From positions 1 through 64,000 of the forward strand of contig SOET01000002.1 of assembly GCA_021646465.1 (NCBI GenBank): DNA of 64,000 nt, read 5' to 3'. Shown here one piece after another: positions 1 to 64,000 of this stretch (positions are counted from its first letter, which is position 1; the number at the start of each line of letters is the position of its first letter). Position numbers and translations under genes: made by a program. The DNA is from Candidatus Kuenenia hertensis (lineage in GTDB: Bacteria; Planctomycetota; Brocadiia; Brocadiales; Brocadiaceae). The notes beneath the pieces are model-generated. The model was not told the origin of the DNA. It saw nothing but the letters and a program-made list of their open reading frames with translations, and ran no database searches.

Positions 1-58
1 GTATCATTGCTACTTATTATATCTTATTCTTTCCTTAACTTAACACCTATGGGACTCA

Positions 59-213
59 GGGGGTTGTATAAAACATTAAATTTAAGACAACCCCCTAACC
101 CCCTTTAATAAGGGGGAATATGGTAAATTTCGCTGAATAGTTACTAATGGATCTTTAAATTACAACCACCCCTCTTTCTCCTCCTTCACAAGGAGGGGAT
201 AAAGGGGTGGTTT
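59..213. repeat. Intergenic cluster of inverted repeats downstream of tldE
   Basis: Three dyads lie in a row: a 9-bp arm pair at 59-67 and 87-95 (GGGGGTTGT), a short C/G pair at 99-103 and 112-116, and a nested hairpin with arms 164-173 and 203-212 (AACCACCCCT) enclosing 181-186/190-195. The arms are seen directly. Such runs of C- and G-rich hairpins are common intergenic repeats in many genomes. They lie just beyond the end of the leftward tldE gene, so they may also stop its transcript. Nothing else is recognised in 1-292. Confidence 0.5.
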
Positions 214-292
214 TCCTCAAGATATTTTAAGGATTATTTTTGCATGATTGCAAAAATCTTAGCGATCCATTTAATACCTTAACTGGTCTTGA

Positions 293-1606
293 TTAACTGG
301 CATTTCCCGCAACATTTACCGATTTAAAATAAAACGGCGGTACTTTTGTTGACCCGTGCCATTCTGCCGTATTGCCAATTGAGACGATATTGTTAAATAG
401 GTCAAATACGTTCCCCGCAATCATGCAATCCTTTACCCTTCCAACAATTTCACCGTTTTCGATAAGATATCCGAGGTCGATATTCACGGAAAATTCACCG
501 GCCAGCACGTTGCTTTGTCCGCCGCCAAGTACCTGATCTACCAAAATACCGTATTTAACATCCTTCACCATTGCGCCAAAGGGCATATCGCCCGTTTCAA
601 CAATGATATTTGAATATCCGGGAGAAGGCTGGGAAGAAAACCCCCGGTTGCCATTCCCGGTGGATTGGGTTTTCATAATGCCGGCAGTCTGCAGATCGAA
701 AATATAATTTTTCAACACACCTTTTTCAAACAATGGCGTACGCCGTGAAGAAATGCCTTCGGAATCCCAGGGATAACTCAAATCGGCAAGATCAATAGTC
801 GCATCGTCATAAATACTCACTCTTGCGTCTATCACTTGCTCACCCAATTTATTGGTAAGGGGAGAGGCGCCTTTCTGCAATAGTTTCCCATTGCATCCGG
901 CTTCAAATGTGGAAAGAAGAACGTCCATGGCTTTTGCAGTAACCACGACGGGATAGTTACCTGTTTTTAATTTCAGTTCCTTCTTCGCAAGTTTTAAATC
1001 GTTGAGCGCCTTATCCACATGTTTGTTGAGATCGGTAACGAGCCCTTTCGAACTTTCTCCTTCACCGATAGAAAGAAGACTTTGTCCTTTAATCTGCAAA
1101 ATTTCTATCCCGATTCCTACCGACGTAGACTCTATGGCAATGTCTAATCCATTTGAATTGAGGAGGCGTCGTTTTCCATAACCTTTTCCTATTCCCGCAC
1201 TGCATTCATAACCGGAATCAACCGCCAGAGCTCTTTCAATAGCCTCTTTTCCGATACTTACGCATTTTTCAATGGGAAAGTCAATAACAGCCCTGTCAAA
1301 AACAGCTACCTGCGGATAATTATTTTTCCTGGGAAAATCAAATGCGGCAACTTGTCCGAATTCAGCGCTTTCCAGAGCATTTGCCACAAGTTTTTCCGGT
1401 TTTCTGAAATCGGTGGTACAGGAAAACCCTATCTTCCCATCCTTTATTACCCGAAGACCAATCCCCCGAATGGATTTCGTATTTATGTATTTCAGTTTAT
1501 TATTTTCAAAACTTACCGAACGTGTTTCCCCCTCTTCATAAATAACTTCAACCTGTGCCGTATGTTTTAGTGCCTGTTCTAAAATTTTTTCTTCGATATT
1601 GTTCAT
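293..1606 (-). CDS. tldE: TldE/PmbA-family metalloprotease partner subunit
   Basis: The 437-residue protein has the normal length of the TldE (PmbA) family. In characterised systems TldE forms a heterodimer with the zinc protease TldD; it carries no HExxxH motif itself and none is seen here. The conserved glycine-rich C-terminal half (SQPSPGYSNI, VLGGGQSNVLAGEFSVN, CMIAGNVFDLF) is present. It is the last gene of a leftward cluster that begins with tldD at 5208, with two PilT-type ATPase genes in between, and starts 68 nt after the preceding stop. In known cases the TldD/TldE pair matures modified peptides or degrades unfolded peptides in the cytoplasm; the substrate here is unknown. Confidence 0.9.
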   Translation of the reverse strand: MNNIEEKILEQALKHTAQVEVIYEEGETRSVSFENNKLKYINTKSIRGIGLRVIKDGKIGFSCTTDFRKPEKLVANALESAEFGQVAAFDFPRKNNYPQVAVFDRAVIDFPIEKCVSIGKEAIERALAVDSGYECSAGIGKGYGKRRLLNSNGLDIAIESTSVGIGIEILQIKGQSLLSIGEGESSKGLVTDLNKHVDKALNDLKLAKKELKLKTGNYPVVVTAKAMDVLLSTFEAGCNGKLLQKGASPLTNKLGEQVIDARVSIYDDATIDLADLSYPWDSEGISSRRTPLFEKGVLKNYIFDLQTAGIMKTQSTGNGNRGFSSQPSPGYSNIIVETGDMPFGAMVKDVKYGILVDQVLGGGQSNVLAGEFSVNIDLGYLIENGEIVGRVKDCMIAGNVFDLFNNIVSIGNTAEWHGSTKVPPFYFKSVNVAGNAS

Positions 1607-1674
1607 TTAAATAAAACCCCGTTATTTTAATTTTATTCATGCAGTAGGTAGTATTTCCGTTTATCAAATAATCT

Positions 1675-2778
1675 CTACTTTAATTTAAAATGTGCAGCCT
1701 GTCCTTCCTTCTCACCTTCAATTCCTTCAGACTTTATCCGCAATCGTAAATCATTTGCGCTGTCAGCGTAAGCAATAGCATTTTTATAACTTATTTTCTC
1801 TTCTTTAAAGAGGTGGAATAAGGACTGGTCCAGAGTCATCATTCCTTCCTGATTCCCTTTTGCCATCATTTCCTTTAATAGCCCTATCTCCTTTTTCAAT
1901 ATAAGGTCTTTTATTCTTGGGGTATCCAGTAATACTTCAAAGGCGCCTGCCCGTTTCCCGTCCTTTGCGGGAATTAATCTTTGTGAAATTATTGCCCGTA
2001 AATTCAGTGATAAAAGCATGTATATTTGTTCATGCCGTTCCGAGGGAAAAAAGTTTATAATCCTTTCAATCGCCTGATTTGCGTTATTCGCATGAAGCGT
2101 CCCCAGACACAGATGTCCCGTTTCCGCAAAGGTAATGGCCGATTCCATTGTTTCGGTATCGCGGATTTCTCCCACAAGAATGACGTCAGGCGCCTGTCGC
2201 AAGGTATTTTTCAACGCGTTGTGGAACGATAAACTATCAATGCCAATCTCTCTCTGTGTGATAACAGACTTTTTATGACGGTGAACAAATTCAATGGGGT
2301 CTTCCACCGTAATGATATGCCCTGAATTATTTGCGTTCCGATGATCAATCATTGCTGCCAGTGTAGTAGATTTTCCGGAACCGGTGGCGCCAACGACAAG
2401 CACGAGTCCGCGCTTTGTCATGGCAATGTCTTTGAACACCTGGGGGAGCAGTAAATCATCAATAGACTGAATGTTTATTTTTATCTGCCGAATAACAATG
2501 CCAATATTCCTTTGCTGAAAAAATATGTTTACCCTGAAACGTCCGAGCAAAGGATAATATAAGGCCAAATTCATTTCCATATTTTCATAAAAATCCGCCT
2601 TTTGTTTTTCGCTCATTACCGATTCGGCAAGGATACGGGTATCTTCTGCGGTCAATATATCCGGGCCGACAGGAATATTACTCCCTTCCTTTCTGAACAC
2701 GGGTGGCAGCCCAACGGTAATGTAAATATCAGAAGCATCCAGGCGTACCATTTCCTGTAATAAATCTTTTATTTCCAC
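1675..2778 (-). CDS. PilT/PilU-type twitching-motility retraction ATPase (second copy)
   Basis: This 367-residue protein is a GspE/PilT-superfamily hexameric ATPase. It shows Walker A GATGSGKST at about residues 130-138, the aspartate-box region ITVEDPIEF, Walker B-like VILVGEIRD and the His box TGHLCLGTLH. PilT-type enzymes depolymerise type IV pili from the cytoplasmic side. It starts 18 nt after the end of pilT, so the two are co-transcribed paralogues, as in the pilT-pilU pairs of other Gram-negatives. Its C-terminal tail is longer and charged, as in PilU. No pilus assembly gene lies in this window, so its pilus partner must be elsewhere. Confidence 0.85.
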   Translation of the reverse strand: MEIKDLLQEMVRLDASDIYITVGLPPVFRKEGSNIPVGPDILTAEDTRILAESVMSEKQKADFYENMEMNLALYYPLLGRFRVNIFFQQRNIGIVIRQIKINIQSIDDLLLPQVFKDIAMTKRGLVLVVGATGSGKSTTLAAMIDHRNANNSGHIITVEDPIEFVHRHKKSVITQREIGIDSLSFHNALKNTLRQAPDVILVGEIRDTETMESAITFAETGHLCLGTLHANNANQAIERIINFFPSERHEQIYMLLSLNLRAIISQRLIPAKDGKRAGAFEVLLDTPRIKDLILKKEIGLLKEMMAKGNQEGMMTLDQSLFHLFKEEKISYKNAIAYADSANDLRLRIKSEGIEGEKEGQAAHFKLK

Positions 2779-2796
2779 TGGGATCTCCTTAAAAAT

Positions 2797-3846
2797 TTAC
2801 CTGATACCTTCCAAAACTCCCGGTCCACTCACAAGGGTTTTCACCGCCTCTTTTTCAACAAAACCGTTTCTGCACAAATCTATCAACGCCTGGTCCATTG
2901 TCTGCATGCCATGCTGACGTCCGGTTTGCAATGCCGAAGGGATTTGGGCAATCTTATTCTCCCTGATCAGATTTCTTACCGCGGGAGTACCTATCATAAT
3001 TTCCAGCGCCGCAATACGCCCGGTACCTTCCTTCCGTTTGATAAGTTGCTGGGTAATTACCGCCTGAAGAGATTCGGACAGCATAGTACGGATTTGCTGC
3101 TGTTGTTCCGCAGGAAATACGTCAATTATTCTGTCAATCGTTTTCGGAGCGCTGGAGGTATGCAACGTTGCAAGGACGAGGTGTCCCGTTTCCGCCGCGG
3201 TGAGCGCCAGAGAGATAGTCTCAAGGTCCCTCATTTCACCCACAAGGATAACATCAGGGTCCTCACGAAGCGCCGATCTCAGGGCATTTGAAAAACTATG
3301 GGTATTTGACCCCAATTCCCTTTGATTAATGAGACTGTTTTTCGACTGATGAACAAATTCTATGGGATCTTCAATGGTGAGTATATGACATTTATATTCC
3401 CGGTTAATAAGGTCAAGCATTGCCGCCAGGGTTGTGGATTTTCCACTACCGGTAGGCCCTGTTACAAGGATAAGGCCCTTCTCTTTTTTCGTTAATTCTG
3501 TCACAATAGCAGGCATATTAAGTTGTTCCAGGAGCGGGATTTTTTCGGGAATGGTCCTGAACACAATCGATTCCCCCCTGTTTTGCAGAAAGGCGTTCAC
3601 CCTGAAACGTCCAATCCCCTTTATTGCAATAGCGAAATCCAGTTCATAAAGTTCCTCGTATGCCTTACGCTGCTGATCGTTAAGAATATCATACAAAAGT
3701 TTATGCACGTCTTCTTTGTTCAACGGCAGCATATCGACTTTTCTCATATCGCCATGAATACGGATCATTGGCGGTTCGCCTGAGCTTATGTGCACATCCG
3801 AAGCGTTTTGTTTAATTGCAAAAGTAAGGAGTTCCATTATATCCAT
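2797..3846 (-). CDS. pilT: PilT twitching-motility retraction ATPase
   Basis: The 349-residue product is full length for PilT. The N-terminal PAS-like part (ASDVHISSGEPPMIRIHGDM) precedes a RecA-type ATPase core with Walker A GPTGSGKST at residues 130-138, ILTIEDPIEF, Walker B VILVGEMRD around 199-207 and the His box at about 220-230. PilT powers type IV pilus retraction. The start codon follows the tldD stop with no gap (TGA then ATG), so translation is probably coupled. The following gene is a second PilT-like ATPase. Placement of the pair between tldD and tldE is unusual. Confidence 0.92.
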   Translation of the reverse strand: MDIMELLTFAIKQNASDVHISSGEPPMIRIHGDMRKVDMLPLNKEDVHKLLYDILNDQQRKAYEELYELDFAIAIKGIGRFRVNAFLQNRGESIVFRTIPEKIPLLEQLNMPAIVTELTKKEKGLILVTGPTGSGKSTTLAAMLDLINREYKCHILTIEDPIEFVHQSKNSLINQRELGSNTHSFSNALRSALREDPDVILVGEMRDLETISLALTAAETGHLVLATLHTSSAPKTIDRIIDVFPAEQQQQIRTMLSESLQAVITQQLIKRKEGTGRIAALEIMIGTPAVRNLIRENKIAQIPSALQTGRQHGMQTMDQALIDLCRNGFVEKEAVKTLVSGPGVLEGIR

Positions 3847-5208
3847 TCATCGCCCTCCGATAACGACATTTCGTATTCGAACATGAGGCCCGCCGTCGCT
3901 GACGCGCAAAGGCGACTGGCCCCCCTTTCCACATCCCCCCATACCCCCGTAAATATTAAGATCGTTCCCAATCGCGTCAATGTTCATGAGTGTCTCAAAT
4001 ACGTTTCCGGTAAGAACTACGTCCCGTACTTTTTCCTTCAATTGTCCATTGCGTATCATGTATGCCTCTTCCGCGCTGAAGGTAAACATTTCCATATTGG
4101 TTTGTCCTCCTAAGGCGCCGATTGCGTATATACCGTCATCAACTTCCGATAACATTTTTTCGAAGGTATCATTACGCGGCTCCATAAAAGTATTCGTCAT
4201 GCGAACAATTGGTTCGTTGCCATAACTTATAGCGCGCGCATTACCCGTTGGTTTTTCATTCATCTTTGCCGCCGTTTCCCTCGAATGAAGCCTGTTCGTT
4301 AAGATACCGTTTTTAATAAGATACGTTTTTTGTGTCGGAGTGCCCTCGCTATCGTATTTGTTGTATCCGGCTTCACCGACTAAAGTACCGTCATCAACAA
4401 TCGACAAAGCATCGGTACCAAAGCGTTTCCCGAGAACCATGATCTCCCGTAGTTGAGCATTCTCATAGACAAAATCCGCCTCGCTGAGATGCCCGAACGC
4501 TTCGTGAACAAAAACCCCGCACAGCTTGGGATCAATGATAACCGTATATTTGCCGCCATTCACCGGCTTTGCAGAAAGCTGGTCAATTGCACGTTTCGCT
4601 ACTTTCTCGCATTCCTGTTCCATATTTAACACGTTGTTATACCCACGCAAATCACCTACGGAATGATATGCCTGCTGGACGTTCATACCGTCCCTTGCCA
4701 TGGCAAGCAGGGAGATGCCGCAAAAAATTGTTTCCTGTATGATAAAACTTCCATCGGTATTGGCAAAGCATATTGTACCGTGTGAGTCTATGTAGCGAAC
4801 GTTAGAGGTTTGTATTTGTTTTGAAGAAAGAATGATATTGTTATATTTGTCGCAAAGCGCCTGTTTCTCTTTCAAAGATACTTCCGCCGGATCCTTTTCC
4901 ACGGTTGTTTTTGTATGATCATTTATTATGGGTATGGGGGCAAGCTGGCTTGTATTTGTTCCAACGAATTTTGCTTGCTCACAAGCCATTTCAACGTATC
5001 TTGGAAGGTTTTCCAAATCGTTAAAAGCAACAAATCCCCATCCTCCATTCACCAGCGCCCTTACGCATCCACCGAAAGTGTTTTTTTCGCCTATGCCTTC
5101 AAGCTCTTTCCCCACATAGGTAATGCCCGTACTGACTCCCTCGTGAACACGTATTTCGACGTAGTCTGCCCTTGCCAGTTTCAATGCGTTTTTTATAATC
5201 TTTTCCAT
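3847..5208 (-). CDS. tldD: TldD-family zinc metalloprotease
   Basis: The 453-residue protein carries the TldD zinc-binding motif HEAFGH at residues 235-240, which gives two histidine ligands and the catalytic glutamate; a later cysteine completes the site in known structures. Length is normal for the family. TldD forms a heterodimer with TldE, whose gene is the last in the same leftward cluster (293-1606). The pair cleaves unfolded peptides in the cytoplasm and is best known for microcin B17 maturation and CcdA turnover. This is the first gene of the cluster, with a 250-nt upstream gap shared with ligA's end. Confidence 0.93.
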   Translation of the reverse strand: MEKIIKNALKLARADYVEIRVHEGVSTGITYVGKELEGIGEKNTFGGCVRALVNGGWGFVAFNDLENLPRYVEMACEQAKFVGTNTSQLAPIPIINDHTKTTVEKDPAEVSLKEKQALCDKYNNIILSSKQIQTSNVRYIDSHGTICFANTDGSFIIQETIFCGISLLAMARDGMNVQQAYHSVGDLRGYNNVLNMEQECEKVAKRAIDQLSAKPVNGGKYTVIIDPKLCGVFVHEAFGHLSEADFVYENAQLREIMVLGKRFGTDALSIVDDGTLVGEAGYNKYDSEGTPTQKTYLIKNGILTNRLHSRETAAKMNEKPTGNARAISYGNEPIVRMTNTFMEPRNDTFEKMLSEVDDGIYAIGALGGQTNMEMFTFSAEEAYMIRNGQLKEKVRDVVLTGNVFETLMNIDAIGNDLNIYGGMGGCGKGGQSPLRVSDGGPHVRIRNVVIGGR

Positions 5209-5350
5209 TTGGGTTATCCCCTTTAAAGTTAAGCAATCAAATTTTATTCAATAATTTGATTATTTATACTATTTTGTTAAAACAATTGAAATAATAATAT
5301 ACAACCTTGCTAACTCGATTGAATAGAAATTTTCATTTTAACAGATTTGA

Positions 5351-5450
5351 GGGTGGATTAAGCGATCGCGACTCGAAGAGAAAGGGAACCGCATCCACCT
5401 TTTCTGGAAATAGGTGGATGCGGCGTAAAAACCAACGCCTTAATCCACCC
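5351..5450. repeat. Nested palindromic intergenic element (REP-like)
   Basis: An outer perfect inverted repeat (GGGTGGATTAAG at 5351-5362, its complement at 5439-5450) encloses an inner perfect one (CCGCATCCACCT at 5389-5400, complement at 5412-5423). The 100-bp unit would fold into a long cruciform or a two-part hairpin. The GGTGGATT/GCATCCACC theme resembles mobile REP-type elements seen between genes in many bacteria, which is an inference. It sits between the leftward ligA end and the tldD start and could act as a terminator for ligA. Confidence 0.6.
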
Positions 5451-5464
5451 TACTCATAACTTGA

Positions 5465-7492
<2,028 letters not shown>

Positions 7493-7656
7493 TTATATTT
7501 GACTATCGATTAATAAAAATTTATGAAGCAAACGTTTCACTATGACTTGCAGCCTTTTTTTCCAATAATCATTTATGAAAGACAGATTCTTTTTACGATA
7601 ATTTGCGAAACATATCACTTTTTATCATTTCCTCACGCAAAATTTACACATGTTTC

Positions 7657-8973
7657 TCAGAATTCTAACTGAGTCCTCAGTCCCGCAAGTGTTACAACAT
7701 CCCTGTCGTTTAAGCCAACAGGATCAAAAAGGGTTTGTAATGATGGGGTGATGGCGAAATACTTATTAATTGTAAATTTATAATACATCTCCACCGCAAG
7801 CTCTTCGTTTCCGTCTACTGTCTTTGTTCTTCCAAAGGCAAAGGACATAGCATCGTCTTTGCGTGACGGAATAGGGTGGTGAATTTCCAGCCCGGCGCTC
7901 CATGCGCTTTTTACCTCGGCTCCATCCTTTTCGTTAATGCCGTATCGCGCGAAGGTAAACACTGATTCGGATATTTGCTGGTCTAAACTTAGCCCTATTC
8001 CTTTATTATATGCTTGTCCTTCATTCATTTTCGCCCAGAGGCGAACATTGCCTTCAAGGTCAAACAGTTTATACGAGTTAATGCCAATTTCCCCGATGCC
8101 ATACATCCCATGAGTTCTGCCGGATTCAATATCATCCGAACTTTGCAATCCCAATCCAAAGTACAAACCGCTGCCAAACTCATACGTGGATGCTATCCCG
8201 GGCCCGTTTACCGGAACCTCTAATGTTGCGTTGTTTACGAATACACTGGTAATGAACTGCGTTGTCTCATCGTTCGCAACCGCATTGCTGTCGAAATAGT
8301 TCGTCAAATCTATTTTTCCCATGACCAATGTTAACCGGTTTTTAAAAAAACTCAGTTCACACCATGCTTCACGCACCGACAAACGTTCACCTCCGTTTTC
8401 TTCCTGAAAGTCTCCCGCATCGTCATTGAGTCCGGAAAAGCTGTCAATATATTCATCGGGCCCGTTGCCTCCAATACCTTCCAGGTCAAGAAAAAGCGTT
8501 ATATTGCCAAACGGCCGGTAAATAAACAGCAGGTCAGCCGAACCTTCAGCGGTAAAACCATGTCCGCCATATCCATGCAATATTTGCTGTAATATCCCTG
8601 TACCGCTAAAGCCGAAAACGAATCGCTTTTCTCTCACTTCTTCCGTTACATACTCGATCCTTTCAGAAATATTTTCACGCCGGGAAAGTTTTTTCTCGTG
8701 AATAATCTCCTTCAGCTTTATTCCGCATATATCGCATTTGTCATGTTCAACCGTTTGTTCCTGCAAATGTCCATTCTGGCAAATGCACTCTGTTGACTGT
8801 TGTACATCATCTTCTGTATTCGCGGTAAATTGACTGCTGGTTAAATCCCGCAAAAGCTGATTTTGTTTTAACTCTTCGGAAAGACACTTGCGGATAAAAA
8901 TTTGTTGCGAGAAAAATATACACGATAACAAGGCAAAAAACACTATCAATATTTTTTGGGAACGAGTATGCAT
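7657..8973 (-). CDS. OprB-like carbohydrate-selective outer-membrane porin
   Basis: The 438-residue protein begins with a hydrophobic signal-like segment (residues 8-23) and ends in a beta-rich region closing with an aromatic residue (RTQLEF), as outer-membrane barrels do. The central part has OprB-type signatures (GSADLLFIYRPFGNITLFLDLEGIGG, VMGKIDLTNYFDSN, FARYGINEKDG). OprB-family porins admit sugars or other small solutes. Near the N-terminus, about residues 60-85, is a four-cysteine segment (CICQNG...CDICG) that could bind a metal; this is an unusual addition. It is a single leftward gene, separated from cspA by a strong terminator. Confidence 0.8.
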   Translation of the reverse strand: MHTRSQKILIVFFALLSCIFFSQQIFIRKCLSEELKQNQLLRDLTSSQFTANTEDDVQQSTECICQNGHLQEQTVEHDKCDICGIKLKEIIHEKKLSRRENISERIEYVTEEVREKRFVFGFSGTGILQQILHGYGGHGFTAEGSADLLFIYRPFGNITLFLDLEGIGGNGPDEYIDSFSGLNDDAGDFQEENGGERLSVREAWCELSFFKNRLTLVMGKIDLTNYFDSNAVANDETTQFITSVFVNNATLEVPVNGPGIASTYEFGSGLYFGLGLQSSDDIESGRTHGMYGIGEIGINSYKLFDLEGNVRLWAKMNEGQAYNKGIGLSLDQQISESVFTFARYGINEKDGAEVKSAWSAGLEIHHPIPSRKDDAMSFAFGRTKTVDGNEELAVEMYYKFTINKYFAITPSLQTLFDPVGLNDRDVVTLAGLRTQLEF

Positions 8974-9009
8974 AACGGTTGCTTGTTTTTCTTCCTTATT
9001 ACTATAAAG

Positions 9010-9046
9010 AAAGACCTCAATAATTTATATAATTATTGAGGTCTTT
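9010..9046 (-). terminator. Rho-independent terminator after the cold-shock gene
   Basis: A perfect 16-bp stem (9010-9025 with 9031-9046, arm AAAGACCTCAATAATT) closes a 5-nt loop. It lies downstream of the leftward cold-shock gene ending at 9157 and upstream of the porin start at 8973. It is AT-rich with T residues in the descending arm. It separates the two transcription units. Confidence 0.75.
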
Positions 9047-9156
9047 ATGTGTCTCAATTATAACGATATTTTTATTTTTACTCTATATTTTCAATATACA
9101 ACCTTTCCTATCATTTTTATATGTGGCAAAATATACGAGTATACTTATAAATATAT

Positions 9157-9357
9157 TTATAATTTGACTACTTTTGTGGCTTTGTAGCCCTTTTGGTCTT
9201 TTACGACTTCAAACTCTACTTTGTCGCCTTCAGCAAGAGTTCTGAAACCCTCACATTGAATAGCAGTCTGGTGTACAAATACATCCTCTCCATTATCCTG
9301 AGAAATAAAACCAAAACCTTTTGAGTCGTTGAACCATTTAACGGTCCCGTTCGGCAT
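9157..9357 (-). CDS. Cold-shock-type RNA chaperone (CspA family)
   Basis: This is a single cold-shock domain of about 66 residues, the normal size of CspA-type proteins. It contains both nucleic-acid binding motifs, RNP1 (KGFGFI) and RNP2 (VFVHQ). Such proteins bind single-stranded RNA or DNA and melt RNA structure. The ATG at 9357 (MPNGTVKWF) is preferred over the GTG four codons upstream at 9369, because that GTG overlaps the GAGGGGG ribosome site. The gene has its own terminator (9010-9046). A terminator hairpin of the preceding gene lies about 50 nt upstream of the start. Confidence 0.93.
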
Positions 9358-9403
9358 TCTTAAAATCACCCCCTCTCATAATAAAAAAATTACTATTAGA
9401 AAC

Positions 9404-9437
9404 AAAAAAGGCTACAAGGTTGTAACACCCTGTAGCC
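9404..9437 (-). terminator. Rho-independent terminator after the HD/HD-GYP gene
   Basis: Read on the minus strand, GGCTACA (9431-9437) pairs with TGTAGCC (9410-9416) and is followed directly by a run of six T (9404-9409). This is a textbook intrinsic terminator for the leftward gene ending at 9551. The hairpin lies between that gene and cspA, so it could also be part of the cspA leader if cspA is transcribed from further upstream. Confidence 0.8.
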
Positions 9438-9550
9438 TCTCTATAAACTTCCTATATACAACGGTACAACACAACCAATTATCGACACTAATATTATCAT
9501 ACTTTATCATTAAAGCAAGAGAAATAATTATTTCTACTATAACAGATGAT

Positions 9551-10828
9551 TTATTGCTCGGGGTGCATGAGTATATATTCTATTTTAAGGTATTCTTCTT
9601 TTGCTTGATCCTGAGCGGCAATGCGCGCGGAATTAATTTCATTAAAGTGCAAAAGTAATATTGAAACGATGTGAGGGTCCAGTTTCAATTCTTCGCCCAT
9701 TTTTTTAAGCTCTTCCTGTATTGTTTCGTTAGAAAGCTTTTTTCTGTATGGTCTTAATTCTGTAAGGGTGGAAAATACGTTGGCAACCGCCAGAATCCGG
9801 GCTCCCAGCTGGAGATTGTCCTCTTTGACATGAAAGGGGTAGCCTGTTCCTGATAATGTTTCATGGTGATAAGACGCCCACGAAATAATACATTTGAAAG
9901 CCGCGATGCGCTTAAGTATACGATTTGTATAGAAGGGATGCTTTCGAATAATGCTAAACTCCTCTTCCGATAATGGTTCTTCTTTTTCCAATATTTCTAT
10001 TGGCACCACAAGCATTCCGATGTCGTGGACATAACCGGCAATTTCCATCCATTGGCATTCTTGTTTGGAAAATCCGGCAAAGTTGGCCAATTTCTGCGCC
10101 GAAGCTGCAACACCGGTTGAATGTGTAGCAAAAAAAGCACTTCTGAAATCTACAATTCTGGAAAATAGTTTGGAAAAAGAAATAAGATGTTCCATATCTA
10201 ATGAAATAGAAGGCATTTTTACCCTGGCAGACAGGATTACACTTATTACGGATGAAGTGACTTCAAGCCAGAAATACTCCTTTTCTGCTAATTTTAGAAA
10301 AGCATCTACCAGCTCCGGCATAAACATTTTCCCGGATTGCACCTTTATCTTTTCGCAAATACCGTTAGCTTGTCCAAGTATTTCTTCTTGTTTATTTATC
10401 ATAACCGAAACTCTATCCGCTATATGTAATATATAGCTGCCGTACGGCACTTTCTTTTTCGTTCTTTGTATTTTATTTTTTTTATCCCAACGGACATGAT
10501 GAAATCGTACAAGATTTGCGATGAAACTAAAAGGTTTAAATTCATGAAGGAACAGGTATCCTAATTCTTCATGCTCGTGAGAGGTTTCCACCTCAAATTT
10601 GAGAAGGTCCATCCTTTCCGCAAGGCAATAACATCCAATATCATGTAAAGCGCCCGCCAATACGAGATCGCTTTTTTCTTCCATGGTTAAACCCAGTTCT
10701 TCGCTGATGCTAAACGCAATGTAAGCAACTTGCATATGATGATTTACCAGTACGGGATTAATTAAATCAACGGCTTCTGATAAACCCGTGGTTAAATCGA
10801 ATAATGATATCCTGGATTCTTTTGACAT
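9551..10828 (-). CDS. Dual HD / HD-GYP domain protein, probable cyclic-di-GMP phosphodiesterase
   Basis: The 425-residue product (from the ATG at 10828, preceded by AGGG) has two metal-dependent phosphohydrolase domains. The N-terminal HD part shows LHDIGCY and HHVRWDK. The C-terminal part has YVHDIGML followed by YHHETLSGTGYPFHVK, a clear HD-GYP motif. HD-GYP enzymes hydrolyse cyclic-di-GMP and so control motility, biofilm and adhesion. It has no sensor or membrane segment. The longer reading frame up to 10909 adds 27 low-quality residues with no ribosome site, so the internal ATG is preferred. It is a single leftward gene ended by the hairpin at 9404-9437. Confidence 0.85.
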   Translation of the reverse strand: MSKESRISLFDLTTGLSEAVDLINPVLVNHHMQVAYIAFSISEELGLTMEEKSDLVLAGALHDIGCYCLAERMDLLKFEVETSHEHEELGYLFLHEFKPFSFIANLVRFHHVRWDKKNKIQRTKKKVPYGSYILHIADRVSVMINKQEEILGQANGICEKIKVQSGKMFMPELVDAFLKLAEKEYFWLEVTSSVISVILSARVKMPSISLDMEHLISFSKLFSRIVDFRSAFFATHSTGVAASAQKLANFAGFSKQECQWMEIAGYVHDIGMLVVPIEILEKEEPLSEEEFSIIRKHPFYTNRILKRIAAFKCIISWASYHHETLSGTGYPFHVKEDNLQLGARILAVANVFSTLTELRPYRKKLSNETIQEELKKMGEELKLDPHIVSILLLHFNEINSARIAAQDQAKEEYLKIEYILMHPEQ

Positions 10829-10909
10829 CGTTTTTCCCTGATATTGGTTTTTAAAATAAAATATTTGTAAAACCACATAGAAAAGCTTTATTGTAATAAA
10901 CGCTTTCAT

Positions 10910-11330
10910 TGCTTCCGATTACAATAAATATAATATACTATCAACTAGATTATTCAAGTCAATATTAAACTATTGAAATAGGAAAGAAACCATTTAAAAT
11001 GAAGGAAATATCAAGAAGATTTAAAGCAAAGAGGGGATTTCTCTTCCCACTGCCAGGAAAATCAGGCTTGCATAAGGACTAAACTATTGTTTGAATATAT
11101 TGCTCTCATAAAAGAATCATAGTTGTTGCTTTAAACTGTTTGTTGTATTTTTTTATTTCACAGAAGAATTAGTCGTAGTGATTTATACCATTTTTGTATT
11201 GTAGGGCATCTTCATGGTAATGTATGATATGCCGATATGTTATGTTCTTATTGTTACAATAATTATGTTAATGTATTTTGTTTTCTGCAGAAATTTTGTA
11301 AAGGGGGTCGAAATATAACAATTTTATAAG
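10910..11330. other. Intergenic region between divergent genes
   Basis: About 430 nt of AT-rich DNA separate the leftward HD-GYP gene from the rightward gene at 11342. It must hold promoters for both directions. No repeat, RNA gene or convincing reading frame is seen. A good ribosome site (AAGGAGAAA) lies at its right end just before the ATG at 11342. Confidence 0.6.
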
Positions 11331-11341
11331 GAGAAATAGTA

Positions 11342-11605
11342 ATGGAAGAATTTGCAATAAATAATATTTCCAAAGAAAATTTCAGGAACATAGGTACGAA
11401 AGTACTGGAAACACTTTCAGGGCAAAATCCGAAAATTTCAAACACGGCACTTATGCAAAAACTAAAGGAAAAGTGTTCCGACTCCGAACTTGTTATGGAT
11501 GCCATTTCTATCGCGGCACAAGAAAATAATAATAATATAGTTCATTTTTGGACTGGGGTGTATGCAATGCTGGTGGAGCTTTATCAGGTATGTCCGAACG
11601 ACTAA
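11342..11605 (+). CDS. Small conserved-looking protein of unknown function upstream of cheV
   Basis: The 87-residue protein starts at an ATG with a strong ribosome site (AAGGAG) and ends 50 nt before the CheV-like gene, so the two are probably co-transcribed. It is mainly helical in appearance, acidic and without signal peptide or membrane segment. No family is recognised. Its position suggests a role together with the chemotaxis adaptor, which is only inference from neighbourhood. Confidence 0.7.
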   Translation: MEEFAINNISKENFRNIGTKVLETLSGQNPKISNTALMQKLKEKCSDSELVMDAISIAAQENNNNIVHFWTGVYAMLVELYQVCPND

Positions 11606-11655
11606 TTAAAAGTATTTTTAAAAAAGATTAATACTTTAATGTAAGGAGTATTATT

Positions 11656-12606
11656 ATGGGAAAACAACAAATTCTCCTGGAAAGCGGTACCAACGAAATG
11701 GAATTGCTGGAGTTTCTTATCGGAGGTCAGTCGTTTGGGGTAAATGTTGCCAAGGTACAGTCAATTGTACAGTATGACCCAAAAACGGTCACGAAGGTAG
11801 CTACAGCTCCTCCCGCAATGATGGGGATGATGTTACACAGAGGCAAGACAATACCCCTCATTGATTTGGCAAACGCATTGGATATGAATAAAAAAAAGGA
11901 TGCTGATGCAAATAGTACATCAGTGGTAATAGTAACTGAATTTAATAATTCAATTAATAGTTTTTTGGTAGATGGTGTGAACCGGATTCATAGGCTTTGC
12001 TGGGATGCTTTTGTTCCAATAAGTAATGTTATCAATATTAGTGGATTAGGTATTATAGGGTCTGTGCATATCAATGATACAGAGGTAATGGTTGTCGATT
12101 TGGAACACATTCTTTCCAGAATATTTCCGCAGTTGGCAATCGGTGAGGCTGCCAGTGAAATATTTCAAATAGAAAAAAAACACGGACGGGAAGAAGTGTG
12201 TATTTTTTTTGCAGAAGATTCTAAGACAATTCGGGATAATGTTGTCCGGGTGCTTTGCAGTGCGGGATATAATAAACTCCGTGTATTTGAAAATGGGCAA
12301 AAGGCGCTTGATGTACTGATGGGAATGCGTGATAAAGTAAAAGCGGAAGATTCGTTTGCCGTTGAATTACCCAATGTATTAATTTCTGATATAGAAATGC
12401 CGGAGCTAGACGGATTAACTTTGTGTAAAAGTCTGAAGAGTGACTCCATACTCAGAAATATTTCTGTGATTATGTTTTCCAGTCTGATAAATGATCAGAT
12501 GATTATGAAATGCGAAAGTGTTGGTGCGGATAGTTATATAACAAAACCGGAGATGAATAAATTAATAAACATGCTTGACGAGAGATGTTTAAAGAAGGAG
12601 AAATAA
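11656..12606 (+). CDS. cheV: CheV-type chemotaxis coupling protein (CheW + receiver domain)
   Basis: The 316-residue protein joins an N-terminal CheW-like domain (residues ~14-155; LIGGQSFGVNVAKVQSIVQY, MLHRGKTIPLIDL) to a C-terminal response-regulator receiver domain (~180-310). The receiver has the acidic pair in FAEDS (187-188), the phospho-acceptor aspartate in LISDIEMPELDG (about Asp245), a serine in VIMFSS and the lysine in ITKPEM. CheV proteins couple receptors to the CheA kinase and are adjusted by phosphorylation. A ribosome site (AAGGAG) precedes the ATG. No CheA, CheR or receptor gene is in this window. Confidence 0.9.
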   Translation: MGKQQILLESGTNEMELLEFLIGGQSFGVNVAKVQSIVQYDPKTVTKVATAPPAMMGMMLHRGKTIPLIDLANALDMNKKKDADANSTSVVIVTEFNNSINSFLVDGVNRIHRLCWDAFVPISNVINISGLGIIGSVHINDTEVMVVDLEHILSRIFPQLAIGEAASEIFQIEKKHGREEVCIFFAEDSKTIRDNVVRVLCSAGYNKLRVFENGQKALDVLMGMRDKVKAEDSFAVELPNVLISDIEMPELDGLTLCKSLKSDSILRNISVIMFSSLINDQMIMKCESVGADSYITKPEMNKLINMLDERCLKKEK

Positions 12607-12692
12607 GCACCGTATCGTTGTTTGTTGTGGTTTATTCATGTGAAGGCTTTATGCAAAAAATTTTAAATTAACTTATTAAAGAAAGAGCAGAA

Positions 12693-13646
12693 ATGAATAT
12701 ACTTGTTTCAGGTTCAGTGGCATATGACAGGATTATGGATTTCCCGGGAAAGTTTTCAGATCATATTCTTCCTGAAAAGATACACATATTGAATGTATGT
12801 TTTATGATTAATGAATTGAAAGAAAATTTTGGCGGCACCGCAGGCAATATTGCTTACGCACTTTCTTTACTGGGTGAAACACCAACAATTATTGCTACTT
12901 CCGGCCGTGATTTTGAACCATATAAAAAGTGGCTGGTAAAGCATAAAATACCTACAGAGTATATTAAGGTAATAGATGAAGAATTAACCGCTGGGGCATA
13001 TATTACAACAGACCAATCTGATAATCAAATTACGGCATTTAATCCGGGAGCCATGAAATATTGCGCCGGGTTTGATTTTGATTCTGTGTCAAAAGAAGAA
13101 ACATTGGCAATTGTTTCCCCCGGAAATCTGGATGACATGATAAATTTTTCAAAGATATATAAACAAAAAGGAATAGATTATATTTTTGACCCGGGACAGT
13201 CCTTACCTGCATGGTCAAAAGAGAATCTGATGGAGACCATTGATGGGGCAAAAATATTTATTTGCAATGACTATGAGTTTCAATTAACACAAGAGAAAAC
13301 ATCCATGTCAACTGAAGACATTATAAAAAAATCTGAGATTTTGATCATAACAAAAGGAGAATTTGGTTCCACAATTATAAACAAAGAGAACGGAAACACG
13401 AAAACATATGAAATTCCTGCTGCGAAAGTATCGTCTATAAAAGACCCTACCGGAGCCGGAGACGCATATAGGGCTGGTTTGATAAAAGGATTAGTATCAT
13501 CAAACAGAGGAATTGCTCATGCAGCAAAGATAGGAGCCGTTTGTGCGGCCTATGCTGTTGAAGTTTATGGAACACAAAATTTTCACTTCACCTCAGATGA
13601 ATTTAATGAACGATTTAAAGAAGTATTTAAAGAATCTCCTTTTTGA
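12693..13646 (+). CDS. PfkB-family carbohydrate or nucleoside kinase
   Basis: The 317-residue protein is a ribokinase-fold enzyme. The N-terminal substrate side shows NILVSGSVAYDRIMDFPG and ENFGGTAGNIAYALSLLG. The C-terminal signature DPTGAGDAYRAG carries the catalytic aspartate and the anion hole. PfkB enzymes phosphorylate sugars or nucleosides with ATP; the N-terminal pattern is closest to the bacterial adenosine kinase/ribokinase-like subgroup, so the substrate cannot be fixed from sequence. It follows cheV by 86 nt and is probably expressed separately. Confidence 0.88.
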   Translation: MNILVSGSVAYDRIMDFPGKFSDHILPEKIHILNVCFMINELKENFGGTAGNIAYALSLLGETPTIIATSGRDFEPYKKWLVKHKIPTEYIKVIDEELTAGAYITTDQSDNQITAFNPGAMKYCAGFDFDSVSKEETLAIVSPGNLDDMINFSKIYKQKGIDYIFDPGQSLPAWSKENLMETIDGAKIFICNDYEFQLTQEKTSMSTEDIIKKSEILIITKGEFGSTIINKENGNTKTYEIPAAKVSSIKDPTGAGDAYRAGLIKGLVSSNRGIAHAAKIGAVCAAYAVEVYGTQNFHFTSDEFNERFKEVFKESPF

Positions 13647-13952
13647 TGGATATTAAGACGTTGTCAGATTGATTGGCGTAATATCTTTTTGTATTGACCG
13701 AAAAAGTGGAATTTGTTACCATTAACACGTCTTTAGGCTTTTTTGCATAGCGATTAGATACCCCCGTTATATTTAATTATTTGCTTAAATCAATGTGTTT
13801 TTTGTTGTCTCAAACCAAATAGCCTATATGCACAATACTTATTTTTGCATGTAAAAATTTTCTATCCTGCGGCTTTAAGATTCTCACCACAAATGGTCTT
13901 GTTTCATTAGAGAATATAATCGAAAATATGATGAAGGACCTTCATTAAATAT
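13647..13952. other. Intergenic region
   Basis: About 306 nt without a recognised gene. It is AT-rich. No strong terminator with a T-run, no repeat and no RNA gene was recognised. A weak ribosome site (GAAGGA) stands about 14 nt before the ATG at 13953. It presumably holds the promoter of the HEAT-repeat lipoprotein gene. Confidence 0.5.
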
Positions 13953-16037
13953 ATGCTGAGAGAAATTAAATTGATAATCTCTGGAATATTGCTATACCCT
14001 GCGTGTGTATTTAGCATTATGGGGTGTACCTCTATTCCTGTGAAGAATGCAATCGTTGAAGAAGAACAAAAAGAATCAAAATCTGACATAAAACTACGCC
14101 GAAATATAGATGAATGGACACTCCAATTGTATTCAGACGACCCCACCATAAGAAGTTCTGCCGCTGTTTCTTTGTTAGGATTAAATTTGCAAAGTGCACA
14201 GGAACCCTTAATAAGTATATTAAAAGATTCTAAAGTCCGTGAAGATGTTAAAATATCTGTTATAAAAGCTTTTGGATTTGCAAGGGATGATTGTGCGGTT
14301 GAACATTTAATCCAACCTTTAGGTAGTGAATCTGAACCGGTTAAGACTGCTGCTGTGAATGCGCTTGGGAGAATTAAAACAAAAAAATCAATAAATTTGA
14401 TGGCAAATGCGATGTTAAGTCCCAAGCAGCCAAATGAAGTTAAGATATTGCTGGCAAAAGCATTAGGCAATACAAATGATCAGGATGCCGTTGAGTCTTT
14501 AATTAAAATGCTCAGGGCTGATGATAGGGATTTGAGAGAAACAGTGATGACATCTTTGGAAAAAATTACAAAAGTATCAAATAATAATGATTCCTCATGG
14601 TGGAAGGAATGGTGGTTGCGTAATAAGTCGAAAACACGGGAACAATGGTTGGAGGAAATTGTACTTAAACAGGAAGAAAAGACTCAACAGTTAGAGGGTA
14701 GGATTGAACAATTAAAAGAGGAAGTGGCACAAAAGTCTATTAAACTTATTGAACTTGGATATGACAAAATTGACCCCACATTGTTAAGTGAAGCGATTAA
14801 AAGCGATTACCCTGAAGTAAGAATTTTTGCCGCAAAGGAACTGGCAAAAATTAAAGAATCATCAACAATAGAGATATTGATTAAGGCTATCTCCGATAAA
14901 GAAGAAGAAGTTCGGATTGAAGTTGTTCAGGCGCTGGGAGAAATTGGCGATGAAAAAGCGATCAAACCTTTAATCCACGCTCTAAATGATGAAAATTTGG
15001 TTGTGAGGGAAAAGGCTGCTAAGGCGCTTGGACAATTAGGAAATAATGAGGCGGTAACGGTTTTAATCGAAGCATTAAACAAGAAAACGAATTTTCCAAT
15101 AGTTTGTTCTATAATAGAATCCTTAGGTAAGATCGGAGATTTAAGAGCGGTAGATACCTTAATTAATTTTTTATCACACGAAAAGTCTGAAATACGGGAA
15201 TGCACAGCGGCATCCCTCGGGAAACTCGGTGATGCGCGTGCGGTAGAACATTTAATTGCTGCGCTGAACGACGAGGAGGAGCGTGTGAGATGGTATGCTG
15301 CAGATAGTTTAGGAAAAATTGGAAATCCTATATGTGTAGAATCCCTTATTAAGCGCCTGTCCGATAATAGTGCCCGCGTAAGAGAATCTGCCGTGACAGC
15401 TCTTGGGCAAATAGGGAATCAACAGGCAATCGAGGCGTTAATAAAGGCGCTTCAGGATGTTGATAAACGGGTTGTAGATCAGGCTGCCGAGCGTCTCGTA
15501 AATATTGAGGATGCGACGTTTGATATTATGGATTCTGTGGCAACAACTTTTTATAATAGTGCGGATTATAAGAGGGCGGAAATTGTTCTTAACAGGATAA
15601 TTACAAAATATGCGAAATTTCCTGAGTTACAGGACAAGGTCTTACAAATCAAGATAAAACTGGCAAAAACATTGTTTGCGTTAAAAGATTGGCAGAATGC
15701 ACTCAATGTATATGAAGAAGTTTTAAAACGTTATACCAACGATGACACCATAAAAAAGGAGCTTATACATTGTATAAAAGAGTTAAAACAGTTTGACCGT
15801 GCGTTAAAATGGTTTGCTGCATGGCTTGAAGAAAATCCTCAAAATTACCAACTGTGCTGGCAAGGTCGTTTGGATATTGCTTCTGCCATGTTTGATCAAG
15901 GCAAGTATGAAAATGTGAAGGATCTCATCAATGTATTAAAGACGGAAGACCCTAATTTGGGAGGAGAAGAGTTTAAATCCCATTTTCAGACATTAAACGA
16001 CCTGTGTAGAAACAGCATTACCAATTCGAAAGGATAA
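13953..16037 (+). CDS. HEAT/PBS-lyase repeat lipoprotein with C-terminal TPR-like region
   Basis: The 694-residue protein starts with a lipoprotein signal ending in the lipobox-like SIMGC (Cys25), so it is likely anchored in the membrane facing the periplasm. Residues ~50-200 and ~270-525 are built from about a dozen ~31-residue HEAT/PBS-lyase-type repeats (pattern AVxxLIxALxDExxxVRxxAAxSLGxIG), interrupted by a coiled-coil segment around residues 225-265. The C-terminal part (~540-690) looks like TPR repeats. Such solenoids serve as protein-protein scaffolds. Partner and function are unknown; the next genes encode a K+ uptake system. Confidence 0.85.
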   Translation: MLREIKLIISGILLYPACVFSIMGCTSIPVKNAIVEEEQKESKSDIKLRRNIDEWTLQLYSDDPTIRSSAAVSLLGLNLQSAQEPLISILKDSKVREDVKISVIKAFGFARDDCAVEHLIQPLGSESEPVKTAAVNALGRIKTKKSINLMANAMLSPKQPNEVKILLAKALGNTNDQDAVESLIKMLRADDRDLRETVMTSLEKITKVSNNNDSSWWKEWWLRNKSKTREQWLEEIVLKQEEKTQQLEGRIEQLKEEVAQKSIKLIELGYDKIDPTLLSEAIKSDYPEVRIFAAKELAKIKESSTIEILIKAISDKEEEVRIEVVQALGEIGDEKAIKPLIHALNDENLVVREKAAKALGQLGNNEAVTVLIEALNKKTNFPIVCSIIESLGKIGDLRAVDTLINFLSHEKSEIRECTAASLGKLGDARAVEHLIAALNDEEERVRWYAADSLGKIGNPICVESLIKRLSDNSARVRESAVTALGQIGNQQAIEALIKALQDVDKRVVDQAAERLVNIEDATFDIMDSVATTFYNSADYKRAEIVLNRIITKYAKFPELQDKVLQIKIKLAKTLFALKDWQNALNVYEEVLKRYTNDDTIKKELIHCIKELKQFDRALKWFAAWLEENPQNYQLCWQGRLDIASAMFDQGKYENVKDLINVLKTEDPNLGGEEFKSHFQTLNDLCRNSITNSKG

Positions 16038-16040
16038 GTG

Positions 16041-16163
16041 ATGAAAAACATAAAACTTTTTCTAAATAATATTGTTAATGGGAGGAATGTGTTATCGTTT
16101 TTTCAGAATGCCTGTGAAAAGTATGATTGTATTTTGTATGAGCATGATTTAGAAAAAAAATAA
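16041..16163 (+). CDS. Possible 40-residue small protein between the HEAT gene and trkA
   Basis: An ATG at 16041, three bases after the previous stop, is preceded by an AAAGGA ribosome site at a good distance and opens a 40-codon frame ending at 16163. The peptide is mixed polar and hydrophobic with two cysteines and ends in EKK. No family is recognised. It may be a genuine small protein or only a leader between the lipoprotein gene and trkA. Confidence 0.4.
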   Translation: MKNIKLFLNNIVNGRNVLSFFQNACEKYDCILYEHDLEKK

Positions 16164-16189
16164 ATTATGAGCAGGAGTTTGAAATATAA

Positions 16190-17551
16190 ATGAAAATCCT
16201 TATTGTAGGAGCCGGTGCTGTAGGTTTTAATCTTGCAAAACAATTGTCGAAAGAAGGACATGATATTTCCGTCATAGATAAAGATCAAAATAAAGTGGAC
16301 CGTATTGCGGAGAAACTGGATGTTTCTGTTGTGTTAGGAACTGCTACGTCTCCTTCAATCCTCGAAGAAGCAGGTATAAAGAATACAGATATAGTACTGG
16401 CTGTAACTAATAGTGACGAGATAAATATTGTGACGTGTATCATTTCTTATAATTACAATGTAAAAACAAAGATTGCCAGAATAAGAAATCCCGAATTTTC
16501 TGAGCAAAAACCACTTGTGCATCAGAATGGATTTCACATAGACTACATAGTAAACCCGGAGATGATAACAATTAATTCCATATTGGACATTATCGGAACC
16601 CCTGGAACAAACTATGTGGCTGATTTTAGAGGGGGGGATGTCTTGCTGAGAGGGTTTAGTGTGCCCGCGGATGCTCCGATAGTTGAGAAAAAACTCGCTG
16701 ATCTGGAAGAAATTGAATATACGGATTCTTTCCTGATAGTAGCTATCCAGCGGGAGGAAGAAATGATAATCCCCACGGGGGAAACGGTGATCAAGCCTAA
16801 TGATAATATCTATGTGATTGTGGCAAAGGAAGCGTTGCCATTTTTCTTGCCGATGGTTAATAGACGTGCAGATGAAGTTGCAAAAGTAGTTATATACGGA
16901 GTAAACCGGGCGAGTCTTAATTTGGCTAAAAAACTGGAAGAAAGAAAAATCGGGGTTACCATTATAGAACCCGAAAAGGAAAAAACGGAGGAAGCCGCTT
17001 CGGTACTTGACCGAACTATTATCCTGAAAGGCGATGCGTTGGATATCGATCTCCTAAAAGAATCTTCCATTGATGTAGCTAATTTTTTCGTTGCTATTTC
17101 TGAAAATGAACAGAGCAATCTTCTTGCGGCACTATTAGCAAAGAGACTAGGAGCAAAAAAGGCAATCGTGCTCACGGAAGACCCTGCTTTTGTACCTATT
17201 ATTAATTCTTTAGGTATCGACGTTGTAATAAACCCAAGGCTCATAACTGCTGGATCCATATTGCAGCATATTCGGCGGGGCGATACTCTTTCTGTTGTAA
17301 AGTTTCAACAAAGTGAAGCGGAGGCTATGGAATTGATTGCATCGGAACATTCAAGAATTTTAGGGAAACCCCTGAGAGAGGTATCATTTCCCAAAGGCGC
17401 TATTATCGGAGCGATTTCACATAATAATGTTATGAAATTACCCACAGGTGATACCATAATAAATCCCGGAGAAAGCGTGATTGTCTTTGCTCTTCCAGAC
17501 GCTATAGAAAAAGTTCAATCCCTCTTTTCCAATGGAAAAGGCGGAACGTAA
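16190..17551 (+). CDS. trkA: TrkA, cytoplasmic NAD-binding regulatory subunit of the Trk potassium uptake system
   Basis: The 453-residue protein has the duplicated TrkA layout: a Rossmann domain (MKILIVGAGAVGFNLAKQL, GxGxxG) with a TrkA-C domain, then a second Rossmann-like half (VVIYGVNRASLNLAKKL) and a second TrkA-C domain. TrkA sits on the cytoplasmic face of the TrkH channel and gates K+ uptake by binding nucleotides. It is followed 28 nt later by trkH, the expected partner, forming an operon. Confidence 0.95.
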   Translation: MKILIVGAGAVGFNLAKQLSKEGHDISVIDKDQNKVDRIAEKLDVSVVLGTATSPSILEEAGIKNTDIVLAVTNSDEINIVTCIISYNYNVKTKIARIRNPEFSEQKPLVHQNGFHIDYIVNPEMITINSILDIIGTPGTNYVADFRGGDVLLRGFSVPADAPIVEKKLADLEEIEYTDSFLIVAIQREEEMIIPTGETVIKPNDNIYVIVAKEALPFFLPMVNRRADEVAKVVIYGVNRASLNLAKKLEERKIGVTIIEPEKEKTEEAASVLDRTIILKGDALDIDLLKESSIDVANFFVAISENEQSNLLAALLAKRLGAKKAIVLTEDPAFVPIINSLGIDVVINPRLITAGSILQHIRRGDTLSVVKFQQSEAEAMELIASEHSRILGKPLREVSFPKGAIIGAISHNNVMKLPTGDTIINPGESVIVFALPDAIEKVQSLFSNGKGGT

Positions 17552-17579
17552 TTTCTGCGTTTCTTAAACCTCGCCGCTT

Positions 17580-19067
17580 ATGAACATTTCCATAGTACTG
17601 CGTACGGTCTCTAACCTTGCTTTAATGCTTGCCGCAATTTTCTCGATTCCGCTTGGTATTGCGTTATTTTATAAAAACTATGATACATTGTGGGCCTTTA
17701 TCCTTGCAATAGTTCTTTCGGGTACTCTGGGAGGAGTCAATAGGTTCTTCTTTAAGAAAAAAAATGAAGTAGAAATTGGCAATAGAGAAGGTATTGCCAT
17801 TGTGACGTTCAGTTGGCTCATTTGTATATTTCTTGGCGCATTTCCATATTGGTATTCAGGTATATGCCCAACATATACTGATGCGGTATTTGAGACAACA
17901 AGTGGTTTTACCACGACAGGCTCTTCAATTCTTACCAATGTGGAAATATTGCCTGAAAGTATTCTTTTCTGGCGTGCATTTACAAATTGGCTTGGCGGGA
18001 TGGGAATTATTGTTGTTTTCGTAGCATTGCTTCCTGCTATGGGCGTCAGTGGGTATCAGCTTTTTATTGCAGAAGTAAGTGGGCCTACGATAGGTAAATT
18101 GAAGCCACGAATTGCTGAAACGGCAAAGGCGCTGTGGATCATTTATCTTGTTTTTACGGCAACATTAATTTTGTTATACTTTTTGGGTGGAATGTCTTTT
18201 TTTGACGCCATTTGCCATTCCTTTGCCACGGTTTCAACAGGGGGATTTTCCACAAAAAACACAAGCATCGCATATTTTGATAATCTTTATATAGAAATTG
18301 TTGCCGCAATATTTATGTTTATTTGTGGCTGTAATTTTTCACTTTATTATCAGTCTTTTCAATTAAATTTCAGGAAAATACTGAAAAATTCAGAACTTCG
18401 CTTTTTTGCGGGATTAAACCTGATCGTTATTGTCTTTGTAGCAATACTTTTATTTAGTAGTCAACCTCACAGTTTGAGTAATGAAATTCACAATGATTAT
18501 TACCAAAATTTTGGATATTCCATCAGACGGTCTTTCTTCCAGGTAGTTGCAATATGCACGGGAACGGGTTTGTCAACGGCAGATTTTGACATATGGCCGG
18601 AAATATGCCGGTTTTTATTAATCTTGTTAATGTTTATTGGTGCGTGTGCAGGTTCTACAGGCGGTGGCATAAAAAGTGTACGGATATTGATATTACTCAA
18701 ATCAAGCATACGGGAAGTTATGCGTGTATTAAGGCCACGAATGGTAAAACACGTAAAAATTAATGGTGAATCGGTACCAGAAGAAATTGTTACCGAGATA
18801 TCAGTATTTTTCGTAGTGTACTTAGGATTTTTTGGTGTTTGTTCGCTGGCCTTGATGGCAACGGGCCTTGATATGGTTACTGCATTTTCTTCTGTATGTA
18901 CCTGCATGGCCAATTGTGGTCCTGGCCTCGCTAAAGTTGGCCCAACACTTAACTTCAGCGAGATTTCTTATTTCTGCAAATGGATTTTAAGTTTTTGCAT
19001 GCTCCTTGGGAGGTTGGAAATTTATAGTTTTCTGCTTATATTTCTACCTGTAACGTGGAAAAGGTAG
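17580..19067 (+). CDS. trkH: TrkH-family potassium channel subunit
   Basis: The 495-residue membrane protein carries about ten to twelve hydrophobic segments and the four pore-loop motifs typical of SKT-family transporters (for example ETTSGFTTTGSSIL, FATVSTGGFSTKN, VAICTGTGLSTADF, SVCTCMANCGPGL). It forms the K+-conducting pore in the inner membrane with TrkA as cytoplasmic regulator. It is the second gene of the trkA-trkH pair. Its stop at 19067 lies only 7 nt before the -35 element of the displaced tRNA-Val promoter and 47 nt before the left prophage end. Confidence 0.95.
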   Translation: MNISIVLRTVSNLALMLAAIFSIPLGIALFYKNYDTLWAFILAIVLSGTLGGVNRFFFKKKNEVEIGNREGIAIVTFSWLICIFLGAFPYWYSGICPTYTDAVFETTSGFTTTGSSILTNVEILPESILFWRAFTNWLGGMGIIVVFVALLPAMGVSGYQLFIAEVSGPTIGKLKPRIAETAKALWIIYLVFTATLILLYFLGGMSFFDAICHSFATVSTGGFSTKNTSIAYFDNLYIEIVAAIFMFICGCNFSLYYQSFQLNFRKILKNSELRFFAGLNLIVIVFVAILLFSSQPHSLSNEIHNDYYQNFGYSIRRSFFQVVAICTGTGLSTADFDIWPEICRFLLILLMFIGACAGSTGGGIKSVRILILLKSSIREVMRVLRPRMVKHVKINGESVPEEIVTEISVFFVVYLGFFGVCSLALMATGLDMVTAFSSVCTCMANCGPGLAKVGPTLNFSEISYFCKWILSFCMLLGRLEIYSFLLIFLPVTWKR

Positions 19068-19074
19068 AATTTAG

Positions 19075-19103
19075 TTGACTCATTAAACATGAAATGATAT
19101 ATA
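19075..19103 (+). promoter_or_regulatory. Displaced native promoter of the tRNA-Val gene
   Basis: TTGACT (19075-19080) and TATATA (19098-19103) are separated by exactly 17 bp, a near-consensus sigma-70 promoter. It stands 11 nt before the 19-bp fragment of the tRNA-Val 5' end. It is best explained as the original host promoter of the tRNA gene, cut off from it by the prophage. In the lysogen it would transcribe the tRNA fragment and then the integrase gene. Confidence 0.7.
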
Positions 19104-19114
19104 TAAATTCTTAA

Positions 19115-19133
19115 GGGCGATTAGCTCAATTGG
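19115..19133 (+). other. attL core: copy of the tRNA-Val 5' end
   Basis: The 19 bases GGGCGATTAGCTCAATTGG are identical to nucleotides 1-19 of the intact tRNA-Val at 62980. Beyond base 19 the match ends and phage DNA begins. This is a tRNA fragment and not a working tRNA gene. The left flank, with a good promoter, is host DNA after trkH. Confidence 0.85.
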
Positions 19134-19175
19134 AGTGAATAAGTGTGTATACAAGCAATACTTAGCAGTGAATAA
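19134..19175 (+). repeat. Direct 9-bp repeat inside attL, candidate integrase arm sites
   Basis: AGTGAATAA occurs at 19134-19142, directly at the core edge, and again at 19167-19175, 33 bp (about three helix turns) later. Tyrosine integrases of lambda type bind paired arm-type repeats beside the core, so this is a candidate; the assignment is inference. Confidence 0.35.
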
Positions 19176-19233
19176 AGCGGCATGTATGGCGAATTGTCTG
19201 AAAAAGAAGGTTGAAATTGCCCTTAACGAGTAA
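19134..19233 (+). other. Detached 3' end of the XRE regulator gene
   Basis: From the core edge an open frame continues for 32 codons (19135-19230) to a TAA at 19231-19233. It is in the same frame as the XRE regulator gene whose front part lies at the other prophage end (62706-62998). Joining the two cores on paper gives a 130-residue protein with a lysine-rich tail ending KKKVEIALNE. In the integrated state this stretch has no start codon of its own and is separated from its gene. The TAA lies 5 nt before the integrase TTG start, so regulator and integrase would be adjacent genes in the circular phage. Confidence 0.75.
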
Positions 19234-19238
19234 GTATT

Positions 19239-20318
19239 TTGACAAGGAATAACCGTACAAAAAAAGGCCGTAATCCCTACGGACTTAAGCTGCGGGGGAG
19301 CGTGTGGAATTATGATTTCCATGTACGCAAGAGGAGGTATAGGGGTACTACGCACACGCATGATTATGAGCTTGCCAAACTCTATGCCGCAAAGAAATAC
19401 AAAGAATCCTACCTTGATCAAACCGATATTCAGAAATTAACCCATGAGGTTAATGTTTCTGATTTTATCAAGCGTCACATACTTGCATTGCAAGCGGAGT
19501 ATTCTTCGCACTGGACGTATTCAAGCGAATTGACTCTTAATGAGTTTAGCGAGTTCCTCAAGTCTCAGGGTGTTGACGTCCTTTCAAAGATTTCCGTTGA
19601 GGTTCTTGAATCGTTCAAGATCGAACAATTAAACCGTGTGAAAAAGATTACGGTTAAGAATAAGTTTAAGATTATCAAGGCATTTCTTAATCGTGCTATC
19701 AAATACGGCTACCTTACCAAAAATCCGGCCAGACAGATTGTGATTAACGGTATCCATCAGAATAAGACACGGTTTTTTTCAAAAGAGGAAATTGAGAAGA
19801 TTTTTACTGCTTTAGACCTTCAGGAGCATAAACGTTTCGCTTATATGAAGAATTTTCTTATGGTCGCACTTTATACCGGCATGCGGCGCGGGGAATTGAC
19901 GCATCTCTGCATCGAGGATGCTGACCTGGAGAGGAAGGTTATTTGCGTGCGTAATAAGAACGGATTCAGCACGAAGAGCCGCAAGGAACGTGTGATCCCG
20001 ATTCATGATAAGCTGGTTCCGGTCTTTAAGGGTATTAAGAAGGAACGCCAGCAGGGGTATTGTTTCCTGCATTTGGGGAAAAAATATAATGACAAGACTG
20101 CCACGAAGAATTTTGTTATTCTCTGCGAAAGATCAGGAATTGAAAACGCGGGGATCCACACGCTGCGGCATACGTTCGCATCGTATTTGATCATGGCCGG
20201 TGTTTCTATGCGGATGGTTGCGGAATATTTGGGACATAGCACGGCGCGGGTGACAGAACTCTACTCGCATGTCTCGGAGGAGAAGAAGAACGGGGAGATT
20301 CAGCGGTTGGGGTTTTAA
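19239..20318 (+). CDS. int: Phage tyrosine integrase
   Basis: The 359-residue site-specific recombinase has an N-terminal arm-binding-like part (residues 1-60), a core-binding SAM-like domain (~70-165) and a catalytic domain with the expected residues: Arg216 (TGMRRGEL), HTLRH with His307/Arg310, His333 (LGHS) and the nucleophile Tyr342 (LYSHV). A TTG at 19239 is the only reasonable start; an in-frame stop lies upstream at 19224. It lies directly inside the left attachment site, as expected for the integrase of this prophage. In the lysogen it would be read from the stranded tRNA promoter, in the phage circle behind the XRE regulator. Confidence 0.93.
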   Translation: MTRNNRTKKGRNPYGLKLRGSVWNYDFHVRKRRYRGTTHTHDYELAKLYAAKKYKESYLDQTDIQKLTHEVNVSDFIKRHILALQAEYSSHWTYSSELTLNEFSEFLKSQGVDVLSKISVEVLESFKIEQLNRVKKITVKNKFKIIKAFLNRAIKYGYLTKNPARQIVINGIHQNKTRFFSKEEIEKIFTALDLQEHKRFAYMKNFLMVALYTGMRRGELTHLCIEDADLERKVICVRNKNGFSTKSRKERVIPIHDKLVPVFKGIKKERQQGYCFLHLGKKYNDKTATKNFVILCERSGIENAGIHTLRHTFASYLIMAGVSMRMVAEYLGHSTARVTELYSHVSEEKKNGEIQRLGF

Positions 20319-20349
20319 TTCATAAACACATTAATAAGGAGAAAGAAGT

Positions 20350-21072
20350 ATGAATAGACGTGTTTTGTTTATTTCTTCGCTATCTTTGATAATTATTGTG
20401 TCGCTTCTTATATCATTACTGTCTGATCTCCGCGCAAGGCCAGAAAACAAGATATTAAACAAATGCAACGAGAAATATTACGGCAGCATTGACGTTAATG
20501 CGGGTAATTATGTGGGCTGCAACGTCTCCGGAATGACAGACATTACTGATTATACGGTAATGCTAAAGGGCAAAACTTTGGATGAAACAAGAGAGTATTT
20601 TATGACATCAAGTTATGATATTTGTTCATTCGACAACTTGCCAGAAGGCAAATATACGATAATAATAAAAAAAGATGGTTATGAAAAAATCAAACAAAAA
20701 TATAATCTGAAAGAAAATCAATATATACATTTGACATCAGATATGGTGGAAAAAAATGAGGAAGGTGAATGCAGTATCCACTATAGTTCGATAAATGTCA
20801 ACGCCAGTTATTTCCAGGCAAATACATGCAAAAATAAGTATCTGGACAAGGTTTATGTTACGTTAAAAAACAAAGATGGGAAAGAAATGGAGGCTTTTAT
20901 AAACAACAATGTACAATATTACTCTAGAGCGTATTTCGGTGACTTGAGGCCAAATACGTACACTATTAGAGCATATAAAGAAAAAGGGGGTTTTAAACCT
21001 GCTAAATACAAAGTAAAATTAAAAGAAGGGCAAAGTGTAAGGCTTACAATACAGATGGAAAAAGAGAATTAA
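20350..21072 (+). CDS. Membrane-anchored protein with two PEGA-like beta domains, possible accessory prophage gene
   Basis: The 240-residue protein begins with a hydrophobic anchor (residues 5-25, SSLSLIIIVSLLISLL) and should face the periplasm. The rest holds two similar modules of about 95 residues, each starting with a SIDVNA/SINVNA strand and ending in a GxYTI/NTYTIRAYKxG strand pair, like PEGA or carboxypeptidase-regulatory beta-sandwich domains. Each module also has paired cysteines. It follows the integrase by 31 nt with a good ribosome site (AAGGAGAAAG). It reads against the late genes, so it may be an accessory gene expressed in the lysogen. No exact function is recognised. Confidence 0.7.
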   Translation: MNRRVLFISSLSLIIIVSLLISLLSDLRARPENKILNKCNEKYYGSIDVNAGNYVGCNVSGMTDITDYTVMLKGKTLDETREYFMTSSYDICSFDNLPEGKYTIIIKKDGYEKIKQKYNLKENQYIHLTSDMVEKNEEGECSIHYSSINVNASYFQANTCKNKYLDKVYVTLKNKDGKEMEAFINNNVQYYSRAYFGDLRPNTYTIRAYKEKGGFKPAKYKVKLKEGQSVRLTIQMEKEN

Positions 21073-21131
21073 GGGCAACCGCTCAGGATTGCGGTCTTGT
21101 CGGCTCCGGTAGCCTATCCCTTTCAATATAT
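21073..21131. terminator. Hairpin region between convergent genes
   Basis: Two short stems are visible, ACCGC/GCGGT and GGCT/AGCC, enclosed by AAGGG/CCCTT. The region separates the rightward accessory gene from the end of the leftward late operon and may stop transcription from both sides. There is no clear T-run, so the call is weak. Confidence 0.35.
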
Positions 21132-21332
21132 TCACTCGGCTTTTATATACCCCGTGCGCTTCCAGTTTTCATCATAAAGGATATAATTTCTGCCTTGTTC
21201 TTTGATGTACCCCGTCCGTTTGCCCTGATCATCATACACGCTGTGGTATTTCGCTTGTTCCGGCTCCGTGATCATGGTTGAACATCCGGCAAGGGAAAGT
21301 AAGAGCAATGATATAGTAAACAGTTTTTTCAT
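21132..21332 (-). CDS. Small lipoprotein with two YIK-type repeats, last gene of the late operon
   Basis: From the ATG at 21332 the product is about 66 residues. It has a signal peptide ending in the lipobox LAGC (cysteine around residue 16), so it is a membrane lipoprotein. The mature part holds two copies of a motif ending in KRTGYIK. The start overlaps the stop of the preceding gene (ATGA), showing coupled translation. The phage role is unknown; a small lipoprotein at the end of a phage operon could be an outer spanin or a superinfection-exclusion factor, but neither is shown by sequence. Confidence 0.65.
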   Translation of the reverse strand: MKKLFTISLLLLSLAGCSTMITEPEQAKYHSVYDDQGKRTGYIKEQGRNYILYDENWKRTGYIKAE

Positions 21333-21493
21333 GGATTTATTTTGCAACACGGAAACCCATTGTAATAGACAATAGCGTTGCCATTATTGACGGTAAATTC
21401 CGTGCGATAAGTAGTCACAACATCATATCCCTGATACTCAAATTCAATGCCTATTTTTAAATAGTTAAATAAATCCATTACATACTGAACCAT
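21329..21493 (-). CDS. Short hypothetical protein, start uncertain
   Basis: The frame ending at 21329 encodes about 54 residues from the ATG at 21493 (MVQYVMDLFNYLKIG). It ends with two adjacent cysteines and overlaps the next lipoprotein start by 4 nt. The open frame continues upstream to a TTG at 21634, but that part crosses a 19-bp tandem duplication (21502-21539), which is not a multiple of three, and looks unlike coding sequence. The gene may therefore have lost its true 5' end. No family is recognised. Confidence 0.4.
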   Translation of the reverse strand: MVQYVMDLFNYLKIGIEFEYQGYDVVTTYRTEFTVNNGNAIVYYNGFPCCKINP

Positions 21494-21501
21494 CTCGCAG
21501 T

Positions 21502-21539
21502 GTAAGCGGGCGATATAAATGTAAGCGGGCGATATAAAT
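21502..21539. repeat. Tandem duplication of a 19-bp unit
   Basis: GTAAGCGGGCGATATAAAT occurs twice without gap (21502-21520 and 21521-21539). The unit is 19 bp, so gain or loss of one copy shifts the reading frame of the small gene ending at 21329. It is seen directly. Confidence 0.85.
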
Positions 21540-21765
21540 TTTACCTCTTGTCTGCGTTTGACTGTATCAACTCTTGTTTGATTTTTCAAGGGGGGTTTTG
21601 AGGTTTTTTTAGGGTTTTTGGGGTATAAGACCAAGGGTGACGGGGGGTCTGTTTTTGGTTTGGCAAGGTTTTTGCTTTCCGTACTGAAAAGCGAAAGTGT
21701 TTTCTGCTTTTTTCACGTATATAATGGTATTCTTTTTCCGGATATAATCTCAAAAAATCATATTC

Positions 21766-22440
21766 CTATTTCAAGTTATTAGCAGCAATAAACTGCTCTG
21801 CTTCTAGTTTTATTTCTGTCTTTTGTGCCCACAAAGTTGCATATAAATTGTTGATATATGCATCTGCGCTTATAGTGTCTACCACTCCTTGAATATTGCA
21901 CTGGGCAAAAGAAATTTTCCCTTGATAAGCAAGCAAAAGTAAGATTAAATCGCTTACGGTTTTTAGTTGTGCCCCCACTTTATCCTCATTATCTTCGCGC
22001 GTTGCAAAAAGGTTGGCGATATCCTCCCTCGCAATCCTCTGGACATCTTTTTTTGTATAGACGTCTCTTCCACGAAATTGGCCAACCGACAAAGGAATTG
22101 CCTCGATAATTTCACCGAATTGTTTTTTCTTGCTCTCCAGGAGTTGTACTGCAATATTTTCTTTCTCGCTTAGCGAGAGTGCAATGCCATCCTTTTCTAC
22201 TTCTGCTAATTTTACATAGTCAATATACTGTTGTTCTGATAGCTCCTCATAACCGTCCAGTAAAAGACTTGGCGATGATGCTCCAATTTTTTGCCTACTA
22301 AATCCTATGGAAATATCTCCATTGTCAAAATACCTCCCGCTGTCAATATTCGGAGACTGGCTTATTTTATACTTATAAATCTTCATATTGACAATAAAAG
22401 GCAAAACCAGTATCAAAACTATAAAATAATATTTTTTCAT
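21766..22440 (-). CDS. Hypothetical membrane-anchored or exported protein after the tail fibre gene
   Basis: The 224-residue protein begins with a hydrophobic segment (residues 5-19, YFIVLILVLPFIVNM) after two lysines, which acts as a signal anchor or signal peptide. The rest is mainly helical and charged, with a region rich in leucine near residues 155-170. A ribosome site (GGAGAG) precedes the ATG. It lies 63 nt downstream of the tail-fibre gene in the late operon. No family is recognised; a fibre chaperone or a host-envelope factor are both possible. Confidence 0.6.
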   Translation of the reverse strand: MKKYYFIVLILVLPFIVNMKIYKYKISQSPNIDSGRYFDNGDISIGFSRQKIGASSPSLLLDGYEELSEQQYIDYVKLAEVEKDGIALSLSEKENIAVQLLESKKKQFGEIIEAIPLSVGQFRGRDVYTKKDVQRIAREDIANLFATREDNEDKVGAQLKTVSDLILLLLAYQGKISFAQCNIQGVVDTISADAYINNLYATLWAQKTEIKLEAEQFIAANNLK

Positions 22441-22503
22441 TTTTATCTCTCCAATCTTTTTTCTGGGAATATCTATGATTAATAAACAAAGGATAATATA
22501 TTA

Positions 22504-24321
22504 TTATGGTTTATATTCAGTTACCTTTATCCGAGTGTACCATTTCCCACCAAATCTACCCACTCCATCCTGTGAGCTCGCATTGAGTCTCATTGTTCCA
22601 ACACTTGCTCCTGCTCTGAGTTTAAATGTTGTTGTTGATGTACCTCCTGCCGTAAATGGCGCTGCTACAACACAGATAATATTATCCGCATTAGTACTAG
22701 TATTAGCCCCGGTCATAATTCTGCTTGCTCCTATTGCATCTGCGGTTGAATCTCGAAATATCGCTGCTATAAGAGCACCAGTCTCACCCAAAGCTCCAGA
22801 GGAAACATTTGCTACAGCTTCAACAAGCAGTATATTATTAGCATGTAATGGAGTATGTGATACAGTAAGGACTTCAGTTCCTTCTGTATTTTGTGGTATA
22901 GTATTATCATCAGGTATACTGGACAAGCTCATTATAGTAGCTGTTGTAGCAACACTTACTCTTACAGGAAATCCTGACAAAAACCAGCTATTATCAATCT
23001 TTCCATTTACATCGCCTTTTACATTGTAACTTACGGCACTTGTCGTTGTCCCTACTACTTGCGCAGATAGCCAACCATCAAGATTACTTGTGTTATATGG
23101 TATTTTATTTGTGCCAGGCGTGGCTGTTATATAGCTGTTATCAGTTGGCACGCCTGTAATTCCTCCCCAAGAAACTGTTGTCGATGATGTTCCGTTTGTC
23201 CATTGCCCCCCACTTCTTACAATGACTTGTCCATCTACGATTGTGGTTGGATAATCAATGTCGTTGAGTGCATTTGATGATGTATTACTAATTACCGTAT
23301 TGACTCTTGCATCCGTGTAATATTTATTTGTGCTTCCTTCGGCAATATTATCTGTATTACCTGTAGTTTCAGTTCCAAGTTTAATAGTTTGCCCCAGAGC
23401 TGTTATAGTACTATTCAGCCAACCATCTGCTATTTTACCACTACCATCTGCTATCACTATTTTGTTTGCTCCTGGTGTGGCTGAGGCACTTGTAGGGTTT
23501 TGGACTACCAATGAACTTGCATCTAGCGACGCAAGTCCACTTGCTTGTGCCTTGGAAGCTATAAAGGTGTCTATTGTTGCATGGTTATTTGTGCCAATTC
23601 CGGTTAGATTGTTATGTGATATTTGCGTACTGTCCGTACCTGCATGCGCATGAGTTAGCAAAAGGGTGTCTATTGCTGCATGGCTATTCATTCCAATTCC
23701 AGTTAAGCTATTGTGTGCTATCTGTACACTATCCGTACCTGCACCTGTATGGGCGTGTGCTATTATGTTGTTTTCGACAGTCGTGAAATGCGCCTCAATT
23801 TCCGAGTCGGTGTTGTCCAGGTATCCTATTTCGGCAGGGGAGATATCCACTCCGTTTGCCCTTAGCGTTACGGTTAAAGTTCCAACTCCTAATAATGTTG
23901 GGTTTGTAAATTGATTGTCTGTACCGGTGCCGGAATTAATTAAAACATAATCTGTCATGCTGCCTGCGAAACCAACATCCGCTCCATTATTTTGCAATGT
24001 AGCATTAGCAATATTGTATGTAGGAGTTCCTCCGTTATAATTGTATTCTACATAAGGCATTGCGGATGATGTTCCTGTAATACGTCCAGCAGTTCCGCTA
24101 CCAGAGACACTTTCAGTTCCATAGTATTGTATGTATGTTCCAGTTGTGCCGATTTCATGGAAGAAATACCCAAAGTCCCTTGAGCCTTGTCCAAGATGCT
24201 TCGGCGGATATTGTGTGCCCGTGCCAGGATTATATTGCCCGTACAATGTGCCGATGTAAAGGATAATACCAAATAGAAAAAGAGTAATACATGTTGCCAT
24301 TATTAATGATTTTTTGATCAT
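22504..24321 (-). CDS. Repeat-containing tail fibre-like protein with a hydrophobic N-terminus
   Basis: The 605-residue protein is rich in Gly, Thr, Ser and Asn. In its middle it contains near-identical units built on AHAHxGTDSxQIxHNxLTGIGxNxHAxID (around residues 190-250), a pattern known from phage tail fibres. A later part has YYTDARVNTVI, also typical of fibre proteins. The C-terminal 150 residues look like a beta-rich head. Oddly the N-terminus (MIKKSLIMATCITLFLFGIILYIG) looks like an export signal or membrane anchor, unusual for a virion fibre. The ribosome site AAAGGAG is good. It may form the receptor-binding part of the tail. Confidence 0.75.
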   Translation of the reverse strand: MIKKSLIMATCITLFLFGIILYIGTLYGQYNPGTGTQYPPKHLGQGSRDFGYFFHEIGTTGTYIQYYGTESVSGSGTAGRITGTSSAMPYVEYNYNGGTPTYNIANATLQNNGADVGFAGSMTDYVLINSGTGTDNQFTNPTLLGVGTLTVTLRANGVDISPAEIGYLDNTDSEIEAHFTTVENNIIAHAHTGAGTDSVQIAHNSLTGIGMNSHAAIDTLLLTHAHAGTDSTQISHNNLTGIGTNNHATIDTFIASKAQASGLASLDASSLVVQNPTSASATPGANKIVIADGSGKIADGWLNSTITALGQTIKLGTETTGNTDNIAEGSTNKYYTDARVNTVISNTSSNALNDIDYPTTIVDGQVIVRSGGQWTNGTSSTTVSWGGITGVPTDNSYITATPGTNKIPYNTSNLDGWLSAQVVGTTTSAVSYNVKGDVNGKIDNSWFLSGFPVRVSVATTATIMSLSSIPDDNTIPQNTEGTEVLTVSHTPLHANNILLVEAVANVSSGALGETGALIAAIFRDSTADAIGASRIMTGANTSTNADNIICVVAAPFTAGGTSTTTFKLRAGASVGTMRLNASSQDGVGRFGGKWYTRIKVTEYKP

Positions 24322-24335
24322 TCTTTTTTTCTCCT

Positions 24336-25355
24336 TTAATCAATCTCGTAGCTATGTACGGTTATAAATAAATCGTTGCCGGGAACAGTTCCCACTTGGT
24401 TTATTTTGATTGAGCAGGCTTCGCTGCTGGTGAAATCAGTTGCGGATAATACAAGATAACCACTTGTGCTGCCTGCTGAAATTGTTGCCGTTGCTCCAGT
24501 AGCTACTCCATCAAGCTCTAGCTCCAAAATTATATCTTGCCCGATAGCAGGAGCACGCAATGTATAACTAATTCCAAACACTTTTCTGGTCGTTGGGAAT
24601 GTCAATCCTTCTCCTAGTCTCCCTCCAACAACCAAATCCCCGAACCAGCCTCTTACCCAGTCGTAATACATTATCATTACACCAATATTCTTCCAATGCA
24701 CATCTACGGTTATGTTATTGCCAGCAGGAGCGGAAACGGTTGGGCATCGGAATTTAAGCTCCTCGCCGACACTAAGCAACACGGAAAGATCGCTTGCACT
24801 TGATTTTTTGGTGCCGCCGGAATCAAATGTAAGATTGAGATTTTGCCATGTCCCGTCTATTGCATAATCAATTACCAGGCCGCCGACAATGGGGGCTTGA
24901 GAATAGGCAATTATCTGCTCAATTTCACGAGGGTCTTTTACCTTCAAATGTCCAAACTCTACATCCTGTACCGGTTCTCCGTTCCAAAATCGTGACGTTA
25001 TTATGGTTTTGTTGTTTGTGCCATTTATAAGGTTAAGCAAAAGCTGATTATTATAATTATCCACATATGCCGCGTTGGTCATTGTCGGGTATTTTTTCAC
25101 AATGCCGTTTGCAAGCGTATCTACGTACATTTCGAAGGATACGCCAGATTGTGTTACGCCTAAATACTCCTCTTGCAGCGTGATTGTAATATTGTCGGAA
25201 GCATTAACTCCGATCATGTGCATGGTCGGTTCATTGCCAAATTTGATAACCGTTCCAGCCTTGCCTTCGCCTTTTGTAAAATAATCAGCACCGGAGAACA
25301 CAACCGTCTTGCTGTTATTCATCAGCGTTGCCGTGCCGGTGTTGATGATAGCCAT
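24336..25355 (-). CDS. Tail-associated protein of unknown fold
   Basis: The 339-residue protein lies between the tail-tip genes and the fibre gene and starts with a good ribosome site (GGAGAG). It has no signal peptide. The sequence is beta-rich with many Gly and Thr residues, and the C-terminal 100 residues (from about 245) look like a separate beta-sandwich. A virion baseplate or fibre-attachment role is inferred from the neighbours only. Confidence 0.65.
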   Translation of the reverse strand: MAIINTGTATLMNNSKTVVFSGADYFTKGEGKAGTVIKFGNEPTMHMIGVNASDNITITLQEEYLGVTQSGVSFEMYVDTLANGIVKKYPTMTNAAYVDNYNNQLLLNLINGTNNKTIITSRFWNGEPVQDVEFGHLKVKDPREIEQIIAYSQAPIVGGLVIDYAIDGTWQNLNLTFDSGGTKKSSASDLSVLLSVGEELKFRCPTVSAPAGNNITVDVHWKNIGVMIMYYDWVRGWFGDLVVGGRLGEGLTFPTTRKVFGISYTLRAPAIGQDIILELELDGVATGATATISAGSTSGYLVLSATDFTSSEACSIKINQVGTVPGNDLFITVHSYEID

Positions 25356-25358
25356 TGC

Positions 25359-25847
25359 TTACTCTCCTATTGCCAGCGATTTCATTCTGTCTAATGTATC
25401 CGTTATTGTTCCTGCCGGACTAATTGCCATTTTGTTTATGATCTCTTTTGCATTTTCTATTGTCGACCTTTCGAAGAAATATACATTTAGTTCAATATAG
25501 GCTTTATGATAAATATATCCTTCGTTGTATTTGTTGTTCAGGATAGACACACTGAACACCAATGAATTATATTTTCTATCGATTGAAAAATTATAAATTC
25601 TCTTAATATCAATATCTATTGTTTTGATATACGGAAGTCGTTTATCCTTTTCTTCCGTTTCCGTCAATCCTGAGTTCTCAACTATTATTCCAGAAATTTT
25701 GCGCAGGTCGTATTTGTCTTGGAAATTAGCAATATAATTGCCTGTCGAACAACTTCGAGGCTGTGTTTTTATAGGGTTAATCGAAAACCCTATTTGCGTG
25801 CTATACACCAAATTTTCGTATTCAAAATCATCAATGTTTATATCCAC
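25359..25847 (-). CDS. Hypothetical tail-region protein
   Basis: The 162-residue protein starts at a GTG preceded by a perfect AAAGGAGG ribosome site. It has no signal or membrane segment and no recognised domain. It ends 3 nt before the start of the next structural gene and begins 12 nt after the preceding one, so it belongs to the same translation unit. Its function is unknown. Confidence 0.65.
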   Translation of the reverse strand: MDINIDDFEYENLVYSTQIGFSINPIKTQPRSCSTGNYIANFQDKYDLRKISGIIVENSGLTETEEKDKRLPYIKTIDIDIKRIYNFSIDRKYNSLVFSVSILNNKYNEGYIYHKAYIELNVYFFERSTIENAKEIINKMAISPAGTITDTLDRMKSLAIGE

Positions 25848-25858
25848 CCCTACCTCCT

Positions 25859-26266
25859 TTACTTGATAATCGCATATTTTAAAACAAAGTCTAGTTCCGG
25901 AAATTTATAATCTCCATCTGAATTGTTCCAGCATTCCCGGATACAAATCATTGCTTTGTCTGTGGCAGAATATGCAAGAGATACCACAAAATAATGTGAT
26001 GAATTATCGTATGTTGAAGTGATTGGTAATTGCCTTTCGTATGAGCCGTAACCGCCGCCAATATCTGCAAAGCCGATCACACCTTTTATTTTTGTATCAA
26101 TATTTTTTACGTAAAATATTTGCGAATCAAAACTACCCGCCCCAACTTCCATAGCATCAAATAGTACACTAATATCTTCTTTGTTTTTTATGTGCAACCG
26201 TTCGCCAAACACATTGTTTGTGATAAACAAACAAAGCAATATAATTAATACCCCACACTTTCTCAT
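25859..26266 (-). CDS. Exported paralogue of the tail-tip protein's C-terminal domain
   Basis: From the ATG at 26266, which overlaps the preceding stop (ATGA), the product has about 135 residues. It starts with a clear Sec signal (MRKCGVLIILLCLFITNNVFG). The last ~85 residues align by eye with the end of the 2,094-residue tail-tip protein encoded just upstream; shared stretches include KGVIGF(A/N)xIGGGYG and RQLPI. The two genes thus carry duplicated terminal domains. The second copy is exported or membrane-bound instead of being fused to the tail tip, which is odd for a virion protein. Confidence 0.7.
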   Translation of the reverse strand: MRKCGVLIILLCLFITNNVFGERLHIKNKEDISVLFDAMEVGAGSFDSQIFYVKNIDTKIKGVIGFADIGGGYGSYERQLPITSTYDNSSHYFVVSLAYSATDKAMICIRECWNNSDGDYKFPELDFVLKYAIIK

Positions 26267-29200
26267 GTTATAATATCTCCCAATAAATACCATTTAAGCC
26301 TAAACGTAATAGAACTCACGTTAAATTTTGTGTTATTAGTTGCCCATGCTTCTGATTCACAATATATTGCGCCATCATTGGCAGAATAACCTAACGAAAC
26401 TGTAAAATTATTAGCATTACCAAAGCCTGAGCGAATTGGTAATTGCCGTTTATACCTTCCATAACCACCTCCGATGTTTGCAAATCCAATTACGCCTTTC
26501 TCTAATGTTCCCAAAGACGCAACATTTTTTATCAGAGTTCCTGCACTATTATAACTACCTGTTGCCACAGAATATGCTGGAATTATAACAGTTTGAATTC
26601 CTGAATCAAGTATTTTAAAAGTGCTCAGTGGATTATCATTTTCATCAATAGTTGAAAACAATAAATCATTTACTGTCCAAGAATCGCTTACAGCATCTAT
26701 CCCAGGCTTTGTAATAATTAGCCGTGGAGGGTTACTATCCCCATCAAGCAATATTCTAATATCTGTGCCATCAGACATTCTGATTTGCCCTGTAAACGTG
26801 GCTGTTCCGAAATTGGCCGAAATTGCCGATAAACTGCTAACGCTTATTTTTGTTACCGTTACGCTGCCAGCTTGCAGATGGCTTGTTGCAACAGCGTTAG
26901 AAGATATCATAGAAGCAGTTATCGAAAAGTCATCGCCCGACATTGGTATCACAGTAGCTTTTTGCGATGTATCTGAATTAGCTTCTACCCATGCCAGTGC
27001 AAGCGCATTGTCATAAGCGGAATCTGTGTAAAAATCATCATAATCAGCTATGCTGAAATTAGTTGGATTCGAATCTACCCAAAAAATAACTTTTGTCCCT
27101 GTAAAATTATATGTCGTTCCGTAATTTATGGTAAATGGCGATCCACTTTGCCCTTTGATCTTTAAAATACCCATAGTCCACGTTACTGTATTATAGTCAG
27201 ATGCGGCAATAGTTCCTGAAAATTTGTATTTCTTAAAACTCGTCCCTAAGCTTTCGTGCGAAATCCCTTGCACCTGATAAGGATTGCTGTCCGCATCTAG
27301 CCATGATGCGACACCATTGTATTTAGCTGAATTCTTTGAATTATCTAGCGGCATGGCAGAAATATAGTAGTCATTTCCCGTTGCACCGTTAAAATAATAA
27401 GTGATCTTCCCTTCTTTTGCGGCTATTTCGGCAGTCTTTAAAGCATTCCTCTCCGATATGCCACTGGCGGTATTGGCGGCATAAGTGAACGCTGCATTAC
27501 TTTTTACCGCAAACTTCGCCCCCCACAAATCCTCCGGCGCATCAGATATATCAACCTCTATTTTAATATATTCAGATAGTTCTGTTACTGTTATTATTGT
27601 CGGAGAAGTTGTTTCGCCCGTAAGGGAAGACATCACAACGCCAGTAATATCGCCTTCAATAGCCTCCATCGTGTCAGCAGTTATTGTTGTCCAGCCGCTT
27701 GATAACCCTGACGTGTTTACCGCCTTTACCCTTGCGTAATATGTTGTTCCTGAAATCGCTCCGGATAAATAAGCTCTTGTTTTTGAGCCTGATTGCTGGT
27801 CTTTTGTTATCTCGTCAAGGGTGAAAATATAATTCAGAGCATCAATAGTAACATATCCATTGTCAATAGCATTTCCAATCGCCGATTCTGTTGAAGGGAA
27901 ATCCCCAAGATCTGCATCCGGCTTTGCTATACCAAAAAACTGTATCACAAAATAATCAATATCTGTGTATTCGTTCTCGCCTTCATCTTCGTTTTTCCAC
28001 GTCATCCGTAACCTGTTCAGCGTGCTTCCATCATACATAATCTCTGGAGAATTTGCCAGCGGTTCGGAAATGCCCGACAAGTTTGGGATTCCTGGCGATT
28101 CAATTTTTGCTTCCGTATCGTCGTCGGTACTCCCTGGCTTAATGCCGCCATAGGCATAATTGTAAAACTGCGATGTATCTCTACCAAACGGGTCAATCGC
28201 AATAACGCCAAAGAAATAATAATATTTCGTATCCAGGACATATTCATCTTGCGTATATTTCGTACCGGCGATTTCTGTATCAGTATTTGCAATTCCCACC
28301 ATAGAAGGGATTGATTTTGATACAAGGATATCAGATAAATTTACCCTTGTTCCGTCGGCATATTTTATCGTATACGCTTGCGCAACTTCAAAAACCTTCG
28401 TGCTGCTAAGCTTATCCCATTTAACCGTTCCATCATTTATTAGTGAGCCGGTCGATGGGAATACTCCATAACTGCCGCCATATAAAGCAAAGTTAGGCTT
28501 CGACGTGCTGCTTGTGCCGCTTGTGTTGTAGCAATAAAATATCTCATTTGTTGTAGGATCATAAATAATATCATATCGCTGATATATTGTACTTGCTATC
28601 CATTCCGCTGCCTTAAAATGCTTGCGAACGAAATACTTAATATCATATTCTTGATGTGGATGTGAGAATTCAACCCTTGCGCCGCTTTTCAATGCCTCAA
28701 GATTTAATGGCAGCAGGTTGCCGCTGCTATCAAGCATCTGCGGCTTTGGATTTGTAAGTATTACTTCCTTCGCAGATGTGGACATTTTGCCGTAGGCATC
28801 AACTGTATACACCTTTGCCTTTACTGTGCGTTGTGGCACTCCGTAATAAGCACTATAGCTGCTATGTGTAGGGTATTTTTCAAAAATGGTTTTAACGCTT
28901 TCAATATTCTGCTTGAGTGTAAACTTTGCCCTTGGGTCATAAACTTCTTCAGAATAGGCAACCATCTCGTTTACTTTTTTATTGTTCAGCTTAATACTTG
29001 ATGATATCTCGCTGTAATACCATTCAACTAGATACCGTATGTTTTCATCATATCCCTGCTTTGCCATCGACACAGATTGATTCGCAGAGTCATCACCGAA
29101 GGTAGACACTGGGTCCCACTCAATTTCAAAATCTTCTCCCGCAACTTCCGTTTCAGTCCCTGGTTTGTATAATACCCGCATGCCCGATACGGTCGGAGGC

Positions 29201-32200
29201 AACATTAATGTATTTGTTCCGTCAAGCGTGATTTCTACAGATACGGCATTGCCAGCCGCAACACCCTGAGAGGTGTATGATTCCGCAATTATCGTATATG
29301 TCGCGCCAAGTTTAAATCCGCTTTGTGTTAATATTTCACCCGATGTCCTGCCTATATAAAATTTGTTATCAAGCTCATCTACCGCATAAATATTAGCATA
29401 TGACCATGTTGCACTTATGGGTTTTGAGATACCTATAACAAGCGTTCCCGGAGAGCGTGGGTCTTCCTTCACCACTAATGATTTTACATTCTGCGGAGGC
29501 TTGCTTCCCCTATCAAGTGATTCAACATCTGTTGGCACATCAAGGCCGGGAGCAGTTGTCCCCTGTTCTTCCACTACTGGATCATTCTCGTACAATCCGG
29601 CAAAAACATTAATGTCATAGGTTAGGGCAACCAACTTAACGGTATCACCGGAAAATTCCTTGTGGATACAAATAAACTTACGATAATATTCATTGCCGCC
29701 GCTCGTTTTTCCCAAACTGTAGATTGAATTTACGCTTATGCTTGAGATTGCACCAGTAAAAACTACAAGCGTTTGTGCGCCTGTTCCGGTGATTGCTAAA
29801 TCAACAGTATATTCTACAGGTGTTCCGTCATCCTGTCTTAATAATGCCTTATATGTCTGTCCTGCTAAAAAGGTAAATGCCCTATCAAGGATAATGGAAT
29901 TTGTGCCAACGGCAAATATACGCCCTGTTTGGCATGCGAATGTTGATGATTCCTGATCGCTGTAGTAAAAGATTTCGCCGGGATCAATTAATGCTGCTTC
30001 AAGCGATTCAAACATTAAGAGATGCTTTACATAATAGGAGTATTTTAACAGGTAATCCATTACCTTATGAACGTACCAATCTTCGGTTAACGGGTAGAAT
30101 GCCAGTTCTGTATCATTCAGGTTTTCTATTTCAAAGCCCTGGTCGTTCCAATCCCGTCCGACCTGATCTTGTATGTATTTTTTATTCTTGTTGAGAAATT
30201 GCCCATACATACGATTAATCTTGTCATCATCGTCGAGCGTTTCTATGGCAATAGTGCCTTTATTGATATTCGCATTATTGTACATAGCTGCTGGAGCGCG
30301 GTATCTATCAATAAACATCATCGGTCTTACTCCGTCCCACCAATCGTAGGCACGGACACATTTAGAGAGGATTTGCGTTTGATTTACAATCTTATCCCTT
30401 GTCCCAAAATTGTAATTTATACTGAAACGTTTCCGCGTAACCGGGTCAGAGGTAATTGGGTCATTTTCCGTAATGGAATTATCACAATATGCTGCATCGT
30501 CGGAAAGCCTTGAATAGAAATCGGTTTCCTCCGCCTGCGATAATTCAAGCCACACACCTCTGCCATAACGCTGATTCAGCGCGATATCTGCTTTTACGTC
30601 TATCGGATTGTCCGACCACCGGCAAACGTCTTCTTCCCAGGTAACATTATTATCAGTCACCCTTGCCCTTGCCAGTTTCGGCCATGTAGGTTCGGCGCCA
30701 CCACTCTTTGCATCCCCGGTGACCGCAACAACTCTATAAGCGTAGCCATTTGCAGCGGTAGGCCTCCTAATATTGCCAAGACTATATGTAGTATCTGCCT
30801 CCCACACGATCTTACTACTTTGATCATCCTGTACATCTTTTATCAGTAACCCTTCGACCATTGCCGTAACTTGGTCGATCGATCCGTTAATGCGCTCGTT
30901 CATCCTTGCCTTTACGCCAATTAACGCTTCGTTTGGGTGTATCAATCTATCAGTAGTACATTCCTGTATACTTACAAGCGTTAATTCGTTTTGCCCTTTC
31001 TGTGCATCTGTAATATCTTCCGTTCTTTTTTTCACCCGGATATCATAATAATCATAGTCAAGCGGTTCGCCAAAATCATCCTCGTCCAGGGGCAAATAAT
31101 ATGTCGCTTCAAAATCAGACAATTTAACTGCTTCCTGCTCCGGGAGGCTGTATTTTACAATATTGTCTGCAACCTCTTTATCACGTGTGATTTGATATGA
31201 TATGCCGTTTTGGTCAGCTCCGGGAAATTTTGCTTTGTCATCTGTATTTGGCAATACTTGCTTTTTGAAATTTATTTTTATTTTGTATACGATTTGATAT
31301 TCTGTATATTGCCTTCCGTTCCTATATGCTTCGCCTTCTATAGCTACCTCTTCTATTTCGCCTGTATCTTCATATTCAATATTTTTAATTCTATATCTAA
31401 ATGCCGTGCTTGTGCCGGTTTCATCTTTCGCGGTAAACTCAAGATAATGCTCCTTTTTCCAGTTGAAATCTCCAAACACAATTTTGTCTTGCAGATTTTC
31501 AAGCGTACCTTTTAAGACTGCGCCAGTGTTATCACCAAGGTAACAATACTTTTTGTTCTGTTTCAATCTCAATGTGTGCGTTGATCCTATTATATCACCA
31601 TCAGTTGCGGTTGAATCCCGCACCTCAGTAACGGTAGTAAAAGAATCATTCCAGGCCTCTCCCCGCTTGCGCCACTGTATATTTACATCAACATTGCTGG
31701 GAAGATAACCATCCTTATCATCGAAACGATAACATCCCCCACGCAATGCAAGCGTTACAAAAAAGGCATGTATCTTATTTTCAGTTTCATAGACTGTTGA
31801 ATATTCTCCGCCGGGAACTATTTCATCAAGTGTGGTTGTGGATAAAATATTTTTGTTGAAATGTGGAATTTGTGTTTGTGCTACACCGTCTTTGCGATAT
31901 ACGGCATAATATTGTTTCATTACATCATCAACTTCAACTTCCGCAATTTCAGGGAAACGGCAGCCTGTTAATTGGTTTGTTCCATTGCCGGTATATCGCA
32001 CCATGCCCTTGCCAACTACATAGATATATCCCATCTCCGCATGATTAGCAGCGGATAAAGTTTTACCCGCATTCGCTAATGTGTAGTTTATAGTGCCTGC
32101 ATTTATATCAACAGCAGTAATCGTTGCCTTGCGCGGTAAATGCCATTTATAAATAATTGGTTCTTGCTCACCATGTGAAATGTAAATATCAAAATCACTT

Positions 32201-32547
32201 TGACCGCCATAATAATTCTGCAATTTGCTGCCATTTATTTTGACATATTGAACACCGTTTATCGGCCCCTCACCGCCTGATAAAAGGAAATAAATATCGG
32301 TTTCCTCACCACCTTGCTTGGAACGTTTAAACCAATTAATGATTGCAGGCGCAATTTCCATCTTGCCATATACAGTATTAACAGGATATCCCGGGCGTGT
32401 GATATTTTGCATCATCGACCCAGAATATGTTGGGTCATCCGCCGAACTATTAGGCGTTTTTATCTTCGACCGCATCATATAATTTAATGCGGTCAACAAA
32501 CCCGATATCGCTATCGATATGCCGATTGCAATCCAGGGTATTGGCAT
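26263..32547 (-). CDS. Tail-tip / host-specificity protein (lambda J-like)
   Basis: The 2,094-residue protein is the largest in the window and occupies the place of lambda gpJ, directly after the L-like gene. It starts with a hydrophobic stretch (PWIAIGISIAISGLLTAL) and a tail-tip hub region (VNTVYGKMEIAPAIINWF, FLLSGGEGPINGVQYVKINGSKL). The middle (~1,050-1,750) contains fibronectin-type-III-like units (TTYYARVKAVNTSGLSSGW). The last part is the receptor-facing end. J-type proteins form the central tail spike and choose the host receptor. Its C-terminal ~85 residues recur in the next gene. Start and the preceding stop are directly adjacent. Confidence 0.85.
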   Translation of the reverse strand: MPIPWIAIGISIAISGLLTALNYMMRSKIKTPNSSADDPTYSGSMMQNITRPGYPVNTVYGKMEIAPAIINWFKRSKQGGEETDIYFLLSGGEGPINGVQYVKINGSKLQNYYGGQSDFDIYISHGEQEPIIYKWHLPRKATITAVDINAGTINYTLANAGKTLSAANHAEMGYIYVVGKGMVRYTGNGTNQLTGCRFPEIAEVEVDDVMKQYYAVYRKDGVAQTQIPHFNKNILSTTTLDEIVPGGEYSTVYETENKIHAFFVTLALRGGCYRFDDKDGYLPSNVDVNIQWRKRGEAWNDSFTTVTEVRDSTATDGDIIGSTHTLRLKQNKKYCYLGDNTGAVLKGTLENLQDKIVFGDFNWKKEHYLEFTAKDETGTSTAFRYRIKNIEYEDTGEIEEVAIEGEAYRNGRQYTEYQIVYKIKINFKKQVLPNTDDKAKFPGADQNGISYQITRDKEVADNIVKYSLPEQEAVKLSDFEATYYLPLDEDDFGEPLDYDYYDIRVKKRTEDITDAQKGQNELTLVSIQECTTDRLIHPNEALIGVKARMNERINGSIDQVTAMVEGLLIKDVQDDQSSKIVWEADTTYSLGNIRRPTAANGYAYRVVAVTGDAKSGGAEPTWPKLARARVTDNNVTWEEDVCRWSDNPIDVKADIALNQRYGRGVWLELSQAEETDFYSRLSDDAAYCDNSITENDPITSDPVTRKRFSINYNFGTRDKIVNQTQILSKCVRAYDWWDGVRPMMFIDRYRAPAAMYNNANINKGTIAIETLDDDDKINRMYGQFLNKNKKYIQDQVGRDWNDQGFEIENLNDTELAFYPLTEDWYVHKVMDYLLKYSYYVKHLLMFESLEAALIDPGEIFYYSDQESSTFACQTGRIFAVGTNSIILDRAFTFLAGQTYKALLRQDDGTPVEYTVDLAITGTGAQTLVVFTGAISSISVNSIYSLGKTSGGNEYYRKFICIHKEFSGDTVKLVALTYDINVFAGLYENDPVVEEQGTTAPGLDVPTDVESLDRGSKPPQNVKSLVVKEDPRSPGTLVIGISKPISATWSYANIYAVDELDNKFYIGRTSGEILTQSGFKLGATYTIIAESYTSQGVAAGNAVSVEITLDGTNTLMLPPTVSGMRVLYKPGTETEVAGEDFEIEWDPVSTFGDDSANQSVSMAKQGYDENIRYLVEWYYSEISSSIKLNNKKVNEMVAYSEEVYDPRAKFTLKQNIESVKTIFEKYPTHSSYSAYYGVPQRTVKAKVYTVDAYGKMSTSAKEVILTNPKPQMLDSSGNLLPLNLEALKSGARVEFSHPHQEYDIKYFVRKHFKAAEWIASTIYQRYDIIYDPTTNEIFYCYNTSGTSSTSKPNFALYGGSYGVFPSTGSLINDGTVKWDKLSSTKVFEVAQAYTIKYADGTRVNLSDILVSKSIPSMVGIANTDTEIAGTKYTQDEYVLDTKYYYFFGVIAIDPFGRDTSQFYNYAYGGIKPGSTDDDTEAKIESPGIPNLSGISEPLANSPEIMYDGSTLNRLRMTWKNEDEGENEYTDIDYFVIQFFGIAKPDADLGDFPSTESAIGNAIDNGYVTIDALNYIFTLDEITKDQQSGSKTRAYLSGAISGTTYYARVKAVNTSGLSSGWTTITADTMEAIEGDITGVVMSSLTGETTSPTIITVTELSEYIKIEVDISDAPEDLWGAKFAVKSNAAFTYAANTASGISERNALKTAEIAAKEGKITYYFNGATGNDYYISAMPLDNSKNSAKYNGVASWLDADSNPYQVQGISHESLGTSFKKYKFSGTIAASDYNTVTWTMGILKIKGQSGSPFTINYGTTYNFTGTKVIFWVDSNPTNFSIADYDDFYTDSAYDNALALAWVEANSDTSQKATVIPMSGDDFSITASMISSNAVATSHLQAGSVTVTKISVSSLSAISANFGTATFTGQIRMSDGTDIRILLDGDSNPPRLIITKPGIDAVSDSWTVNDLLFSTIDENDNPLSTFKILDSGIQTVIIPAYSVATGSYNSAGTLIKNVASLGTLEKGVIGFANIGGGYGRYKRQLPIRSGFGNANNFTVSLGYSANDGAIYCESEAWATNNTKFNVSSITFRLKWYLLGDIIT

Positions 32548-33300
32548 TTATGATAGCTCCTGCAAAGAGGTTGTTGGGATACCAGGGTAAAGTCTTGCCC
32601 GCATTTTAGGCTTTAACGCGTTAGTTTGGTTAAAATGTGCTGCACAGCCGTTTTGAGAATACATCTGCTTATCGCATTTGGTAGCGTCTGCGCTTGGATA
32701 ATTAATAGTATCCAATGTTGCGCCTGCTTTACTGTAATATAGCGAAAAAAATCCACATGTGCGTTTTGCTATTTCGTCCGTTCCATCTGCATCAAATTTC
32801 CAACCGCAACGATTTCTATCCCGCGGAAATAACGGAAAATCGTTCCGCTGATCTGAATGATATGTCCTCAGAATAAAGGATAATTGATAAGATTGCCGGT
32901 CATATGCCACTTTTCCTATTCTATATTTCCATTTAGATAAGTAATCTACGCCTAACGTTAATCCCTCAAACGTATCGTATATATACACAATAGAACCTCT
33001 CACATCCTGACTCTCAATATACCCGCCCTCTACATCGTTTATGTTTGAAATGCTTAATTCAGTTTCAGGAAATGAGCCTTCAATATTTTGTTCTCCAAGT
33101 TTCTCCACATGCAAGGGTTTACAGTAGAAGTCCTTTGAATCCCATACATATTTTGTCGTATCGGCTTGTTCTGTTTTTTCAATTTGACAATATCTCTTTG
33201 TGCCAATCGCGGATGGATAGAGTATCTCCACCAGCTTTATCAGCCGTGGCCGTTGTATTTTGAATAATTGCGTTTTAACGTTCTGTGTTAAATATCCCAT
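32548..33300 (-). CDS. Minor tail protein L-like, four-cysteine C-terminal domain
   Basis: The 250-residue protein sits between the M-like and J-like genes, the position of lambda gpL. Four cysteines in the C-terminal part (Cys165, Cys182, Cys209, Cys219; DRNRCGWKF, RTCGFF, TKCDKQ, NGCAAHF) match the cluster-binding pattern of gpL, where four cysteines hold an iron-sulphur centre in the tail tip. The front part contains the SNINDVEGGYIESQDVRGS strand region. It is a tail-tip assembly protein by family and context. Confidence 0.8.
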   Translation of the reverse strand: MGYLTQNVKTQLFKIQRPRLIKLVEILYPSAIGTKRYCQIEKTEQADTTKYVWDSKDFYCKPLHVEKLGEQNIEGSFPETELSISNINDVEGGYIESQDVRGSIVYIYDTFEGLTLGVDYLSKWKYRIGKVAYDRQSYQLSFILRTYHSDQRNDFPLFPRDRNRCGWKFDADGTDEIAKRTCGFFSLYYSKAGATLDTINYPSADATKCDKQMYSQNGCAAHFNQTNALKPKMRARLYPGIPTTSLQELS

Positions 33301-33302
33301 GC

Positions 33303-34028
33303 TTAGATCACTTCTATAAGTTCAACGTTTACAGTATAAAAATTATCACTTCTCCTTATAATCCGAAAAGCATCGGAATTAAATCGCATTGTATAACTGC
33401 CGGATAAATATGCTGCAAACTGGCTTAAATCTACGGTATAAGTAATTGCCCGGCCTGTTACAGTCGTGCTAAAAAAGGTTTTCAATACGCTTAAATCAGA
33501 TTTACGATATTGCAAGTTCAATGTCCTTTGCGGATTCAATCGCCTCGCAGAATATGTCCCACTTACCGCCTCTTCGATATTTACCGTTGCCGACCATCTT
33601 TTGTAATGATCAAGGCTGATCTTTAGCGTATCTTCTGCAAAACGTACAAGAGTTGTAGCGCCGCCAAACAAATAGGAATAATTAATGTTGAAATTTTCAT
33701 ATCTCCCCTTTCGTGCAATATAAAAAGCTATCAATGCATCTACTTCAGTTTGTGTAAGATTTGTATTTGTCCATCGATAACCGGTAATTGCCTTATGATA
33801 TTTTGTCTTGCGCAATTCCCGCATATTGTCGATATCATCGCCAGAGATAATCGATTCATAAGTTATATATTCCTCCACTGGCTGTTCGGGCGCTGGGCAT
33901 GTAGTTTGATAAGATGCCGGTGTCCCTATTTCTTTGTGTAACAATGTATCGGCAAGTTGCACATTGGTATCATAGGCAATTTGCATTTCCAGCGGATACA
34001 CCGGTTTTACACTATATATATAAGACAT
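33303..34028 (-). CDS. Minor tail protein (lambda M-like position)
   Basis: The 241-residue protein overlaps the tape-measure stop by one base (TAATG), indicating coupled translation. It holds two similar beta-rich modules, seen in paired ends such as LDHYKRWSATVNIEEA and IRRSDNFYTVNVELIEV, which resemble the gpM/DUF2460-type tail-tip fold. A role in joining the tape measure and the tail tip is inferred from position. Confidence 0.7.
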   Translation of the reverse strand: MSYIYSVKPVYPLEMQIAYDTNVQLADTLLHKEIGTPASYQTTCPAPEQPVEEYITYESIISGDDIDNMRELRKTKYHKAITGYRWTNTNLTQTEVDALIAFYIARKGRYENFNINYSYLFGGATTLVRFAEDTLKISLDHYKRWSATVNIEEAVSGTYSARRLNPQRTLNLQYRKSDLSVLKTFFSTTVTGRAITYTVDLSQFAAYLSGSYTMRFNSDAFRIIRRSDNFYTVNVELIEVI

Positions 34029-35905
34029 TAATTATTTCTCATTTGTTTTGAGATTGCAGAATTGTTTCTAATAGCCTTGCTTACCACATTGTTAACTTTC
34101 TTTTCCAGCATTGCATCTTCATAGATATAATTGTTTATTGTAATCCTGTTTGATTCTGTTGCAACCTTGCTGGGAGTTACATAAGACCCTATATCTCCAA
34201 CGCTACCTGTACCGCCAGTACTGACAATACTGCCTGTATAGGCAGAACCGCCCGCGGTAGCAAAACCAGTAAATAGGTTCGTGAAAAGACTGGTTAAGCC
34301 GCTTTTAATACCCGTAGCAGCAAACAAGGACTCCATGAAGGCATCTGAAAACATTCTTGCCGCAAATTGTCCCGCCTGTTCAAGGGCATTACCCATATCT
34401 TGATTTGTAATAATTGTATATAGTGCGTCTGAAGCTGAATTTTCCAGCCCCTGTCCAATTCCATTTCCAAGCGCCTCTCCAAGTTGCATCCCCATTGTAT
34501 TTGCTTTTTCTTTTTTGTCTACCGCTTGAAATCTTGAATCAATAAATTCTTGCAATATATCTTTTCGACCTTCTGCAAAAAGTTGATTTGCCAAGTCCTC
34601 ATCAAACAATGCCCACCAATCCCTCAGTTTTTGTAATTCTGCAATTTCTGCTGCAGCCCAATCTTTCGTCTTAACCTTCAAGCGACCATACATTTCTTTA
34701 TATGCTTTTTCTGATGCATCGCTGATATCTTTGTTGATTGCTCCAAGGGACGGGATTAAAGATTCCAATTCCTTACCATTCACGGTATACATTTCTTTTT
34801 CCGCAAGAAACGATTGTTTAATTTTTTCATATTCCTCTTCAAGTGTTTTTATAGATGAATCGACAATGGTATTCTCGAATATTTCCGCTCTTTTTTCTCT
34901 TAATTCAAAAAACATGGTTTCGTTTTCTTGTTTTATTTCTTTCAGTCTTTTTCTTAATACACGCAATTCCATTTCATCAGGCAAAATGCCCATTGCAGCA
35001 CTTCGCAATACTTCCGATTGTGCTTTTAGATAGGTGTAATACGATCCAATGCCAGACACTAATCCTTGCAATAAATCCATATTATTATTAATATTTGTCG
35101 CCTGCTGTTCAAGTTCAGTATTTATATCGCCCAATATATTTTTAAGCATCTGGAAGGCACCCGAATCCGTCATTACTGCCTTTGATATTTCAGTCAGATA
35201 GCTTTTGGTTACGGCGGTTAATCCTTCCCAAGAGGTCATTGCCTTCTTAGCCGCACCACCAAATTTTTCATCCATGCCTTTCCATAGAGCGTTTATTACC
35301 TCATCAATATTTCTGCCTGATTTCTGTATCTCTTCGACCGTTTGGCCAAACGCATTGAATAATATTTCTCTCGCATTTATACCCACTTCGCTAAGCTGAT
35401 TTAATTCTTCTGCGCTTAATTTACCCAATGCTTTCATTTGCCCCAATGCACGGGATACACGCGGCAAAGCATCTTGTCCAAATACAGACGCTACATCTGT
35501 AAGTATCTCCATGCTCTTTATAGTAGGATTCAGGCCAAATGCCGTCATCTGCACGAATGATTGTACTGCCTCTTGTGTATTCACCGGCATTTCCAACGCC
35601 CATCTATTAATCCTGTCAAGCGTTTCAACGCCTCTACCTTTCGTAAGTACGTCAAGTTGTATTGCCATTTGCTCGAAAGAAGAAGCTGTTTCTAATGCGC
35701 CTTTAGCAAATGATATTGCCCCGGTAAGGCCACCGATTGCGCCTCCCAACAAAAGCCAGTTTTTTCGCATTGATGTCAAAAGGCCATCCGAATTTTTCGC
35801 AAATCTCTCCATGCCTTTTTCAGCACTTTGCAAACCGGCTTTTGTCTGATCATCCGTACCAACTATGTACTCTATATCGTATTTTTTGCCGCCAATTTTT
35901 GCCAT
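34028..35905 (-). CDS. Tape measure protein
   Basis: The 625-residue protein is mainly alpha-helical. It starts with the usual tape-measure N-terminus (VGTDDQTKAGLQSAEKGMERFAKN) and a hydrophobic segment (WLLLGGAIGGLTGAISFA). The phage TMP domain follows (ETASSFEQMAIQLDVLTKG, ELNQLSEVGINAREI), then long coiled coils from about 280 to 400 and a glycine-rich C-terminal part. It sets tail length and travels into the cell envelope during DNA ejection. By the usual 1.5 A per residue rule it predicts a tail of roughly 90-95 nm. It follows the tail chaperone genes in lambda order. Confidence 0.9.
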   Translation of the reverse strand: MAKIGGKKYDIEYIVGTDDQTKAGLQSAEKGMERFAKNSDGLLTSMRKNWLLLGGAIGGLTGAISFAKGALETASSFEQMAIQLDVLTKGRGVETLDRINRWALEMPVNTQEAVQSFVQMTAFGLNPTIKSMEILTDVASVFGQDALPRVSRALGQMKALGKLSAEELNQLSEVGINAREILFNAFGQTVEEIQKSGRNIDEVINALWKGMDEKFGGAAKKAMTSWEGLTAVTKSYLTEISKAVMTDSGAFQMLKNILGDINTELEQQATNINNNMDLLQGLVSGIGSYYTYLKAQSEVLRSAAMGILPDEMELRVLRKRLKEIKQENETMFFELREKRAEIFENTIVDSSIKTLEEEYEKIKQSFLAEKEMYTVNGKELESLIPSLGAINKDISDASEKAYKEMYGRLKVKTKDWAAAEIAELQKLRDWWALFDEDLANQLFAEGRKDILQEFIDSRFQAVDKKEKANTMGMQLGEALGNGIGQGLENSASDALYTIITNQDMGNALEQAGQFAARMFSDAFMESLFAATGIKSGLTSLFTNLFTGFATAGGSAYTGSIVSTGGTGSVGDIGSYVTPSKVATESNRITINNYIYEDAMLEKKVNNVVSKAIRNNSAISKQMRNN

Positions 35906-35907
35906 TT

Positions 35908-36225
35908 CTAACCTATCGTTTCAAGTTTTGGTATATTGCAGAATTCACGCTCACGCCTTAATATTCCTAATCCCCGCCATTCATGGTTTGTAAGCTCATG
36001 CCTGCCTATCGGACACCCAGCATCTTGCAATTCCATGTAATCTAAAAGTTTATATATTTCTGCTGTTTTTGTTTGCTGCTCCCATATACAACTAGGGCAT
36101 AATTCTTGTTTCAGGTATTCGGGTGTGTTGTGTTGCTTACATTCTTCACAGCCGGTGGGATAATTCTTTAATTTGCCATCACGGATTTCCAGCCTTGTAC
36201 GAATTAGCCGGAAATCCGCAATCAG
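35908..36225 (-). CDS. Tail chaperone extension (T-like), made by -1 ribosomal frameshift
   Basis: This frame has no own ribosome site and begins exactly at the end of the G-like gene. It encodes 105 residues after a -1 slip, from CTG at 36225 to TAG at 35908, and contains a four-cysteine knuckle (CEECK...CPSC), probably zinc-binding. Fused to the 104-residue upstream protein it gives a 209-residue product. Lambda gpG and gpGT are made in the same manner, and the long form recruits the tail tube protein to the tape measure. The stop is only 2 nt before the tape-measure start. It explains what would otherwise be a 310-nt gap in the late operon. Confidence 0.85.
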   Translation of the reverse strand: MIADFRLIRTRLEIRDGKLKNYPTGCEECKQHNTPEYLKQELCPSCIWEQQTKTAEIYKLLDYMELQDAGCPIGRHELTNHEWRGLGILRREREFCNIPKLETIG

Positions 36226-36536
36226 TTTTTTACGTCAAAACGGAATTCGTTTTCAATTTTCAGCAGAATAATATTGCTCTTAAGGTTTGCCGGGATAGCA
36301 TCTTTTCTTTCAACAGTAATTGCGCCGGATTCGTCCTCAAGATCAAATACATTCGTGAGAATCCTATCAAACAATTCAGCCCTTGCGGTTGATGTTTTAG
36401 ACTTCTCAATTATTTCCCGGTTACGCTCTGCCTCAAATTCGTTGATCTCCTGATTTGTTGGACGGCGCAAAACAAAGCTCGCAACCTCACCGTTTATCAG
36501 GATATCCGCTCTTATTTCTTTTGATATCTTTGCCAT
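36222..36536 (-). CDS. Tail assembly chaperone (lambda G-like)
   Basis: The 104-residue acidic, helical protein sits between the tail tube and tape-measure genes, where tail chaperones are encoded. It begins MAKISKEIRADILING and ends with the frameshift heptamer directly before its TGA. In lambda the short form coats the tape measure protein during tail assembly; a small share of ribosomes shifts to make the long form. The same division is proposed here from gene order and the slip site. Confidence 0.85.
   Translation of the reverse strand: MAKISKEIRADILINGEVASFVLRRPTNQEINEFEAERNREIIEKSKTSTARAELFDRILTNVFDLEDESGAITVERKDAIPANLKSNIILLKIENEFRFDVKN
36225..36231 (-). promoter_or_regulatory. Programmed -1 frameshift heptamer A AAA AAC
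   Basis: The minus strand reads gtA AAA AAC TGA with AAA and AAC as zero-frame codons, so the heptamer has the correct X XXY YYZ phase. The zero-frame stop TGA follows immediately, and the -1 frame stays open for 105 codons. A AAA AAC is among the most slippery sequences known in bacterial systems. No downstream stimulatory structure was worked out. Confidence 0.85.
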
Positions 36537-36550
36537 TCAATCGTCCTCTC

Positions 36551-37627
36551 TTACGCTAAATACGCTGCCTTTGCGTTATACGTTTCAGTTATTACCGGCT
36601 TATTCGTGCCGTCGTCAAATATTTCTGCTTCCAATGTGGTTAATAGGGAGTCGTTAACCCCGCCATCAGCCATAGGCGCTTTTCTCAGCTTGAATCTTGG
36701 AATAATTATATTTGTGCCATAGTAGTATGTGCTAGAAGTCGGTATTAGTCCGGCTTTCAGGTCAATTTCAATAGCAAGGGCATCAGTATTGAGATAATGA
36801 TTAAGTTCTGTCGCATCGTTAAAAAGCATCGTGCAGGTAAATTCTGCCGAACGCCTTTCATAATCGATATCCTGAAATACTCCTGCACCGCCAAAGCCTT
36901 CTTGTCCTTTTAAATTATTATTCCATGTCAATTCAAAGTTTTTAAATCGTGCACCTAAACTTGTTGGAGTTGTGCTGGAAATATTTTCAGCACCTTGTGT
37001 TAATGTGCTGTCGATTGATATATTCGTTGTCGCTTCTTTCCAAACACTTGCATTTGCCAGTTTTAGCCAATTTTCGGTTATTGTGGCCGCAAAGCTTGTT
37101 GCTGATGTCGCCCTTGTGCCACTACCAATTAATTCGGCCTCAAGTGAAAGCAATCCCGAACCATCATCACCACTTTCACCACGGATAGTCAGCCGATTAC
37201 ACTTAATTCCTTTATAGGCATACTGTATACTACCTTTCTGATGCTCTACCTGTATAGATGGCAAGGCAGTCCCTACTGCCACGGGTACGATTTTATGCTT
37301 ATATGCAGTATTTGTCCCATCTTGCGTTGTCGTTATACTTCCCATTGCCAATGCCAAAAAAGCGGCAACGTCGTTTGGCTTTGCTTTAGGAATCCTTACC
37401 GTAAAGCCTACGCGATTGCTTATAATTTCCTGGCTATTACCATGCTCGTATCCGGAGACTGCATCTTTGTCTGTGGATATTGCATCATCCCATGTTTTGT
37501 CAATTTCAAAGCCATATAGCGAATAGGCATTAGTATTATTCATTGTTACGCCTGCATCATATGTGGCCTCTTTTGTATAGGCGGAAAGCATGAATTGTTC
37601 TCCCCACCCCTTTTTTGTAATTGCCAT
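36551..37627 (-). CDS. Major tail tube protein
   Basis: The 358-residue protein is beta-rich and lies directly before the tail chaperone pair, the position of lambda gpV. It carries the general pattern of siphovirus tube proteins (N-terminal STDKDAVSGYEHGNSQEIISNRVGF region, ending with KLRKAPMADGGVNDSLLTTLEAEI). It is longer than gpV (246 residues), so it may include an extra surface domain. It polymerises around the tape measure to form the tail. The function is inferred from position and pattern. Confidence 0.8.
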   Translation of the reverse strand: MAITKKGWGEQFMLSAYTKEATYDAGVTMNNTNAYSLYGFEIDKTWDDAISTDKDAVSGYEHGNSQEIISNRVGFTVRIPKAKPNDVAAFLALAMGSITTTQDGTNTAYKHKIVPVAVGTALPSIQVEHQKGSIQYAYKGIKCNRLTIRGESGDDGSGLLSLEAELIGSGTRATSATSFAATITENWLKLANASVWKEATTNISIDSTLTQGAENISSTTPTSLGARFKNFELTWNNNLKGQEGFGGAGVFQDIDYERRSAEFTCTMLFNDATELNHYLNTDALAIEIDLKAGLIPTSSTYYYGTNIIIPRFKLRKAPMADGGVNDSLLTTLEAEIFDDGTNKPVITETYNAKAAYLA

Positions 37628-37792
37628 TTATTCCAAATCCTCCGGTACTTCTTTTTTTGATATAGGCTCAAAATATGCCATATCGTTTATATTTTCATCC
37701 TCATATACCTCGCCAGCATCATACGTAAGAATTATGCCTTCTGCGCCTGCCAGAGGCTGTTTGTGGGAAAGCGTGCATTTTACTTTTGCCAT
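37628..37792 (-). CDS. 54-residue protein between tail terminator and tail tube genes
   Basis: A frame of 55 codons starts at the ATG at 37792 with a GAGGTG ribosome site and stops at 37628, directly against the start of the tail tube gene. The product (MAKVKCTLSHKQPLAG...) is acidic at its C-terminus and has no recognised domain. Small acidic proteins are frequent at this place of head-tail modules. It is short enough to be missed by ordinary ORF scanning. Confidence 0.7.
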   Translation of the reverse strand: MAKVKCTLSHKQPLAGAEGIILTYDAGEVYEDENINDMAYFEPISKKEVPEDLE

Positions 37793-37803
37793 AATTCACC
37801 TCG

Positions 37804-38268
37804 CTAAGAATTTGAATAAGGATTGTTGCGATCAGTCGAATACAATACTTGCCAGCTTAGTGCCGCCTCGCTAATCTTGTTTTCTTTGTGTTCGGTGCCT
37901 TCCTCATCTATCTGTATTGATGTAATTAGCTCAACGTTCGTATCACCAAAATTATCCGTTGCCCCAATATTCCTGACTACATCTGATACAGCTTTGTCTA
38001 AGACCGTTACCGCCGAACTATCCGCTATTTTAATCTTTGCCTGAATGCTTATTGTGTGTTCCTGCTTACTACCAGTAATATCAGCCGTTTCAACAGTATA
38101 CTCATAATTCAATGCCGGTAATTCTGTGTCCTGGAATGGATTTGATTCTAAATCCCGCATTTCATTTATATTGTTGCCAAGATTCGTCTCGTATCCATTT
38201 GCGACAGTAATCAGGGATAACTGCGTATTCATAGCATTAAGGATAGTGCGTCTTATAGATGTTGCCAT
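37804..38268 (-). CDS. Probable tail terminator or tail completion protein (gpU-like position)
   Basis: The 154-residue protein begins MATSIRRTILNAMNTQLSLI, a helix typical of tail terminator proteins, followed by a beta-sheet region (LNYEYTVETADITG..., HTISIQAKIKIADSS). It lies between the head-tail joining protein and the tail tube gene, where siphoviruses encode the protein that caps the tail tube. It touches the preceding gene without gap. The assignment rests on position and general pattern. Confidence 0.65.
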   Translation of the reverse strand: MATSIRRTILNAMNTQLSLITVANGYETNLGNNINEMRDLESNPFQDTELPALNYEYTVETADITGSKQEHTISIQAKIKIADSSAVTVLDKAVSDVVRNIGATDNFGDTNVELITSIQIDEEGTEHKENKISEAALSWQVLYSTDRNNPYSNS

Positions 38269-38562
38269 TTACGGAGCATCCTTTGACAATAAAATTACCG
38301 ATATTCCCGTACCGTCCGGCTGGGCATTGATTACGTAATATGTTGTCCCGGCAATAACCATCGCTGCACCGTGTGCGATGACGGGAACATCGCTTGATTT
38401 TACGACCACCTGCGGCCCAGAACTCTCAACGCCATCTGCGCTTTCATATGCACTATCAAATATCCCATAAATAGTATTACCACCATAGGTAATGGCCGTC
38501 CCAAAGTCATCAGTATCGAGAAAAGTATCAAGATCGCCTGTCAAATCATCACTCAATGTCAT
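38269..38562 (-). CDS. Head-tail joining protein (gpFII-like)
   Basis: The 97-residue protein has the layout of the lambda gpFII attachment family: an N-terminal DDLTGDLDTFLDTDDFGTAITY segment with the aspartate-rich opening, then a small beta-barrel ending in VINAQPDGTGISVILLS. gpFII closes the capsid connector and gives the docking site for the tail. The gene overlaps its upstream neighbour by 4 nt and touches the downstream one, which supports a tight head-tail cluster. Confidence 0.75.
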   Translation of the reverse strand: MTLSDDLTGDLDTFLDTDDFGTAITYGGNTIYGIFDSAYESADGVESSGPQVVVKSSDVPVIAHGAAMVIAGTTYYVINAQPDGTGISVILLSKDAP

Positions 38563-38846
38563 CGTTTTTTGTTCCTTTTCCCGACATCCACACCAGTATC
38601 TATCGTATGAGATTGCTCGTTGTTTATCAGTGCCAACTCGACATCGGAGGCAAGGACTTTGTTCATTTCGCCCTCAAATCCAAATGTTTCGCCCTTTTTA
38701 AGCTGAATAGTATTTGTGATTTCATACATTCCTTTTGATGGCATTTTGTTCAATTTATGCTTCCTGCTTTCGTATTGTTCTTCATTCAAGCCGATAACGC
38801 CGGACGGAATATTAACACATGTACTTACAACAATGTATTTCTCCAT
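38559..38846 (-). CDS. Hypothetical head-tail region protein
   Basis: The 95-residue protein has a basic C-terminus (GKRNKKR) and a short central segment (MYEITNTIQLKKGETFGFEGEM). No domain is assigned with confidence. It lies between the capsid gene and the gpFII-like gene and overlaps the latter by 4 nt, so it is translated together with the head-tail module. Confidence 0.65.
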   Translation of the reverse strand: MEKYIVVSTCVNIPSGVIGLNEEQYESRKHKLNKMPSKGMYEITNTIQLKKGETFGFEGEMNKVLASDVELALINNEQSHTIDTGVDVGKRNKKR

Positions 38847-38861
38847 ATAACCTCCTATAGA

Positions 38862-39809
38862 TTACGTAAGTGTTGCAAGGCATGCATGCTGCCAGTATCC
38901 ATACCCGACATTTCTGCTTGCTGAAACTCCGTAATGATGTTTCGCCTCGTTAAATTCTAATTCTGAACCTTCAGCAATCGCTGCAATTTCAACCGGTTTT
39001 TCTTCCTGTCGGATAAATGGCTTCGTATTGCCGTCAGTTCTGAACACGGCAAGTTTTGTCGTCCACGTTAATCGTGGATTTGCAACCGGTCTTATGCTGA
39101 ATTCTGGCAAGGTTACAATTGTATTGGTTCTTCCCGACGTAAGTACCGGATTTTTAATCGCCGCTACTGCCGACGCCATGAATGGTACAGGCACCATAAC
39201 AAGAAAATTCCTTGCACCCTCGTTCATAGGTTCGCCTTGATCATCCTTAAAACCAAGGATTTGCTGGATCATTTGTAAAATAGTTAATTCCATTTCCTCT
39301 GGAGATGGTGCAGTCGTGCTACCATGTTGATTGGCAGGCAACGCAGATATATTAACGCTTATATCATTATCCTGCGTGCCCGAATCTCCTTCGCTGTGGC
39401 CGGTGTCGAAAAAATATTGCCCATCATAGCAAACAGTTGATTCTGCATTAATAATTAACGTGGATAACAGTTTAGCCCAATGCGCATTTGTCCTGTCTGC
39501 AAGTTCACGCACCCGGACAAGTATTTGCCCTGTTTTATCCCGCCTGAGTTCCTTTACCAACACCTCAAGCGTTGCTTCATAATCCTTGTTAGTTATCGTA
39601 ATGCCATTTTCCCTAAATCCTTTTGCATGCCTGCCGCCTACCCACTCACGCATCACAGGTGACATACCTAACCAGTTATACGTTTCGCTTGATTGATCCG
39701 AAGTAAATAACATACTTACTGCGTCAATCCATTCCGTTCCGATATTTTGTTCAAGGCGGTTATAGAATTCGCCTATAATTGCTCTACTGCTTAATGTACT
39801 TGCTCCCAT
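38862..39809 (-). CDS. Major capsid protein (Mu gpT-like)
   Basis: The 315-residue protein resembles the Mu-like gpT major head protein family: N-terminal SRAIIGEFYNRLEQNIGTEWIDAVSMLF, then YNWLGMSPVMREWVGGR, a middle FFDTGHSEGDSG region and C-terminal YGYWQHACLATLT. It should form the HK97-fold shell. It follows the decoration-like, scaffold-like and protease genes in normal order. The combination of lambda-type portal and terminase with a Mu-type capsid is seen in other mosaic siphoviruses. Confidence 0.85.
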   Translation of the reverse strand: MGASTLSSRAIIGEFYNRLEQNIGTEWIDAVSMLFTSDQSSETYNWLGMSPVMREWVGGRHAKGFRENGITITNKDYEATLEVLVKELRRDKTGQILVRVRELADRTNAHWAKLLSTLIINAESTVCYDGQYFFDTGHSEGDSGTQDNDISVNISALPANQHGSTTAPSPEEMELTILQMIQQILGFKDDQGEPMNEGARNFLVMVPVPFMASAVAAIKNPVLTSGRTNTIVTLPEFSIRPVANPRLTWTTKLAVFRTDGNTKPFIRQEEKPVEIAAIAEGSELEFNEAKHHYGVSASRNVGYGYWQHACLATLT

Positions 39810-39835
39810 ATTTTAGTCCTCCATAATTTTGTTTT

Positions 39836-40240
39836 TTATGCGGTTATTGTATCAAACTCCACAATACCAACGCCTGAACTTACAAACCTATACACAAAAC
39901 CGACCTCAGAATTTGACCCGGCTGTAAGCGTAAACGTATCATCATCGGAAGCATATACACGCTTCCCAAGATCGCCGATTACAAGTCCGCTAATAGATAC
40001 TTTCACACGCCCTTTTGCACGAACCCGCACGTTTATATCACCAGCCGAACCGCTTGAATTATCTGCCTTTGATTCTGCAAAACCCTTAAACTTATCTCCC
40101 GCAACAAGCGGTCTTGCATAGCCAGAACCATTGTCACCCACCGCCGCGCCTTCATAAATTATGTCGGATGCGATAACTGGCAATTCATTAATATCGCCAA
40201 GCTCAAAATCTCTTGCTGAATTAGCTGCTAAAGTAGTCAT
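39836..40240 (-). CDS. Capsid decoration/stabilisation-like protein
   Basis: The 134-residue, beta-rich protein contains YEGAAVGDNGSGYARPLVAG and KRVYASDDDTFTLTAGSNSEVGFV. This is the pattern of the DUF2190/head-decoration type proteins found beside capsid genes. It would bind on the outside of the shell and strengthen it. The call is from position and pattern. Confidence 0.65.
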   Translation of the reverse strand: MTTLAANSARDFELGDINELPVIASDIIYEGAAVGDNGSGYARPLVAGDKFKGFAESKADNSSGSAGDINVRVRAKGRVKVSISGLVIGDLGKRVYASDDDTFTLTAGSNSEVGFVYRFVSSGVGIVEFDTITA

Positions 40241-40294
40241 TTAATTATCTCCGTTAAAAATTGTTTGCCGATTACACCGAACCGGGAATATATA

Positions 40295-40828
40295 TTACTT
40301 TTTTAAAATCCTAGCCCTGCCAGATTCTATCGCCCTAAGATACGCTGTGTACGACTGCACCGAACCGAACTCGGCGCGTAAGGGGAGATTCTTATCCCAT
40401 TCAGCCTTTGCCCTATCCTCTACTGATGCGTTAGGGTCAACACCGCTAAACTGTTGCGCATCCGTGTTGGAAGGCGGTACCGGCTTTGATGCACTTTCCT
40501 CAAGCGTCTGCATGCGAGTCTTGCGCTTTTCTTTTTCTGCATTCAGCACAGCAATAGCCGCCTGTTCACCAGTCGTTTTGCCATCATATTTTAAGCCTTC
40601 AATTAATGCCTCGTGACCGGATAATGCTTGCGCTTCAACCGCCTTGATTCTCTGCCTTTCGATTTCAGCGCCTTTAAATTGTCCTTCGGCAAAGCCTTTG
40701 ATATGCCCATCCTTAAATCCTTCATCTACTCCTTTAACGTATCCGTTGCTTTCAACAGCCTTGAATACGTCAGGGAATTTTTCTGCCAGGGTTTCCGGCG
40801 TCATTGCCGTTATTTTGAAATCATTCAT
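40295..40828 (-). CDS. Scaffold-like protein, separate from the capsid protease
   Basis: The 177-residue charged helical protein contains a predicted coiled region (GFKDGHIKGFAEGQFKGAEIERQRIKAVEAQ) and ends in basic residues (RARILKK), as scaffolds do that contact the capsid protein. It lies directly downstream of the S49 protease gene. In lambda the scaffold is an in-frame part of the protease; here it is a separate gene. It is expected to be degraded during head maturation. Confidence 0.65.
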   Translation of the reverse strand: MNDFKITAMTPETLAEKFPDVFKAVESNGYVKGVDEGFKDGHIKGFAEGQFKGAEIERQRIKAVEAQALSGHEALIEGLKYDGKTTGEQAAIAVLNAEKEKRKTRMQTLEESASKPVPPSNTDAQQFSGVDPNASVEDRAKAEWDKNLPLRAEFGSVQSYTAYLRAIESGRARILKK

Positions 40829-40852
40829 TTTTTTACCTCCATCTCAATAAAG

Positions 40853-41707
40853 TTAAATCATAATCGCACGCTCACCGGCGGCGTTTAAATCAGCAATCAA
40901 AGCCTCTAACGTGGATATACCGTCCACAAGCCCGGCTTTAATCGCCTGTTTGCCAATAAACACACGTCCATCAGCCATATCGGTTAATACCCTTTCAACA
41001 CTTACATCCCTGAATTTTGCTATATCATCAATAAATACTGAATAAATATAATCAAGATGCTCCTGTATAGTTTGCCTTCCCTCTTGCGTTAATGGAGCAT
41101 ACTGCGATGCTATACGCTTGTACTTACCCGCAACTATTTCCGTTGTTTTGATGCCTGCCATATCTTCAGCCATGGATTTGTCAACATGGGTGGCAACAAC
41201 ACCGATTGAACCCACTTGCGTGACATCGCTGGATATGACCACAGCATCGGCCGCCGAACCTATCCAATACGCTGCGCTTGCCATGTTCCCGCTCGTATGT
41301 GCGATAATCTTTTTCTTTTTCCGCGCCTCAAAAATTGCATTTGCAAGCTCTGGCGTTCCGTCAACGCTCCCGCCCGTTGAATCAATATTAAGAATCACCG
41401 TCTTAACAGATTCATCTTGCAGGATTGTTTTCAGGTCGTTTATAATAAGTTCCGTTGATGTTCCGCCGGAAATCTCACTGAATAGATTCATTTTCTTAGC
41501 AAGCACGCCCTCAATAGGAAGTATTGCAACATTCCCGTTTATCTCATACCGCTTCTGTTCGCTCTTCAACTTCTTCCCCAGTCGATCCTCTACACCCTTA
41601 ATGTCAATCTTTTCCCCTCGCAAATGCGTGAGATAGATATTCTGTATTTCCTGTAATTGGGCAGGAAGGATTGCCCATGGTGAATTCATTACATCAAGTA
41701 AACGCAT
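40853..41707 (-). CDS. S49-family capsid maturation protease (lambda gpC / SppA-like)
   Basis: The 284-residue protein is a signal-peptide-peptidase-A-like serine protease used by many phages as prohead protease. The nucleophile is Ser144 in SGNMASAAYW, and a likely general base is Lys195 in VAGKYKRIA. The IDSTGGSVDG motif is conserved. It lies between the portal and the scaffold genes, the usual order, with only one short extra gene between it and the portal. Confidence 0.9.
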   Translation of the reverse strand: MRLLDVMNSPWAILPAQLQEIQNIYLTHLRGEKIDIKGVEDRLGKKLKSEQKRYEINGNVAILPIEGVLAKKMNLFSEISGGTSTELIINDLKTILQDESVKTVILNIDSTGGSVDGTPELANAIFEARKKKKIIAHTSGNMASAAYWIGSAADAVVISSDVTQVGSIGVVATHVDKSMAEDMAGIKTTEIVAGKYKRIASQYAPLTQEGRQTIQEHLDYIYSVFIDDIAKFRDVSVERVLTDMADGRVFIGKQAIKAGLVDGISTLEALIADLNAAGERAIMI

Positions 41708-41719
41708 GTGTATGCTCCT

Positions 41720-42079
41720 TTAAGGAGTGCCTATGGCGATATATTCCACATTTGCGGCTGTGGTTGATAAAGCCGTTGCAGTGCCAGCTCCTATCCCATA
41801 CACTTTTAACGTCACATTTGCCCCACTGGATGTACCCATTACGTAGCGTACATCATCTGCGACCGCTGTTAATCCAGCAATTACAGATGTAACCGTTCCA
41901 ATACCACTAATTGTAAACGTAGACGAACCCGTAACCGCACCTTTTATGCCCATTGCAATTATTTGATTGGGTGATGTCGTTACTAAAATATTGGCCTTCT
42001 CACCTGCAAAGGCATTGCCAACTATCGGTATTACTCCAACAAAGCCGGCAAATAACAAACTACAAAATAATTTTCTCAT
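41720..42079 (-). CDS. Small exported protein in the head gene cluster
   Basis: From the ATG at 42079, with the strong ribosome site AGGAGG, the product has about 119 residues. It starts with a classical cleavable Sec signal (MRKLFCSLLFAGFVGVIPI, then AFA|GEK as cleavage site). The mature part is a small Gly/Thr/Val-rich beta protein. It lies between the portal and prohead protease genes. An exported product is unexpected among capsid genes; it might act at the cell surface, for example against superinfection. No family is recognised. Confidence 0.6.
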   Translation of the reverse strand: MRKLFCSLLFAGFVGVIPIVGNAFAGEKANILVTTSPNQIIAMGIKGAVTGSSTFTISGIGTVTSVIAGLTAVADDVRYVMGTSSGANVTLKVYGIGAGTATALSTTAANVEYIAIGTP

Positions 42080-42118
42080 CTCTTTTCCTCCTATAAAATT
42101 TAACGAAACCAAAAAAAC

Positions 42119-43759
42119 CTATTCCTCCATCAGATTTTGTTCACCCATTTCTTTCATATTTTCGTTTTGATTTGCAGTGCCTTTTTTCTCGTTCTGTACT
42201 TGTACAAAACCAAGTTCTTTCAATATTTGCCTCTCTTTGCGTATCTGTGGCAACTTTGATTCCCAGTCAGTTCCGGTTAGTGCGGCGGTCTCCTCCGCAA
42301 TCGTTGTCATGCTTATATTGATTCTTCCCTTTGCAGCGTCTACCTCTTTGGTTTCGTCAATCATACCCCTCGTCGGCCCCACCCATGTCGTTCCATGATA
42401 TGCCTTGCGAATTATGGGATCGTCAAAATAACCGGGAGCGGCAATTCTTTCTGAAGCAACCTGCTCATACATCCAGTTTTCAAACACGACCTGGCAAAAG
42501 TTTTCAGCAAGCAATTTCCTCCGTTTTAAAAATACCTTCCATGCGTCTAACATCGCCGCACGCGCCGCCGAATAGCTTGCGGTATAGTGCTTAATTAATA
42601 TCTCATAAGGCATTTCCAATGCCATGCCTATCTGTCTGAATATCGCCTGACAAAATGTATCAAAAACCGGATTGGGTCGTCCGGGTGTAGCTGTTGTAAT
42701 ATCTTCTCCAGGTCTCAGGTCAATAATTGCCCCAGGCGCTAGTTTATAATCTTCATCGGACGTTGCGCCGCCGACTTCAGACGTGGGCGCCATAGGTGAT
42801 AACGCGGGATCTCCCGATTCAGTCTTAATAAACGCCGTAAAACAGGCCGCAATTACGGCTGCGGTTAACTCCGCCTCTGTCATACGTCCAAGCTGTTTAA
42901 GCGGCTCAATGATAGCCGATAGATAGGGGACTCCACGTGTTTGACCAATTCTCTGCATGTCATACAGATGTATGATGTTTCTAAGTCCTGTGCGGGGATT
43001 AAATGCCGGTATCCTGTCCCATTCAGTCACCTTTGTATAAAGAGTATTTCCTGGATGCGTCCTTGCTATGTGGTAGGCTACAGGCGCACCGTTAACATCC
43101 TTTTCCACGCCACCGGAAAGCTCCTTTGTGTCTCTTGCATTGTTTTCGTTACAGATCCGCTCCGCTTCCACAAGCTGAATTCTAAAACCAAAAGGGAAAT
43201 CTTGTGTTTGTTTTTGATACGGCAGCACTGCAAATACATCCCCTTTTGTAAGCATTGAGCGAAAAGCCAATTCCTGTATACCGCCAAAGTCAAGCGTTCT
43301 TGTGATGTCGCAGTCTTTCGATTCAGAAAATAACGCCCATTCGTTTTCAATCTGCACCTGTAAAGCGTCTGCTTCTTCTTCAGAAATATTTAGCACACGC
43401 CAGTCTATGTTAGATTGTAAGGTCAACCCTGTTCCGACAACGTTTGTAACATTTGTATTGATTGCACCAAGGGCAATGGGATTATTCCTTGCCAAGTCAT
43501 CACATCTGCTTCTAAGTGTTGGCAAATCCGGCAGGATTGCGCTATCAGCATCAAGGGTTTTAGGTGTATATTCAGACAGGGAGCGCCTTGATTTGGACGC
43601 GCCGCTATAACCGCCAGATATAGCCTCAAACATGGAACGCTGCGCCCTGGAATGTAATCTTTCAGCACCTTTGACAGGATTGAAATAATTTACAACTCTA
43701 TCAAGCATAGTTTCCCTTACCGTGACATTTTTTCCTGCAATTTTAAATGTTTTTTTCAT
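42119..43759 (-). CDS. Portal protein (lambda gpB family)
   Basis: The 546-residue protein matches the lambda-type portal family: N-terminal RLHSRAQRSMFEAISGGYSGASKSRRSLSEY, the region ARNNPIALGAINTNVTNVVGTGL, then MTEAELTAAVIAACFTAFIKTESGD and MPYEILIKHYTASYSAARAAMLDAWKVF. Twelve copies form the ring through which the terminase pumps DNA. It follows terminase and the small DUF6148-like joining gene, in lambda order A-W-B. Confidence 0.93.
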   Translation of the reverse strand: MKKTFKIAGKNVTVRETMLDRVVNYFNPVKGAERLHSRAQRSMFEAISGGYSGASKSRRSLSEYTPKTLDADSAILPDLPTLRSRCDDLARNNPIALGAINTNVTNVVGTGLTLQSNIDWRVLNISEEEADALQVQIENEWALFSESKDCDITRTLDFGGIQELAFRSMLTKGDVFAVLPYQKQTQDFPFGFRIQLVEAERICNENNARDTKELSGGVEKDVNGAPVAYHIARTHPGNTLYTKVTEWDRIPAFNPRTGLRNIIHLYDMQRIGQTRGVPYLSAIIEPLKQLGRMTEAELTAAVIAACFTAFIKTESGDPALSPMAPTSEVGGATSDEDYKLAPGAIIDLRPGEDITTATPGRPNPVFDTFCQAIFRQIGMALEMPYEILIKHYTASYSAARAAMLDAWKVFLKRRKLLAENFCQVVFENWMYEQVASERIAAPGYFDDPIIRKAYHGTTWVGPTRGMIDETKEVDAAKGRINISMTTIAEETAALTGTDWESKLPQIRKERQILKELGFVQVQNEKKGTANQNENMKEMGEQNLMEE

Positions 43760-43768
43760 TTGCTTTTT

Positions 43769-43987
43769 TTAAAAATAAGGCGTTGCCCCTCTTATTCTGA
43801 TACCGCCACGTGTTAATCGCTTTACGTGGTTATCCCAAAACGTAATATTCTCCCTGATTTCAGATGCATTTGCCCGCGTCAGAGCACGTCCTGCAATACT
43901 ATAGCTCTGCCCGCTTGCAACCGCGGTCGATGCTGCAAGCCATGTTGATAATTGCGCCTCAGCTTCTGCTAATGTTATACCAGCCAT
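43769..43987 (-). CDS. Small head-tail joining protein (gpW position, DUF6148-like)
   Basis: The 72-residue protein begins MAGITLAEAEAQLSTWLAA and contains YSIAGRALTRANASEIRENITFWDNHVKRL, the pattern of the small helical DUF6148 family found between terminase and portal genes. It occupies the place of lambda gpW, which helps to close the filled head. It is translated with terminase (12 nt gap). Confidence 0.8.
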   Translation of the reverse strand: MAGITLAEAEAQLSTWLAASTAVASGQSYSIAGRALTRANASEIRENITFWDNHVKRLTRGGIRIRGATPYF

Positions 43988-43999
43988 ATATTACCACCC

Positions 44000-45877
44000 C
44001 TAATAAATATCTACCTTACTAACCAGCCGCCGTCTTGGTCGATTCTGCGGCATAGGGATATGATCTTCTACTTCTTTTCGCTTTGATTCGTTATCGTTAG
44101 ATAATTTATCAAGCATCTGACTCACTGTATAGTTAGGATAGTGCCTGGATTGCGCTATATGCAATGCGGCAATATTCAATACTTTAATATCCAGTGCTTC
44201 ATTGCGGTTTCTTGTTTTAACCCATTCATGAAAACGGAATCCTTTTCTAATCTTAGAAATTTTCTTTTCTGCCGTAAGTTGCTTGAAATACTCATCATCG
44301 AATTCAAAAGGGAAATGAATATATCCGGCTCCTTGCTCAGATATCTTTAGCCGTCCAAAAATCAGGTTTTTTGCAGTATCTGTACCGACATGATAAAGAT
44401 ATATACCGGGTATGTTTTTGCTGGGCTTGCTTATAATAGGCAATCCATGTGTATTAGATCCCTTTGTTGCCCAGATGTTACGCGCCTGCCTTGGCCTCAC
44501 AAACTCATATACATGCTTTGTGTTATCGCCGCTGTCTATCGCTATGGAAGATATCTGCCAGGTATAACCCGTGGCATGGCGATAGTTTTTTGATAAAAAC
44601 ACATCAAGATGCCTCCAAACTTCTTGCTTTGTAACATCGCCATATATAACTTTGTATTCAATACCCCATGATTCCTCAGCCAATCCCCAGCCTTCAACGC
44701 CTACCTCTATACGATCATCCTGTATATCAACGCCAGCGGTAAGGATTACAACCTGTTCAGGGACTTCCGGTCCGTATTTTTCGCGCCGGTTAAAAAGAGC
44801 GTTGTCGCTTAACGATTCACCTTCATCTTCCCACGTTTCAGCAAGCCTTGTGTTTGTCCATTTTTTCAGGAGCGTAGAATCATTATTTTTTTTCGCCTTC
44901 AGAAATTCTCTAACAATATCATTCCATGAAAGCCAACCTATCGGACTATACAAAGATGACAAATGATATCCACGATACGGATGCCCAGGGTTGCCTGGTA
45001 TCCACTCCCCATTTTCAAGCATATATGTTTTGTAATATTCATCGATCAATGACCCGCAATTGAAACAACTATATTTTGCATCATTTAAAAGTTTGTAATC
45101 TTTTTTGTCATATTCAAATATAATCCCACTCCACATTAAAACTTGCTTTTCATGGCAATGCGGACATGGAACGTAATACTTCCGCTGGTCTGAATCTTCA
45201 TATTCTTGCTCAATTCTACTAATACCCCTGATTGTTGGGGTGCTTTCAATGTATATCTTTCTGTTGCCATATGCGTCCGTTCTATTTTTTGCAAGGCCGC
45301 AAGGATCTCCCTGATTATCAACGTCTGACGGATATCCATCGATATCGGACAAATGCAAATAGCGTATAGACACATTGCGAAAACTTGACTCACTGTTTGC
45401 GCCAGAGACTACCAACATGCCCCCAGGAAATGTCTTAATTAGTGTCGTATTGCTTGAGTTTCTTGACTTAGACTCACCTATTCTTGTTTTCAACTCTTCG
45501 GTTTCCTCTATTGTTGGAGTAATTTTCTGCTTAGAATGCTTTTCAGCAAGGTCTAGTGTTGGCAATACAAGCATAAACGGAGACGGGCAAAGGTGCGCAA
45601 TATATCCAAACCAATTGCAACCTGCTTCGGTGCCGCCTATTTGAGTTGCCTTTACAAATTTTACCTGCTCTATCGGACTTCTGGCGCTGAGGGAATCCAT
45701 AATCTCCCTAAGATACGGCGTTCTGGATGTTCGCCATTTTCCCGGCTCCGCTGATGACCTCCTCGGAAGTGTTCGGAAAGAATCCGCCCATTCCGATACC
45801 GTAAGACGCGGGGCTGGTCTTATCCCTAAACTAAACCCAGTTTTATATACCTCATACGCTTTTTCTTTTGTTGTCAT
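44000..45877 (-). CDS. terL: Terminase large subunit (lambda gpA family)
   Basis: The 625-residue packaging motor has an ATPase part with a deviant Walker A (FVKATQIGGTEAG, about residues 74-86) and the family signatures LPRRSSAEPGKWRTSRTPYLREIMD and RYLHLSDIDGYPSD. A four-cysteine zinc site follows (CPHCH...CFNCG), then a nuclease part (LTAGVDIQDDRIEV...). gpA-type enzymes cut concatemers at cos sites and drive DNA into the head. Its start overlaps the small-subunit gene by 26 nt. A cos-type packaging strategy is inferred from the family. Confidence 0.93.
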   Translation of the reverse strand: MTTKEKAYEVYKTGFSLGIRPAPRLTVSEWADSFRTLPRRSSAEPGKWRTSRTPYLREIMDSLSARSPIEQVKFVKATQIGGTEAGCNWFGYIAHLCPSPFMLVLPTLDLAEKHSKQKITPTIEETEELKTRIGESKSRNSSNTTLIKTFPGGMLVVSGANSESSFRNVSIRYLHLSDIDGYPSDVDNQGDPCGLAKNRTDAYGNRKIYIESTPTIRGISRIEQEYEDSDQRKYYVPCPHCHEKQVLMWSGIIFEYDKKDYKLLNDAKYSCFNCGSLIDEYYKTYMLENGEWIPGNPGHPYRGYHLSSLYSPIGWLSWNDIVREFLKAKKNNDSTLLKKWTNTRLAETWEDEGESLSDNALFNRREKYGPEVPEQVVILTAGVDIQDDRIEVGVEGWGLAEESWGIEYKVIYGDVTKQEVWRHLDVFLSKNYRHATGYTWQISSIAIDSGDNTKHVYEFVRPRQARNIWATKGSNTHGLPIISKPSKNIPGIYLYHVGTDTAKNLIFGRLKISEQGAGYIHFPFEFDDEYFKQLTAEKKISKIRKGFRFHEWVKTRNRNEALDIKVLNIAALHIAQSRHYPNYTVSQMLDKLSNDNESKRKEVEDHIPMPQNRPRRRLVSKVDIY

Positions 45878-46322
45878 TGTATTTGCCGCTTAATTTTTCC
45901 AATGCGAGGTCGATTTCTTTCTCAAGCATTTCGTGTATCTTAATTTTATCCGTCTCAGCCGCCAGTAATGCCGCCAACCTATCTGGTATATTTAGCAGCG
46001 CATCCTGTACTTGCCTTGCGATTTCAAACGCTGCGCTCTCAACATCCTTTGCGGGCACAAGAATCTTTGTAAGCTCTAAAACCTCAAATTCTGCTTTTCT
46101 CGCCCGCGCCTTTACTAATCGCAAATTTTCCGCATCAATTCCCGATTGCGCTTCCGAAAACTCGCTTTTGATTATGTCAACGATTGCAGTAGCAGCTTTT
46201 ACCACATCATGGCAATTTTGTTTTACAGGCTTCGGCAACAATCCTTTTTTTATAAGCTCACCGATATATTGAACGGAGCAACCGTAAATACCTGCCAAAT
46301 CTTTTGTTGTACAAGTTGTCAT
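45852..46322 (-). CDS. terS: Terminase small subunit (Nu1-like)
   Basis: The 156-residue protein has an N-terminal winged-helix DNA-binding motif (TTKDLAGIYGCSVQYIGELIKKGLLPK) followed by a helical region (ENLRLVKARARKAEFEVLELTKILVP), matching the lambda Nu1 family. It recognises the packaging site and brings in the large subunit, encoded by the overlapping next gene. A strong terminator hairpin lies directly upstream (46334-46406), so the late structural operon probably starts here. Confidence 0.88.
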   Translation of the reverse strand: MTTCTTKDLAGIYGCSVQYIGELIKKGLLPKPVKQNCHDVVKAATAIVDIIKSEFSEAQSGIDAENLRLVKARARKAEFEVLELTKILVPAKDVESAAFEIARQVQDALLNIPDRLAALLAAETDKIKIHEMLEKEIDLALEKLSGKYNDNKRKSV

Positions 46323-46333
46323 TTTTTACCAAT

Positions 46334-46406
46334 AAAAAAAGCCCGAACTGGCCGGAGATGTGAACACGCCTGGGGGTTGCGCTCACAGTTTCGACCAATT
46401 CGGGCT
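46334..46406 (-). terminator. Terminator with long structured stem before the terminase operon
   Basis: On the minus strand AGCCCGAA (46399-46406) pairs with TTCGGGCT (46340-46347) and is followed by a run of seven T. The loop of about 50 nt can form a second stem (GUGAGCGC with GUGUUCAC, including G-U pairs). It lies between the lysis-like cassette and terS. The long internal arm is more than a simple terminator needs and might be regulatory or part of a packaging region. Confidence 0.65.
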
Positions 46407-46430
46407 TGATTGTTTCAATACCCTAAATTA

Positions 46431-46565
46431 TTATAGTTTTATGCTTTCGTTTTTCTCACAATGTACAATTTTGCCATTTTCAAATTTAATAGTGAAACTT
46501 CCATAAAATTTTTTTTCCATTAAGTGTTTTAATATCTCGTTAAGCTTTTTTAGTATTTCTATCAT
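46431..46565 (-). CDS. 44-residue DUF2292/YezD-like protein
   Basis: A 45-codon frame begins at the ATG at 46565, overlapping the stop of the upstream gene (ATGA), and ends at 46431. The product (MIEILKKLNEILKHL..., then FYGSFTIKFENGKIVHCEKNESIKL) fits the small YezD/DUF2292 family pattern GSVTIxxQDGxIVQIExxEKIRL. That family has no firmly known function; members occur beside sulphur-metabolism genes and in mobile DNA. It is the last gene of the lysis-like cassette. Confidence 0.65.
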   Translation of the reverse strand: MIEILKKLNEILKHLMEKKFYGSFTIKFENGKIVHCEKNESIKL

Positions 46566-46894
46566 CCAAGATATTTCCTTATCAACGTTGCCAGTACAGC
46601 ATTGATTGCTGTAATACTAATACCAAATATTATCATATCTCTTTTCCTGCTTGCCCGTATCCCTCTTATTGCTTCGTGATATTCTTCTCTTTTTTCAGTC
46701 GTGTCAAATCTCTTGTGGCCTTCGCAATGCTCAAGAGCGTCCCTGAGTATTTCCGGCCTGACATTATTGTGAAAATCTCTTGATGCTTCTAATAAGGCTA
46801 TTCTGATAGTATTATTCATATTCTTTTCAAAACCTGACATTTTCTCATCTATATACCTGAACAAACTATCGTAATCACGCCTATCATCTGTCAT
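46562..46894 (-). CDS. Small membrane protein of the lysis-like cassette, possible holin
   Basis: The 110-residue protein is charged and helical with one C-terminal hydrophobic segment (MIIFGISITAINAVLATLI) and a basic tail. This is the layout of XhlA-type and other single-span lysis proteins. It overlaps the lipase gene by 11 nt. A role in membrane permeabilisation or targeting of the lipase is inferred from position and topology. Confidence 0.55.
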   Translation of the reverse strand: MTDDRRDYDSLFRYIDEKMSGFEKNMNNTIRIALLEASRDFHNNVRPEILRDALEHCEGHKRFDTTEKREEYHEAIRGIRASRKRDMIIFGISITAINAVLATLIRKYLG

Positions 46895-47672
46895 ATACTA
46901 TTCTCTCCAGGTGTTTGCAATAACTTTCGATTGAATGCCTGTTAAATAATTTGCGTTTCATGAAAACATTTCTCAGGAAATAAAACAATCTATCTAAAAA
47001 CGGAACATCTGAAATTATCTTTCTGCCTTTTAGAAAACAAAGGTCTCCTGTGTGTTTATACTCAGAATTAAAAGGGTAGGCCGGTATCGGGTCACCTGCA
47101 TTGACAAAACGACATCCATACAATTCTGTTGTCCCATCGTTGTGTTTTGGCGACCCAAACGTATATGTTGTTATTGTATGCCTTGTTTTGGCATATATTT
47201 CATCCGCAGCGACTTTGGCAATCGCCCCGCCAAGGCTATGTCCTACAATGTATATCCTGTTGAAAATTGTCGGAAAATACTCTGGTATATTTTCCAAAAC
47301 AGCATCTTTGACGTAATTAAATGCCCTGTAAAATCCTCTATGTCTCTTTCCATCTATTGTCTCGTAAAATCTGCTGTCAAGGTCTGCAATTAAATCTCTG
47401 TAATCGTCAAGTTCTGTCCCACGAAACACAAGAAAGTAATTGTCTTCTCTTTTTGCAAGATATGCCTGTGTGCCATTATTGTTGAAGATGTTCACTAAAT
47501 CTATTTTAATCTCTTTGAGTCTATCATTCAGGACTTTTAAATCCATATTTGTCTTTTCAAAAGGCAAATAAGCCAACCCTGAAAGCTTTGCCATAAGGTA
47601 TGCTTTTTCAGTAAATGACAAGCTATCAAAATTGCTGTTAAATAATAGTATATCTCTCTCGGTGAATTTCAT
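46884..47672 (-). CDS. Class 3 lipase-type alpha/beta hydrolase in the lysis region
   Basis: The 262-residue protein has the class 3 lipase signature: nucleophile elbow VGHSLGG with Ser146, an aspartate in FVNAGDPIPAYP (about Asp194), a histidine near the end (RHSIESY, about His246), and FRGTELDDYRDLIADLD with the oxyanion-hole region. Such enzymes cleave ester bonds of glycerolipids. It has no signal peptide. It lies between the terminase and replication modules with two holin-like membrane proteins nearby. Use of a lipase in phage exit is inferred, in analogy to lipid-cleaving lysis enzymes of other phages. Confidence 0.85.
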   Translation of the reverse strand: MKFTERDILLFNSNFDSLSFTEKAYLMAKLSGLAYLPFEKTNMDLKVLNDRLKEIKIDLVNIFNNNGTQAYLAKREDNYFLVFRGTELDDYRDLIADLDSRFYETIDGKRHRGFYRAFNYVKDAVLENIPEYFPTIFNRIYIVGHSLGGAIAKVAADEIYAKTRHTITTYTFGSPKHNDGTTELYGCRFVNAGDPIPAYPFNSEYKHTGDLCFLKGRKIISDVPFLDRLFYFLRNVFMKRKLFNRHSIESYCKHLERIVYDR

Positions 47673-48049
47673 GTTTTTGGACTAATTCCATAATTCCCAT
47701 TATGCCTGTCATGTAATTCACTGATTTTCGACTTATTCCAGTTCGTCACACGGCTGTAGTAGCCCACAATCCTTGTCACCCCCCACACCTTCACCGTTAC
47801 GCCGGTGGCAAGCGCCTCAGCGATATCGTCAACCTCCTGCGCCATAATCGCCGCCAGGCTGATCTGGTCGGCCTCCTTTGTCTGGTGGTTTACCACCTTT
47901 ATGTAGTGCGTCTCCGGCGTTTCGCCCGGTATATCGCCATCTATCTCAAGGTGTCCGTAACGGTTGATTGCCGATTCAAAAGCCACAAGCTTCCTCTCCA
48001 GCGCATCTCTCACATCCAACTGTTTTTCGTCCAACACTGCATTTTCCAT
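47669..48049 (-). CDS. Stand-alone glycyl-radical-type domain (NrdD C-terminus-like)
   Basis: From the ATG at 48049, with the strong ribosome site AAGGAGGAA, the product has 126 residues. The end (VWGVTRIVGYYSRVTNWNKSKISELHDR) resembles the C-terminus of anaerobic ribonucleotide reductase NrdD, where the RxxGY glycine (here about Gly96) carries the radical. The rest of NrdD is absent. Similar stand-alone domains (YfiD/GrcA for pyruvate formate-lyase) replace damaged radical domains. Repair of host NrdD is therefore one possibility; a loss of catalytic meaning is another. It overlaps the lipase start by 4 nt. Confidence 0.55.
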   Translation of the reverse strand: MENAVLDEKQLDVRDALERKLVAFESAINRYGHLEIDGDIPGETPETHYIKVVNHQTKEADQISLAAIMAQEVDDIAEALATGVTVKVWGVTRIVGYYSRVTNWNKSKISELHDRHNGNYGISPKT

Positions 48050-48075
48050 ATTCTTTCCTCCTTGATGAAAACGAC

Positions 48076-48336
48076 TCACGGTGTTGCCGCACCCTTTGCT
48101 AATTCCGATAAATTCAACAAAACTTTTTCTAACTCACCGCCGGTTCCTTTAGAACTTTCCAACGTAATCGCTTTTTTATCCTGCCCTATATCCGCCGTAA
48201 AACCCTGGATTTCCATCCAACCAATACGGGAATATCTAAATTTTTCACCATTTGCAGTTTCATATTTTACGCTGGCACATCCGCAGAAACAAAACGCCAT
48301 AATCACACAAAGCGCCATAAACGGCAGATATCTCAT
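48076..48336 (-). CDS. Small lipoprotein, spanin-like position
   Basis: The 86-residue protein has a signal peptide ending in the lipobox FCGC (cysteine about residue 20) and so is a membrane lipoprotein. The mature part is about 65 residues and mixed polar. It overlaps the upstream gene by 4 nt. In a lysis cassette such a lipoprotein could be an outer-membrane spanin, but the family is not recognised. Confidence 0.6.
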   Translation of the reverse strand: MRYLPFMALCVIMAFCFCGCASVKYETANGEKFRYSRIGWMEIQGFTADIGQDKKAITLESSKGTGGELEKVLLNLSELAKGAATP

Positions 48337-48500
48337 CTTTTCCCCCCTATGAAAGAAGTTATATCTCTCAATGTACCAACAATTCTTGTCAGCTTTTCAT
48401 CTGCATCATGCGGTTTTAAATCCCTGATTATTTCAAGATCATCAGCTAAAGATTTCAAATTTTCCTGTATTTCAATTTTTGTTAAACAACAATTTACCAT
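48333..48500 (-). CDS. 55-residue helical protein of the lysis-like cassette
   Basis: A 56-codon frame starts at the ATG at 48500, directly against the stop of the holin-like gene, and ends in a 4-nt overlap with the lipoprotein start. The product begins MVNCCLTKIEIQENLKSLADD and is acidic and helical. No family is known. The tight overlaps on both sides argue that it is real although it is short. Confidence 0.6.
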   Translation of the reverse strand: MVNCCLTKIEIQENLKSLADDLEIIRDLKPHDADEKLTRIVGTLRDITSFIGGKR

Positions 48501-48725
48501 TTACGGTCCTTTCTTTTTATCCAGCCAGAATTGCGCGCCAATTCCCGAACAGGTTATAAATCCTATTGCATAAAAAGCCTCATGTACAATCTCACGTGTT
48601 TCCAATCTCATTGCTTCGGGCAATGTCAAATAATATAACGTTACTACAGTAATAGCCGCCATGCCCGCGATAGAAATCAAAAGCTTTCTGGATGTTACTT
48701 TTTCGGTAATCTGCACTTTATCCAT
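48501..48725 (-). CDS. Two-span small membrane protein, probable holin
   Basis: From the ATG at 48725 the protein has 74 residues with two hydrophobic segments (LLISIAGMAAITVVTLYYL and AFYAIGFITCSGIGAQFWL) and a short charged tail DKKKGP. This is the topology of class II/III holins. It is followed without gap by the next gene. It would form membrane lesions that start lysis. A TTG two codons upstream is an alternative start. Confidence 0.6.
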   Translation of the reverse strand: MDKVQITEKVTSRKLLISIAGMAAITVVTLYYLTLPEAMRLETREIVHEAFYAIGFITCSGIGAQFWLDKKKGP

Positions 48726-48897
48726 GGCCAAGACCAGTCAGTGTACACCTATCGCAACCATAGAAACTACTAATGCTCCGGTACATAGTTGTTTTACAGT
48801 CAACACAATGTGCCGATATTCTTTCTTTTAGTATTTCAAGCATTTTTTTGAGATTCTGATTTTCAGTTAATAAATTTATTTTTTCTATTGAATTCAT
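48718..48897 (-). CDS. 59-residue zinc-ribbon-like protein
   Basis: The frame from the ATG at 48897 to 48718 encodes a short coiled helix (INLLTENQNLKKMLEILKE) followed by four cysteines in two pairs (HCVDC and GCDRC), a likely zinc knuckle. It overlaps the holin-like start by 8 nt. No clear ribosome site is present. Its role is unknown. The 190 nt upstream (48898-49086) hold no recognised feature and may contain a promoter. Confidence 0.5.
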   Translation of the reverse strand: MNSIEKINLLTENQNLKKMLEILKERISAHCVDCKTTMYRSISSFYGCDRCTLTGLGHG

Positions 48898-49086
48898 CAG
48901 AAAAGCAATGGTTTTCTAAAAATTAAAGGTATCTAAAAAATTTAAAATCTAGCGAAGTTCTGGGCTGGTTCACCACCCGCAACGAAAGGCTTCTGGAAGT
49001 ACCTTGAGCACTTATACTTACACACACAATGTTTAGAAACATAAACGTTTCAGAAATTAAACGCCGAGTCATAAGTATGTTAATGT

Positions 49087-49698
49087 TCACCTTTTGTTCA
49101 CCATACCTTTTGATAAGAAATTAAGCTCATGATTCAATCGCTTGGTTAAGTTCTGGTCGATGGTATCGCGTATCTTCTTAGCAACTTTTTTGTTTGCATA
49201 AAGCTGTGTGATAGACGGACCAAACAAAGAGCGCCTTGCCTCAGCATCCTTGAGATAAAAGGCTTTATCTTTGCGCCTGCTTGTGCGATGTGTCTTGGGC
49301 AGTTTAGGGTCGCGCAGGAACACCCATTGTTCTGATTCACCTTTTTTCCAAGGTGCGATGAAAGAATGGGGTATCAGTTTGCGCCCCCCTGTTTTTTTAA
49401 TTCTAACCGTGGCGCCTTTATTTGTTTTCCGTGCTCCGTATTTCATCAGTCCCAGCCTACCTGAGCGCACAAAGATTTTATATTGCAGACGAGAGGCTTT
49501 GGCACGTATGGTCTTGCTTGCCTTTGAAATATCGCCTGCCTTGACGTTGTATTGCTCGCGTATCTGTTTACTTGCGGCAGTGCGTGCCTGGTCGCCTACG
49601 CGATTAAGTGATCGCACAATAGCTTTGCGTGTTAAGGCTTGTAGCTTTTTATTTTTGCGTAAAGCCTGTGAGAAATCTACATTTATGACTACGCTCAT
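49087..49698 (-). CDS. Minor tail protein Z-like
   Basis: The 203-residue, very basic protein matches the pattern of the prophage minor tail protein Z family: SLNRVGDQARTAASKQIREQYNVKAGDI, then a glycine/lysine-rich middle and the IAPWKKGESEQWVFLRD segment. gpZ is needed for correct tail ends in lambda. Here the gene is isolated, about 11 kb away from the other tail genes and upstream of the lysis-like cassette. Confidence 0.75.
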   Translation of the reverse strand: MSVVINVDFSQALRKNKKLQALTRKAIVRSLNRVGDQARTAASKQIREQYNVKAGDISKASKTIRAKASRLQYKIFVRSGRLGLMKYGARKTNKGATVRIKKTGGRKLIPHSFIAPWKKGESEQWVFLRDPKLPKTHRTSRRKDKAFYLKDAEARRSLFGPSITQLYANKKVAKKIRDTIDQNLTKRLNHELNFLSKGMVNKR

Positions 49699-49757
49699 GT
49701 GAGTAAAATAACAAAATAGTTTTTTTTGTCAAGTAAAATAATTTCAAAATGAAATAT

Positions 49758-50060
49758 TTATTGCACATTTGAAATAGAAGGAATAACCCAGCCATTGAAT
49801 ATTTTTTTAACCATATGCGTCTTTAGTAATAGATCAGGATTATCTTTACATTTGTCGTAAAGCTCATCAATTTCTTGAGGGAAGTAAATAGGGGTGTCAG
49901 GATATTCAGAGAGTAGGTTGTCGAATATTGATCTATCAAGAATGAGAATGATTTGGTCGTTGAACTTTGTTTGAATGGTCAAATACTTAGGTTTACTATG
50001 GTTGTCAGGTTTATTTATTATGTGTATATTATTTTTAAGATTTAATTGATTGAATTTCAT
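49758..50060 (-). CDS. Hypothetical AT-rich gene next to the repeat region
   Basis: The 100-residue protein (MKFNQLNLKNNIHIINK...) has no recognised domain. Its codons are more AT-rich than those of the neighbours. A partial copy of the repeat motif (CTATACACA, 50063-50071 in reverse) lies directly in front of the ATG, so the product or its promoter may be tied to that repeat. The function is unknown. Confidence 0.5.
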   Translation of the reverse strand: MKFNQLNLKNNIHIINKPDNHSKPKYLTIQTKFNDQIILILDRSIFDNLLSEYPDTPIYFPQEIDELYDKCKDNPDLLLKTHMVKKIFNGWVIPSISNVQ

Positions 50061-50113
50061 ATTGTGTATAGAGTATCTCTAGTCCTACCAAAAGTAGTAT
50101 AGATCAAAAAGCC

Positions 50114-50323
50114 GTGTGTATAGTTTTAAGTTGTTGTATTATAATTACTTATATATGTATTTACTACTAACTATACACACAGATTAAGATTTCTTGTTCA
50201 CCCTAAAACTTACCCATGCATGGGTGATTTACATAGTGGCCTCATTTCTCCGAAACGTGTGTATAGTTAGGCATGTTTCTTGGCTTAAAGACTTACACAG
50301 TAAGCACTTAAAACTATACACAC
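50114..50323. repeat. Two inverted pairs of AACTATACACAC around a 14-bp palindrome; candidate origin or operator
   Basis: Four perfect 12-bp copies occur in alternating orientation: GTGTGTATAGTT at 50114-50125 and 50257-50268, and AACTATACACAC at 50169-50180 and 50312-50323. Between the pairs lies the palindrome ACCCATGCATGGGT (50212-50225). Each pair can form a hairpin. The block fills the non-coding DNA between the end of the primase-helicase gene and the gene ending at 49758. Repeated protein-binding sites beside replication genes suggest a replication origin or operator set; which one cannot be read from sequence. Confidence 0.7.
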
Positions 50324-50330
50324 AGCTTTT

Positions 50331-53249
50331 TCAGTCTTCAAAGAATTCCGGGCATTCCCGTAAAAATCTACGCAGAAACTTAATAAACTTGGGTTTCTTA
50401 ACGTAACCTCTTTTGCCTGTGTCTAAAAGATTGTATCCTTTTAAATATTTCACTATATTAGCAACCTGCTCAATACTACATCCAATCTGCTCCGACAAAT
50501 CGTCCCTGCGAATATTGTCGTTAATCCTCAGAAAATAAATCGCCTTGAGGAAAATATCATTGTTTTCCCCAGGAGCATGCTTTTCATTTGCTCGTTTCTT
50601 CAGAAACCCTTCCTTGATCGATTCATAATCTTCCACCTGGTTGTTTTTTCTTTGTATTTCCGAATATGAATCCAGCCCGCAATTATCATGAGAGTATATT
50701 CCCGTAATAAGACGTTCGGCCATTGTAACATGCTCAGGCTTAACGATAAGCTGTGTAAAATTGTCATTAGTGGATAAGGTAAGCACAGCGAATGCCGTTG
50801 CGATCCTTGCAAGCGTATGCCGAAAATCTGACGGAGATACAAGCGGGATGTCGGTAGCATCGCCAAATATAGTGCTGACGGTTGTAGCAGTGTCCAGGCA
50901 TTCTGTTTCCGCTTCATCTGTAAATACAATCTGATTTGATTTCAGGTTCCATGCGAAATACACCAGCGCCCTCATCGTCGCAGGGGTAATTTTTTGATTA
51001 CCGTTTACGTGTGTTTTCCTATTCACCCTGCTAATAGATTTGACATTTCCGGCATTCACAAAGGCGGCTAAGTCAATTCTACGAATAACGGGAGCGGGAA
51101 AGATATTACGGAGCGATTCACAGCCATAACTGAACGTGTCCATTACTTTGTCATATTTGGGATTTGCCAACATTATTAATCGAGTCATGGACTCATAACC
51201 TTTTGACGCTACCCGGTCAATTTGCAAAAATCCTTCATCCATGCCCTTCGAAATTGTCCGCATATCTTCCTCTGCAATATACTGTATTTCATCTACCGTG
51301 AGAATCTTTCGGGAATTAGCCGGATACCTGCCGATCTTCACTTGCCAGCCTTTCTGCTTATGCTCTGACAGGGCATAGGCAAGGCCGGTCCTGGATGATG
51401 TAATACCGGAAAGACAATCGCCAATATTCAGGAATTCTGCTATCCTGGAATATGTTTGCGTCTTTCCAAGTCCGCTGTCGCCTATTATGAGCGATATCAG
51501 CCAGCCGCGTATGACTTCGGAATTAAATGGAATCCACAGCGGAGAACAATACGTCAGGAGTATCGTTAGTAATACTTCATCTTGTTCGTATATCTTCGTT
51601 ACATGGCTGGACAAATCCTCTATGATTTCCTCAAGAGAGAATTTCTGATACTCCCGTAAGTGTTTGATATTTTCATGGAGCTTGAATGCCTGGTAATCGT
51701 CCTCTTGTGGGATAAGGGATTCTATTAAGAACGTAACCTGCTGCGTCTTAGGATGGGTCTTGACATATCCGGTTGCAAGGTAGTTGCCAGGCTTAACACT
51801 GTCAGACGATAAATAATATACCTTTCGCTCAACAAGCTCCTGGTTCTGGCCGTTAATCAGGGTTACTGTGTTCCCTTCCTCATCCTTAGACTGTGTAATC
51901 CGGTTTACTTTCTGGTGACAAAAGAATTCCTTGATTGTGGTTCTCTTCATTATTTCAATGGCCGGTTTTTGCCCGTACTGGCAGCAAAACATCCGGAGCA
52001 TATGTATAACCTGCACGTTTGTTGACATGCAAATGCCAATATATTCCTGACTGTTATGCGGCACCTTAATTGGTCCAGCACATTCATAACACTTCCCCTC
52101 TTTCATCTTCTGGCAATATGTAATGCGAAATTCTTCTACAGCGTGAAACGCCTCTGAAGTCTCGCCGCACACAGTAATATCACATTGTATTTTTTTGTCA
52201 ATATATTCTTTTTTCTCAGCATCAACAAACGATTCAAGTTCAATGATTTGCTCAACAGTGTCTTCATCGTTTTTGTACCGGTAGCATGGTGTATCATCTA
52301 TTAATTTTTGTAGGTCAATTTCCGTAAGGCCGCGCTTGTGGAAATAATCCGTTATATCCTTATCATCTTTTGTACCTTTCAGCGGCAACATAATGTTTTT
52401 TATCGATGCAATGGCTGAATTTTTGAACGCTTTTAATACGATTCCGTTTACGGCCTTCTGTCCTTCGATATCACAGTCGTAAATAATAACAACATCTTTT
52501 CCGCTAAAATGCGAAACCCATTCAGGTTTAAAGGTTCCGCAGCCAGCCGTACCAGTGACGGCCATGAAGCCTTCCTGCTGTAGTAAAAGTCTGTCCCATT
52601 CACCTTCAGTAATTATAATTTGCTTGCCTTTATAACTTGCAAATTCTGGCAATCCGTAAATGCGTGCTTCCCCATATTTCCACTGTCCAGTGCTGTAACT
52701 TATAATCTTTGGGTCTTTTTTCGCATTATAGAACCGTATATTAACAAGATTGCCTTTTGCATCGCGTATGGGGATAGTATATCGCTGTTTTTTTGCATCC
52801 CATCCGATTTCATATTTTTTGATGGTTTCCTGTGTAAGGCCTCGTTTTTCTATAAGATACTGTCTGACTTCATTGCTGGCTTCAAGCTTTGTGGCATATT
52901 CTTTTACAAGGCTTTCTGGAATGGGGGGCTTTTTGGGTTTGTCGTTGAACGGACGTTCAATATTGTACTTGTCTCCAAGAGCATATAGTGTTTCCTTAAA
53001 ATCATTTCCCGATGAGATCATTGTGAAATCAAACACACTTCCCTTGCCGCATCCGGAGAAGCAGACAAAGGAAAGGTTTTCTGCATTATAACCGAATGAA
53101 TTAGTTCGGTCATTGTGGAGCGGGCATCTGCATGAAATCCAGCCGTTGCCGCTCGGTTTTTGATCTTTCAGGTGGCCATATATGTCAGATGCGGAGATTT
53201 TTTCTAAAATCTTTTGTCGGTATGCTTCCCAAACGGCGTTATTTTGCAA
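50331..53249 (-). CDS. Primase fused to an MCM-like AAA+ replicative helicase
   Basis: The 972-residue protein combines several parts. A CHC2-type zinc finger comes first (Cys40, His45, Cys63, Cys67). A TOPRIM primase domain follows (ITEGEWDR with Glu215; IYDCDIEGQ around 257-264). Next is an OB-fold-like region (~370-515). An AAA+ core then shows Walker A GDSGLGKT (590-597), Walker B ILTVDEIQ (649-656), sensor MLANPK and an arginine-finger-like PAPVIRRIDL. A winged-helix-like tail follows. The core resembles the archaeal/eukaryotic MCM type more than DnaB. It should prime and unwind phage DNA. It is the last gene before the repeat region at 50.1-50.3 kb. Confidence 0.8.
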   Translation of the reverse strand: MQNNAVWEAYRQKILEKISASDIYGHLKDQKPSGNGWISCRCPLHNDRTNSFGYNAENLSFVCFSGCGKGSVFDFTMISSGNDFKETLYALGDKYNIERPFNDKPKKPPIPESLVKEYATKLEASNEVRQYLIEKRGLTQETIKKYEIGWDAKKQRYTIPIRDAKGNLVNIRFYNAKKDPKIISYSTGQWKYGEARIYGLPEFASYKGKQIIITEGEWDRLLLQQEGFMAVTGTAGCGTFKPEWVSHFSGKDVVIIYDCDIEGQKAVNGIVLKAFKNSAIASIKNIMLPLKGTKDDKDITDYFHKRGLTEIDLQKLIDDTPCYRYKNDEDTVEQIIELESFVDAEKKEYIDKKIQCDITVCGETSEAFHAVEEFRITYCQKMKEGKCYECAGPIKVPHNSQEYIGICMSTNVQVIHMLRMFCCQYGQKPAIEIMKRTTIKEFFCHQKVNRITQSKDEEGNTVTLINGQNQELVERKVYYLSSDSVKPGNYLATGYVKTHPKTQQVTFLIESLIPQEDDYQAFKLHENIKHLREYQKFSLEEIIEDLSSHVTKIYEQDEVLLTILLTYCSPLWIPFNSEVIRGWLISLIIGDSGLGKTQTYSRIAEFLNIGDCLSGITSSRTGLAYALSEHKQKGWQVKIGRYPANSRKILTVDEIQYIAEEDMRTISKGMDEGFLQIDRVASKGYESMTRLIMLANPKYDKVMDTFSYGCESLRNIFPAPVIRRIDLAAFVNAGNVKSISRVNRKTHVNGNQKITPATMRALVYFAWNLKSNQIVFTDEAETECLDTATTVSTIFGDATDIPLVSPSDFRHTLARIATAFAVLTLSTNDNFTQLIVKPEHVTMAERLITGIYSHDNCGLDSYSEIQRKNNQVEDYESIKEGFLKKRANEKHAPGENNDIFLKAIYFLRINDNIRRDDLSEQIGCSIEQVANIVKYLKGYNLLDTGKRGYVKKPKFIKFLRRFLRECPEFFED

Positions 53250-53284
53250 GTTTTACCCTTCTTCGTAGTTTATATTCTTTTTGG

Positions 53285-53464
53285 TTAATTCGGGCATCCA
53301 GAATGATATCGGGTTAGACACTCCATCTTTACGATCCATTTGCCATCTGCGCGTCTGTAGCCTACATCATGCGGATGGTAGCATTTTTTGTACGGGCAAT
53401 CCGCGTCTCTTGCCTCTGTCCATTGTCCTTTATATTCCCCAAGTTTCTTATTTCTTACTCTCAT
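53285..53464 (-). CDS. 59-residue cysteine-rich protein
   Basis: The frame from ATG 53464 to 53285 encodes MRVRNKKLGEYKGQWTEA and then four cysteines plus several histidines (CPYKKC, CLTRYHSGC), a probable zinc-binding fold. It overlaps the ERCC4 nuclease stop by 17 nt and ends 36 nt before the primase start, so it belongs to the replication operon. No family is recognised. Confidence 0.6.
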   Translation of the reverse strand: MRVRNKKLGEYKGQWTEARDADCPYKKCYHPHDVGYRRADGKWIVKMECLTRYHSGCPN

Positions 53465-53897
53465 TGCAATGCTTCCTAAATTTTTCCAGCAACCTCAATG
53501 TAAGCGTCATCCCGTAGTTCCTGTCATGGGCAAAAAACACATATGTTTTGTAGCGAATCGACCACATCAGCAGCGAATTAATCGCCGATTTTGGATTTAA
53601 CTTGGAATATGGCGGGGGTTGCAGGAAGTTTTTCAAATCCGATTCAATGACAATCGCCGCGTACTCGTAGTTTTTAAACCTTTCAAGCTCATTGATAAAC
53701 CGTTTCCTGCCTTGCCCGATAGTGCCATAAGCGTCGGCAAGCGTCTTGCGTTCGATGGTGATCCTTGTTTCATATCCTTCTATGCTGTAGTCGCCTGCGT
53801 CAAGCTTCCTGGTGACTGTCTTTACGTCAGGAAATTCATAAGGGAGCGATTCCCTGGTGTCTATTATGATAGTGAATTCATCCTTTTTAAATTCCAT
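53448..53897 (-). CDS. ERCC4-domain (XPF-like) nuclease
   Basis: From the ATG at 53897 the 149-residue protein is a single ERCC4 nuclease domain: IIIDTRE near residue 13, the middle LDAGDYSIEG, and the catalytic ITIERKTLAD (ERKxxxD). Phages use such enzymes for recombination or Holliday-junction and flap processing. The start overlaps the end of the serine recombinase gene by 11 nt; the longer frame up to 53957 would lie wholly inside that gene and is not preferred. Confidence 0.85.
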   Translation of the reverse strand: MEFKKDEFTIIIDTRESLPYEFPDVKTVTRKLDAGDYSIEGYETRITIERKTLADAYGTIGQGRKRFINELERFKNYEYAAIVIESDLKNFLQPPPYSKLNPKSAINSLLMWSIRYKTYVFFAHDRNYGMTLTLRLLEKFRKHCNESKK

Positions 53898-54510
53898 TAG
53901 ATTCGTTAGGCTTATTTTCTGCCTTATTTTTCTTCTTTCTTCCACCTCTTGCACCATAAAACCCTGCCGAATAACAAGTAAGAATTTTCATAATATCCTC
54001 TGCTAATTCTTCTTCATATTTCTTTTCTTTCGTCTCCACTACTTCAACAGTTATTTCCAAGTTTTTAAAGATTGCATCAAGATATTCATAACCAAACCGA
54101 GCAAGCCTGTCTTTGTATTCAATCAACACTCGTTCAACTTTGCATTCAAAGCACATCTTGATTAACTTGTGTATGCCGTTCCGCTTTTCGTTTATTCCAC
54201 TGGCAATCTCGTCAATCATCATATACTTGTAGCCTTTAGCTTCAGCGTGTTTTCTTAACCTGTCTTTTTGTCGTTCAAGGTTTTCTTTCTGCTTTGCAGT
54301 CGAACATCTGGCATAAATCACAGTCAACTTTTCTTGCTTCTCTTTCTCAACTCCCATATAAGCGTCTAAATCATCTTGACGGAAACGCCTGTGATTACCA
54401 TTAGTCTTGAAAGATTTCACTTTTCCATTGTTGGCAAGCGTCTTGAGCGTGTTAATTGACACACCAAGATAATCGCTTGCTTCTGTGATTTTATAGATGC
54501 GATTAGTCAT
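53887..54510 (-). CDS. IS607-type serine recombinase (MerR-like HTH + resolvase)
   Basis: From the ATG at 54510 the 207-residue protein has an N-terminal MerR-type helix-turn-helix (KITEASDYLGVSINTLKTLANNGKVKSF). A small serine-recombinase catalytic domain follows: YARCSTAKQ with nucleophile about Ser70, and KDRLARFG with the conserved arginines. This is the TnpA layout of IS607-family elements. No TnpB gene is nearby. The ATG overlaps the preceding NUMOD3 gene by 8 nt. The C-terminus is very basic (RGGRKKKNKAENK). It may be a mobile passenger or a domesticated phage recombinase. Confidence 0.85.
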   Translation of the reverse strand: MTNRIYKITEASDYLGVSINTLKTLANNGKVKSFKTNGNHRRFRQDDLDAYMGVEKEKQEKLTVIYARCSTAKQKENLERQKDRLRKHAEAKGYKYMMIDEIASGINEKRNGIHKLIKMCFECKVERVLIEYKDRLARFGYEYLDAIFKNLEITVEVVETKEKKYEEELAEDIMKILTCYSAGFYGARGGRKKKNKAENKPNESNGI

Positions 54511-55102
54511 AGTCTTTAATCCTGATAAATCTGCAACCAAGTTCTTCAGTAAGAATAGACTCCCGCTCAATATCTTTTTGTGATGTTTTTGGTTTCTCGT
54601 CAACTTCTATTGCAATTTTCATTTCTGGAATATACCCATCTATAAAATACCCAAGACATTCATATTGCCTCAAAATCACAACTCCCATTTCAATCTCAAC
54701 CGCATCTAAAATGGATTTCTCGTTTCTACCTATTCTTGGACAAATAATATCACATACATTCTTTGCGTATTCAAAAGCGGCTTCTCTCATTTTTGCTTTT
54801 GTTTCCTCTGTATGTGGTGGTCTTTTCTTGCCTTTCCAATAGTTAGTTGGGTTTTGAAATTTGGCTTGTCTCATTTTTTCTCTTGTTTCGGCAGAAAAGG
54901 GCTTTCGCTTTTTACCCTTTCTTATTTTACTTAGTTTGTTCTTTGTCTCTTCACTAACCGTTCTGCCTTTTGCCCAAGTATTCACACCCTTCATAGATTC
55001 ACGAAGTTTTGCTTTATGTTCTTCTGATAGTTTGCGACCTTTCATAGATTCGCTTATCTTTTTTCGTTCTTCTTCTGATATTGTTTTAGCCACAATATTC
55101 AC
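54503..55102 (-). CDS. NUMOD3-repeat nuclease with PD-(D/E)XK/Vsr-like C-terminal domain
   Basis: The 199-residue protein carries several NUMOD3 DNA-binding repeats in its first 115 residues (units such as SEEHKAKLRESMKG, SEETKNKLSKIRKG, TEETKAKMREAA). A nuclease-like domain follows (YFIDGYIPEMKIAIEVDEKPK, then ERESILTEELGCRFIRI), as in Vsr/DUF559-type homing endonucleases. NUMOD3 repeats are typical of free-standing or intron-encoded homing nucleases. It overlaps the serine recombinase start, so the two act as a pair in one transcript. A selfish insertion into the phage is likely. Confidence 0.8.
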   Translation of the reverse strand: MNIVAKTISEEERKKISESMKGRKLSEEHKAKLRESMKGVNTWAKGRTVSEETKNKLSKIRKGKKRKPFSAETREKMRQAKFQNPTNYWKGKKRPPHTEETKAKMREAAFEYAKNVCDIICPRIGRNEKSILDAVEIEMGVVILRQYECLGYFIDGYIPEMKIAIEVDEKPKTSQKDIERESILTEELGCRFIRIKDYD

Positions 55103-55120
55103 CTGTAATTTTATATATTT

Positions 55121-55653
55121 TCATTTAACCAATAGCCCCCATTGTTCAGCCATAGCCTTTGCTATACCAGGAAAGGTTTTACTCCGTTGTTTTCCTCTTT
55201 CTGGAGATGGGGCCATTTTCCAGATTCTTTGCTCACGGCCTTAAGCCATAGACATGTTGCCTTTGTCTCACCGTGTCCAAATTGCCACGGTTGTATAATT
55301 TGGTCAGGTTTCCTAAATTTAGTAGACATTATTCCAATTGGGTTTTCTATTGCCCACTTACAAGAAAGGCGAGTAAACTGTAAAAAGAAATCAATTGATT
55401 TGTATTGTCGCCCGTCGGCTTGTTTTTCCTTGAACCATCTCGCCCCCGATACGGCTAAATCAGTACATGGTGGGAATGCTATAATCATATCCCATTCCTG
55501 TTCAAGTAACGGCGTTACATCTCCTTTGATGTGCCACTCTGGATGCCCACCTGAACACGGCTCTATATCGCAAGAATAGGCTTCAATACCTAACGCCCGC
55601 ATTTCTTTTGTTACTATCTGACTTTCTTCACAAGCAATTAGAACTTTTCCCAT
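55121..55653 (-). pseudogene. DNA methyltransferase-like gene with internal deletion and frameshift
   Basis: The first frame (55653 to 55162, 163 residues) has a methyltransferase beginning (MGKVLIACEESQIVTKEMR), the catalytic-type motif FPPCTDLAVSGARWF and WAIENPIG. After HGETKATCLWLK it runs into unrelated residues. The normal family ending (GREQRIWKMAPSPERGKQ, then KTFPGIAKAMAEQWG) is present directly downstream in another frame, ending at TGA 55121-55123. Homologues known to me have about a dozen residues (a GLPxLKPTN-type stretch) between WLK and GREQR. A small deletion not divisible by three is the simplest reading. Family function: modification of phage DNA, probably on cytosine or adenine. 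Confidence 0.6.
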
Positions 55654-55798
55654 CCTTCAATTCCTTAACTAATTTCTCGTTTGCATCCACAATCTTCTGC
55701 ATATCCTCAACGGATATTTCTTTTTCCAAAGGCTCGAAGAAATAAACCTTCTCGTCCTCTGTCTGAAAATACTCTTTCGTTACTTTTATGATTTTCAC
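55628..55798 (-). CDS. 56-residue acidic protein with GTG start
   Basis: A GTG at 55798 preceded by the ribosome site AGGAG opens 57 codons ending at 55628, overlapping the methyltransferase start by 26 nt. The product (MKIIKVTKEYFQTEDEKVYF, then a charged helix) has no recognised domain. Codon structure and the ribosome site support a real small early gene. Confidence 0.55.
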   Translation of the reverse strand: MKIIKVTKEYFQTEDEKVYFFEPLEKEISVEDMQKIVDANEKLVKELKDGKSSNCL

Positions 55799-55938
55799 AG
55801 TTCACTCCTATAATATACTATATTTTGGGTTAAAAAGCAAGTGATTTTAACCGATTTCTTTTGGTTTTGTTGGATTTTCATAAGCAGTTAAAACCTTGAT
55901 CGTGTTTAATTCCCTTTTGTTTCATATTTGAGATATTG

Positions 55939-56049
55939 AGAGGCGGCGCGGAGTTTAACCGCGTACAGGAGCTACCCTGTTTTCTCGTCTGCGTACCCTT
56001 CAGGAGCTTATCCCCTATCCTTCCGCACCAGGCTTCACGCCCCGCCTCT
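55939..56049 (-). ncRNA. Structured RNA, possibly HEARO/omega-RNA-like
   Basis: The ~110-nt block is closed by a perfect 8-bp stem (AGAGGCGG at 55939-55946 with CCGCCTCT at 56042-56049). Inside are hairpins CGCGG/CCGCG (55947-55951/55959-55963) and ACAGG/CCTGT (55965-55969/55976-55980). It is markedly more GC-rich than its surroundings. On the minus strand it reads GGCGUGAAGCCUGGUGCGG near its 5' end, which from memory resembles the HEARO RNAs of IscB/IsrB elements. That match was not tested. It directly follows the RecD-like gene and no IscB-type gene is present. Confidence 0.45.
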
Positions 56050-56051
56050 TA

Positions 56052-57242
56052 TTAATTCAAAAACCTTTCTAAATTCGTATACCTTCGTGCCTGCTGATTC
56101 CGCGCAATGATCTTCGGAATCTCCGACCGCTGGCCAACAAGTATCACAATCTTTTTACCCCTGCTAATTGCCGTATAAAGCAGATTCCGCTGCATGATCA
56201 TCGTACCGAAACACCTGTGAACCGGCATAATCACAACCGGCCACTCACTGCCTTGCGATTTGTGGATGGTAATTGCATAGGCAGGGGCAAGATTGTTTTC
56301 ATATAACGGCAGCTTTACCTCTCCGGTGTTTTCAATATCCACCGTGATCGTTTGTTCTTTTACCCCGATATCCTTCACAATGCCCATATCCCCGTTTACG
56401 ATTTCGTTTTGATAATCATTTTTACACTGAATCACCTTTGTACCCACACGAAACCTGCCTTTTTCAATCGCAGGATTCTTGTTGAGCCTTTCTTCAATTG
56501 CCTTATTCAGGCTCATGCATGATAGCTCGGATTTCTCGTTAAGAGGGCTAAGCACCTGGATATCTTTAAACGGATCAAGGCCGTATGTACCCGGCAACCG
56601 TTTGGATATTAATTCAAGGATAATATCCCTTATGCCGGTCTCGCTATTTCCATCAATAAAATAGAAATCCTTCGACTGCTCGTTATTAATCTCAATATTT
56701 TTCCCGTTCTTAATACGGTGGCAATTGGTAATGATAAACCCCGGGTCCTGCCTTTTGATCTTCTCCAGTTCAAAGCAGGCAATCTTCTTTGAGTTAATAA
56801 TATCCTTCAGCACATTCCCCGCCCCAACCGCTGGCAACTGATAGTGATCCCCCACAGCCAGCACCCTCGTCCCCGGCTTCACAGCCCCAAGCAGACATGA
56901 CATAAGCGGTATATCCACCATACTTGTCTCATCAATAGCAATAAAATCCATTTCCAGCGGGTTTTCCCTGTTATAGTTAAAACAAAACCCACCGCCAGGC
57001 ATTGGCATAGGCGAAAGCAGCTTGTGTATAGTCTGCGCAGCGCTTCCCGTAACCTCGGCAAGCCGTTTGGCAGCCTTGCCCGTAGGGGCAACAAGCGCCG
57101 TCCTGAGACCCTTTTGCTTATACTGCTCAATAATAGTCTTTACCACGGTTGTCTTGCCTGTACCAGGAGTGCCGGTAATGACGCATACCGGACTCTTTTT
57201 TGCAAGATCAATCGCTTGTTCCTGGTCTTCGTGTAATTTCAT
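56052..57242 (-). CDS. RecD2-like helicase, ATPase half
   Basis: The 396-residue protein corresponds to the motor part of RecD2: Walker A GTPGTGKTT (residues 24-32), VAPTGKAAKRL, DETSM Walker B (about 104-108), GDHYQLPAVGAGNVL, and the C-terminal UvrD-type motifs YAITIHKSQGSEW and YTAISRGKK. It should be a 5'-3' superfamily 1B DNA helicase. The N-terminal HhH part of normal RecD2 is missing here and is encoded by a separate gene at 57861-58736, with two genes between. The start overlaps the zinc-ribbon gene by 4 nt. Confidence 0.85.
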   Translation of the reverse strand: MKLHEDQEQAIDLAKKSPVCVITGTPGTGKTTVVKTIIEQYKQKGLRTALVAPTGKAAKRLAEVTGSAAQTIHKLLSPMPMPGGGFCFNYNRENPLEMDFIAIDETSMVDIPLMSCLLGAVKPGTRVLAVGDHYQLPAVGAGNVLKDIINSKKIACFELEKIKRQDPGFIITNCHRIKNGKNIEINNEQSKDFYFIDGNSETGIRDIILELISKRLPGTYGLDPFKDIQVLSPLNEKSELSCMSLNKAIEERLNKNPAIEKGRFRVGTKVIQCKNDYQNEIVNGDMGIVKDIGVKEQTITVDIENTGEVKLPLYENNLAPAYAITIHKSQGSEWPVVIMPVHRCFGTMIMQRNLLYTAISRGKKIVILVGQRSEIPKIIARNQQARRYTNLERFLN

Positions 57243-57385
57243 TTGTTTTCTTTTGCCTGAAACCTAACATCGCAATTATCACATTCCCAAAGGTTTTCAT
57301 CTTTACAATTTTGTCTTATACTGCCTCCGCATTTATCACATTGATAGTGTTCATATTGATCTTTCGGATCATCTTCTGGTAGCAT
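57239..57385 (-). CDS. 48-residue zinc-ribbon protein between the RecD2 halves
   Basis: The frame from ATG 57385 to 57239 encodes an acidic start (MLPEDDPKDQYEHY) and then two CxxC pairs (CDKC, CDNC), a clear zinc ribbon. It overlaps the helicase start by 4 nt (ATGA) and begins 3 nt after the nuclease stop. It is thus tightly coupled to both. No function is known. Confidence 0.65.
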   Translation of the reverse strand: MLPEDDPKDQYEHYQCDKCGGSIRQNCKDENLWECDNCDVRFQAKENK

Positions 57386-57387
57386 CT

Positions 57388-57867
57388 TTATCTAATCTCC
57401 TCTAATAAATTTTTATAAGCCTTACTGGAAGAATATACACTTTCCTTTAAATTCCAGATTCGCATTGAACATAATTTCCCCAAATGAATTTTGTCATTAT
57501 CAGTAATCTTATAATCACTTTTTATATCCGCTTTTCTGAGTAATTTAACTTCTCCTTTCATACCAATCAAATATATGCCTGCATCTGGTTGGATATGAGA
57601 CGTGTATGGTTCCAGATATTCCGGTATCGCAAAGTATAATTCCCTTATCTTGTTATTCTTGTGAAAATGCCCTTTCTTTTTGTCGGCAATTAAATCGTTT
57701 TTAGCAACCTTGATTTCAAACTCAACCATGTAGCCAGATGGTCGAATCAGGAGCAGATCAATTTCATAGCGGAATCCCATCCCCCATGACACATTGGGGA
57801 CTAACATATTCACTCTGGTATTGAAGTGCCTTGCCAGAAACAATTCAACCTGCATTGTACTCAGCAT
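57388..57867 (-). CDS. MmcB/PD-(D/E)XK-type nuclease-like protein
   Basis: The 159-residue protein contains RYEIDLLLIRPSGYMVEFEIKVAKNDLIADKKK, with the D...ExK arrangement of PD-(D/E)XK nucleases and the look of the MmcB DNA-repair family. Such proteins are found with helicases in repair systems. Its ATG lies inside the end of the RecD2 N-terminal gene (7-nt overlap), so it is inserted exactly at the split of that helicase. Confidence 0.65.
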   Translation of the reverse strand: MLSTMQVELFLARHFNTRVNMLVPNVSWGMGFRYEIDLLLIRPSGYMVEFEIKVAKNDLIADKKKGHFHKNNKIRELYFAIPEYLEPYTSHIQPDAGIYLIGMKGEVKLLRKADIKSDYKITDNDKIHLGKLCSMRIWNLKESVYSSSKAYKNLLEEIR

Positions 57868-58736
57868 GCAGCAAGCTCCTTCAGTTTATCCGCAACCAAC
57901 CTTTCGTTTTCGTACATGTTTGGTAAATATGCGTAATTTTCGTACATAATTATTTCACTGTTTACTTCCATATTCGTTATTTCTTTTTCAATTGAATCAG
58001 TTGAGAGACCAAGCAAAGAGGCTGATTGTTCGATAAGCGCCTCAATAGGCAAACAGGTATGTCCGCTTACGCCTGCTTCTTTTAATATATGCCGTATGCC
58101 CGCCTTAATTCTCGCCTCTCCATCCTTCGCATACCCGACATTAATAGCAATCCTGTCGGCTGTGAGAAACCCTACACCCTCAACGTTTCCGATAAGCGCA
58201 TAAGGGTTTTCCTTCGTCCTTACCACAGCATCCTGACCGTAGAGACTAATAATATTCGCAACAACCCGCCGGTTAACCTGCACGCCCTGAAAGATGGTCT
58301 TCAGTTGAAGCTGCAATTCCTCATTCACCTGGTTTTGCAAAAGCATTGCGGAAATTTCCCTTGCCCGCGCTTCTGTTATACCGGAAATTTCCCTTGCAAC
58401 CCTTTCCGGTTCATTTTTACACACCTCAAGCGTATCTTCCCCATACGCATCAGTCAGCTTCTTTGCAATCTGAAACCCGATCCATTTCGCGTTATCAATC
58501 AAATATGCATGTATTGCCGATATCTCTTTCGGGTATTTGATTGTGTAGGATTCAAACACAAAAGGCTTGCCGTAGAGCGGATGCCTTCCGCCCCATTTCC
58601 CTTCAAAGGTATATTCCAGTCCCAACTGTGGACCCGGCATATTTCCCTTTACGGATACTCCGCTTGCAGTCTTCGCAATCAGGTAGCCGTTCTTTTGGTA
58701 TTTGATCGATGCTATCGTGTCAGTTAGTGTTTCCAT
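57861..58736 (-). CDS. RecD2-like protein, N-terminal helix-hairpin-helix half
   Basis: The 291-residue protein matches the N-terminal region of RecD2: an OB-like start (VKGNMPGPQLGLEYTFEGKW), the segment KYPKEISAIHAYLIDNAKWIGFQIAKKL, tandem HhH elements and GNVEGVGFLTADRIA. It ends with YENERLVADKLKELAAC, where full-length RecD2 continues into the ATPase domain. The ATPase part is encoded separately at 56052-57242. The two products may assemble into one helicase, or the HhH half may have a role of its own. Confidence 0.8.
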   Translation of the reverse strand: METLTDTIASIKYQKNGYLIAKTASGVSVKGNMPGPQLGLEYTFEGKWGGRHPLYGKPFVFESYTIKYPKEISAIHAYLIDNAKWIGFQIAKKLTDAYGEDTLEVCKNEPERVAREISGITEARAREISAMLLQNQVNEELQLQLKTIFQGVQVNRRVVANIISLYGQDAVVRTKENPYALIGNVEGVGFLTADRIAINVGYAKDGEARIKAGIRHILKEAGVSGHTCLPIEALIEQSASLLGLSTDSIEKEITNMEVNSEIIMYENYAYLPNMYENERLVADKLKELAAC

Positions 58737-58965
58737 CTTTTAGTATTTGTATGCACCTTTCAAGATTCTCAATTGCCGCGATTACTGCAATGATTTTGTT
58801 TTGCTTTACACAATTGGATTTTTCAATCAGGTTAGGAATTTTCTTCACCTCGCAGATATAGCATTGCTTAATGGCTTCTAACAGGTCTGCCAACGAGAAC
58901 GATTCAAGTCTGTATTCCACTTGTTTTGGTTGTTCCAAGTATTTTGCAATTCTATTTGTTTTCAT
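58720..58965 (-). CDS. Hypothetical early protein with cysteines
   Basis: From the ATG at 58965 (MKTNRIAKYLEQPKQVEYRL), preceded by AAGGG, the product has 81 residues, is helical and contains four cysteines. It overlaps the RecD2 N-terminal gene start by 17 nt. The longer frame to 59031 lies inside the previous gene. No family is recognised. Confidence 0.6.
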   Translation of the reverse strand: MKTNRIAKYLEQPKQVEYRLESFSLADLLEAIKQCYICEVKKIPNLIEKSNCVKQNKIIAVIAAIENLERCIQILKDGNTN

Positions 58966-59104
58966 TTTTCCCTTCGCATTTCGCAGTCTTAATCCTGCTG
59001 CATTTTGCATCACAAAAAGCAACGTAGGCATGCCATTTATAATGCATACATTCCCTGAAATTACATTCTTCTATCTCGCTGCACCTGATCTTATTGTTTT
59101 CCAT
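58952..59104 (-). CDS. 50-residue cysteine-rich protein
   Basis: The frame from ATG 59104 to 58952 encodes MENNKIRCSEIEECNFRECM and further cysteines (FCDAKC, AKCEG), seven in total, which suggests metal binding. It overlaps both neighbours slightly (14 nt each side), as is common in this early operon. Function unknown. Confidence 0.55.
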   Translation of the reverse strand: MENNKIRCSEIEECNFRECMHYKWHAYVAFCDAKCSRIKTAKCEGKNENK

Positions 59105-59621
59105 CGCTCTGGTCCTTTACAGAAAACGAAAATCCTTCTCCAGTGTTAATTTTTACGCCAGGAGGCAATTCTCCGGTAGCCTTTACGTGTGCCATGATTT
59201 CTTTTTTCCGGAGTAAATACTCCGTCTTCAATATCTCATCGCGTTCGTTCTCAAGCGCCCATTTGATCGCCGCTTGCTCATCCTCAATTTCTACCGATTC
59301 AGATTTCTTGCGCAAACTGAGTCTGAATTCATTCGGCAATGCAAGCGTTTTACTCCCCGTCTCGCTAAAATAATTCATCATGAATTGCTCCAGGATGTAG
59401 TCAATAAACTTTTCCCGATATTCTTTCTTCTGCCTTTCCGCCTCAAGCCAGGTGCGAATCATATCGTATTGCTTTTGCATTGCCCGTTTTTTGTGGGTAA
59501 GCGCAAGCGCAAGAGAAAGTGAAATGCCTGAATTATTTTCCGTGCTTTCAATAGTTTCCGCCTCATCAGCGAAAATCTGAGCAAGCATTTCCGGCAAGGT
59601 GGTTGTTATGTTATTTTCCAT
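59091..59621 (-). CDS. Siphovirus Gp157-like early protein
   Basis: From the ATG at 59621 the 176-residue protein starts MENNITTTLPEMLAQIFADEAE. It has a long charged central coil (RTWLEAERQKKEYREKFIDY), then a beta part with SLRKKSESVEIEDEQ and the ending PPGVKINTGEGFSFSVKD. This is the pattern of Gp157/host-nuclease-inhibitor-like phage proteins found next to single-strand annealing genes. It overlaps the previous gene by 11 nt. Confidence 0.65.
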   Translation of the reverse strand: MENNITTTLPEMLAQIFADEAETIESTENNSGISLSLALALTHKKRAMQKQYDMIRTWLEAERQKKEYREKFIDYILEQFMMNYFSETGSKTLALPNEFRLSLRKKSESVEIEDEQAAIKWALENERDEILKTEYLLRKKEIMAHVKATGELPPGVKINTGEGFSFSVKDQSDGKQ

Positions 59622-59829
59622 CCGGTATATATCGCCTCCATTTCTTTTTGCTGGCATAGAGAGTAAGGTCTTGCAGGGCTTCCCTCTTTGTGGATCGCAA
59701 AGGGAGATATTTTGATTTAATCCTTTTCAGCGATCCTGTTTTTTTGACACAGCAAGACATCCATTCCGAATCCGAAATACCTTTGCTTACCTTAACAATA
59801 TTGCCCTTGTTGTCTACATAGCTAATCAT
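59611..59829 (-). CDS. Small basic hypothetical protein
   Basis: The 72-residue protein is strongly basic (KKTGSLKRIKSKYLPLRSTKRE, KKKWRRYIPDGK) with two adjacent cysteines. It may bind nucleic acid, judged only from charge. It lies 24 nt after the DUF669-like gene and overlaps the Gp157-like start. Confidence 0.6.
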   Translation of the reverse strand: MISYVDNKGNIVKVSKGISDSEWMSCCVKKTGSLKRIKSKYLPLRSTKREALQDLTLYASKKKWRRYIPDGK

Positions 59830-59853
59830 TTTTCCCCCTTTATATTCTCTGTT

Positions 59854-60306
59854 TCAGAAAGGCAGCTTTTCTCTTGTACCAAACGGAGAATTTGTTGCCG
59901 TTCCAACAGGAGCGCCTTCGTACAACTCATACCCCGCAAACGGAATTTTGTTATGCTTTTTCGTCTTTCCGTTTTCGTCTATATAGTCTTCTGTAATTGG
60001 ATTAATAATTGTCTTCCGGTTCAGGAGCATTTCTGGCGTTAACTCCACGTTGCCAGATGTTTTCAGCCCAAGCCTCGAGCAAATAAACTTAACCCTCTTC
60101 GCCGCCTCCGGCGAAAACACTATATTATCAAACAGATATCGCCCCTGGTACTCCCCTTCAGCAATTTCAAATTTCAACTTCCACATTTCATCGCCATTTT
60201 TCGTTTCATCTTCCGTGATTTCTACTAATTCGCAAACATATGAATCTTCCGGAACCGGCGAGTAATCTTCAATTTCACCAATCTTGTCAAAATCAATTCT
60301 TGGCAT
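59854..60306 (-). CDS. DUF669-like protein, probable single-stranded DNA binding
   Basis: The 150-residue protein has the DUF669 pattern: PVPEDSYVCELVEITEDETKNGDEMWKLKFEIAEGEYQGRYLFDNI, then FICSRLGL and the ending with AGYELYEGAP. DUF669 proteins are OB-like and found beside phage recombination ATPases, where they probably bind single strands. The next gene upstream is such an ATPase. A ribosome site (AAAGGAGG) precedes the ATG. Confidence 0.8.
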   Translation of the reverse strand: MPRIDFDKIGEIEDYSPVPEDSYVCELVEITEDETKNGDEMWKLKFEIAEGEYQGRYLFDNIVFSPEAAKRVKFICSRLGLKTSGNVELTPEMLLNRKTIINPITEDYIDENGKTKKHNKIPFAGYELYEGAPVGTATNSPFGTREKLPF

Positions 60307-60362
60307 GATAGTCCTCCTTTGTTATAAGAATTTGGTTCAAACCGTTTAAACTGCTTAAACTG

Positions 60363-61289
60363 TTATTTATTCTCAAGTGACGCCTCCAGTTTGTTTATGA
60401 TTATTTTCGCATTTTCTGACGTTAAATCGTCAATGCTTTCCGCCCCATAATCTGCCAATCTGCTTGCAACAAATTCTGCGGGCAACTGTAACACCTGCAA
60501 ATAATGTTCAATCTTTTTCCGTTCTTCGCCAGTAATGTATTCAGTTTTTGTTGCCTGTTTTTCAAGCGACTCTCCGAAGCATTTTTTAATTGTTACGTAA
60601 GAACACTCAAAATCTGTCCGGGGAAGTTTGTTTGACCTGTCCTTTAGGATATGTCCCATGTGCTTGCCGTCTTTTATGTACAAGCGGACAATTGTGTCAA
60701 ATAAGTACGGCAGCGACTTTTCCCCATCAAACGTCTCTCCGATAGCCTGCATGTACTGGCCTTCCTTGTATTTCGTTTTTTCGCGAGCTGTGACAATTAC
60801 ATTCATGTCAAGCGCAATCAGCTTGCGAAGGAATGATTTGAATTCAGCCTTTAGGGTCATCCAGTCTTTTGGCTGAAAGTCGTAGAATTCGTATTTATAT
60901 CCCTTGCTTGACTTGTTTCGGGCAAGATAAATATCACTCCATTTTTTCTGCAACGCTTCCCAATGGATCGTGATGGGGTCTATGATTAATGTCTTGTATT
61001 CGTGGTCATTACTCAATAGCCAGGTTACCGCCTCGGCAACCTGATCCGATGTTTCCGGGGTCATGCGGTGAAAATCAAAATGTTCACCATACAACTCTGT
61101 TCCTTTTTCAAGGTCGATAACCACCGGTGAAGGGAATTGGAGCGCAAGCGTAGTTTTACCCACGCCAGAATCTCCCCATAGGAAAAGTTTGATACGGCGA
61201 TTTGTAGTCGTTGCCTTTTGAAAGGGAGATGCCTGGTTTTTTTTTGTTATCTTTTCTTCATACGTATCTTGTAGGTCTTTCGCATTCAT
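60363..61289 (-). CDS. AAA/RecA-like phage recombination ATPase
   Basis: From the ATG at 61289, preceded by CAGGAAA, the 308-residue protein contains Walker A GDSGVGKTT (about 39-47), VVIDLEKGTE, a Walker B-like TLIIDPITI and VIVTAREKTKYKEG. It belongs to the AAA_24/Sak4-like ATPases that pair with DUF669-type or single-strand-binding proteins in phage homologous recombination. The C-terminal region (ESIDDLTSENAKIIINKLE) is helical. It is followed by the DUF669 gene, as expected. Confidence 0.85.
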   Translation of the reverse strand: MNAKDLQDTYEEKITKKNQASPFQKATTTNRRIKLFLWGDSGVGKTTLALQFPSPVVIDLEKGTELYGEHFDFHRMTPETSDQVAEAVTWLLSNDHEYKTLIIDPITIHWEALQKKWSDIYLARNKSSKGYKYEFYDFQPKDWMTLKAEFKSFLRKLIALDMNVIVTAREKTKYKEGQYMQAIGETFDGEKSLPYLFDTIVRLYIKDGKHMGHILKDRSNKLPRTDFECSYVTIKKCFGESLEKQATKTEYITGEERKKIEHYLQVLQLPAEFVASRLADYGAESIDDLTSENAKIIINKLEASLENK

Positions 61290-61419
61290 TTTATTTTTTT
61301 CCTGTAGAAAAATTGGGAAGAGTGGCGAAGCCAACCACTCTCCCCGGTCTAGAAGTGAAAGGAGCGCCATGCCTCTATATTTATTAATGCGTAGTGGGCA
61401 TGGCTTGTAAAACTACGCA

Positions 61420-61527
61420 CTAATCACCGTAACCGGAACCGTCACCGGAACCGTCACCGTCACCGTAACCGGAACCGTCACCGGAACCGTCACCGGAACC
61501 GTCACCGTTAATCTCTATTTCTTCCAT
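61420..61527 (-). CDS. 35-residue Gly-Asp-Ser repeat peptide
   Basis: An ATG at 61527, inside the end of the previous gene, opens 36 codons ending at 61420. After MEEIEIN the peptide consists of GDGS and GYGD units, coded by a perfect or near-perfect 12-bp DNA repeat. The frame stays open over the whole repeat and is closed by TAG directly behind it. Asp/Gly/Ser repeats can bind calcium. Whether the peptide is made is unknown; slippage could change its length easily. Confidence 0.5.
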   Translation of the reverse strand: MEEIEINGDGSGDGSGDGSGYGDGDGSGDGSGYGD

Positions 61528-61802
61528 ATAGGCACCCCTTCTATGCTTTCTTTTGCAGCCTCAGTGCAAGCAAGGATCTCGATTGCTTCTGTAAGTGTTA
61601 CACAGGTTACCGGTTGCGGGAACTTGCAATTTCCAGGCTTTTTCGTGCCTTCCATCGCAAGCTGCGATAATGTTGCGGCGCCATCCCAATACCAGATTCG
61701 CCTTGCATCGCGCAATACAGCCTCTTTGCCGTTCCTCGATTGCAAATATCCCGCGAATACACCCGCCGAATATGTTCTCACAATTACATACTTTTCATCC
61801 AT
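61515..61802 (-). CDS. Conserved phage early protein (DUF6948-like)
   Basis: The 95-residue protein shows MDEKYVIVRTYSAGVFAGYLQSRNGKEAVLRDARRIWYWDGAATLSQLAMEG. This is a small conserved phage and plasmid family of unknown function (recalled as DUF6948). It lies in the early operon between two short genes and overlaps the repeat-peptide start. Confidence 0.7.
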   Translation of the reverse strand: MDEKYVIVRTYSAGVFAGYLQSRNGKEAVLRDARRIWYWDGAATLSQLAMEGTKKPGNCKFPQPVTCVTLTEAIEILACTEAAKESIEGVPIWKK

Positions 61803-61807
61803 GATTA

Positions 61808-62026
61808 TTATTCCCCTTTCTTCTTTTTTGAAGCCTTATTAATATTAAACGCACATCCTATAATAATTCCCTCCATAAGCTTTTTTTCGTGCCCTGCACT
61901 TGTAGCCAATGCATAATCAACATTTTGGTCGCTCAGTATGGTATTCAGGGCATTAAGCTTTTCAAAATGGCCATCCAGTTCAACAAGCAGTTTCCTTACC
62001 TCATCTGTCGCCCGTATCTTATTCAT
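61808..62026 (-). CDS. Hypothetical early protein
   Basis: The 72-residue protein is helical and charged (RATDEVRKLLVELDGHFEKLNALNTIL) with a basic tail KKKKGE. It overlaps the preceding membrane-protein gene by 8 nt and ends 5 nt before the next start. No family is recognised. Confidence 0.6.
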   Translation of the reverse strand: MNKIRATDEVRKLLVELDGHFEKLNALNTILSDQNVDYALATSAGHEKKLMEGIIIGCAFNINKASKKKKGE

Positions 62027-62231
62027 ATTTACCCCTCACATACACGCCCTTAACCATCTTTGCACTATACATTTGTACCGGCTGATTATGCGTAGGGCAT
62101 GGCATCGCCTGCCGGACAGCCTTTATCACCGCATCCGTCTTTGGCCGCATAAAAAACGTATCATATACAAGACTCATAATCACCACGCCCGCGATTGCTC
62201 CGATAAGACCTACTGTTAATTTTTCCTTCAT
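62019..62231 (-). CDS. Small membrane protein of the early operon
   Basis: The 70-residue protein has one N-terminal hydrophobic segment (VGLIGAIAGVVIMSLVYDTFF) and a short basic soluble tail with MPCPTHNQP. A ribosome site (AGGAGG) precedes the ATG. It is the second gene of the leftward early operon. The function is not known. Confidence 0.6.
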   Translation of the reverse strand: MKEKLTVGLIGAIAGVVIMSLVYDTFFMRPKTDAVIKAVRQAMPCPTHNQPVQMYSAKMVKGVYVRGKYE

Positions 62232-62315
62232 ACAATTCCTCCTTTAAAAAATTTTTCTAAATTTGTTGCAATGAACACGGTCAGGATATATAATTTTGAT
62301 CAATAGTGTTGATTG

Positions 62316-62513
62316 TTAGTTAGATATTCTAATATCTGACAAAGCTTTTCGGATTACTTCAACGTCTGCAAGGGTGTAGATTCTCCGTTTGCCGACCTGA
62401 TCAAACTGATCTCTTTGAAGCCGTCCGCTTTGGAATAGATATTCAAGGCGATCCCTTTTGATTTTGAGAATCCGCAAAATATCAGAAGTGGAAAGCAATT
62501 TTTTTTTGTCCAT
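62316..62513 (-). CDS. AlpA/MerR-like helix-turn-helix protein, probable excisionase or early regulator
   Basis: The 65-residue protein is a compact winged-helix DNA-binding domain: LLSTSDILRILKIKRDRLEYLFQSGRL, then QVGKRRIYTLADVEVIRKAL. AlpA- and MerR-type small proteins of this size often act as phage excisionases or early regulators. It is the first gene of the leftward operon and divergent from the XRE regulator, with an operator-like region between. Which role it has cannot be decided from sequence. Confidence 0.75.
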   Translation of the reverse strand: MDKKKLLSTSDILRILKIKRDRLEYLFQSGRLQRDQFDQVGKRRIYTLADVEVIRKALSDIRISN

Positions 62514-62555
62514 ATTTTCCTCTTATAAGGGGAAAGGTTGAGAATGTAAAAAAAG

Positions 62556-62584
62556 GTCACACTTAACTTATAAATGGGTGTGAC
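62556..62584. promoter_or_regulatory. Operator-like dyad GTCACAC-N15-GTGTGAC
   Basis: A perfect 7-bp inverted repeat (62556-62562 and 62578-62584) with 15-bp spacer lies over the -10 region of the proposed leftward early promoter. Half-sites two helix turns apart fit a dimeric repressor. The binding protein is presumed to be the XRE regulator or the AlpA-like protein. Confidence 0.5.
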
Positions 62585-62597
62585 GTAAGTAAGACAA
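62568..62597 (-). promoter_or_regulatory. Proposed leftward early promoter
   Basis: On the minus strand TTGTCT (62597-62592) and TTATAA (62573-62568) are 18 bp apart. The promoter would start the leftward early operon beginning with the AlpA-like gene at 62513. It is overlapped by the GTCACAC dyad, as expected for repression in the lysogen. Confidence 0.5.
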
Positions 62598-62632
62598 AAA
62601 GAACAACGCAAAACTTGCGGTAATATAAAGAA

Positions 62633-62676
62633 TATTTTTACTTTAGTCAAATAATTTTGTGACTAAAGTAAAAATA
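62633..62676. promoter_or_regulatory. Large perfect inverted repeat upstream of the XRE regulator
   Basis: The arms 62633-62649 and 62660-62676 are perfect 17-bp complements (TATTTTTACTTTAGTCA) with a 10-bp spacer. The repeat lies 30 nt before the XRE regulator start. It could be the operator for autoregulation or form a hairpin at the 5' end of the messenger. Confidence 0.65.
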
Positions 62677-62705
62677 AGTTGCAATGCGTTATGGAGGACA
62701 ATGTT

Positions 62706-63002
62706 ATGTATCTTAAAAAAAATACACTAGGCATGAAAATCAGACAACTCAGAAAGGAACTGGGATTAAATCAGGATGAATTTGCCCGCAAACTTAGTGA
62801 TTATGGGATAGAGATAACGCATTCTGGTATTAGTAGGATTGAAAGCGGAGACCATTTCCCTCATATAGAAACCCTACTTGCCATATGCATGTTATGCGGT
62901 TTAACTCCAAACGAGATGCTGGATTACGATTGTGAAAAAATACAGCACAAACAGGCATTATACAATTTAGGGGATCACGGGGCGATTAGCTCAATTGGCT
63001 AG
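62706..63002 (+). CDS. XRE-family phage regulator, truncated by integration at attR
   Basis: From the ATG at 62706, with GGAGG 8 nt before it, the integrated form has 98 residues. Residues ~10-65 form an XRE helix-turn-helix (KIRQLRKELGLNQDEFARKL, then SGISRIESG). The gene runs into the attachment core, and its last codons (GAISSIG) and the TAG stop are tRNA-Val nucleotides. In the circular phage the same frame would continue through attP for 32 further codons (19135-19233), giving 130 residues ending 5 nt before int. It is the likely repressor. A TTG at 62679 is a weaker start (107 residues). Confidence 0.85.
   Translation: MYLKKNTLGMKIRQLRKELGLNQDEFARKLSDYGIEITHSGISRIESGDHFPHIETLLAICMLCGLTPNEMLDYDCEKIQHKQALYNLGDHGAISSIG
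62980..62998 (+). other. attR core inside tRNA-Val and the XRE regulator gene
   Basis: This is the second copy of GGGCGATTAGCTCAATTGG. It forms at the same time nucleotides 1-19 of the tRNA and codons of the XRE regulator end. DNA to the left is phage, DNA to the right is host. Confidence 0.85.
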
Positions 63003-63056
63003 AGCACTTGCCTTACAAGCAAGGGGTCATAGGTTCGAGTCCTATATCGCCCACCA
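62980..63056 (+). tRNA. tRNA-Val (anticodon UAC)
   Basis: The 77-nt gene folds completely: acceptor GGGCGAT/ATCGCCC, D arm GCTC...GAGC, anticodon arm CTTGC-CTTACAA-GCAAG with anticodon TAC, T arm ATAGG-TTCGAGT-CCTAT, discriminator A and an encoded CCA. It is intact although the prophage is integrated in its 5' part, because the phage supplies the same 19 bases. Its native promoter was left at 19075-19103. It now lies downstream of the phage regulator gene, whose last 23 nt overlap it. A -10-like TACAAT (62961-62966) is the only promoter element seen nearby. Confidence 0.97.
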
Positions 63057-63099
63057 TTCTAATTCCTGTAAATTGAAAGACTTATAAATTGTTGCAATC

Positions 63100-64000
63100 T
63101 CATGATACATGTCTGTTTTCCCTTACTGTAGTCAAATTGTAGTCAACTTTTTCTAAAACCTCAATTCCTTCCCTTAAACTTTCCGGGCAATGGTGTGCAT
63201 AACGTTGCGTCATGGTAATATTCATGTGGCCTAACAGCTTCGATATTTTGTAAATATCAATACCCCTTTGTGCCAAACGTGTCGCAAAGGTATGCCTCAA
63301 GTCGTGGAAATGAAAATCCTGAATCTCAGCCTTTTCCAAGGCAGTATTAAAAGCCCTTCTCAGATTGTGGCGGTCAATCTTGTTTATTGTGCTACTCAGA
63401 AAAACGAGATCGCTTTTCAGGTTCCTAACCTTTGCCTTTTCCTGTAGAATTTCAAAGGCAATCTGCGTTAAAGGGATTGTTCTTGGTTTTCCGTTCTTTG
63501 TCTCTTGAATTATAATAGTCCAGTTGAAAAGGTTTACGCGCCCCCATTGAAGGGAAAGCAGTTCGTCTTGCCGTAAACCTGTGTGCAAGGCAAAGAGGAT
63601 AATTTCTTTCAGCCATTGCGGCGAATTATCAAGCAGCCTTTTTTCCTCGTCATAGGTCAACCAGCGATCCCGCCCACGATTCTCTTTTTCCCGTGATACT
63701 TTTAAGACGGGATTCTCTTTAACCCATTCCCATTCCTTACTCGCAAGACTGAAGGCCTTTGAAAGCATTGACAAACTCCTGTTGATGGAAGGCGCCCCAC
63801 CGCCTTTTTCCTTTCTTGCTTGTTTGTATTCGTTAATCTTTCCAGCGGTTATTTTAGATAGCGCCAACTCGCCAAAAAAATCAGAAAGATGCTTTAACGA
63901 TACCTTGTAAAGAGACCTCATATTCCCGGATACCTTCGGAGCATGTTCTTTCATAAACTTTTCCATCATGTCCTTGAAGGTCTTGTTTTGACCAACCGGT
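63100..64000 (-). CDS. Second tyrosine recombinase/integrase, 5' end beyond the window
   Basis: The frame is open to the right edge, so the start is outside; the visible part is about 300 residues. It has a core-binding domain (YKVSLKHLSDFFGELALSKITAGKINEYKQ) and the catalytic set: Arg in TGLRQDELL, HDLRHTFATRL, LGHM and the tyrosine in TQRYAHH. It points at the 3' end of tRNA-Val, 43 nt away, outside the phage attachment repeat. That is the typical place of an integrase of a different element inserted at the tRNA 3' end. Confidence 0.9.
   Translation of the reverse strand, partial: PVGQNKTFKDMMEKFMKEHAPKVSGNMRSLYKVSLKHLSDFFGELALSKITAGKINEYKQARKEKGGGAPSINRSLSMLSKAFSLASKEWEWVKENPVLKVSREKENRGRDRWLTYDEEKRLLDNSPQWLKEIILFALHTGLRQDELLSLQWGRVNLFNWTIIIQETKNGKPRTIPLTQIAFEILQEKAKVRNLKSDLVFLSSTINKIDRHNLRRAFNTALEKAEIQDFHFHDLRHTFATRLAQRGIDIYKISKLLGHMNITMTQRYAHHCPESLREGIEVLEKVDYNLTTVRENRHVS

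Follow-up and report, generated by a model that had tools for sequence, protein, structure and literature searches.

When a temperate phage integrates into the 5' end of a tRNA gene, which promoter is left to serve the tRNA, and which one serves the integrase? The question is raised by a tailed prophage of 43.9 kb (19115-62979) located within the 5' end of the tRNA-Val(UAC) gene in the window, i.e., the whole 64,000-nt stretch of DNA analysed here. Profile matches show that genes for the terminase, portal, head proteins, integrase and repressor are present and open, and the prophage also carries genes for a head protease, a primase and a weakly matched excisionase. Features of both junctions are listed in Table 1.

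Table 1. Features at the two ends of the prophage and in its flanks (coordinates in the window unless a contig is named).
Feature	Position	Strand	Evidence or remark
Host trkH, left flank of the integration site	17580..19067	+	Pfam TrkH 3.5e-71; same pre-tRNA neighbour in G019 and G020
Native host tRNA-Val promoter, TTGACT-17-TATATA, now upstream of int	19075..19103	+	Conserved at tRNA-Val in 27/27 relatives
attL core, tRNA-Val nt 1-19, remaining with the host promoter	19115..19133	+	Sequence match
12-nt inverted repeat, TTAAGGGCGATT / AATTGCCCTTAA	19111-19122 / 19215-19226	+	Could mask the start of int in a transcript from attL
Direct repeat AGTGAATAA, two copies, candidate integrase arm-type sites	19134-19142, 19167-19175	+	Putative function
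Repressor extension of the phage form	19134..19233	+	In frame once 62998 is joined to 19134
Tyrosine integrase gene int, TTG start	19239..20318	+	phrog_1 5e-50; Pfam Phage_integrase 7e-31
Small excisionase-like gene, first in the leftward operon	62316..62513	-	Weak match to phrog_4691 excisionase (E=6.5e-4)
Leftward promoter TTGACT-17-TATATT, predicted to be early lytic	62622..62650	-	10.3 bits, top score of the region
Palindrome with 22-nt arms (near-perfect, 91%) across both divergent promoters; candidate operator of the repressor	62633..62676	.	Sequence
Candidate repressor promoter TTGTGA-17-TGCAAT	62657..62685	+	6.5 bits (weak), the top-scoring + strand site upstream of the gene
XRE-type repressor, 98-aa lysogen form with its stop in the tRNA	62706..63002	+	Profile matches and reading frame
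attR core, tRNA 5' end from the phage	62980..62998	+	Sequence
Intact tRNA-Val(UAC), sole copy found in the genome	62980..63056	+	tRNA searches
Integrase gene belonging to a second element, which is about 15.6 kb long and entered the 3' half of this tRNA	63100..63969	-	Far end at C25:78687-78736

At the left junction, a -35 box (TTGACT, 19075-19080), a 17-nt spacer and a -10 box (TATATA, 19098-19103) are followed 11 nt further on by a 19-bp tRNA fragment, GGGCGATTAGCTCAATTGG; the promoter described there by a sequence-only reading of this DNA is in place. The same 19 bp form the 5' start of the intact tRNA-Val(UAC), and the flanking bases of the two copies are unlike on either side. Against a sigma-70 matrix (PWM), the promoter scores a modest 7.8 bits, a value reached by 4.7% of random windows. 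It is nonetheless more than a chance match because it is conserved: we searched for tRNA-Val in 33 genomes of the host family and compared the promoter in 27 relatives, and TTGA[CT]TC-17-TATA[ACT][TA] was found 11-26 nt before tRNA-Val in every one of them. A member of the same genus without an insert (G019) has the gene order trkH-promoter-tRNA-Val-tRNA-Asp, which represents the empty site. Identity of the flanks to this genome is 72-84%, with 83% in the left flank up to the core and 72-84% in the DNA past the second element. Judged by this conservation, the promoter now facing int is the native host tRNA-Val promoter, and both the relatives and the empty site agree with the earlier claim to that effect. 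The companion claim, that the intact tRNA has lost its native promoter, is borne out as well, since the conserved motif is missing from the 300 nt preceding 62980. Promoter and tRNA are 43.9 kb apart in this genome (G000), the only one among the genomes searched in which a 5' insertion of this phage in tRNA-Val was seen.

At the right junction, the repressor gene runs into the tRNA, and its TAG stop occupies tRNA positions 21-23 in the D-arm. The tRNA had been said to lie inside the 3' end of the repressor gene; the overlap is real but partial, comprising the first 23 nt of the tRNA only (62980-63002). Joining 62998 to 19134, as in excision, gives a predicted attP that reads ...AISSIGVNKCVY... 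and encodes ...SSIGVNKC.... Across this join the repressor frame continues for another 32 residues to a TAA at 19231, and the TTG start of int follows this displaced stop after 5 nt. The repressor is thus predicted to have 130 aa in the attP (phage) form versus 98 aa in the attR (lysogen) form, and int is not split by integration (intact, 359 aa). The chance of the extension frame staying open is 4-22%; an open frame alone is modest evidence, strengthened by the orientation, by the contact of the stop with the int start and by a layout like that of phage BPs. On the predicted join, attP falls within the repressor gene, towards its 3' end. Integration should therefore cut the repressor short and make int and the tRNA trade promoters.

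What the loss of the native promoter means for the cell depends on the tRNA. As had been suggested, we looked for other tRNA-Val genes reading GUA, and a census based on tRNA searches and selected stretches of the draft genome (89 contigs) showed none among 44 tRNA genes; the other tRNA-Val has the anticodon GAC, and the draft state leaves a small chance of a hidden copy. Given this single copy, and because 56% of the valine codons used by host genes on the flanks are GUA or GUG, the tRNA-Val(UAC) gene is very likely essential. From the gene arrangement, it is plausible that in the lysogen this tRNA is made via repressor transcription. Alternatively, the phage may provide a tRNA promoter of its own in the 3' end of the repressor gene, with a -10-like TACAAT at 62961-62966 and little or no -35 box, in which case the exchange would have no regulatory effect on the tRNA. 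TACAAT is a 5/6 match and ends 13 nt before the tRNA, approximately the native distance (native -10 boxes mostly lie at 12-14 nt), and several real tRNA genes of this genome also have no recognisable -35 box. However, no -35 box is found at 15-19 nt, TACAAT lies within a coding stretch where the match may be due to chance, and the best sigma-70 score in the 70 nt before 62980 (4.6 bits, matched by 43% of random windows) is near the background median. The low score is itself no proof that a promoter is absent, since the matrix fails to separate real tRNA genes from background here, with many of them scoring likewise (3.9 bits for the other tRNA-Val). Overall, a phage-borne tRNA promoter appears unlikely to us, though it deserves to be kept in mind.

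If the tRNA is instead read from the repressor promoter, its leader would be long. In another genome of the genus (G020, one contig), 270 bp of inserted non-phage DNA separate tRNA-Val from its native promoter, suggesting that a long leader before the tRNA is perhaps tolerable, and the 295 nt that separate the candidate repressor promoter from the tRNA here are close to that length. The insert in G020 (L075, G020:C1:1416652-1417058) is repeat-like and rich in ACGAAATACGAAA. G020 was considered as a second case of a displaced promoter and dropped, as nothing ties the insert to the phage studied here and the promoter continues to point at the tRNA.

Transcription of int from the host tRNA promoter in the lysogen is likewise plausible from the layout, and a sequence scan detected no terminator on the + strand between 19103 and int. 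The displaced promoter could also be an inert by-product that yields no Int, either through an early transcript end or through a 12-nt helix that masks the int start. The inverted repeat at 19111-19122 and 19215-19226 would provide such a helix (12 pairs are matched in 1% of shuffles), and ICEKp1 has attenuating stem-loops at the same place (PMC13023037). Against this, the z-score of the whole fold is only -1.25, and the scan noted above detected no terminator on the + strand between promoter and int. We consider it rather improbable that the promoter is silent with respect to Int. A milder effect is conceivable, in that the repeat, which resembles an acceptor-stem mimic of the tRNA, could damp int translation in the integrated state only. 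Its first arm consists of the tRNA remnant and 4 host bases, and the partner arm lies just upstream of the int start. The direct repeat AGTGAATAA has only two copies within the window, found directly after the attL core.

A steady supply of Int need not lead to excision. The excisionase-like gene is the first on the leftward operon and would therefore be repressed in the lysogen, and, by analogy with known Int/Xis systems, constant Int alone would not excise the prophage. Excision would require the excisionase of this repressed operon, and steady Int would mainly maintain integration. The sequence-only reading had gone further and proposed a form of addiction that ties prophage maintenance to an essential tRNA; the tRNA would then depend on the phage, prophage loss would kill the cell and maintenance would be selected. 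Indeed, there is a single tRNA of this kind, and the phage provides both its 5' end and the DNA upstream of it. However, precise excision joins 19115-19133 to 62999 onward, i.e., the native arrangement of phage-free relatives. Addiction does not follow because excision, by sequence, reunites the native promoter with the tRNA, and clean loss would cost nothing; we regard this part of the proposal as very improbable. The tRNA would be lost only upon damage to the right end. Hence, the penalty is predicted to fall on right-end decay or deletion while the prophage is integrated, making the arrangement a lock against decay, not against curing. As for unrelated repeats or an assembly error in place of integration, the genome is a draft, but a single contig holds both junctions, the integrase adjoins attL and the repressor adjoins attR, the phage gene set is present and G019 has the empty site with both flanks, leaving this explanation a negligible chance.

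When the repressor and int were searched for relatives, viral contigs returned none, genome contigs one integrase at 24% identity, and phage records only integrases of 22-30% identity and HTH matches. The best int relatives in the family are 38-44% identical, and the tRNAs adjoining them, where there are any, are intact tRNA-Gln, tRNA-Gly and tRNA-Leu. Across viral contigs, genome contigs, phage records and family genomes, we found no relative of repressor plus int arranged in this way, and the whole case therefore rests on one prophage. The exact attP DNA was absent from the viral contigs searched, in which the 19-mer alone matched only intact tRNAs of other phages. At two loci of the family (L079 and L080, in G016 and G018), integrases 40% identical to int adjoin tRNA-Gly(CCC) near a Zot-like ATPase gene recognised by eye, suggesting that these elements may be integrated filamentous phages.

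The same tRNA gene is also occupied on its 3' side. At C25:78687-78736, 50 bp repeat the 3' portion of the tRNA without a mismatch, and the second element spans 63057-64000 and contig C25 to 78736 (L035, 1-14736). By eye, it also encodes primase-like, sigma-like and Bro-N-like proteins and two more tyrosine recombinases. The tRNA-Val(UAC) gene is thereby bordered by mobile DNA on both sides, with host DNA confined to its middle. Fragments of the tRNA-Val 3' part were also found in four other relatives (G004, G007, G009 and G018), indicating that the 3' side of this tRNA is a recurrent integration site.

Several of these traits have counterparts in known systems. In BPs-type integration-dependent immunity, the repressor is truncated by integration (PMC4557955, PMC9934374). 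The prophage resembles those phages in that its predicted attP falls near the 3' end of the repressor gene and integration shortens the repressor (Broussard 2013; PMC4557955), with repressor and int codirectional, int directly after the repressor, and a divergent early lytic promoter (PMC4557955). The ssrA-like tag that is defining there is missing here, as the phage-form repressor ends in KKKVEIALNE, with no AA end (PMC4557955). Mycobacteriophages at tRNA sites typically use a core in the tRNA 3' half, and the promoter stays where it is (PMC10865867). In the present prophage, the core coincides with the 5' end of the tRNA, and it is this difference that leads to the exchange of promoters. Islands with a 5' tDNA fragment are a minority in Islander (159 of 3,919 islands; PMC4383910). 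They share with our case a displaced 5' tRNA fragment and an intact tRNA at the opposite end, although the subsites reported are the anticodon loop, the T loop and the T/acceptor junction, whereas the core here covers tRNA positions 1-19, from the acceptor 5' strand to the D-loop (PMC4383910).

The closest parallel for the tRNA is archaeal, namely pTN3 of Thermococcus, in which the rebuilt tRNA-Leu is cut off from its promoter (PMC5495485, PMC8371274). In both cases attB is the 5' portion of a tRNA, and the rebuilt tRNA, off its native promoter, is transcribed (putatively so here) together with a gene of the element; in pTN3-like systems the tRNA promoter may also drive part of int, comparable to int here (PMC5495485, PMC8371274). 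In contrast to the suicidal integration of pTN3, with a split int and an att site of 41 bp, int remains whole in this prophage and the repressor is cut instead. Bacterial tRNAs keep their own promoter with very few exceptions, and cases of the pTN3 type are seldom met in bacteria (PMC8371274). For int, the parallel is ICEKp1, which uses the tRNA-Asn promoter when integrated (PMC13023037). In ICEKp1, ICEclc and the Yersinia HPI, as predicted here, the integrated int is on the host tRNA promoter, and in the circular form its promoter comes from the other end of the element (PMC13023037). The tRNA keeps its promoter in those elements, whereas here it would take over the former promoter of int. 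Phages with tRNA-dependent lysogeny also use an essential, single-copy tRNA as their site, and the lysogen relies on phage DNA for that tRNA (PMC10865867). There, the host tRNA is broken and replaced by a separate phage tRNA, while in this prophage attR restores the host tRNA; no separate phage-encoded tRNA of the disrupted isotype was found, the sole tRNA of the window being the rebuilt host gene. The arrangement had been put forward as undescribed for this type of immunity switch, a claim that needs narrowing. Separation of a tRNA from its promoter (pTN3) and expression of int from a tRNA promoter (ICEKp1) are both known, but for repressor truncation together with tRNA promoter exchange we found no precedent in the open papers searched, and their combination in a single insertion looks new.

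Taken as a whole, we consider a model probable in which a phage with attP in its repressor gene integrates at a tRNA 5' end, with a promoter swap, repressor truncation and an either-or transcript. The temperate phage would integrate, by means of its tyrosine recombinase, within nucleotides 1-19 of the single host tRNA-Val(UAC) gene. As the sequence shows, the left end keeps the host promoter and 19 tRNA nucleotides before int, and at the right end the phage supplies tRNA nucleotides 1-19, rebuilding the tRNA behind the repressor. The repressor thereby switches from a predicted phage form of 130 residues, with int directly after it, to a 98-residue form whose TAG stop lies within the D-arm of the tRNA. 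Before integration, the repressor promoter would drive the long repressor and int; once in the lysogen, it would drive the short repressor and then the tRNA, freed by RNase P (the gene for its RNA is present in the genome), and the host tRNA promoter would read through the tRNA remnant into int. Cleavage by RNase P at 62979/62980 would strip the final codons and the stop from the repressor, leaving a non-stop message. Since the cut lies upstream of the repressor stop, each transcript would yield either the tRNA or a complete repressor mRNA, never both. Lysogeny might then sense tRNA processing or the state of translation, with tRNA maturation giving a non-stop repressor mRNA, a product open to tmRNA tagging and less repressor. 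We advance this extension tentatively and hold it to be doubtful; if true, a circuit sensing tRNA processing would have been built by integration alone, through promoter exchange.

By choice of site, one recombination step would rewire two promoters, placing int on a housekeeping promoter and an essential tRNA on an immunity promoter, and would shorten the repressor as well. If transcription follows the anatomy, integration-dependent immunity, described so far in phages of actinobacteria in the literature found, would be joined with the int promoter switching of ICEs in another host group. The locus would then also offer a simple test of how well a cell tolerates having an essential tRNA expressed as part of a prophage operon. 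The rarity of 5' tRNA sites may be explained in the same way, as a tRNA used at its 5' end has to survive on the promoter of the element.

Follow-up and report, generated by a model that had tools for sequence, protein, structure and literature searches.

In lambda-like phages, the lysis genes stand upstream of the terminase genes. The window that we analysed, a 64,000-nucleotide stretch of DNA from Candidatus Kuenenia hertensis, contains a prophage in which a block of seven genes (46562-48897, minus strand) occupies this position, and the block is like a lambda-like lysis cassette in its position and in carrying a small membrane gene and a gene for a probable lipoprotein. It differs from such a cassette in having no recognised endolysin, holin or spanin family, and in holding a class 3 lipase gene and a gene for a glycyl-radical domain protein.

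The closest described counterpart of the lipase in a lysis context is mycobacteriophage LysB, which the available portion of PMC6116114 likewise presents as a lipolytic alpha/beta hydrolase in a lysis module. According to the same portion, LysB is cutinase-like and works with an endolysin on mycolyl esters, whereas no endolysin has been recognised here; deletion of LysB leads to a lysis defect, and LysB is not essential in the laboratory. The window lipase does not belong to the cutinase-like family of LysB, as its match to the Cutinase model (E = 0.051) falls below the cut-off. With class 3 lipases of the Rhizomucor miehei type (PF01764) it shares the common fold, the GHSLG motif and the catalytic triad. 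Unlike those enzymes, it looks intracellular, with no signal peptide seen, and is encoded in a phage late operon.

For the radical-domain gene, the closest described proteins are the GrcA parts YfiD of E. coli and Y06I of phage T4. In the available text of PMC8683613, oxygen is stated to cut glycyl-radical enzymes at the radical glycine, pyruvate formate-lyase has YfiD and Y06I as its two validated spare parts, and similar parts for other glycyl-radical enzymes are regarded as possible by the authors. As far as that text describes them, YfiD and Y06I are, like the window protein, stand-alone glycyl-radical domains of approximately 14 kDa that are host- and phage-borne. The radical domain encoded in the window, however, is of the NrdD type and not of the pyruvate formate-lyase type.

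The prophage, its host and the late gene block

The prophage spans positions 19115 to 62998, approximately. These ends were set by an empty site in the sister genome G002, in which the left flank joins directly to an intact tRNA. The left attachment core (19115-19133, plus strand) is a 19-bp sequence common to the 5' end of tRNA-Val, and the right core (62980-62998, plus strand) lies at the 5' end of the tRNA-Val gene itself (62980-63056). A tyrosine integrase gene (19239-20318, plus strand) is situated beside the left attachment site. The genome contains the HZS_alpha family (hydrazine synthase), which is found in none of 14 control genomes; therefore, the host is an anammox bacterium, a possibility that had been raised from the sequence.

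Directly before the block lies a gene for a minor tail Z or neck protein (49087-49698, minus strand; PF06763, E = 9.7e-7; phrog_27, E = 2.9e-26). Directly after it, across a 239-bp gap, lie the genes for the terminase small subunit, TerS (45852-46322, minus strand; phrog_57, E = 1.7e-25), and for the large subunit, TerL, of the gpA family (44000-45877, minus strand; GpA_ATPase and GpA_nuclease). Between the neck gene and TerS, all seven genes are on the minus strand and tightly overlapping, with junctions that range from a 14-bp overlap to a 26-bp gap and with overlaps of 4 bp and 11 bp flanking the lipase gene. In order of transcription, they are a 59-aa ORF (48718-48897), a 76-aa membrane protein (48501-48731), a 55-aa ORF (48333-48500), an 86-aa probable lipoprotein (48076-48336), a 126-aa protein (47669-48049), the 262-aa lipase (46884-47672) and a 110-aa protein with a C-terminal membrane segment (46562-46894), followed by TerS and TerL. 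Positions 46562 to 48897 make up a single late operon, which stands immediately before TerS, where lambda-like phages have their lysis genes. The 55-aa ORF has no significant match in Pfam or PHROGs, and the 59-aa ORF appears zinc-ribbon-like by eye and has weak HypA and DmmA-like matches below the cut-off.

The sequence-only reading had described two holin-like membrane proteins and a lipoprotein in this block. The holin-like character of the two proteins is upheld in part, on the basis of topology. The 76-aa holin candidate, a small membrane protein judged by hydropathy only, has one segment above the threshold and a second that is seen by eye, and the 110-aa protein, whose gene overlaps the lipase stop, has a single membrane segment by hydropathy, located at its C-terminus. 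The holin label itself found no backing, as neither protein matches a holin family in Pfam, PHROGs or NCBIfam and neither has a match among phage records. The lipoprotein assignment is likewise upheld in part: the 86-aa protein has a hydrophobic N-terminus and a lipobox seen by eye only, which makes it a probable lipoprotein and an o-spanin candidate, but a regular expression did not flag it. As a spanin pair, the two proteins present a 110-aa partner that is anchored via its C-terminus, not its N-terminus, and a lipoprotein with this by-eye lipobox. No relatives of the holin candidate, the lipoprotein or the 110-aa protein were found in viral contigs or phage records, and the lipoprotein had no match in relatives' genomes. 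Two matches to the holin candidate in relatives' genomes, at 28-30% identity, were discounted because one lies in a 273-aa frame and the other contains five internal stops.

The class 3 lipase and the search for an endolysin

The lipase matches Pfam Lipase_3 (PF01764) with an E-value of 4e-17 and a score of 62.8 bits against a cut-off of 22, and it matches a PHROG esterase/lipase family at 4.9e-18. Its triad residues, Ser146, Asp194 and His246, are invariant across the window protein and the 11 relatives from viruses aligned with it, 12 sequences in all, and an AlphaFold2 model with a pLDDT of 87.2 fits solved fungal lipases and a feruloyl esterase with a TM-score of approximately 0.6. The profile score, the invariant residues and the fungal lipase fold confirm the earlier assignment as a class 3 lipase with a complete triad.

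The lipase gene is single-copy in its own genome, and weak relatives (27-38% identity) occur in seven further genomes from its family and order (8 of 59 genomes when its own is counted). When the lipase was scanned as a single protein, neither IMG/VR nor the named genome collection gave a relative. An alignment-based scan matched 264 viral-contig stretches, 235 of which encode lipase relatives. The best 80 of the 264 matched stretches were used to analyse gene neighbourhoods; 77 of these 80 contain the lipase ORF, and they fall into 40 clusters, with full flanks in 30 of the 40 cluster representatives and not in the other 10.

We searched these neighbourhoods with three hydrolase HMMs (GH108, GH19 and Amidase_2) that had been seeded from lipase loci. 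A protein of one of these families lies within 4 kb of the lipase in 10 of the 40 clusters, and the remaining 30 have none within that distance, which is also expected if their endolysin family is one outside the three searched. Pfam analysis of 275 neighbour proteins yielded one further Hydrolase_2 among the matches listed. A lipoprotein, recognised by a simple pattern, lies within 3 kb in 11 of the 40 clusters, small membrane proteins are found near many of the viral relatives, and in one locus (L123) an endolysin, the lipase, a small membrane gene, TerS and TerL stand in a row by eye. A control set of 33 TerL loci, hand-chosen from 80, gave 0 hydrolase matches, but this comparison is biased because the lipase loci themselves had supplied the seeds for the HMMs. 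In an internal control, 10 of 11 hydrolase matches lie within 4 kb of the lipase, a zone that makes up 62% of the bases (p = 0.04 only). Given that 10 of the 40 clusters have a recognised endolysin nearby, the lipase looks accessory; judged from gene order, it appears to accompany lysis genes in some of the viruses that carry it, standing next to an endolysin and not in place of one.

To look for a wall-cutting enzyme in the prophage, 40 of its proteins were scanned singly against Pfam and the remaining 126 ORFs of positions 19000-63100 were scanned as a set, with all 25 matching families of that set covered. Pfam recognised no peptidoglycan hydrolase in these 166 ORFs, so the earlier observation that no endolysin is recognisable holds at the profile level. 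PHROGs, which covered 20 of the 40 single proteins and the best 25 of the 51 families matched by the 126 ORFs, likewise gave no peptidoglycan hydrolase. A weak PHROG match labelled glycoside hydrolase (33303-34028, E = 0.0016) was not counted as a wall enzyme because it involves the same approximately 45 residues as a DUF2460 tail match. The small tail gene at 25859-26293 and the gene at 32548-33300, which is gpL-like by eye, were considered as hidden gpK-like peptidases and rejected, as neither has a Pfam or NCBIfam match. A divergent endolysin in the prophage could escape such scans.

The prophage of a related genome, G055, which is of the same order and whose TerL is 50% identical, bears on this point. 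The genome has no lipase match, and no peptidoglycan hydrolase was found in 40 scanned ORFs of the prophage (all 14 families covered), a set without TerL, portal, protease, capsid and a few others. Since G055 has neither the lipase nor a recognisable endolysin, a missing annotation is no pointer to lipid-driven lysis. Poor representation of this host group's phages in the profile collections accounts better for the missing recognisable endolysin.

Possible role of the lipase in lysis

The available part of PMC4432595 reports that the anammox bacterium Kuenenia stuttgartiensis contains peptidoglycan and that its sacculi are lysozyme-sensitive, and a wall-cutting step is therefore expected. Our most likely reading, held tentatively, is that the lipase is an accessory lysis enzyme. 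The holin candidate would permeabilise the inner membrane; the lipase, a cytoplasmic protein in which no signal peptide is seen, would then escape and weaken membrane lipids, acting together with the lipoprotein and the tail-anchored protein in a role like that of LysB or of spanins. Cutting of the wall would fall to another enzyme, from the phage or from the host, that current profiles miss. A lysis role of the lipase is plausible because, in other viruses, genes for endolysins, small membrane proteins and lipoproteins are found close to those of its relatives. Some observations from gene content point the other way: none of the small genes in the block has a relative recognised as a lysis gene, L009, which is closely related (65% TerL identity), has no such block before TerS, the neck gene and TerS of G055 adjoin with no gene between them, and the 30 of 40 viral clusters noted above have none of the three hydrolase families within 4 kb.

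The sequence-only reading had proposed that release may depend on lipid cleavage, as a different way of host-cell lysis. A lysis role for the lipase is indeed plausible from the position of the block and from the neighbours of the viral relatives, but the further step, in which cleavage of lipids takes the place of wall cutting, is unsupported because relatives stand beside endolysins, because G055 has neither lipase nor recognisable endolysin and because Kuenenia has a sacculus; the lipase is probably an aid to cell bursting rather than a different way of achieving it. That the lipase replaces the endolysin, so that lipid cleavage after holin action suffices for release from an anammox cell, is in our judgement unlikely. 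The relatives that adjoin endolysins in other viruses, the related prophage G055 with neither lipase nor recognisable endolysin, the peptidoglycan sacculus of anammox cells (as given in the accessible part of PMC4432595) and the ability of divergent endolysins to escape profile scans all stand against it, even though the 166 Pfam-scanned ORFs include no recognised wall hydrolase, the block has no enzyme of endolysin size apart from the lipase, and the lipase shares one operon with the holin candidate.

The lipase might instead be cargo, with a function in host lipid remodelling, phage exclusion or action against rivals, that came to its place in the late block by chance acquisition. Chromosomal relatives in genomes of the same family and order (L112, L113, L115 and L117) have lipoproteins, small membrane proteins, a DUF2235-like protein and phosphoesterases in their vicinity, all named by eye; one database relative labelled as phage sits in a vgrG-like secretion locus, also by eye; and the adjoining radical-domain gene is itself metabolic. 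Lysis genes near many viral relatives and the lysis position of the operon weigh against this origin, which we regard as rather unlikely. Least probable, in our estimation, is a decaying prophage that has lost its endolysin gene: the repressor, the integrase, both att sites, the terminase, portal, protease, capsid, tape measure and tail genes are open and intact, and the lipase block has no broken frames, against which can be set a tail module with no recognised gpK (NlpC/P60) gene and a RecD2-like helicase that is broken into two ORFs.

A literature search, judged by titles, found no dedicated study of phage exit from anammox cells, and exit through ladderane membranes and a peptidoglycan wall appears to be little studied. 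The block supplies concrete candidate genes for this process.

A stand-alone NrdD-type glycyl-radical domain protein

The 126-aa protein encoded at 47669-48049 (minus strand), co-operonic with the lipase, is a stand-alone NrdD-type glycyl-radical domain protein. The gene had been overlooked in the sequence-only reading. Its listed start, GTG at 48079, is probably wrong because the ATG at 48049 is preceded by AAGGAGG and is aligned with the invariant start of the host homologues. The protein matches PF13597 (E = 8.7e-5, below the cut-off of that model) over the last residues of the NrdD model and the C-terminus of TIGR02487 (E = 1.5e-4, positions 553-579 of 581, also below its cut-off), and it carries the motif TRIVGYYSRV.NWNKSK, with the predicted radical-loop glycine in IVGYYS. 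Its radical-domain matches are to NrdD only, with none to the pyruvate formate-lyase type. The C-terminal end of the host NrdD contains two CxxC pairs (CNDC...CGYC) followed by TRIVGYFSRINNWNKSK; the phage protein reads TRIVGYYSRVTNWNKSK, a radical loop without the zinc cysteines of NrdD. The predicted structure of the protein was poor at the C-terminus and matched no solved structure at an E-value of 0.001.

The host encodes a 131-aa paralogue, 56% identical to the phage protein and separate from a full NrdD, whose neighbouring genes were named by eye as NrdR-like and radical-SAM activase-like. By our reading of the matches, a small radical-domain ORF is present in 31 of 33 genomes of the host family, its own included, and the other two have an NrdD match only. 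In a sample of the phylum, 14 of 119 genomes match at an E-value of 1e-10, several of them via NrdD alone. No match was found among phage records. IMG/VR, by comparison, yielded 12 radical-domain loci, and in all seven that were inspected the gene is a small ORF (122-190 aa) that lies, as judged by eye, in a head, neck or pre-terminase region. In two of the loci, L219 and L220, a lipoprotein-like gene, then a small ORF and then a membrane-anchored gene come between the radical-domain gene and the terminase. This gene order is much like that of the window.

Three further genomes of the host family have extra copies, again in phage-like contexts, with genes named by eye: the G017 copy precedes a TerS-like gene, the G003 copy comes after a membrane-anchored gene, and the G007 copy adjoins ThyX-like and MazG-like genes, a setting that suggests a link to deoxynucleotide supply. 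When 26 rows were placed in a tree, the window copy grouped with the copies of the host, but its branch is long and its place unsure. Judged by these loci, the stand-alone radical-domain gene is a recurrent viral gene, and it is a more novel content of the block than the lipase.

By analogy with the GrcA parts, we infer that the protein serves NrdD. It would have no lysis role and would most likely replace or supplement the damaged radical domain of the host NrdD: the 14-kDa protein would take a glycyl radical from a host NrdG-type activase and restore an NrdD whose radical loop oxygen has cut, which would keep the supply of dNTPs going. We put forward, as a possibility of which we are far from certain, that the phage carries here a spare part for class III ribonucleotide reductase, of which anammox bacteria have a copy of their own and which viruses of anaerobes have taken up repeatedly. 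The presence of a class I/II-type reductase (PF02867) in the host as well counts against the necessity of an NrdD part.

No description of an NrdD spare part was found in the literature searched, including the accessible portions of PMC8683613, PMC12288474 and PMC3653736. The protein matters more widely, given that spare-part repair is validated for pyruvate formate-lyase only in the available text of PMC8683613. With a conserved protein in the host family and copies in prophages and environmental viruses, the idea of a spare part for NrdD is directly testable.

Tail module and other regions of the prophage

The tail module of the prophage (26263-34028) carries gpM-like and gpL-like genes, names that we assigned partly by eye, together with a gpJ-like gene encoding 2094 amino acids. 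No gpK (NlpC/P60) gene was found in this module. At the left end of the prophage, an exported PEGA-domain protein is encoded at 20350-21072 in the same direction as the adjoining integrase; the PEGA match was placed on this open reading frame by eye, and the gene is a candidate for lysogenic conversion. Elsewhere, at 53887-55102, a NUMOD3 endonuclease-like gene is overlapped by one encoding a MerR-HTH and resolvase protein, and at 56052-58736 two open reading frames share one split RecD2-like helicase, with a 159-amino acid NERD-like open reading frame in between.

Lipases and NrdD radical domains at other loci

By eye, four chromosomal class 3 lipases (L112, L113, L115 and L117), from genomes that belong to the same family and order as the host, lie close to lipoproteins and small membrane proteins, and two of the four lie close to phosphoesterases. 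The record MT836410.1 (L120), labelled 'Bacteriophage sp.', resembles a bacterial vgrG secretion locus rather than a phage when judged in the same way. In a prophage-like region of a host-family genome (L237; G007:C3:1655000-1665000), ThyX-like and MazG-like genes adjoin a stand-alone NrdD radical domain, again as read by eye.

A second integrative element at tRNA-Val

On the opposite side of the same tRNA-Val from the prophage lies a second integrative element of approximately 15.6 kb (L213), which occupies 63057-64000 and continues beyond the end of the window up to G000:C25:78686. This element has an integrase of its own (63100-63969), and the 3' end of the tRNA is duplicated at C25:78687-78751. 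No structural phage genes were seen within its approximately 15.6 kb, and some of its genes resemble, by eye, those for a primase and a sigma factor. The element could be a phage satellite.
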